Virus record (IMG/VR): IMGVR_UViG_3300030419_001728
Span: 1 to 20,149 of that record
Length of the DNA: 20,149 nucleotides
Strand: one strand, 5' to 3'
Source: a virus
Part shown: positions 1 to 20,149 of the stretch, in pieces
Layout: every line of letters starts with the position of its first letter
Numbering within the stretch: the first letter of the stretch is position 1
The notes under the pieces: generated by a model
Told to the model about the DNA's origin: nothing
Database searches by the model: none
The model's input: only the letters and a program-made list of their open reading frames with translations
Made by a program: the position numbers and the translations under genes

Positions 1-2102
1 ACATCAGATATATTCTCTCTTGGCATTTCTGTATAGAGAGTATTATCTAATGATTTAGAGAATGGAGTAGTAATTAATGTAAGATCAGGTGTATTTAAGA
101 AAGCAGTAGTATTAACAGAGGTAACAACACCAACTTTTCCTATTGTAGGTAATGCTCCATTAGATACACCGCTAACAGTGTGTACACCAGTTACAGTAAC
201 ATTACTAGTACTAGTAGCAGTTACTCTTGCATAAGTAGGATCATCACTATCTAATCCATTAAACTTAAGCAAATTACCAACTTTTATATCTCCTGGGAAT
301 GATGGATGACCGGAAGTAACAGTACTTAATCCAGTAGTTCCATTAACAGCAGTAATTGTAGCATTTCCAAAGACTAACTCATTTTTCTGGACAATATCAC
401 CAGTAAATGTTACTCCATATCCAATGGTACCAATTCCAGGTCCAGCATAAAGAGATTTAACATCTCCCATACCATAAGAAGTAACGGCCAGTGCTACTCG
501 ACTATTTTCATCCCCATTAAAATAGAATGGTTCATTTTTAACAAAACTACCATTAACATCATATATGCATATAGCATCAGTAGTGGTACTAGTCCTTAAA
601 AATCCTGTAGCACCACTATACTTACCCTTTACATAAGTTGGAGTATTAAGAGTAACCGCAGCATTTAATTGAATTTTAGTGAATGGTTGAACATCATATA
701 GAGAAATATCCCACTCGTTTACGTCAGAATTGGATGTGCTATAACTACCAGATTCTAATGCTGCATCATAAACTCTAGCAAGACCAATTTCATTACCAGC
801 AGCAGAACTAACAGCTGCACCAACTCTTTGATCTCTTAAACTTACAATATAAGTATTACCAATACCAATAATTGGTGCTCCACTAACTCTATTAACAGTT
901 ACTACAGCACCTGTTTTATAATTAATTGCTTGACTTTCTAAAGTTTTAGTTGTTCTTGGTTTATCTAAATCGGTATATGAAGTAGCAATTCTATCAACCT
1001 CATATCCTTTTACAAATCCCTTTCCTGGAGAAACTTGATAAAGAGCTAAATCTTTACTTGCTAAACTACCGTTTTCAGTAAATTGACCCTCTTTTAATAC
1101 ACCATTATTACCAATTCCATCATTTAAAGAATCTCTAATTTTAATTTTAAATGGTCTAGTAGTATAATCACCAGACTCTGCATATGTTCTCCGAGCAAGT
1201 TCATTTGCTATGATATTATAAGTGGTATTGACTTCATGAGACTTTAAAATACCTTCATCAACTTGTGCTAATTCAACAAAATTGTCATCATTATAATCAT
1301 CAGATTCCTTAAACAATAATGAACAAGTTATCTTAAGACGATCTGCACCAGGAGCAGCATAATTATTAAATCCCTTTGAGTTATCAGTTAATGTTGGATC
1401 TTCATCGGAATTAATAGTTTCCTCTACAACCCTCAAACCTATCCTACCTGTAGGACTATTTGTGTATTGAGATAATATAAGAGTTTCAGAAGATACATTT
1501 ACAAATGTACCTCTAACAAAATAAACCCCATCAGATATAGAAAAAGCAGATCCTGCAGCGGATGCACTATCCGAAACTGCAGATGCAAAAGATTCTCCAG
1601 ATGGAATAAATGCTTTATTTAAAGGACCAGATATAATATCACTTGCAGCTGCTAAAAGTTCTCCATCTCGGAAAACACTTTCATCATTATTTTCAGTACC
1701 AGAAGACTGATATTTAACATATAAGGTTATATTATCATTTTCTGAATCTTCTGCTGATAAAATTTTGTCAATAACTGCAGTTACACCTGATTGCAATCCA
1801 ACTATCTTTGTATCCAATAACTGATCAATATAACCGCTTACAGGAACTCCTAAATGTGTATTATTAATCTGTACACAAAAATATGTTTGCTCATAAGAAG
1901 TATTTCCAGGTATTACTTTCGCACCTTCCTTGAAAAAATGTTGTCCAAACTTAGCAACTTGATTCTGAAGTATAGATTGCAGACCTGTTAGTTCTCTTGC
2001 TTGAACAGGATAACCAGGCTTAAACAGCACCCTATAGTAATCATTGGATGCTTCAAAGTCATCAAAGTATGGAGAGACGTTGAGATTGGTTTGTTGAGCC
2101 AT
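1..2102 (-). CDS. DUF4815-type virion structural protein, 3' end outside window
   Basis: The frame stays open from an ATG at 2100-2102 to the left edge, giving about 700 residues with no stop, so the C-terminus is missing. The protein begins MAQQTNLNVSPYFDDF. Residues 32-66 (PVQARELTGLQSILQNQ and onward to KVIPG) are the strongly conserved opening of the DUF4815-type structural proteins found beside the baseplate genes of marine T4-like phages. The rest is rich in Gly, Ser, Thr and Val with alternating beta-type sequence, for example NYKTGAVVTVNRVSGAP. I see no signal peptide, membrane segment or coiled coil. The start lies 6 bp after the gp8 stop, so the two are probably translated from one late transcript. 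In T4, genes 9 and 10 (fibre-attachment and outer wedge proteins) follow gene 8, so a role at the baseplate edge or in fibre attachment is plausible. That role is inferred from position. The family assignment is from memory of its conserved N-terminus. Confidence 0.85.
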   Translation of the reverse strand, partial: MAQQTNLNVSPYFDDFEASNDYYRVLFKPGYPVQARELTGLQSILQNQVAKFGQHFFKEGAKVIPGNTSYEQTYFCVQINNTHLGVPVSGYIDQLLDTKIVGLQSGVTAVIDKILSAEDSENDNITLYVKYQSSGTENNDESVFRDGELLAAASDIISGPLNKAFIPSGESFASAVSDSASAAGSAFSISDGVYFVRGTFVNVSSETLILSQYTNSPTGRIGLRVVEETINSDEDPTLTDNSKGFNNYAAPGADRLKITCSLLFKESDDYNDDNFVELAQVDEGILKSHEVNTTYNIIANELARRTYAESGDYTTRPFKIKIRDSLNDGIGNNGVLKEGQFTENGSLASKDLALYQVSPGKGFVKGYEVDRIATSYTDLDKPRTTKTLESQAINYKTGAVVTVNRVSGAPIIGIGNTYIVSLRDQRVGAAVSSAAGNEIGLARVYDAALESGSYSTSNSDVNEWDISLYDVQPFTKIQLNAAVTLNTPTYVKGKYSGATGFLRTSTTTDAICIYDVNGSFVKNEPFYFNGDENSRVALAVTSYGMGDVKSLYAGPGIGTIGYGVTFTGDIVQKNELVFGNATITAVNGTTGLSTVTSGHPSFPGDIKVGNLLKFNGLDSDDPTYARVTATSTSNVTVTGVHTVSGVSNGALPTIGKVGVVTSVNTTAFLNTPDLTLITTPFSKSLDNTLYTEMPRENISD

Positions 2103-2108
2103 AGTTAA

Positions 2109-3659
2109 TTAGAACTGCAATATAACTTTAATATCTTCTTTTTGATTAGAAGAGCGAGTAATGGCTGGTCGATTATCAACATATATCATATTTCCAGAGT
2201 ATGGTTTAACCTCTGGGTTTGAAATACCGTTAGTAAATGTCTGACCAAGGTAATATGTTTTATTATTTATTGAGGTTGAAACACCACTAAAGTTAGTACT
2301 AATCGATAAATTAGAACTTCCACCAACAACCGTGAAACTACCACCTGAAGCAATATCGGCGGTAAAACGATTCATCTTATATCCATAAATTGGAGAGGTA
2401 GTAGCAATACCCACAGTCGTAAATCCGGCCATGGTTCTATCTTGCCAATACTTCAAAACACCTGTAGTTTGGTCATAATTGATAACCTTACCTATAGCAG
2501 TTACACCAGTTCCTGTTGTTTGAGTAACTATGGAATCGTCAGTAAAAGTTACAGAACTATATCCTGTACCAGTCAAACGAACTGCATAAGTTGCACTTGC
2601 TTTATCTAAAGATAGAATTGAAGTAGAACCATATGCTTTAGGGTTACAAATAACACCAATCCTAGCAATTTGATTAGATGTTACAAAATCTGGGTTTTCT
2701 GTATCATTTTCAATTCTTGAATAAAGTAATACGTTAGTTGCTCCCAACTCTCTATAGATATTGGAACCATGACCACCTTGAGGTGGAATGACTACATCAA
2801 GTTGAGGCCAAGTATCAGGTGCAGGAAGTCCTCCAGCAACCAAATCAACAGTACCATAAGTGTAGTTAGATCCCTCATTCGAGATGGTTACGCTACCAAT
2901 CTTTTGATCAGCATTAACTACAACAGTACACTCTGCTCCAGAACCATCACCTTTAATAGGAACTCTAGTATAGGTTCTATTAGCAGTACCTAATCCAACT
3001 CCTCTATTCTGAATAACAACTACTTTAAGACCACCATCAACTGCATTATCTCTAACAGATGCATTATCAGTACTAGATGACCAATCCTTAGGAACAGGCA
3101 TATACTCTGTAGAATCAAACTTAATCAATTCTGCAGGTTTAATAGTATAAAGATATTTCCAAATATACCCATCACCACTAGTTCCTGCTGCTTTAGGTTC
3201 TAAATCAGTAAAAGTTGGTTCGTCTAGAGAAGGTTTTCCTTCAAGGTTTTCTGGATCTGTACCATTCTGCAGACAAATATAAACCCTATAATCACTATTA
3301 ACTACAAAATAATTTGCAGAATATAAAGATGCTCCTTGAGCATGTTTTGGTTTATTAGTAATACTATAATCAGATCTATAATAATCGTAGGTAGTACCAG
3401 AAGCCCATGTATTTTTTCTTACAACCTGCTTTACATCACTATCTGTGATTTTCTTTAGCGCAATAATAGTGTCCCAATATTCGTTCTCAGACTTAAAATT
3501 ATCGACAGGTGCAGGGGGATCACTATCCCAATCGGATTGAATCTCTGTAGGATTAGGTAAACCCACAAAAGTATAGTAAGAATTGGTTGAGGTAGAAACA
3601 CCCGCAACGAAATTCTTCGCATTCAGTATTCGAATCTGATCAGTTATGATTGCGGCCAT
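2109..3659 (-). CDS. 8: Baseplate wedge subunit gp8
   Basis: This is the counterpart of T4 gp8, the dimeric protein that joins gp7 and gp10 in the outer baseplate wedge. The 516 residues align with T4 gp8 at several landmarks. YYTFVGLP (28-35) matches the early strand. GDGYIWKYLY (162-171) followed by EYMPVP (185-190) matches T4 GDGYVWEYLF and EYIVVP. RIGVICNPKAY (about 332-342) matches T4 ISIITNPLEA. The C-terminal GNMIYVDNRPAITR with final VILQF matches T4 GEMIYMENRPPIIM and ILFTF. T4 gp8 has 334 residues. The extra length here lies mainly at about 230-280, a G-x-G-type beta repeat also found in the giant neighbour, and about 355-480. A late-promoter-like box lies 22 nt upstream of the ATG, and an AGG five bases before the ATG is a weak ribosome binding site. 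The function is firm; what the inserts do is unknown. Confidence 0.93.
   Translation of the reverse strand: MAAIITDQIRILNAKNFVAGVSTSTNSYYTFVGLPNPTEIQSDWDSDPPAPVDNFKSENEYWDTIIALKKITDSDVKQVVRKNTWASGTTYDYYRSDYSITNKPKHAQGASLYSANYFVVNSDYRVYICLQNGTDPENLEGKPSLDEPTFTDLEPKAAGTSGDGYIWKYLYTIKPAELIKFDSTEYMPVPKDWSSSTDNASVRDNAVDGGLKVVVIQNRGVGLGTANRTYTRVPIKGDGSGAECTVVVNADQKIGSVTISNEGSNYTYGTVDLVAGGLPAPDTWPQLDVVIPPQGGHGSNIYRELGATNVLLYSRIENDTENPDFVTSNQIARIGVICNPKAYGSTSILSLDKASATYAVRLTGTGYSSVTFTDDSIVTQTTGTGVTAIGKVINYDQTTGVLKYWQDRTMAGFTTVGIATTSPIYGYKMNRFTADIASGGSFTVVGGSSNLSISTNFSGVSTSINNKTYYLGQTFTNGISNPEVKPYSGNMIYVDNRPAITRSSNQKEDIKVILQF
2830..2972 (-). repeat. G-x-G / beta repeat inserted in gp8
   Basis: Residues about 230-277 of gp8 (from RVPIKGDGSGAECTVV to YGTVDLVAGG) have the same pattern as the repeats of the giant upstream protein: a G-x-G-(A/T) turn, a beta strand, then IGSVTISNEGSNY. 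T4 gp8 has no such segment as I recall it, so this looks like an insertion into the gp8 fold. The limits are approximate. Confidence 0.65.
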
Positions 3660-3681
3660 TGTAACCTATAGTTTTTTTACT

Positions 3682-3689
3682 TATTTATG
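3682..3689 (-). promoter_or_regulatory. T4-like late promoter box for gp8
   Basis: Read on the minus strand the box is CATAAATA, one base off the T4 late consensus TATAAATA recognised by the phage sigma factor gp55. It lies exactly 22 nt upstream of the gp8 ATG. The TAA stop of the giant gene (3685-3687) is contained in the box. The box in front of gp25 has the same spacing, and the two share the ten bases ATAAATAAGT. Transcription would start only about a dozen bases before the ATG, giving a very short leader. Confidence 0.7.
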
Positions 3690-6600
3690 TGTTATAATTT
3701 GTGATCTTCAATGGTTTGACCCTTTGGACTAAAGGACCAGTCGCAATTCCTGGAAGACCTTCACTAGCATTAACGGTAAAGGATTGTGATTTTGCTCTAG
3801 AAGAAAGAACAGCCTTACCCCAACTATATTCACCGTAGATATTACTGTTTCCTATACCAGATATTCCTTCAGTGCTACTAACACTTACGGTTACTCTAGT
3901 AACAGTAGTATGTCCAAATCCTAATGTTCCAAATCCAATTGCTGATGTATTAACTCCAACAGCAGCGGCAACTCTGTATACATTATCTAAGAAGATAGTT
4001 CCTACACCACAAACACTGTTATCAGACTGTAATGAGGTTAATCCAAATCCAGAATTACCTACATTTGAATTACGAACAATAAAGTAATCACCAACTTCTA
4101 TTCCACTTGTAGTTATACCACTAGTAGAACCCTGAGTAATATCAGAATCTCTCAACCAAGAATCTAAAGGAATAGTTAAATCGAATGTAATACCTGTTGA
4201 AGCAACACCGACAGATGTGAATCCTATTCCACTAATAATACCAAAATCACCATAATATGTATCTACAGAATTACTCTCTCGATAATCAACAGGAGGTCCA
4301 ACTAGAACCAAAGGTGGGTTAGTTCCTGTATATCCAATTCCAGATCTAATACCAACCGTTATAGCAGATACTGAACCACCAGAAATAGTAGCTGTTGCTT
4401 CTGCACGAGCAGTTGTTCCCATACCAACAGGATTCTGAATACTTACACTTGGAGCACTTGCATATCCCCTACCACCAGTATTACCTGTACCAGATATAGT
4501 AACAGATTCAATTGTTCCTGCAGCAGAAACTACAGCGGTTGCAGCAGCAGCAATTACTGCTTTATTATTCAAAATTTCAATATCCTTCTGGAAATCAGTT
4601 GAAACATCATTCTCATTCTTAGGATTAAAGTATGGTCTGCAGTTATCCATGTAAACAACTGTTGTACCCACACCAACTGTTTGGATTAGATATGCAGCAG
4701 GATAAAGATTCGCCTTATACATTATACGATCTTTCGCAACTATCTTACCGCCAACATATTTGTCTTCCATTTGTCTAGACCAATCGATTGGTCTAGCCTC
4801 AGTGGTATCTTCATAAATCCCTTGCTCATCATAAGCATTAGTATCAACAGAGTTAGCAGAGTTGATCTTAGAAACTGTACGTGGAAGTTCTTGCATCCAA
4901 CTCTTCTGACCCAAATCAGTGTTATATCCAAGTGTTAGATCATCACCAACTTTAACAGTTTCAATAACATCTACATCTACAACATCAGCACCACCAGTTC
5001 CTCTATAGAAGATAAACTTCATAGTATCACCTGACTTAGGTGCTTCAGTGAAACTTATATTACTACCCCCAGTAAAGTCATAAGATTTTCCAGGAATCTG
5101 TAAGATATCATTGATAAAGATGAGTAAACAATCTTGAATTGTTACCGTAGATCCAGGTTTTGCTTGGATGGATACTGGACTACCAGATAATTCAATTGGG
5201 AATGTCTTTCTTGCACCATTGAATAGATTTGAGAAATCATCAAGAACTTGAAGTTGTCCAACAGACCAGGCATTAAATTGATCATCATGAACTTCCTCAA
5301 CTGTCATCTTAAATTCAGTATCAGGAACAAAATTGGTAAATGTAGGAATACCAAGAGCACCTGTTATTTGTGGTGTAATTATATGATTAGCACCATATCC
5401 ATATCCAACATTGGTTAGAGTAAAGTCAATTACAGTAGATCCTTGACCAACAACAATATCAGCAGTTGCTTGAGCACCACCTGTTCCTGGAGAGTCAGCA
5501 CTGTATACAAGAGGAATATCAGCATATCCCAAAGGTGAATCGAATACTACCTTCATTTGCTGATTAACTTTACCACCTCTGTTATAGATGTGATGTCTAC
5601 TAGAGAGACCTACATTAACTTCAAATGTAGTATCACTAAGAACGTTCTCAACAGTTAAACCTGGTTCATCAAGATCGGTATTTCTAGGTGCATAGATACA
5701 TGCTTGTACAGTTCCTCCAGAAACATAATTTGTAGGTACTGTAGAAGTTCCAACATAGACTGAGAAGTTTCTAGCACTACCTACACCAGCCACCTGCATA
5801 CCATCATATCCAGGATCACCTTTTCTTGGATATCTGTGCTGAGTTGCATTACTATCCTTAGAACATGTAAATCTTAAACCTTCTTGCTTTAACTTAACGC
5901 TATTCTCAGTTGTTAATGTATGAGCCTTCATTAAGGTCAACTTCATATCACCAGTTGTCTGGTAGTATGTGGCAGCAGTGACAGTATTAAATCCTAAGAC
6001 AGATGCACCAACATTTACTGTCATTGTAGTAGATGTTACTGCAGTAATAGCAGTTTGAATTCCAGCAATAGGATCACTAGCACGAGGATATGCATGATCA
6101 GTACCGTACTGATCCATTTCACAAGCAAATGCAATAGTACTCGTACCAATACCTACAGTGTCATTAGTTCCAAGACCATGTGCATCAGCAAAGGTCATTA
6201 CTAAATCACCTGTAGCACCATTGTAAGTAGCATAGTATGGAGTATAATTGGTACTACCTGCAGAAGTAACAGCATTCTTCTTCGCCCATCTAAATGCGTG
6301 AGAATAGTTTGCTCCAGTAATAACTGTACTTGCAGCAGCACCTACGAATGTATGTGTATATTGATCCTTCTCAGCAGATGTAGTTACATTTAGGGTGATT
6401 GTACCATCATTGTATGTTAGACCTCCTGTAGTGGCACTGACAAAGGTATGAGCACTTGTATTAGTAGATGATGATGTAGGTAGCGTAGTAATACCCAAAA
6501 CATTGATTACAAATGTATCTGTAGTTACGCTTGTAATTCCAATCCACTGACCATGAATAGGATCAGTAGGTCTTGGATAAGAATGATTTGTAGCATTACC

Positions 6601-9600
6601 ATCCTTAGCACAAGTAAATGTTAAGGAGTTATCAGCAAGTTTAATCTTATCTAGATTAGAGAATCCATGACCAGCCACTGTAACAGTAGTAATACCAGTA
6701 GTAGGTGTATAATCAGCATTAGTGACTGTATATGGCGTACCATCGCTCTTAATGCCCACTGCGGTGTCATATACCCTATCTCTGTTTCTTGGGTAGATGT
6801 GGTTGACTGTGGCTCCTAATCCGCAGGTCATTGCAAGACCAGTCAATACAACTGTACTCTTCTGAGTTCCTGAAGCAGATAACCCGTGATCATATAAAGT
6901 CGTAACAGTCATAATACCAGAACTGCTATCATAATCTGCAGTGGCAATTCCTACAGCAGTAGAGTATCCACAAGTAAATGCAATACCAGAAAGAATAATA
7001 TCAGATCCTCTACTTAATCCATGATCAGTAGCAGTAGTAACAGTAGTTAAACCTGTGGTATTACCATAAGAAACCATCTGAATGTCTCTAGGTTTATAGA
7101 AACATTGTGGATTTGTAATACTAACGCTTGTTACTTGTCCATTTGATACAGCAGCAACACCAACACTAGTGATACCCGCTGCACCCATACTTTCTGTTTG
7201 AATACCAACGGTAACAGTTTGAATACCAGCTCTATAACCAGATCCAGAAGTTCCAATACCTATAGATGCAATAGTACCAGCAACGGATACAGTTACAGTA
7301 CCACCAGCAGCAACAAGTGGTTGATAACCAAATCCCTTACTTGATCCAATTGAAACAATTAATCCACCAACAGGAATAGTTGCAGTATTAGGATCAGAAG
7401 CAACTGTAGCAATTCCACCCGTAAATCTTAGAGTAGAAATTCCACTTGCTTCAGTCATAGTATAATCATTAGAATTACCAGGACCCTGGAATATTGAATT
7501 AATTAAAACAATACCATTATTGCTAGCAATACCAGAAACATTTGCTCCATCTACCTTCAAAGAGAAGTCTTTCTGCTGACCAGTAAAGTCTTGAGAAATG
7601 TCGTCATACTGATAGTTAAGTTTATAGGTTTCCTCTGTCCCATCAGTTACTCCAGATCGCATAAACGATCTACCGTGGAAACTAGAAGAAGTAGTAATAC
7701 CTGTCCAATCTCGATCATCTGGAGGATTAGTTACACTTCCAACAGGATTCTTTCCTGGAGGAGCCTCCATGAAGTTAATGTAACTATCAAGGATATCATA
7801 GTTTCCTCTAATCTTAGTAACCGTATCTCCAGTAGAATGACCAGCAATAGTTGATCCTAACCATCCACGCTGAACTTTAATAGCATTAGTTGATCCAATA
7901 CCTACAGAAAGTATCTTCATAACTTCGTAAGTAGTGGCACTACCAACTCTTACATAATCAGCACCAAAGATTGAAGTAATTCCCGTAAAGTAAACTATAT
8001 CGACACCAAGTGCTGCATCTCTGTCTAAAGTTGTTGAAACTGATGTATCTGCAATTGGAGATTGAATCATATTATCAATTCCAACCAGAACCTTAGTATT
8101 CTGATTCTTAGAAGTTAAACTATGAGATGTACCAACACCAACCGATGTTAGATCTAAAGGAACTGCTATTTGCTTCAGTGCATCTTCAGCAGACCTTGCT
8201 AATTGAACTTTATTTTCACCTTTCTTAATTACATATACAGATGATGGAATATAACTAACCGTTCCAACACCAGAGAATTCTGTCGCGGCAATACCTATTG
8301 TGTCTCCTGTAGTACCAACTCCAGCAGTTGTTTTGACAGAATATGTAACATTCTCACCAGTAACCCAGAAGTGATTTGGAATGAGGATACTATTATTAGT
8401 AAGATCAACTACACTACTATCAGATCCATCAAAACTCCTCCTAAAGATTTCATTAGTGTTATGCTGTAAATTAAACCTCTTCTTAACAGCAGTTTCAGTT
8501 CCTTCATAAAGAGCAAAATCATTACCTATCTGAACATTACCCAAATCTTTCTTAGTTTCTCCACCAACTTCTCTATAAGCAGTAGTAGGTAAGAGAGTTC
8601 CATTTTCTTCTGCTCTTAATCCTACCATAAAGGTTGTAACAGAAACTGCTATTCCAGCATGAGGAACAAAGGTAATTTCAGTATTATCATCACCAGCTCT
8701 ATTACCACTAATAGTACCTAATCCAGCATTTGTTGCACCAACAACTACATTACCATACTCAGTTAATAATACTTGTGAATCATCAGCATAATCGTCAATT
8801 ATAATAACTTCTGAAATTTCATAGTTATCATTCAATACATCAGCAACCTGAACAACACAGTAAGCAGCATCATAATCATTATGGTAACTTGCAATACCAA
8901 CCGCACTTGGAGAAGAACTAGAAGTAATACCTGTACTCTTAGCAGTCATTGCAGAGTAAGAGAAATCATAAGTACCAATTCCCTGATATCCCTCTGTAGC
9001 AATACCTATAGCAACAGCATTAACCCATGCTGTCGTATAACCAGCATCTGGAGTATAATCAACAACAAGTGATTCACCAGACATGTAAGGCCAATAAGTT
9101 CCTATATTTCCTGTAGAGGAATAAGAATCAAGAGAATGTATAGTTAATTGACCATATTCTTGCCATCCAACATTAGTACCATCATGTATAACAGTTAATT
9201 CATCATGCTCAACACTTCCATCACTAGCTTCAACACTTACCCATATCTTCGCTGATCTATGTCCTGGTGTAGTTGTTCCAATACCTGCTAATGTAAAGAC
9301 TGTTCCTGCGTTTCCGCCAGCGATTTCAACCACTGTAGACGCAATACTTACCAAAGACCCATTAAGACCCGTAGAGGGGTCTGCAGGAGCACCTGGGAGT
9401 TCTGTATTACCAATGGAAACTCCAGTTTGATCAGTTGTTACTCCAAGAACATTCTTATCAATATTAAAGGAGAATGGTATAACATTATAATTGTTTAACT
9501 TATACTTGTTAGGATAGAAACGAAGTACACTTTCATCTCCATCAATTACATAATCAAAGTCTCCTAAATCAAGAACACTATAAATGTCACCATACTGGTT

Positions 9601-12600
9601 GATCATTGAATAACCACGGCCAGTATCATGTACTGCATCAACCCTTGTTATTTGCCTCTCACCAGTATATGTCCTATCTTGAATATAGATGATAAATGAT
9701 TGCGTTCTACCATCAGCAGTTCTTTGTCTCCAAACATCAGTATATGGAGTAGATCGTGGATTATTATTAAATTGACCACTAATATCATCCATCACTAAGA
9801 CTCTATTTCCACTGGATTCAGAATAATCAGTGATAAGTCGTGACTGGAAATTAATCTCATCAGAATATGCTCTCTGATGTCCTTGAAGATAATTCTCAGT
9901 TGCTAAGTCATAGTTCTTAACTGTATTGATATCTTCCACTCCATGAAGATCTAATACTCTTGTAACATGAGTGGTTATACCAATTTGTAAAGGAGTTGCA
10001 GAATTTAAATCAGATTCAACCTGAAGATCACTAAATTTCTTAAATCCAGCGGTATGATTTAAAGATCCAACAACATTTTTCCATTCATCATATTGAACCT
10101 TAGATTTAATTGAATATGAGAAACTCTGATAGTAATCATTATCAGAAATTTTCTGTAATTCGTTATTCAGGAATCCTGTTAGATATTCCCATCCATTATC
10201 AACAATAGAAACATCATTTAAATCATACTTAGATTCAAACGTAATTCTATCTTTAATAAGACCTTTTACTCCAGTATCATCATCTGTTATAATCGTATCA
10301 ACTTCAAATTCTGTAGCACCTTCTACTGTTAAGTATTTTGCAGAATCATTCCAATCAAAGACAGTACCAGTGGTATTTCCATCATTTACTTCATCACCTT
10401 TATTGAATGCTCTAGATTCAAGTGTTGAATCAAAATGTGGGAACCATTTAGATGGAACCAATGAACCAGAAGAATTAATAGTATCAAAATTACCAGGCCA
10501 CTCAACTTCGCTGAGATATCCTTCCATACTATATTTGACAGTACCTATACCACCATAATTTGGTGTTACCTCAACAATCTTGAATCTAGCATATTCGTAT
10601 CCAGAAGAATTATATCCCTTCGCAGTTGATCCAACACCAACACTAACATTCTCCACCAAAACCATATCATTGATGGCAAATGGGAATGGATTCTTATAAT
10701 CACCACCTGCAGTCTTAACACTATTAAAGGACTCTTTTAAAGTTACTGTTACTGTAGGAATATCAGTATAAAGTGTTCTTGTAGCACTAGACACTCCACA
10801 AGTATCACTCTTGTTTAATTCAAAATTGGTCGCTCTTACACCATTAGGACCACCAATGGGAAGAATAGTAGGAGGAGTATTAGTAAGACTATAAGTATTC
10901 TCTAAAATATCAACTTTCTTATTCTCAGCATCATATCTCAGATCTACATCTTTAATTTGTTTCTTCGTATTTCCATCAATAACTACTAAACTAGGAGGAG
11001 TGTTATATCCTCGTCCAAATGAAGTAATTCCAATTGATTTAAATCCACTTAAAGGTTCAACCTTTAATACTTGTGGGAATAGTGTTGATGGCTCTAGAGT
11101 TAAATCTGCAGGATAATCAAATCCAATATCTTCAATAGTTGCTCTTACAACCTTTCCTATTGTCTTACTAGAAGACTCTAATACAGCACCTGTACCAGTT
11201 GAAGTAGTAACTGTTGTAATTCCAGGAAGAGCAGTATAACCACTACCCTTATCAAACAATTTAACTTCAGCAATACGACCATATCCTTCTGATGCATTTG
11301 TTGTATAATCTAAATGCGCTGGTGAAGGAGTATAGGAAGCACTTTCTGGACGTTCTTTTAAGTTATATGTAAAGGTATTATCAGATTGCTTAAGAATGCT
11401 AAATTCACCATTATAAATGCTTTCTCTAAATGAGATTTGATTATTAAAATCTACAGTAGTATCAACAACACATTCTTTGTTTATTGTGGTATTAGCATTA
11501 GTCTCTAAAGGAACTAACTTATAGTAAAGTAATGAAGGACTGTCTGCATCAACTTTTAATACAGCCTTAGCATCTCCTGTTACACCAACAGTACCAGTTC
11601 TTGTTACATTAAATGTATCATCTACGAGACCATTAGTTTCGTAATTATTAGTGAAATTAGAATCGTGATAAAATTCAAATCTAAATCCAGCATAATCTGT
11701 ACTACTTTGAGTATATGATAAAGAAGAATCAGAAAGATCAAATGTTACATTGGAATTCTTATAAACAGTCAAAGGTGGGTTAACTGGAGACAGAGTTCCT
11801 GCAACGAAGGTTGAAATTCCAACAAATACTGGAATAGGTCGTGTAGTTTGATATTTGTCAGCTGTTAACTTAATTGTATTACTATCAATTACATAAACAT
11901 AATAGATGGTATTATTAGGTAAATCAATTCCATCTCCAGTACAAGTATGAACTACTTCTTGTCCATTTTGGAATCCATGATCATTAATTGTAATAGAATC
12001 TGGAATACCAGATGTAGCAGTAGTAGTTGTAACACCAGACGTAGCAAAGTCTAAAGGATTTACTAATACCCTTCTATGCTTCTTATTATACTTAATAGTA
12101 ACAGTAGTGGAGATACCAGGATCTACATCAACAAATACTTTATCATCATTACTCAATCCATGAGTTGAAGAAGTAGAGACTGTTACTACATTCTTCTCTA
12201 AACTACCCGTTACAACATCATTATATACTGTTTTGAAACTATGATAGGATCCATCACCAACACTCTTAAAGAAGAGTAATCCTTGATGAGAAGTTGTATT
12301 TGCAACTCCAGCAAAAGATCCAGTTGAACCTAATCCAATAGCAACAGTAGATAATCCAATTAAATCATTACTTACTTTTGCAACCCAAAGACTAGAATAA
12401 TCTGATAAAGCGAAACTATCTCCGGTTGCTACTTGATTTGCACCTGTAAGAATTCCAATACTATCACCAGTATTAACCTGATATGTAACCTTCTCACCTG
12501 TTAATAATCCATGATTAGGTAGATAGATTGTTTGAGTAGGAGACCAAATCTCAGTTATTCCTGCTCCTGGATTAGAGAAACTAATAGTAGTTCCAATTCC

Positions 12601-15600
12601 AGCTTGGGTACCAGCAGCACCAACAGGGTATGCAGTTCCTATTGCAACAGACTCAACAGGATTGAAATAAATTTCCTTATTAACGTTACGAGTAAATGAA
12701 GTTGTACTTCCTACATTAATAGTAAATCTCCTAGGAAGTTCAGTCAAAGTTGTTGTTATGGTATGAGATACTCCCGTTGATCCATCAATAGAACGTAAAA
12801 CTCTAACTCTAGAATTAAATCTATCTACATTTAAAATTCTTACTACTTCTGTTCCTGATGTATAAAGATCATTTTCTTTTAAAGCAGGATATCTTAAATC
12901 ACCTGCTACAGGGAAATAAGTAACTAAACCTGTAACACCATCTGTACCAATTGCTGCAGATACGATTAATTTATTCGTACTAATTCCAATATTGAAAGAT
13001 CCTTGAAGATCTGAAGCAGTTGTTGTTATTCCAGCAATAGAAACAAGACTATTATCTTGAAGACCAATCTCTGTTGAATATATTCCAATAATAGTTTCAG
13101 CAGATGCGTTTCTATTTTTAACTGTAGGATAAAATTCAATTCCAGTTAGAGAAGTAGTAGTTACACTTATAGTTCCTATTCCAGGTCCTGCTACTTTAGA
13201 AACTTTTGCTGAAGCCTTATAATCAGTTGTTATTTCCTTACCAAAAACGAGAGGATCACCAACTTTATATCCAGTACCACCTGTAAGAATACCAATTGCA
13301 TCTATAGATCCTTTTTTAGCAAAGTTAATAATAGAATCCTGAGCAATATATTCAGAAGGTTCATTTACATATCCATAACCACTATATTTCTTATCTAAAG
13401 CATATGGGAAGGTATTTCTAATCCAATTTGTCTTATTTAAATTAATAGCATCCTGATTAGATCCCTGCTGTAAATTAAAAGTATTTGGTTGTGCTTTAAA
13501 GGACTTACCAATCAAATAAGGGAAAGTTGGTTTTTTATAATCCTTAAATGGACCAGTTGCAGAAGTAGTATCTTCAAATGTTGCAAAATATGCATACACA
13601 CCTTTTGGATATTCTGGAGTAACGCAGAATCTTCCATTATTCTCATCTAGTTGTGTTTCGTCATTTGAAGGAACATATTCAAAATCTTCTACAAAATATC
13701 CTGCAGGGAATTCACTAATTGGAGGTCTATCCGTTATCTGTGATGCTTTTTCTACATATCCAGATTTTAACTGAACAACTGATCCACCAGTCTTTGTTGT
13801 ATACCCATATGGGCCATAAATGGGATATCCATCATATGCCCATCCAATAATTGGAGAATGATCACTATTATCGACTTCTATGTTATTGACTTGAGTTAAA
13901 TCCTTTTTACCATACAATGTATTACCATCTTGGTCGGTAGCATAAACAATTTTTCTTAAACTTCTAGGAGCATATACATATGAACACTGAAGTCCAAATT
14001 TCCTGTTAAGAGGAGTTGAAAGGATAACATCATCATCCGTTATAATAGCTTCACTCTTTCTAAACTGATTAACTTGCCAAGTTTTTAAATTAGATCTAAA
14101 TTTAACGTTCTTTCCAGCAGGATCTACCTGAATAAACGTAGTAGAGACTCCATATCCAATTCCACCATGATTAACCCTTACAGAGACAATAGTACCAGCA
14201 GAATCCATCTCTGGAACCAAATCTGCACCAGTACCAATTCCACTGATTGCTAGAGTAGGTGGTGCGTTATATTGAGTACCACCAGCACTAACACTAACCT
14301 CTACAATTTTTCCATTAGAAATTACAGGAGTTAGTACAGCATCTTGTCCAGAATAAACAGAAATATCAGGATCTCTTTCAAGATTGACAATATTTGTTAC
14401 ACCATACCCAGCACCCGTATTTGTAAGATTAACTGATGTAATTTCACCTCTTACAATAGGTTGTACAGTTGCTTCAAACGTATCTCCCGATATTGAAGAT
14501 ATTCCCACATCTCCAACAACTTTTACTTCAATTGCAGGATAATTAAATGTATGAGTACCATATCCAACAGTACTAAAGTCTGCAAACTGCTTAGTATCAA
14601 GATAAAAACTACTAACAGTTGTTCCTACACCAACTGCTGCTAACTGGAAGGAATTATCATCAATAACTGATGCATAGTAATCTAATGAAGTAGAAAGTCC
14701 AGTTATTAGAGTAGTAGCACCCGATCCAACATTAGCAAGAGTATTAGAATAACGAATTACCTCTCCAGTTTGATAACCATGATTAGAAATATTAATAACA
14801 TTAAGAGCTGTGTCTATTCCGACTGATTGACATGTTCTTTCTTTATTTTCATAATCAGATCCAGAATTTAATATTACAATCGAACTTACAATTGCTTTTC
14901 CGTTAACCGACTTCAATGCATGTATTCCATTACCATAATCAGTGAATGTTATAGTAGAAATACCAGATATTGCATCCTCATAGGTTTTATGTAACTTTAC
15001 AGTGTAATCATCATTAATAGAAACATGATATATCGAATCTGTACCCAAACCTACTAAGGGTCTCTCTCCAAAAGTCTTATATACAACTCTTTCACCAACC
15101 CTAAACTTATGATATGTTGAAAATCCAATAGTTGACTGATTACTAGACTGTCCAATAATAACAGTACCAATTCCTGCAGTAATAGATCCAATTCCAGTAG
15201 AATCAAAGGAAACTTGATGAGGAACAGAAACTAATTTAGCCTCTGCAACTGCACCTGTTCCATTTCCTCCTGTAATCTTAACCAATGGAGTTTCAAGGTA
15301 ATCAAAACCCGATTTTAATAATCTAATCTCTTTAAAATCACCTTTAACTGAACAAGAACCTGTTGCACCTGAACCAACAGCATCAGTAACAGAAAGAAGT
15401 GGTGGATTGATTACATCATAGTCTCTACCACCTTTTACTACATTAATTGACTCAATAGAACCAGAATAGACATAATCTCTTGCTTTATAATTTAAAACTT
15501 CTACACCATCGATCAAAATTCCAGTATAACCCATATCTGTTTCATAATCTTTTCCATCAGGAACAGGTGGAGCTACTTCTCTTAAAAGTTTTTGTGATTC

Positions 15601-17760
15601 TATGTTTTTTTGATAATTGTCATATTTTTCTACCCAGTTTGGACCCAAAGTAATGGTATCTTTCTGATCATCAATGGTTACTGCAGAAAAAATGTTATTA
15701 TAGAGGTTTGACCTACTTTTTGCGAATTTTACGTTGTTAGCATCAATACGTTTAACATAATAAACACCTTCTCCATAATCTCCATCAGGTCCTTGCTCAA
15801 AAAGTGAAGTTTCTACCCATTCTTGAACATAATCTACTCCACCAATAGATGTAATCTTAGTTTTCCATTCTGGAGTGTAAAAAATTGCATCGCCTGTATA
15901 AAAGTTGTGATCAACGCCATTAGTGATCTGTATTTCCTCTTGGCCTTTAGTATATAACCCGTCAAAACTGAATTTTTGCTTACTAGGGTCAATATAGATG
16001 TCTCCAGCAGATGGAAGCGATGAAGAAGCAACTAGAGCAGTCTCAGAGTCAATATAAGTGTTCTGAACATTAGCAGTATTGACATTTATGGTAGGATGAA
16101 CCCTAGAATCTGATTTTGCAATAAGTCTAGTTACTTTAACTACCTTTGTAATATCTCCTAAACCAGTTCCTCTAAAAATACAAGTATTTTCATCAAAAAT
16201 ATCAGTTATTAAGAACTGTTTTCCTGTTGCTGGTTCAAAATCCGAAGTTATTGGAGATCCCCATGTAACAGTATCATTTATTGTCTCATGAGTCGTAAAT
16301 TTATCACCAATTCTAAAGATATTCTTATCTTTTGTAACTAACTTATAAATGTTGTTTATAGAATCAATAAGACTAATGGATTCAACAATATAAGACTGAG
16401 CTGTATTAAATATCCAATTATTAAATTTAAAATTATTGGTTATTTTTCCTAAATTCTTTGTTTTAACCTTTGCACCAGATTGTTGATAATAAGTTTCTGT
16501 AGGAATGACCAAATCACTCAAAACAGACCTTATTTTTACTTTTATTCCATCAGTTGTTCCTGATCCAGCAGAATAAGAGAACGTATTTTGATCAATACTA
16601 GTATTATCAGTAATTGTATCAGAAATTCCTACCGTACTTATTCCTAAAAACTGATTTATCGTTTTTTCAGTGTATGTACAGATTCCAGAGGTTCCATCTG
16701 CATTAAGAAACGACAAAGTTCCCGAATTTGGGAATCCTATCGTTGAATCTACATCAATATAAGTCTGTCCAATACTAATTGCACCAATTATTTTGGTTTT
16801 AGCATTAGGAGTAAATTTACCATATATTAAATCTGTAGATCCATCATTTTGACTATAAGCACCATCAATACTAACTTTATAATAACTTCTAGTATTAACA
16901 CCAACAGCAACTTTTTCTACTCTGGAAACTGGAGCATAAGCCTTTGAAATATTCTCAAAAGGATCTTGAAAAAGGGTCTGATTTACTAAATCTTCAGGAT
17001 CCCCTTCTACTGGTTCTACAACAAGATCTCTAGTTAACTTGAAATTAGCGTCTGAAGGTGAAATTACATAATCTCTAGGTCTAATAACGCTTACATTTTC
17101 ACCATAAAGTGCTCCAAAGAGGATTTTGAAGGATTCATCAGTTCCTCTGGTGGAATAGAAGTCTTTAGATTGTCTTATAAATTGAGGTTCGTTTAATTTT
17201 GGATCTAAATCAGTCTGAAAACCATATAAAAACTGATTTTTAACTTTTGTTAAGAATTTCTCAAGGAATAAAACATTTAAATTCTCAACAACACTCTCTT
17301 TTTCGTGCTCAGTTGCAATAGAAGTTGAAAATACTAGGTTTTCTGGGTTAGATGTGTTCCTATAAGAGGTAATTCCACTAAAACCTCTAGTACAATCTAC
17401 AAAAGTTACACTTGTTTTACTGGAATAAGTGATAATTTCATCATCAATCTTAATTAATCCATTAGTTTCAGGAAATCCCGTTGTATCTTTAACTGCAATT
17501 GTTGTTTGAAACCTATCAAGAACAGTATATGATCCTGCACTATCAGTTTCTGCTAGAGTAGTAGATTTAACAATATTACCACAATCACTTAATTTTATAT
17601 AACTGTCAATATTTTCAATTAAATCAAGAGGTCCACCTTTATATTCTTGTCCTTTATAATACTGAGATAAAAATTCACCGACAAGAGGAAACTCAGCCCG
17701 CACATATGCTGGCAACTGGCTTTTTACAATCTGATTAAATTGAACTTTCTTTTCTGCCAT
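3685..17760 (-). CDS. Giant modular baseplate/tail structural protein with YHYH domain, at the gene 7 position
   Basis: One uninterrupted frame encodes 4,691 residues, about 70% of the window. It starts 4 bp after gp6 and ends inside the late promoter of gp8. It lies between gp6 and gp8, where T4 has gene 7 (wedge initiator, 1,032 residues). That equivalence is positional; I see no sequence match to T4 gp7. Visible parts, with approximate residues: a conserved non-repetitive head (1-240, with FIRQSKDFYSTRGTDESFK); beta modules with TTGFP or IGFP turns (87-112, 332-352); H-G-(L/F/Y) modules (614, 882, 987, 1744, 1856, 1921, 3122); G-x-G-Y/P-P repeats (769-847, 1077-1214, 1487-1537, 2161-2261, 3464-3561, 4081-4139, 4414-4491); a YHYH domain (1227-1414); a DYYQSFSYSIKS module (about 2540-2584); paired IHDG/IIDD modules (2839-3052); two NDILQ-type modules (3394-3434, 4177-4259); and Cys/His/YPR repeats (3561-4024). 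No membrane segment or coiled coil is seen. A virion role is near certain; the exact role is unknown. Confidence 0.9.
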   Translation of the reverse strand: MAEKKVQFNQIVKSQLPAYVRAEFPLVGEFLSQYYKGQEYKGGPLDLIENIDSYIKLSDCGNIVKSTTLAETDSAGSYTVLDRFQTTIAVKDTTGFPETNGLIKIDDEIITYSSKTSVTFVDCTRGFSGITSYRNTSNPENLVFSTSIATEHEKESVVENLNVLFLEKFLTKVKNQFLYGFQTDLDPKLNEPQFIRQSKDFYSTRGTDESFKILFGALYGENVSVIRPRDYVISPSDANFKLTRDLVVEPVEGDPEDLVNQTLFQDPFENISKAYAPVSRVEKVAVGVNTRSYYKVSIDGAYSQNDGSTDLIYGKFTPNAKTKIIGAISIGQTYIDVDSTIGFPNSGTLSFLNADGTSGICTYTEKTINQFLGISTVGISDTITDNTSIDQNTFSYSAGSGTTDGIKVKIRSVLSDLVIPTETYYQQSGAKVKTKNLGKITNNFKFNNWIFNTAQSYIVESISLIDSINNIYKLVTKDKNIFRIGDKFTTHETINDTVTWGSPITSDFEPATGKQFLITDIFDENTCIFRGTGLGDITKVVKVTRLIAKSDSRVHPTINVNTANVQNTYIDSETALVASSSLPSAGDIYIDPSKQKFSFDGLYTKGQEEIQITNGVDHNFYTGDAIFYTPEWKTKITSIGGVDYVQEWVETSLFEQGPDGDYGEGVYYVKRIDANNVKFAKSRSNLYNNIFSAVTIDDQKDTITLGPNWVEKYDNYQKNIESQKLLREVAPPVPDGKDYETDMGYTGILIDGVEVLNYKARDYVYSGSIESINVVKGGRDYDVINPPLLSVTDAVGSGATGSCSVKGDFKEIRLLKSGFDYLETPLVKITGGNGTGAVAEAKLVSVPHQVSFDSTGIGSITAGIGTVIIGQSSNQSTIGFSTYHKFRVGERVVYKTFGERPLVGLGTDSIYHVSINDDYTVKLHKTYEDAISGISTITFTDYGNGIHALKSVNGKAIVSSIVILNSGSDYENKERTCQSVGIDTALNVINISNHGYQTGEVIRYSNTLANVGSGATTLITGLSTSLDYYASVIDDNSFQLAAVGVGTTVSSFYLDTKQFADFSTVGYGTHTFNYPAIEVKVVGDVGISSISGDTFEATVQPIVRGEITSVNLTNTGAGYGVTNIVNLERDPDISVYSGQDAVLTPVISNGKIVEVSVSAGGTQYNAPPTLAISGIGTGADLVPEMDSAGTIVSVRVNHGGIGYGVSTTFIQVDPAGKNVKFRSNLKTWQVNQFRKSEAIITDDDVILSTPLNRKFGLQCSYVYAPRSLRKIVYATDQDGNTLYGKKDLTQVNNIEVDNSDHSPIIGWAYDGYPIYGPYGYTTKTGGSVVQLKSGYVEKASQITDRPPISEFPAGYFVEDFEYVPSNDETQLDENNGRFCVTPEYPKGVYAYFATFEDTTSATGPFKDYKKPTFPYLIGKSFKAQPNTFNLQQGSNQDAINLNKTNWIRNTFPYALDKKYSGYGYVNEPSEYIAQDSIINFAKKGSIDAIGILTGGTGYKVGDPLVFGKEITTDYKASAKVSKVAGPGIGTISVTTTSLTGIEFYPTVKNRNASAETIIGIYSTEIGLQDNSLVSIAGITTTASDLQGSFNIGISTNKLIVSAAIGTDGVTGLVTYFPVAGDLRYPALKENDLYTSGTEVVRILNVDRFNSRVRVLRSIDGSTGVSHTITTTLTELPRRFTINVGSTTSFTRNVNKEIYFNPVESVAIGTAYPVGAAGTQAGIGTTISFSNPGAGITEIWSPTQTIYLPNHGLLTGEKVTYQVNTGDSIGILTGANQVATGDSFALSDYSSLWVAKVSNDLIGLSTVAIGLGSTGSFAGVANTTSHQGLLFFKSVGDGSYHSFKTVYNDVVTGSLEKNVVTVSTSSTHGLSNDDKVFVDVDPGISTTVTIKYNKKHRRVLVNPLDFATSGVTTTTATSGIPDSITINDHGFQNGQEVVHTCTGDGIDLPNNTIYYVYVIDSNTIKLTADKYQTTRPIPVFVGISTFVAGTLSPVNPPLTVYKNSNVTFDLSDSSLSYTQSSTDYAGFRFEFYHDSNFTNNYETNGLVDDTFNVTRTGTVGVTGDAKAVLKVDADSPSLLYYKLVPLETNANTTINKECVVDTTVDFNNQISFRESIYNGEFSILKQSDNTFTYNLKERPESASYTPSPAHLDYTTNASEGYGRIAEVKLFDKGSGYTALPGITTVTTSTGTGAVLESSSKTIGKVVRATIEDIGFDYPADLTLEPSTLFPQVLKVEPLSGFKSIGITSFGRGYNTPPSLVVIDGNTKKQIKDVDLRYDAENKKVDILENTYSLTNTPPTILPIGGPNGVRATNFELNKSDTCGVSSATRTLYTDIPTVTVTLKESFNSVKTAGGDYKNPFPFAINDMVLVENVSVGVGSTAKGYNSSGYEYARFKIVEVTPNYGGIGTVKYSMEGYLSEVEWPGNFDTINSSGSLVPSKWFPHFDSTLESRAFNKGDEVNDGNTTGTVFDWNDSAKYLTVEGATEFEVDTIITDDDTGVKGLIKDRITFESKYDLNDVSIVDNGWEYLTGFLNNELQKISDNDYYQSFSYSIKSKVQYDEWKNVVGSLNHTAGFKKFSDLQVESDLNSATPLQIGITTHVTRVLDLHGVEDINTVKNYDLATENYLQGHQRAYSDEINFQSRLITDYSESSGNRVLVMDDISGQFNNNPRSTPYTDVWRQRTADGRTQSFIIYIQDRTYTGERQITRVDAVHDTGRGYSMINQYGDIYSVLDLGDFDYVIDGDESVLRFYPNKYKLNNYNVIPFSFNIDKNVLGVTTDQTGVSIGNTELPGAPADPSTGLNGSLVSIASTVVEIAGGNAGTVFTLAGIGTTTPGHRSAKIWVSVEASDGSVEHDELTVIHDGTNVGWQEYGQLTIHSLDSYSSTGNIGTYWPYMSGESLVVDYTPDAGYTTAWVNAVAIGIATEGYQGIGTYDFSYSAMTAKSTGITSSSSPSAVGIASYHNDYDAAYCVVQVADVLNDNYEISEVIIIDDYADDSQVLLTEYGNVVVGATNAGLGTISGNRAGDDNTEITFVPHAGIAVSVTTFMVGLRAEENGTLLPTTAYREVGGETKKDLGNVQIGNDFALYEGTETAVKKRFNLQHNTNEIFRRSFDGSDSSVVDLTNNSILIPNHFWVTGENVTYSVKTTAGVGTTGDTIGIAATEFSGVGTVSYIPSSVYVIKKGENKVQLARSAEDALKQIAVPLDLTSVGVGTSHSLTSKNQNTKVLVGIDNMIQSPIADTSVSTTLDRDAALGVDIVYFTGITSIFGADYVRVGSATTYEVMKILSVGIGSTNAIKVQRGWLGSTIAGHSTGDTVTKIRGNYDILDSYINFMEAPPGKNPVGSVTNPPDDRDWTGITTSSSFHGRSFMRSGVTDGTEETYKLNYQYDDISQDFTGQQKDFSLKVDGANVSGIASNNGIVLINSIFQGPGNSNDYTMTEASGISTLRFTGGIATVASDPNTATIPVGGLIVSIGSSKGFGYQPLVAAGGTVTVSVAGTIASIGIGTSGSGYRAGIQTVTVGIQTESMGAAGITSVGVAAVSNGQVTSVSITNPQCFYKPRDIQMVSYGNTTGLTTVTTATDHGLSRGSDIILSGIAFTCGYSTAVGIATADYDSSSGIMTVTTLYDHGLSASGTQKSTVVLTGLAMTCGLGATVNHIYPRNRDRVYDTAVGIKSDGTPYTVTNADYTPTTGITTVTVAGHGFSNLDKIKLADNSLTFTCAKDGNATNHSYPRPTDPIHGQWIGITSVTTDTFVINVLGITTLPTSSSTNTSAHTFVSATTGGLTYNDGTITLNVTTSAEKDQYTHTFVGAAASTVITGANYSHAFRWAKKNAVTSAGSTNYTPYYATYNGATGDLVMTFADAHGLGTNDTVGIGTSTIAFACEMDQYGTDHAYPRASDPIAGIQTAITAVTSTTMTVNVGASVLGFNTVTAATYYQTTGDMKLTLMKAHTLTTENSVKLKQEGLRFTCSKDSNATQHRYPRKGDPGYDGMQVAGVGSARNFSVYVGTSTVPTNYVSGGTVQACIYAPRNTDLDEPGLTVENVLSDTTFEVNVGLSSRHHIYNRGGKVNQQMKVVFDSPLGYADIPLVYSADSPGTGGAQATADIVVGQGSTVIDFTLTNVGYGYGANHIITPQITGALGIPTFTNFVPDTEFKMTVEEVHDDQFNAWSVGQLQVLDDFSNLFNGARKTFPIELSGSPVSIQAKPGSTVTIQDCLLIFINDILQIPGKSYDFTGGSNISFTEAPKSGDTMKFIFYRGTGGADVVDVDVIETVKVGDDLTLGYNTDLGQKSWMQELPRTVSKINSANSVDTNAYDEQGIYEDTTEARPIDWSRQMEDKYVGGKIVAKDRIMYKANLYPAAYLIQTVGVGTTVVYMDNCRPYFNPKNENDVSTDFQKDIEILNNKAVIAAAATAVVSAAGTIESVTISGTGNTGGRGYASAPSVSIQNPVGMGTTARAEATATISGGSVSAITVGIRSGIGYTGTNPPLVLVGPPVDYRESNSVDTYYGDFGIISGIGFTSVGVASTGITFDLTIPLDSWLRDSDITQGSTSGITTSGIEVGDYFIVRNSNVGNSGFGLTSLQSDNSVCGVGTIFLDNVYRVAAAVGVNTSAIGFGTLGFGHTTVTRVTVSVSSTEGISGIGNSNIYGEYSWGKAVLSSRAKSQSFTVNASEGLPGIATGPLVQRVKPLKITNYNT
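4290..4521 (-). repeat. G-x-G-Y / P-P beta repeat pair, C-terminal
   Basis: Residues about 4414-4491 of the giant protein hold two consecutive units: SVTISGTGNTGGRGYASAP, then, after an Ala/Thr-rich strand, ITVGIRSGIGYTGTNPP. Each unit is a beta strand, a G-x-G-Y turn, a P-P or A-P step and a second strand. This is a recurrent unit of marine phage structural proteins and is the last clear copy before the C-terminal 190 residues. Confidence 0.7.
4985..5232 (-). repeat. NDILQ-type module, second copy
   Basis: Residues about 4177-4259 run from FNGARKTFPIELSG through LLIFINDILQIPGKSYDF and ISFTEAPKSGDT. The pattern F-(T/N)-G-x-x-K-x-F, a central (V/I)-x-I-N-x-I-x-Q-x-P-G and a closing strand is shared with residues about 3391-3440 of the same protein. 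The two copies bracket the Cys/His/YPR repeats. Confidence 0.65.
5345..5520 (-). repeat. G-x-G-Y beta repeat near 4081-4139
   Basis: Residues about 4081-4139 of the giant protein contain a GTGGAQATADIVV strand followed by IDFTLTNVGYGYGANHI, the usual strand / G-x-G-Y order of these repeats. It separates the Cys/His/YPR block from the second NDILQ-type module. Confidence 0.6.
5689..7080 (-). repeat. Five degenerate Cys/His/YPR repeat modules
   Basis: Residues 3561-4024 of the giant protein hold five related modules. Each begins with a TG(I/L/D)-type strand and an (H)G(L/F)-x(n)-D step and leads to (F/M)-(T/A)-C. In modules 2-5 this is followed by a His and then x-Y-P-R. The cysteines are at 3597, 3646, 3717, 3880 and 3966. 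The histidines are at 3654, 3726, 3889 and 3975, so spacing is C-x7-H once and C-x8-H three times. Module 1 is truncated and lacks the His-YPR half. Between modules 3 and 4 lie about 85 extra residues containing three HTF/HAF units (HTFVSATTG, HTFVGAAAS, HAFRWAKKN). Similar repeats occur in other marine phage tail proteins; their function is not known to me. Confidence 0.8.
7085..7372 (-). repeat. G-x-G-Y beta repeat cluster near 3464-3561
   Basis: Residues about 3464-3561 contain GGLIVSIGSSKGFGYQPLVA, then SIGIGTSGSGYRAGIQTVTVG, then VTSVSITNPQCFYKPRDI. These are three strand / G-x-G-Y type units, the last degenerate. The cluster directly precedes the first Cys module. Confidence 0.65.
7455..7592 (-). 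repeat. NDILQ-type module, first copy
   Basis: Residues about 3391-3436 read FTGQQKDFSLKVDGANVSG followed by IVLINSIFQGPGNSNDY. The pattern matches the later copy near 4177-4259, including the aromatic-G-x-x-K-x-F opening and the I-N-x-I-x-Q-x-P-G core. Confidence 0.65.
8605..9246 (-). repeat. Tandem IHDG/IIDD beta modules
   Basis: Two successive modules lie at about residues 2839-2921 and 2964-3052. The first contains ELTVIHDGTNVGWQEYGQL, the second SEVIIIDDYADDSQVLLTEY. Each continues with a G-(N/T)-I-G or G-L-G-T-I-S turn, a central strand, and a D-Y-T-P or F-V-P-H-A-G step before a hydrophobic strand. This looks like an old tandem duplication of a domain seen in tail proteins of marine phages. 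Confidence 0.65.
10980..11282 (-). repeat. G-x-G-Y / P-P repeat cluster near 2161-2261
   Basis: Residues about 2161-2261 hold three units: IAEVKLFDKGSGYTALPGI; VVRATIEDIGFDYPADL; and SIGITSFGRGYNTPPSLVVI. The first and last have the full G-x-G-Y plus P step; the middle one has G-F-D-Y instead. Confidence 0.7.
13519..14083 (-). other. YHYH domain inside the giant protein
   Basis: Residues about 1227-1414 carry the hallmark of the YHYH family (Pfam YHYH): HSPIIGWAYDGYPIYGPYGY at 1301-1320. It is preceded by the strand FGLQCSYVYAPRS and followed by LDENNGRFCVTPEYPKGVYAYF. The position that gives the family its name reads Y-A-Y-F here (1389-1392), so the second motif His is absent while His1301 is kept. 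The function of the family is not established. The domain is flanked on the N-terminal side by G-x-G-Y repeats and sits in the first third of the chain. Confidence 0.85.
14120..14532 (-). repeat. G-x-G-Y / P-P repeat cluster before the YHYH domain
   Basis: Residues about 1077-1214 hold three consecutive units: ITSVNLTNTGAGYGVTNI; IVEVSVSAGGTQYNAPPTL with GIGTGADLVPEM; and IVSVRVNHGGIGYGVSTTF. This is the most regular run of the repeat in the protein. Each unit is about 40-45 residues, has a strand of pattern I-x-x-V-x-V and ends in an aromatic after a double-glycine turn. Confidence 0.75.
15220..15457 (-). repeat. First G-x-G-Y / P-P repeat pair
   Basis: Residues about 769-847 contain IESINVVKGGRDYDVINPPL with GSGATGSCSV, then IRLLKSGFDYLETPLVKITG with GTGAVAEAKL. 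These are the first copies from the N-terminus and mark the change from the head region to the repeat-built body of the giant protein. Confidence 0.7.
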
Positions 17761-17764
17761 TTGT

Positions 17765-19714
17765 TTATCTTACGATGCTGCCAGAGGTATAACTTGGAGT
17801 AACGATATAATTTGATCCAGATGGGTCAATACCTGAACTAATTTCATCAACAATCATCTCCACATTACTACTATCTAGTTGCAAATAAAGATCCTGTAAT
17901 CCAATAACGTCATTAGACTCTGGAATTGCTGATATTTCCATAATCTGAACTCCATCTTTCGTCTTTCCAGAGACGATATTAATGGGATCTAAGGTAATAC
18001 GACCTGTTTTATAGTTAATTATTCCTATATTTCTCCTTTGAATCGTTGGTGTATTACTTCCAGACGAGTCTAGAGAGAATAAACTGATCGTTCCTGTCTT
18101 TTTATCAGAATTAGGAACATCATATAGGTAAACATCCTCATTTATATCCAATACTTTGAAAGCACTGGATCGAATATTGTACCCATTCATTGAATTAATA
18201 TGCATTTCATTACCAAAATCAATAGCATACTCAGCAAATGTATCAGTTGCTAATCTTAAATCCCTACGTATTTCAACAGTAGTGATAGTAGAAGTAACAG
18301 CCTCATGACTTTGATCAATAACTTTTAAGAATTGACTGTATTTAAACCTAGCACCATACTTATTAAGTTCAGCTGAATCTGCATATTTGTTAATATTGTC
18401 CTGAACAATGGTAGAAACAAAGGATGCAGAAGGTGCTAGATTGGAATTATAGTAAACTTTGTTGTTTGTTTCTATAAACAAGTACTTCAAATCTAAAATT
18501 TCAGGTATTATACCTGCAACAGAGTACTTTTTAAGGTCTCTTTTGATATTTTCCTTAATAGAACCAGGTACAAAGTCTCCTGTACGTGGTTTTATACTAA
18601 TAAAAACCTTTCCATATTGAGGAGGAACTAATTCTTCACCTCCATATACAGAAATTGACTCTGCTTCAGGGTAAATTTTGTTTGGAATTAGGATTTCATA
18701 GTCATTTGCAGTCAAAGCACGGTTCTGAGTGGCATATATTTGAGGTGCATACTTCTTAATAGAGTCAACACTCTCAATTGCTTCTCCACCGCTTGAAGAA
18801 CTATAACTACTAATCAGTGAAATTCCACTAGTAACATTATGTTCAATAGAATTTCTGGTATATGTTAGTCTTCCAGAGAAAACAAGACGACTGACACCGT
18901 TAGCAGAATCACCATTTGTAACAATATAAGAAACTTCAATGACATTACCATCCTCTAAAGCTTTACCAAAGATACCATCACCAAAAATTAACTCATATTG
19001 CTCACTTTCAACTTCCTGAATGAAGTAAACATGGGAAGTTCCATCAATTGTAGTACCAGTTTTCTCTGCAAATAGGTCATCTTGACGAACATAATCTACA
19101 GATGTGGTAGATCCAGAGTATCCCTTTACTTTAACATTCAAAGTATCAAGGTCAATTCCGGTATTTGGTAGGATATACTTCTGAAATGGGTTTCTAGATG
19201 AATAAGTAAATGTCTGAGTTAGTAAAGTACCCTCATGTACAGTTAAATTATCGAATCTAGCTTCTTTATTTCCATCAACACCATTAGTAACTGAGACAGT
19301 TTTGTCATCAGCAATACAAAAGACGAAAGATTGCCCACCAAATTGGTTTCCTGTACTCGCAACAGGTCCTTTTTTAAGGGTTATAGTTGCAGGAGTAGGT
19401 GAAACACCATCTAAATCAACAACAAAATCGATTGGAACTCTAGAACACTTCTTAGACCTTGGTAGATATCCTATATTACGTGCCAGTGCCACCACATTCT
19501 CCCTTAAGGTGGCAGAATCTATGAATACCTCATTAGATATCATATTAGCATTATAAGACGATATATACGTGTTATACGCTAAGACATCAATAATAGTAGA
19601 TAGGTTAGATCCTTCAAAGTCATAATCCGTAAAATTGGAATTATTCTTTAAATAATCTTTGAGAGTGATTTTTATCTGATCAAAATCTAGATCAGTAAAG
19701 TTTAAAAGTGGCAT
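17765..19714 (-). CDS. 6: Baseplate wedge subunit gp6
   Basis: This is the counterpart of T4 gp6 (660 residues; 649 here). In T4, gp6 forms the ring that joins neighbouring baseplate wedges and carries the sheath-contraction signal. The N-terminal 100 residues show the conserved helical block: FTDYDFEGSNLSTIIDVLAYNTY (28-50), NEVFIDSATLRENVVALARNIGYLPRS (61-87). The middle has a Baseplate_J-like region with LTANDYEILIPNKIYPEA (about 331-348) and GKVFISIKPRTG (about 368-380). The C-terminal third contains RNIGIINYKTGRITLDP, also typical of gp6. The gene starts immediately after the gp25 stop with no intervening base and no clear Shine-Dalgarno, so translation is probably coupled to gp25. No repeat modules are inserted, unlike the next two genes. 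Near-normal length and full landmarks suggest an intact protein. Confidence 0.95.
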   Translation of the reverse strand: MPLLNFTDLDFDQIKITLKDYLKNNSNFTDYDFEGSNLSTIIDVLAYNTYISSYNANMISNEVFIDSATLRENVVALARNIGYLPRSKKCSRVPIDFVVDLDGVSPTPATITLKKGPVASTGNQFGGQSFVFCIADDKTVSVTNGVDGNKEARFDNLTVHEGTLLTQTFTYSSRNPFQKYILPNTGIDLDTLNVKVKGYSGSTTSVDYVRQDDLFAEKTGTTIDGTSHVYFIQEVESEQYELIFGDGIFGKALEDGNVIEVSYIVTNGDSANGVSRLVFSGRLTYTRNSIEHNVTSGISLISSYSSSSGGEAIESVDSIKKYAPQIYATQNRALTANDYEILIPNKIYPEAESISVYGGEELVPPQYGKVFISIKPRTGDFVPGSIKENIKRDLKKYSVAGIIPEILDLKYLFIETNNKVYYNSNLAPSASFVSTIVQDNINKYADSAELNKYGARFKYSQFLKVIDQSHEAVTSTITTVEIRRDLRLATDTFAEYAIDFGNEMHINSMNGYNIRSSAFKVLDINEDVYLYDVPNSDKKTGTISLFSLDSSGSNTPTIQRRNIGIINYKTGRITLDPINIVSGKTKDGVQIMEISAIPESNDVIGLQDLYLQLDSSNVEMIVDEISSGIDPSGSNYIVTPSYTSGSIVR

Positions 19715-20116
19715 TTATCGACTTGGCAATAATACGAATTCTAATTCCTGAGCAGGAACTTCTAATCCAACAATAATATAAGTGATTGTTGCATAAAATT
19801 GATTCCCGTCATAATCAGGAATGACACCTACATCCACCAATTCAACTCTAGGTTCATAATTTTTAATGGAATTTTCAATATCTTCCTTAATATTAAGAGC
19901 TGTAACCTCATCAACGTTCTCAAATAGAGTTCTAGTTACATCTGAACCGAAATCAGGATCAAAAAACTTTTCGCCACGGTTGGTAAATACTATATTTTGG
20001 ATAGAACGGGAGATTGCAGTCGAATTTTTTAGACCAATAAGGTCATTATTTAGAGGATTTGTCTTAAAAGATAGACTAAGATCCTTAAATTCTTGCTTTA
20101 CCCTTTCTACTGGCAT
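19715..20116 (-). CDS. 25: Baseplate wedge subunit gp25
   Basis: This is the counterpart of T4 gp25 (132 residues; 133 here), the small inner-wedge protein that, with gp6 and gp53, helps start polymerisation of the tail sheath. It belongs to the gp25/TssE family shared with type VI secretion and other contractile systems. Key marks are FTNRGEKFFDPDFGSDV (44-60) and the family's conserved E-P-R at 88-90 in NYEPRVEL. No signal peptide or membrane segment is present. A late-promoter-like box lies 22 nt upstream. There is no convincing Shine-Dalgarno in the short leader (CATACTTTTCA before the ATG). It is the first gene of the transcript gp25-gp6-giant protein. Confidence 0.96.
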   Translation of the reverse strand: MPVERVKQEFKDLSLSFKTNPLNNDLIGLKNSTAISRSIQNIVFTNRGEKFFDPDFGSDVTRTLFENVDEVTALNIKEDIENSIKNYEPRVELVDVGVIPDYDGNQFYATITYIIVGLEVPAQELEFVLLPSR

Positions 20117-20138
20117 TGAAAAGTATGAGAATATAACT

Positions 20139-20146
20139 TATTTATT
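20139..20146 (-). promoter_or_regulatory. T4-like late promoter box for gp25
   Basis: On the minus strand the box reads AATAAATA, one base from the T4 late consensus TATAAATA. It ends 22 nt before the gp25 ATG, the same distance as the box before gp8, and both are followed by AGT. It lies in the only stretch of the window outside genes at the right edge (20117-20149), which otherwise shows nothing. It would drive gp25, gp6 and the giant gene. Confidence 0.68.
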
Positions 20147-20149
20147 AAG

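Follow-up and report, generated by a model that had tools for sequence, protein, structure and literature searches.

The baseplate wedge protein gp7 of phage T4 has 1,032 residues, close to the roughly 1,030 given in a preliminary description of the DNA analysed here, and is present in six copies per baseplate (PMC3004832). In T4, gp7 and gp10 act together early in the assembly of the wedge. The T4-like phages of marine cyanobacteria are abundant, and their baseplates have been described as differing from this scheme. The genes g10, g11, and g12 were listed among those absent from cyanomyoviruses (review PMC2984593), and in 2020 gp7 was reported to be absent from cyano- and pelagimyophages, with VrlC as its substitute (PMC7029224). 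Because T4's peripheral genes are missing, the outer cyanophage baseplate is unexplained. At the gene 7 position the marine T4-like cyanophages encode very long proteins, and the gene described below belongs to this known and catalogued kind of giant baseplate protein. What is new is the probable layout of the protein, in which the gp7 core is split.

A giant gene at the gene 7 position

The stretch analysed (the window) is the whole of one virus record of 20,149 bases, a 20 kb fragment of a phage genome. All its genes are on the minus strand in the order gp25 (19715..20116, 133 aa, PF04965), gp6 (17765..19714, 649 aa, PF21379 and phrog_219), the giant gene (3685..17760), gp8 (2109..3659, 516 aa, PF09215 and phrog_438), and a VrlC/DUF4815 structural protein (3..2102), of which at least 700 residues are present before the window end cuts it. 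Thus, gp25 and gp6 are found upstream and gp8 and VrlC/DUF4815 downstream of the giant gene, and its placement between gp6 and gp8 recurs in the relatives. A 14-kb open frame at this place had been described before, its strand not being given, and is borne out: on the minus strand 4,691 uninterrupted codons begin with ATG at 17760 and are closed by a stop at 3685, while the plus strand over 3685-17760 contains many stops. The encoded protein has about 503 kDa and a pI of 4.8.

Matches to the first 500 residues were found in 469 phage records, nearly all of them from marine Synechococcus and Prochlorococcus myoviruses and the remainder from a few Pelagibacter and Methylophilales phages. The matching records are frequently annotated as gp7 or baseplate wedge initiator. 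In the marine T4-like cyanophages the proteins at this position comprise 1,937 (S-CREM2), 3,274 (S-RIM44), 3,895 (S-SRM01), 4,067 (both SynMITS9220M01 and Bellamy), 4,156 (S-SM2), 4,446 (P-HM1), 5,195 (P-SSM2), and 6,378 residues (S-RIM2), so that 4,691 residues are mid-range and the exceptional size that had been suggested does not survive the two longer genes. In S-RIM2 (L099, 143-19279 and 20545-25686) the DFYSAKG segment of gp7 is shifted to residue 697, and two extra genes lie between gp7 and gp8, one of them with two further YHYH matches. The nearest relative, a protein of 5,001 residues, was pieced together from the overlapping loci L021 and L105 of a single IMG/VR contig and shares 72% identity across residues 1-3985. 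Comparison of the two genes over 3,478 codons gave a dN of 0.19 and a dS of 0.78 at 72.5% amino acid identity, and the giant gene is thus under purifying selection. Homologous frames are interrupted in two IMG/VR sequences, by a frameshift near 17625 in L009 and by an in-frame stop near 5045 in L049, which might suggest that the giant frame results from assembly or annotation errors. This reading is already refuted by the selection along the gene and by full-length collinear homologues in isolated and fully sequenced phages.

A probable gp7 core in two segments

The N-terminal 240 residues (17041..17760, minus strand), here called core A, consist of helices and the DFYSTRGTDESFKILFGALYGENV segment, which corresponds to about residues 733-757 of T4 gp7. 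An alignment of the N-termini of the relatives was compared by hhalign with a set of seven diverse T4-type gp7 proteins, and its positions 193-298 were aligned to T4 gp7 726-813 (96%, E 3e-9), where the conserved core segment of gp7 is located (T4 about 726-765). The score of 78.3 compares with at most 24.8 in 60 column shuffles. Against single proteins, T4 gp7 scored 63.4 and the T4 proteins gp53, gp5, gp6, gp8-gp13, and wac reached 18.5 at most. With hmmsearch the core A profile matched T4 gp7 727-758 (E 1.6e-9), and the match of T4 gp7 to PHROG 2885 falls exactly on the core A segment. The gp7-position protein of Sinorhizobium phage phiM7, which is matched by core A with an E of 1e-14, bridges to T4 gp7 643-830. 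A sequence search of the PDB with the first 500 residues returned chance matches only.

Core A is followed by a region resembling gp7 domain V (16525..17040, residues 241-412, minus strand). The predicted structure models are of low to medium confidence (pLDDT 63.6 for residues 1-440, and 58.7), and a Foldseek search with the N-terminal model found nothing below E 0.001; the gp7 chains emerged in a second look by VIA-align. There, residues 241-412 of the model were superposed on gp7 765-840 of 5iv5_BJ and 5hx2_A (both T4) and 9f4a_A0 (Klebsiella KP1) with Z scores of 6.9-7.4 over 74-75 residues, which is below Z 8. Domain V of T4 gp7 (766-861) spans the superposed stretch, and the superposition directly follows the sequence-matched segment in the correct order. 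Together, the core A match and the superposition on domain V support the equivalence to gp7 that the preliminary description had proposed.

Both regions carry a β-barrel insert. The one in core A (17323..17568, residues about 65-146, minus strand) was recognised by its self-similarity to residues 315-392, by strands in the model, and by its absence from phiM7 and Caulobacter phage Cr30, where the profile has a gap from 60 to 158. The second (residues 319-394, window 16579-16806) lies in the domain V-like region. The two barrels share about 31% identity, and the 319-394 barrel superposes on barrels of phage tail-tip proteins with Z scores of 8-10.

A second conserved segment, DNDYYQSFSYSIKS...WKNVVGSLNHTAGFKKF, is found at about residue 2540 and marks core B (9991..10233, residues about 2510-2590, minus strand). 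It is matched by phiM7 818-986 with an E of 4.5e-12. The match to T4 gp7 817-889 is weak (27.6%, score 36.2 versus a shuffle maximum of 23.9) and a wider core B profile did not improve it; in T4 gp7 the second core segment would be at about 862-890. All 11 related proteins scanned contain core B. Its position is nearly constant (2453-2539) in the close IMG/VR relatives, and in the cyanophages about 1,600-2,800 residues separate it from core A. The likely layout is that of a split core with part A at residues 1-412 and part B at about 2510-2590, an insertion of about 2,100 residues bearing a YHYH domain between them, and a C-terminal arm of about 2,100 residues behind. The homology to gp7, the order of these parts, the insertion, and the variation of the repeat cassette in the C-terminal arm are all results of computation.

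A different view would be that the protein is a tail fibre or adhesin that just happens to occupy the gene 7 position, and that VrlC has taken over the role of gp7, as the reported absence of gp7 from cyano- and pelagimyophages and its substitution by VrlC (PMC7029224) would have it. Part of the protein does match tail-fibre families, and the Pfam scan of the giant protein did not report the T4 gp7 domain models PF21427 (domain V), PF21456 (domain VI), and PF21428 (a helical domain), although helices are predicted at residues 8-54. However, the protein carries the gp7 core motif and a predicted domain V-like fold, and phiM7 encodes VrlC in addition to a clear gp7, so that VrlC is no substitute for gp7 there. 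We regard the fibre view as improbable. The gp7 core within the giant protein therefore contradicts the published statement of gp7 absence and corrects it.

A gp7 homologue elsewhere in the genome had been named beforehand as evidence against gp7 equivalence. The T4 gp7 family profile (phrog_964), for which T4 itself served as the positive control, matched seven of ten complete related genomes, once each and inside the gp7-position gene, and no second gp7-like gene was found elsewhere in the ten complete genomes of cyano- and alphaproteobacterial phages. In the control genome of Bacteroides ihuae the T4 gp7 and gp12 profiles both match, perhaps in a prophage or a contaminating phage contig.

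The core and the arms could also be parts of a polyprotein, from which post-translational cleavage would release them as separate proteins of the virion. Such a division would resemble the IMG/VR contig L083, where the gene is split into 507 residues with core A and the domain V region and a following part of at least 3,056 residues with the YHYH domain and core B. But the split in L083 could equally be an assembly error, and in every complete cyanophage gene read the frame is continuous, so that cleavage is, if anything, slightly less probable than the fibre view. The two frames of L083 are located at 6638-8161 (ending in a Ser/Gly-rich tail) and at 8188-17355 (beginning with a new ATG), and L067 (447 aa) may be split likewise.

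The two proposed arms and the repeat cassette

Arm 1 is inserted between cores A and B (10261..16524, residues about 413-2500, minus strand; boundaries approximate) and is covered by phrog_2885 398-2372. The YHYH domain mentioned in the preliminary description lies here indeed, at 13573..13875 (residues 1296-1396, minus strand), and matches PF14240 with an E of 2e-24 and 87.1 bits compared to the curated cut-off of 25, covering only positions 87-183 of the 193 of the model. It is present in the gp7 of all eight complete relatives. The histidines of the Y-H-Y-H motif have been proposed to bind metal (PMC7824862). In the giant protein the motif and its histidines are missing, the corresponding residues being YAYF, and all nine phage proteins have YAYF or YCYF. 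The idea that the loss of the histidines is specific to phages was dropped because Bacteroidota relatives have YCYF or YAYF as well, although the pattern used to find them was biased towards these residues. These Bacteroidota YHYH relatives (L119-L198), collected with the pattern biased in this way, perhaps represent a separate subfamily.

Arm 2 follows core B and extends to the C-terminus (3688..9990, residues about 2591-4691, minus strand). It is absent from S-CREM2, phiM7, and Cr30. Within it, modules with the motif HxYPR form a repeat cassette of 515 residues (5551..7095, residues 3556-4070, minus strand). The IMG/VR relatives B and C and SynMITS9220M01 are collinear to residue 3555 and resume at 4071, and the cassette must therefore have been cleanly inserted or lost. 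The giant protein contains four HxYPR motifs versus six in the 5,001-residue relative. Copies of the cassette are also present, at several sites per genome, in genes whose annotation is short tail fibre, tail protein, or structural protein. Most of the extra length had been thought to be built from repeated β modules. This holds only in part. Internal repeats do cover about 41% of the residues (E<=1e-3), compared to 0-12% in block-shuffled controls and 29% if the cassette region is left out, but the strong ones cluster at residues 3450-4070 and all others are weak.

Behind the cassette the C-terminal region is conserved (3688..5550, residues 4071-4691, minus strand; phrog_2885 3575-4177), and the last 500 residues match 93 phage records. 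A barrel in the model of these 500 residues (model residues 313-458; window 3688-5187) is similar to endosialidase stalk barrels and ribosomal L3 with Z scores of 5-6. As an assignment this was rejected, since ribosomal L3, aIF2-gamma, and the phage endosialidase stalk barrels, at Z 5-6.7, were inseparable.

The baseplate periphery and comparison with known systems

Presence in the virion, which the preliminary description had asked about, is indicated by a homologue. In purified virions of S-CREM2 the protein encoded at 77594-83407 was detected by 91 unique peptides at a coverage of 27% (PMC10665884, Table 3), and by sequence comparison this protein, gp122 with 1,937 residues and without arm 2, is a homologue of the giant protein. 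Considering all evidence, we give a probability of roughly 80% to the giant protein being a wedge protein of the gp7 family from a T4-like phage of marine cyanobacteria, with its core at the wedge and its arms in the periphery.

In agreement with the review (PMC2984593), profile searches for the gp10, gp11, and gp12 families found no full-length match in eight relatives, the gp11 search being one without a positive control. Partial matches to these families were obtained in P-SSM2 and S-RIM2 only. The gp10 profile matches T4, its positive control, and does not match phiM7 or Cr30.

The wedge position, copy number, extended arms, and host contact are our inference. As in T4 gp7, cores A and B would sit together with gp6, gp25, gp53, and gp8 at the wedge; each wedge would hold a single copy and each baseplate six. 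The insertion of about 2,100 residues with the YHYH domain would loop out between A and B, and the second arm, likewise about 2,100 residues long and with its cassette of fibre-type repeats, would leave the core after B. The arms may then, together with VrlC, build the peripheral and host-facing baseplate in place of T4 gp10, gp11, and gp12, either contacting the host themselves or serving as a scaffold for VrlC and the fibres. The preliminary description had suggested that fibre proteins are replaced as well, which is conceivable. More tentatively, and with the odds somewhat against it, the marine cyanophages might have a baseplate periphery of a different kind, in which a split-core gp7 provides each wedge with two arms, both about 2,000 residues long, these arms together with VrlC do the work of gp10, gp11, and gp12, and host contact is altered by swapping cassettes with fibre genes. 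What could so far only be called a huge structural protein thus becomes a testable layout of two arms on a split core, of which one arm is absent in S-CREM2 and the cassette is removable.

Compared with the known proteins, the closest in overall organisation are the Kyanoviridae gp7 (SynMITS9220M01, S-SM2, Bellamy, P-SSM2, P-HM1, and S-RIM2; PHROG 2885), which have the position, core A, the YHYH domain, core B, and the C-terminal arm in common with the giant protein. Among the relatives, SynMITS9220M01, S-SM2, and the IMG/VR proteins B and C run collinear with it for most of the length at 42-56% identity. Core A, the YHYH domain, and core B are shared by S-CREM2 gp122, which has no C-terminal arm and stops about 50 residues past the beginning of its core B motif. 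In phiM7 (1,006 aa) and Cr30 (767 aa) core A is also at the start, core B is near the end, and the middle is β-rich. However, this middle comprises just about 550-800 residues, the barrel insert in core A and the C-terminal arm are missing, and the YHYH motif was not found in the two gp7-position proteins. As in the window, the VrlC gene of phiM7 is located downstream of gp8. T4 gp7 (PDB 5IV5, 5HX2) shares the DFYSTKG segment, the position between gp6 and gp8, and probably the domain V-like region. In T4 the core is preceded by about 640 residues and little separates A from B, whereas the giant protein starts directly with the core. Its additions, like those of the cyanophages, are placed between the two core parts and behind core B.
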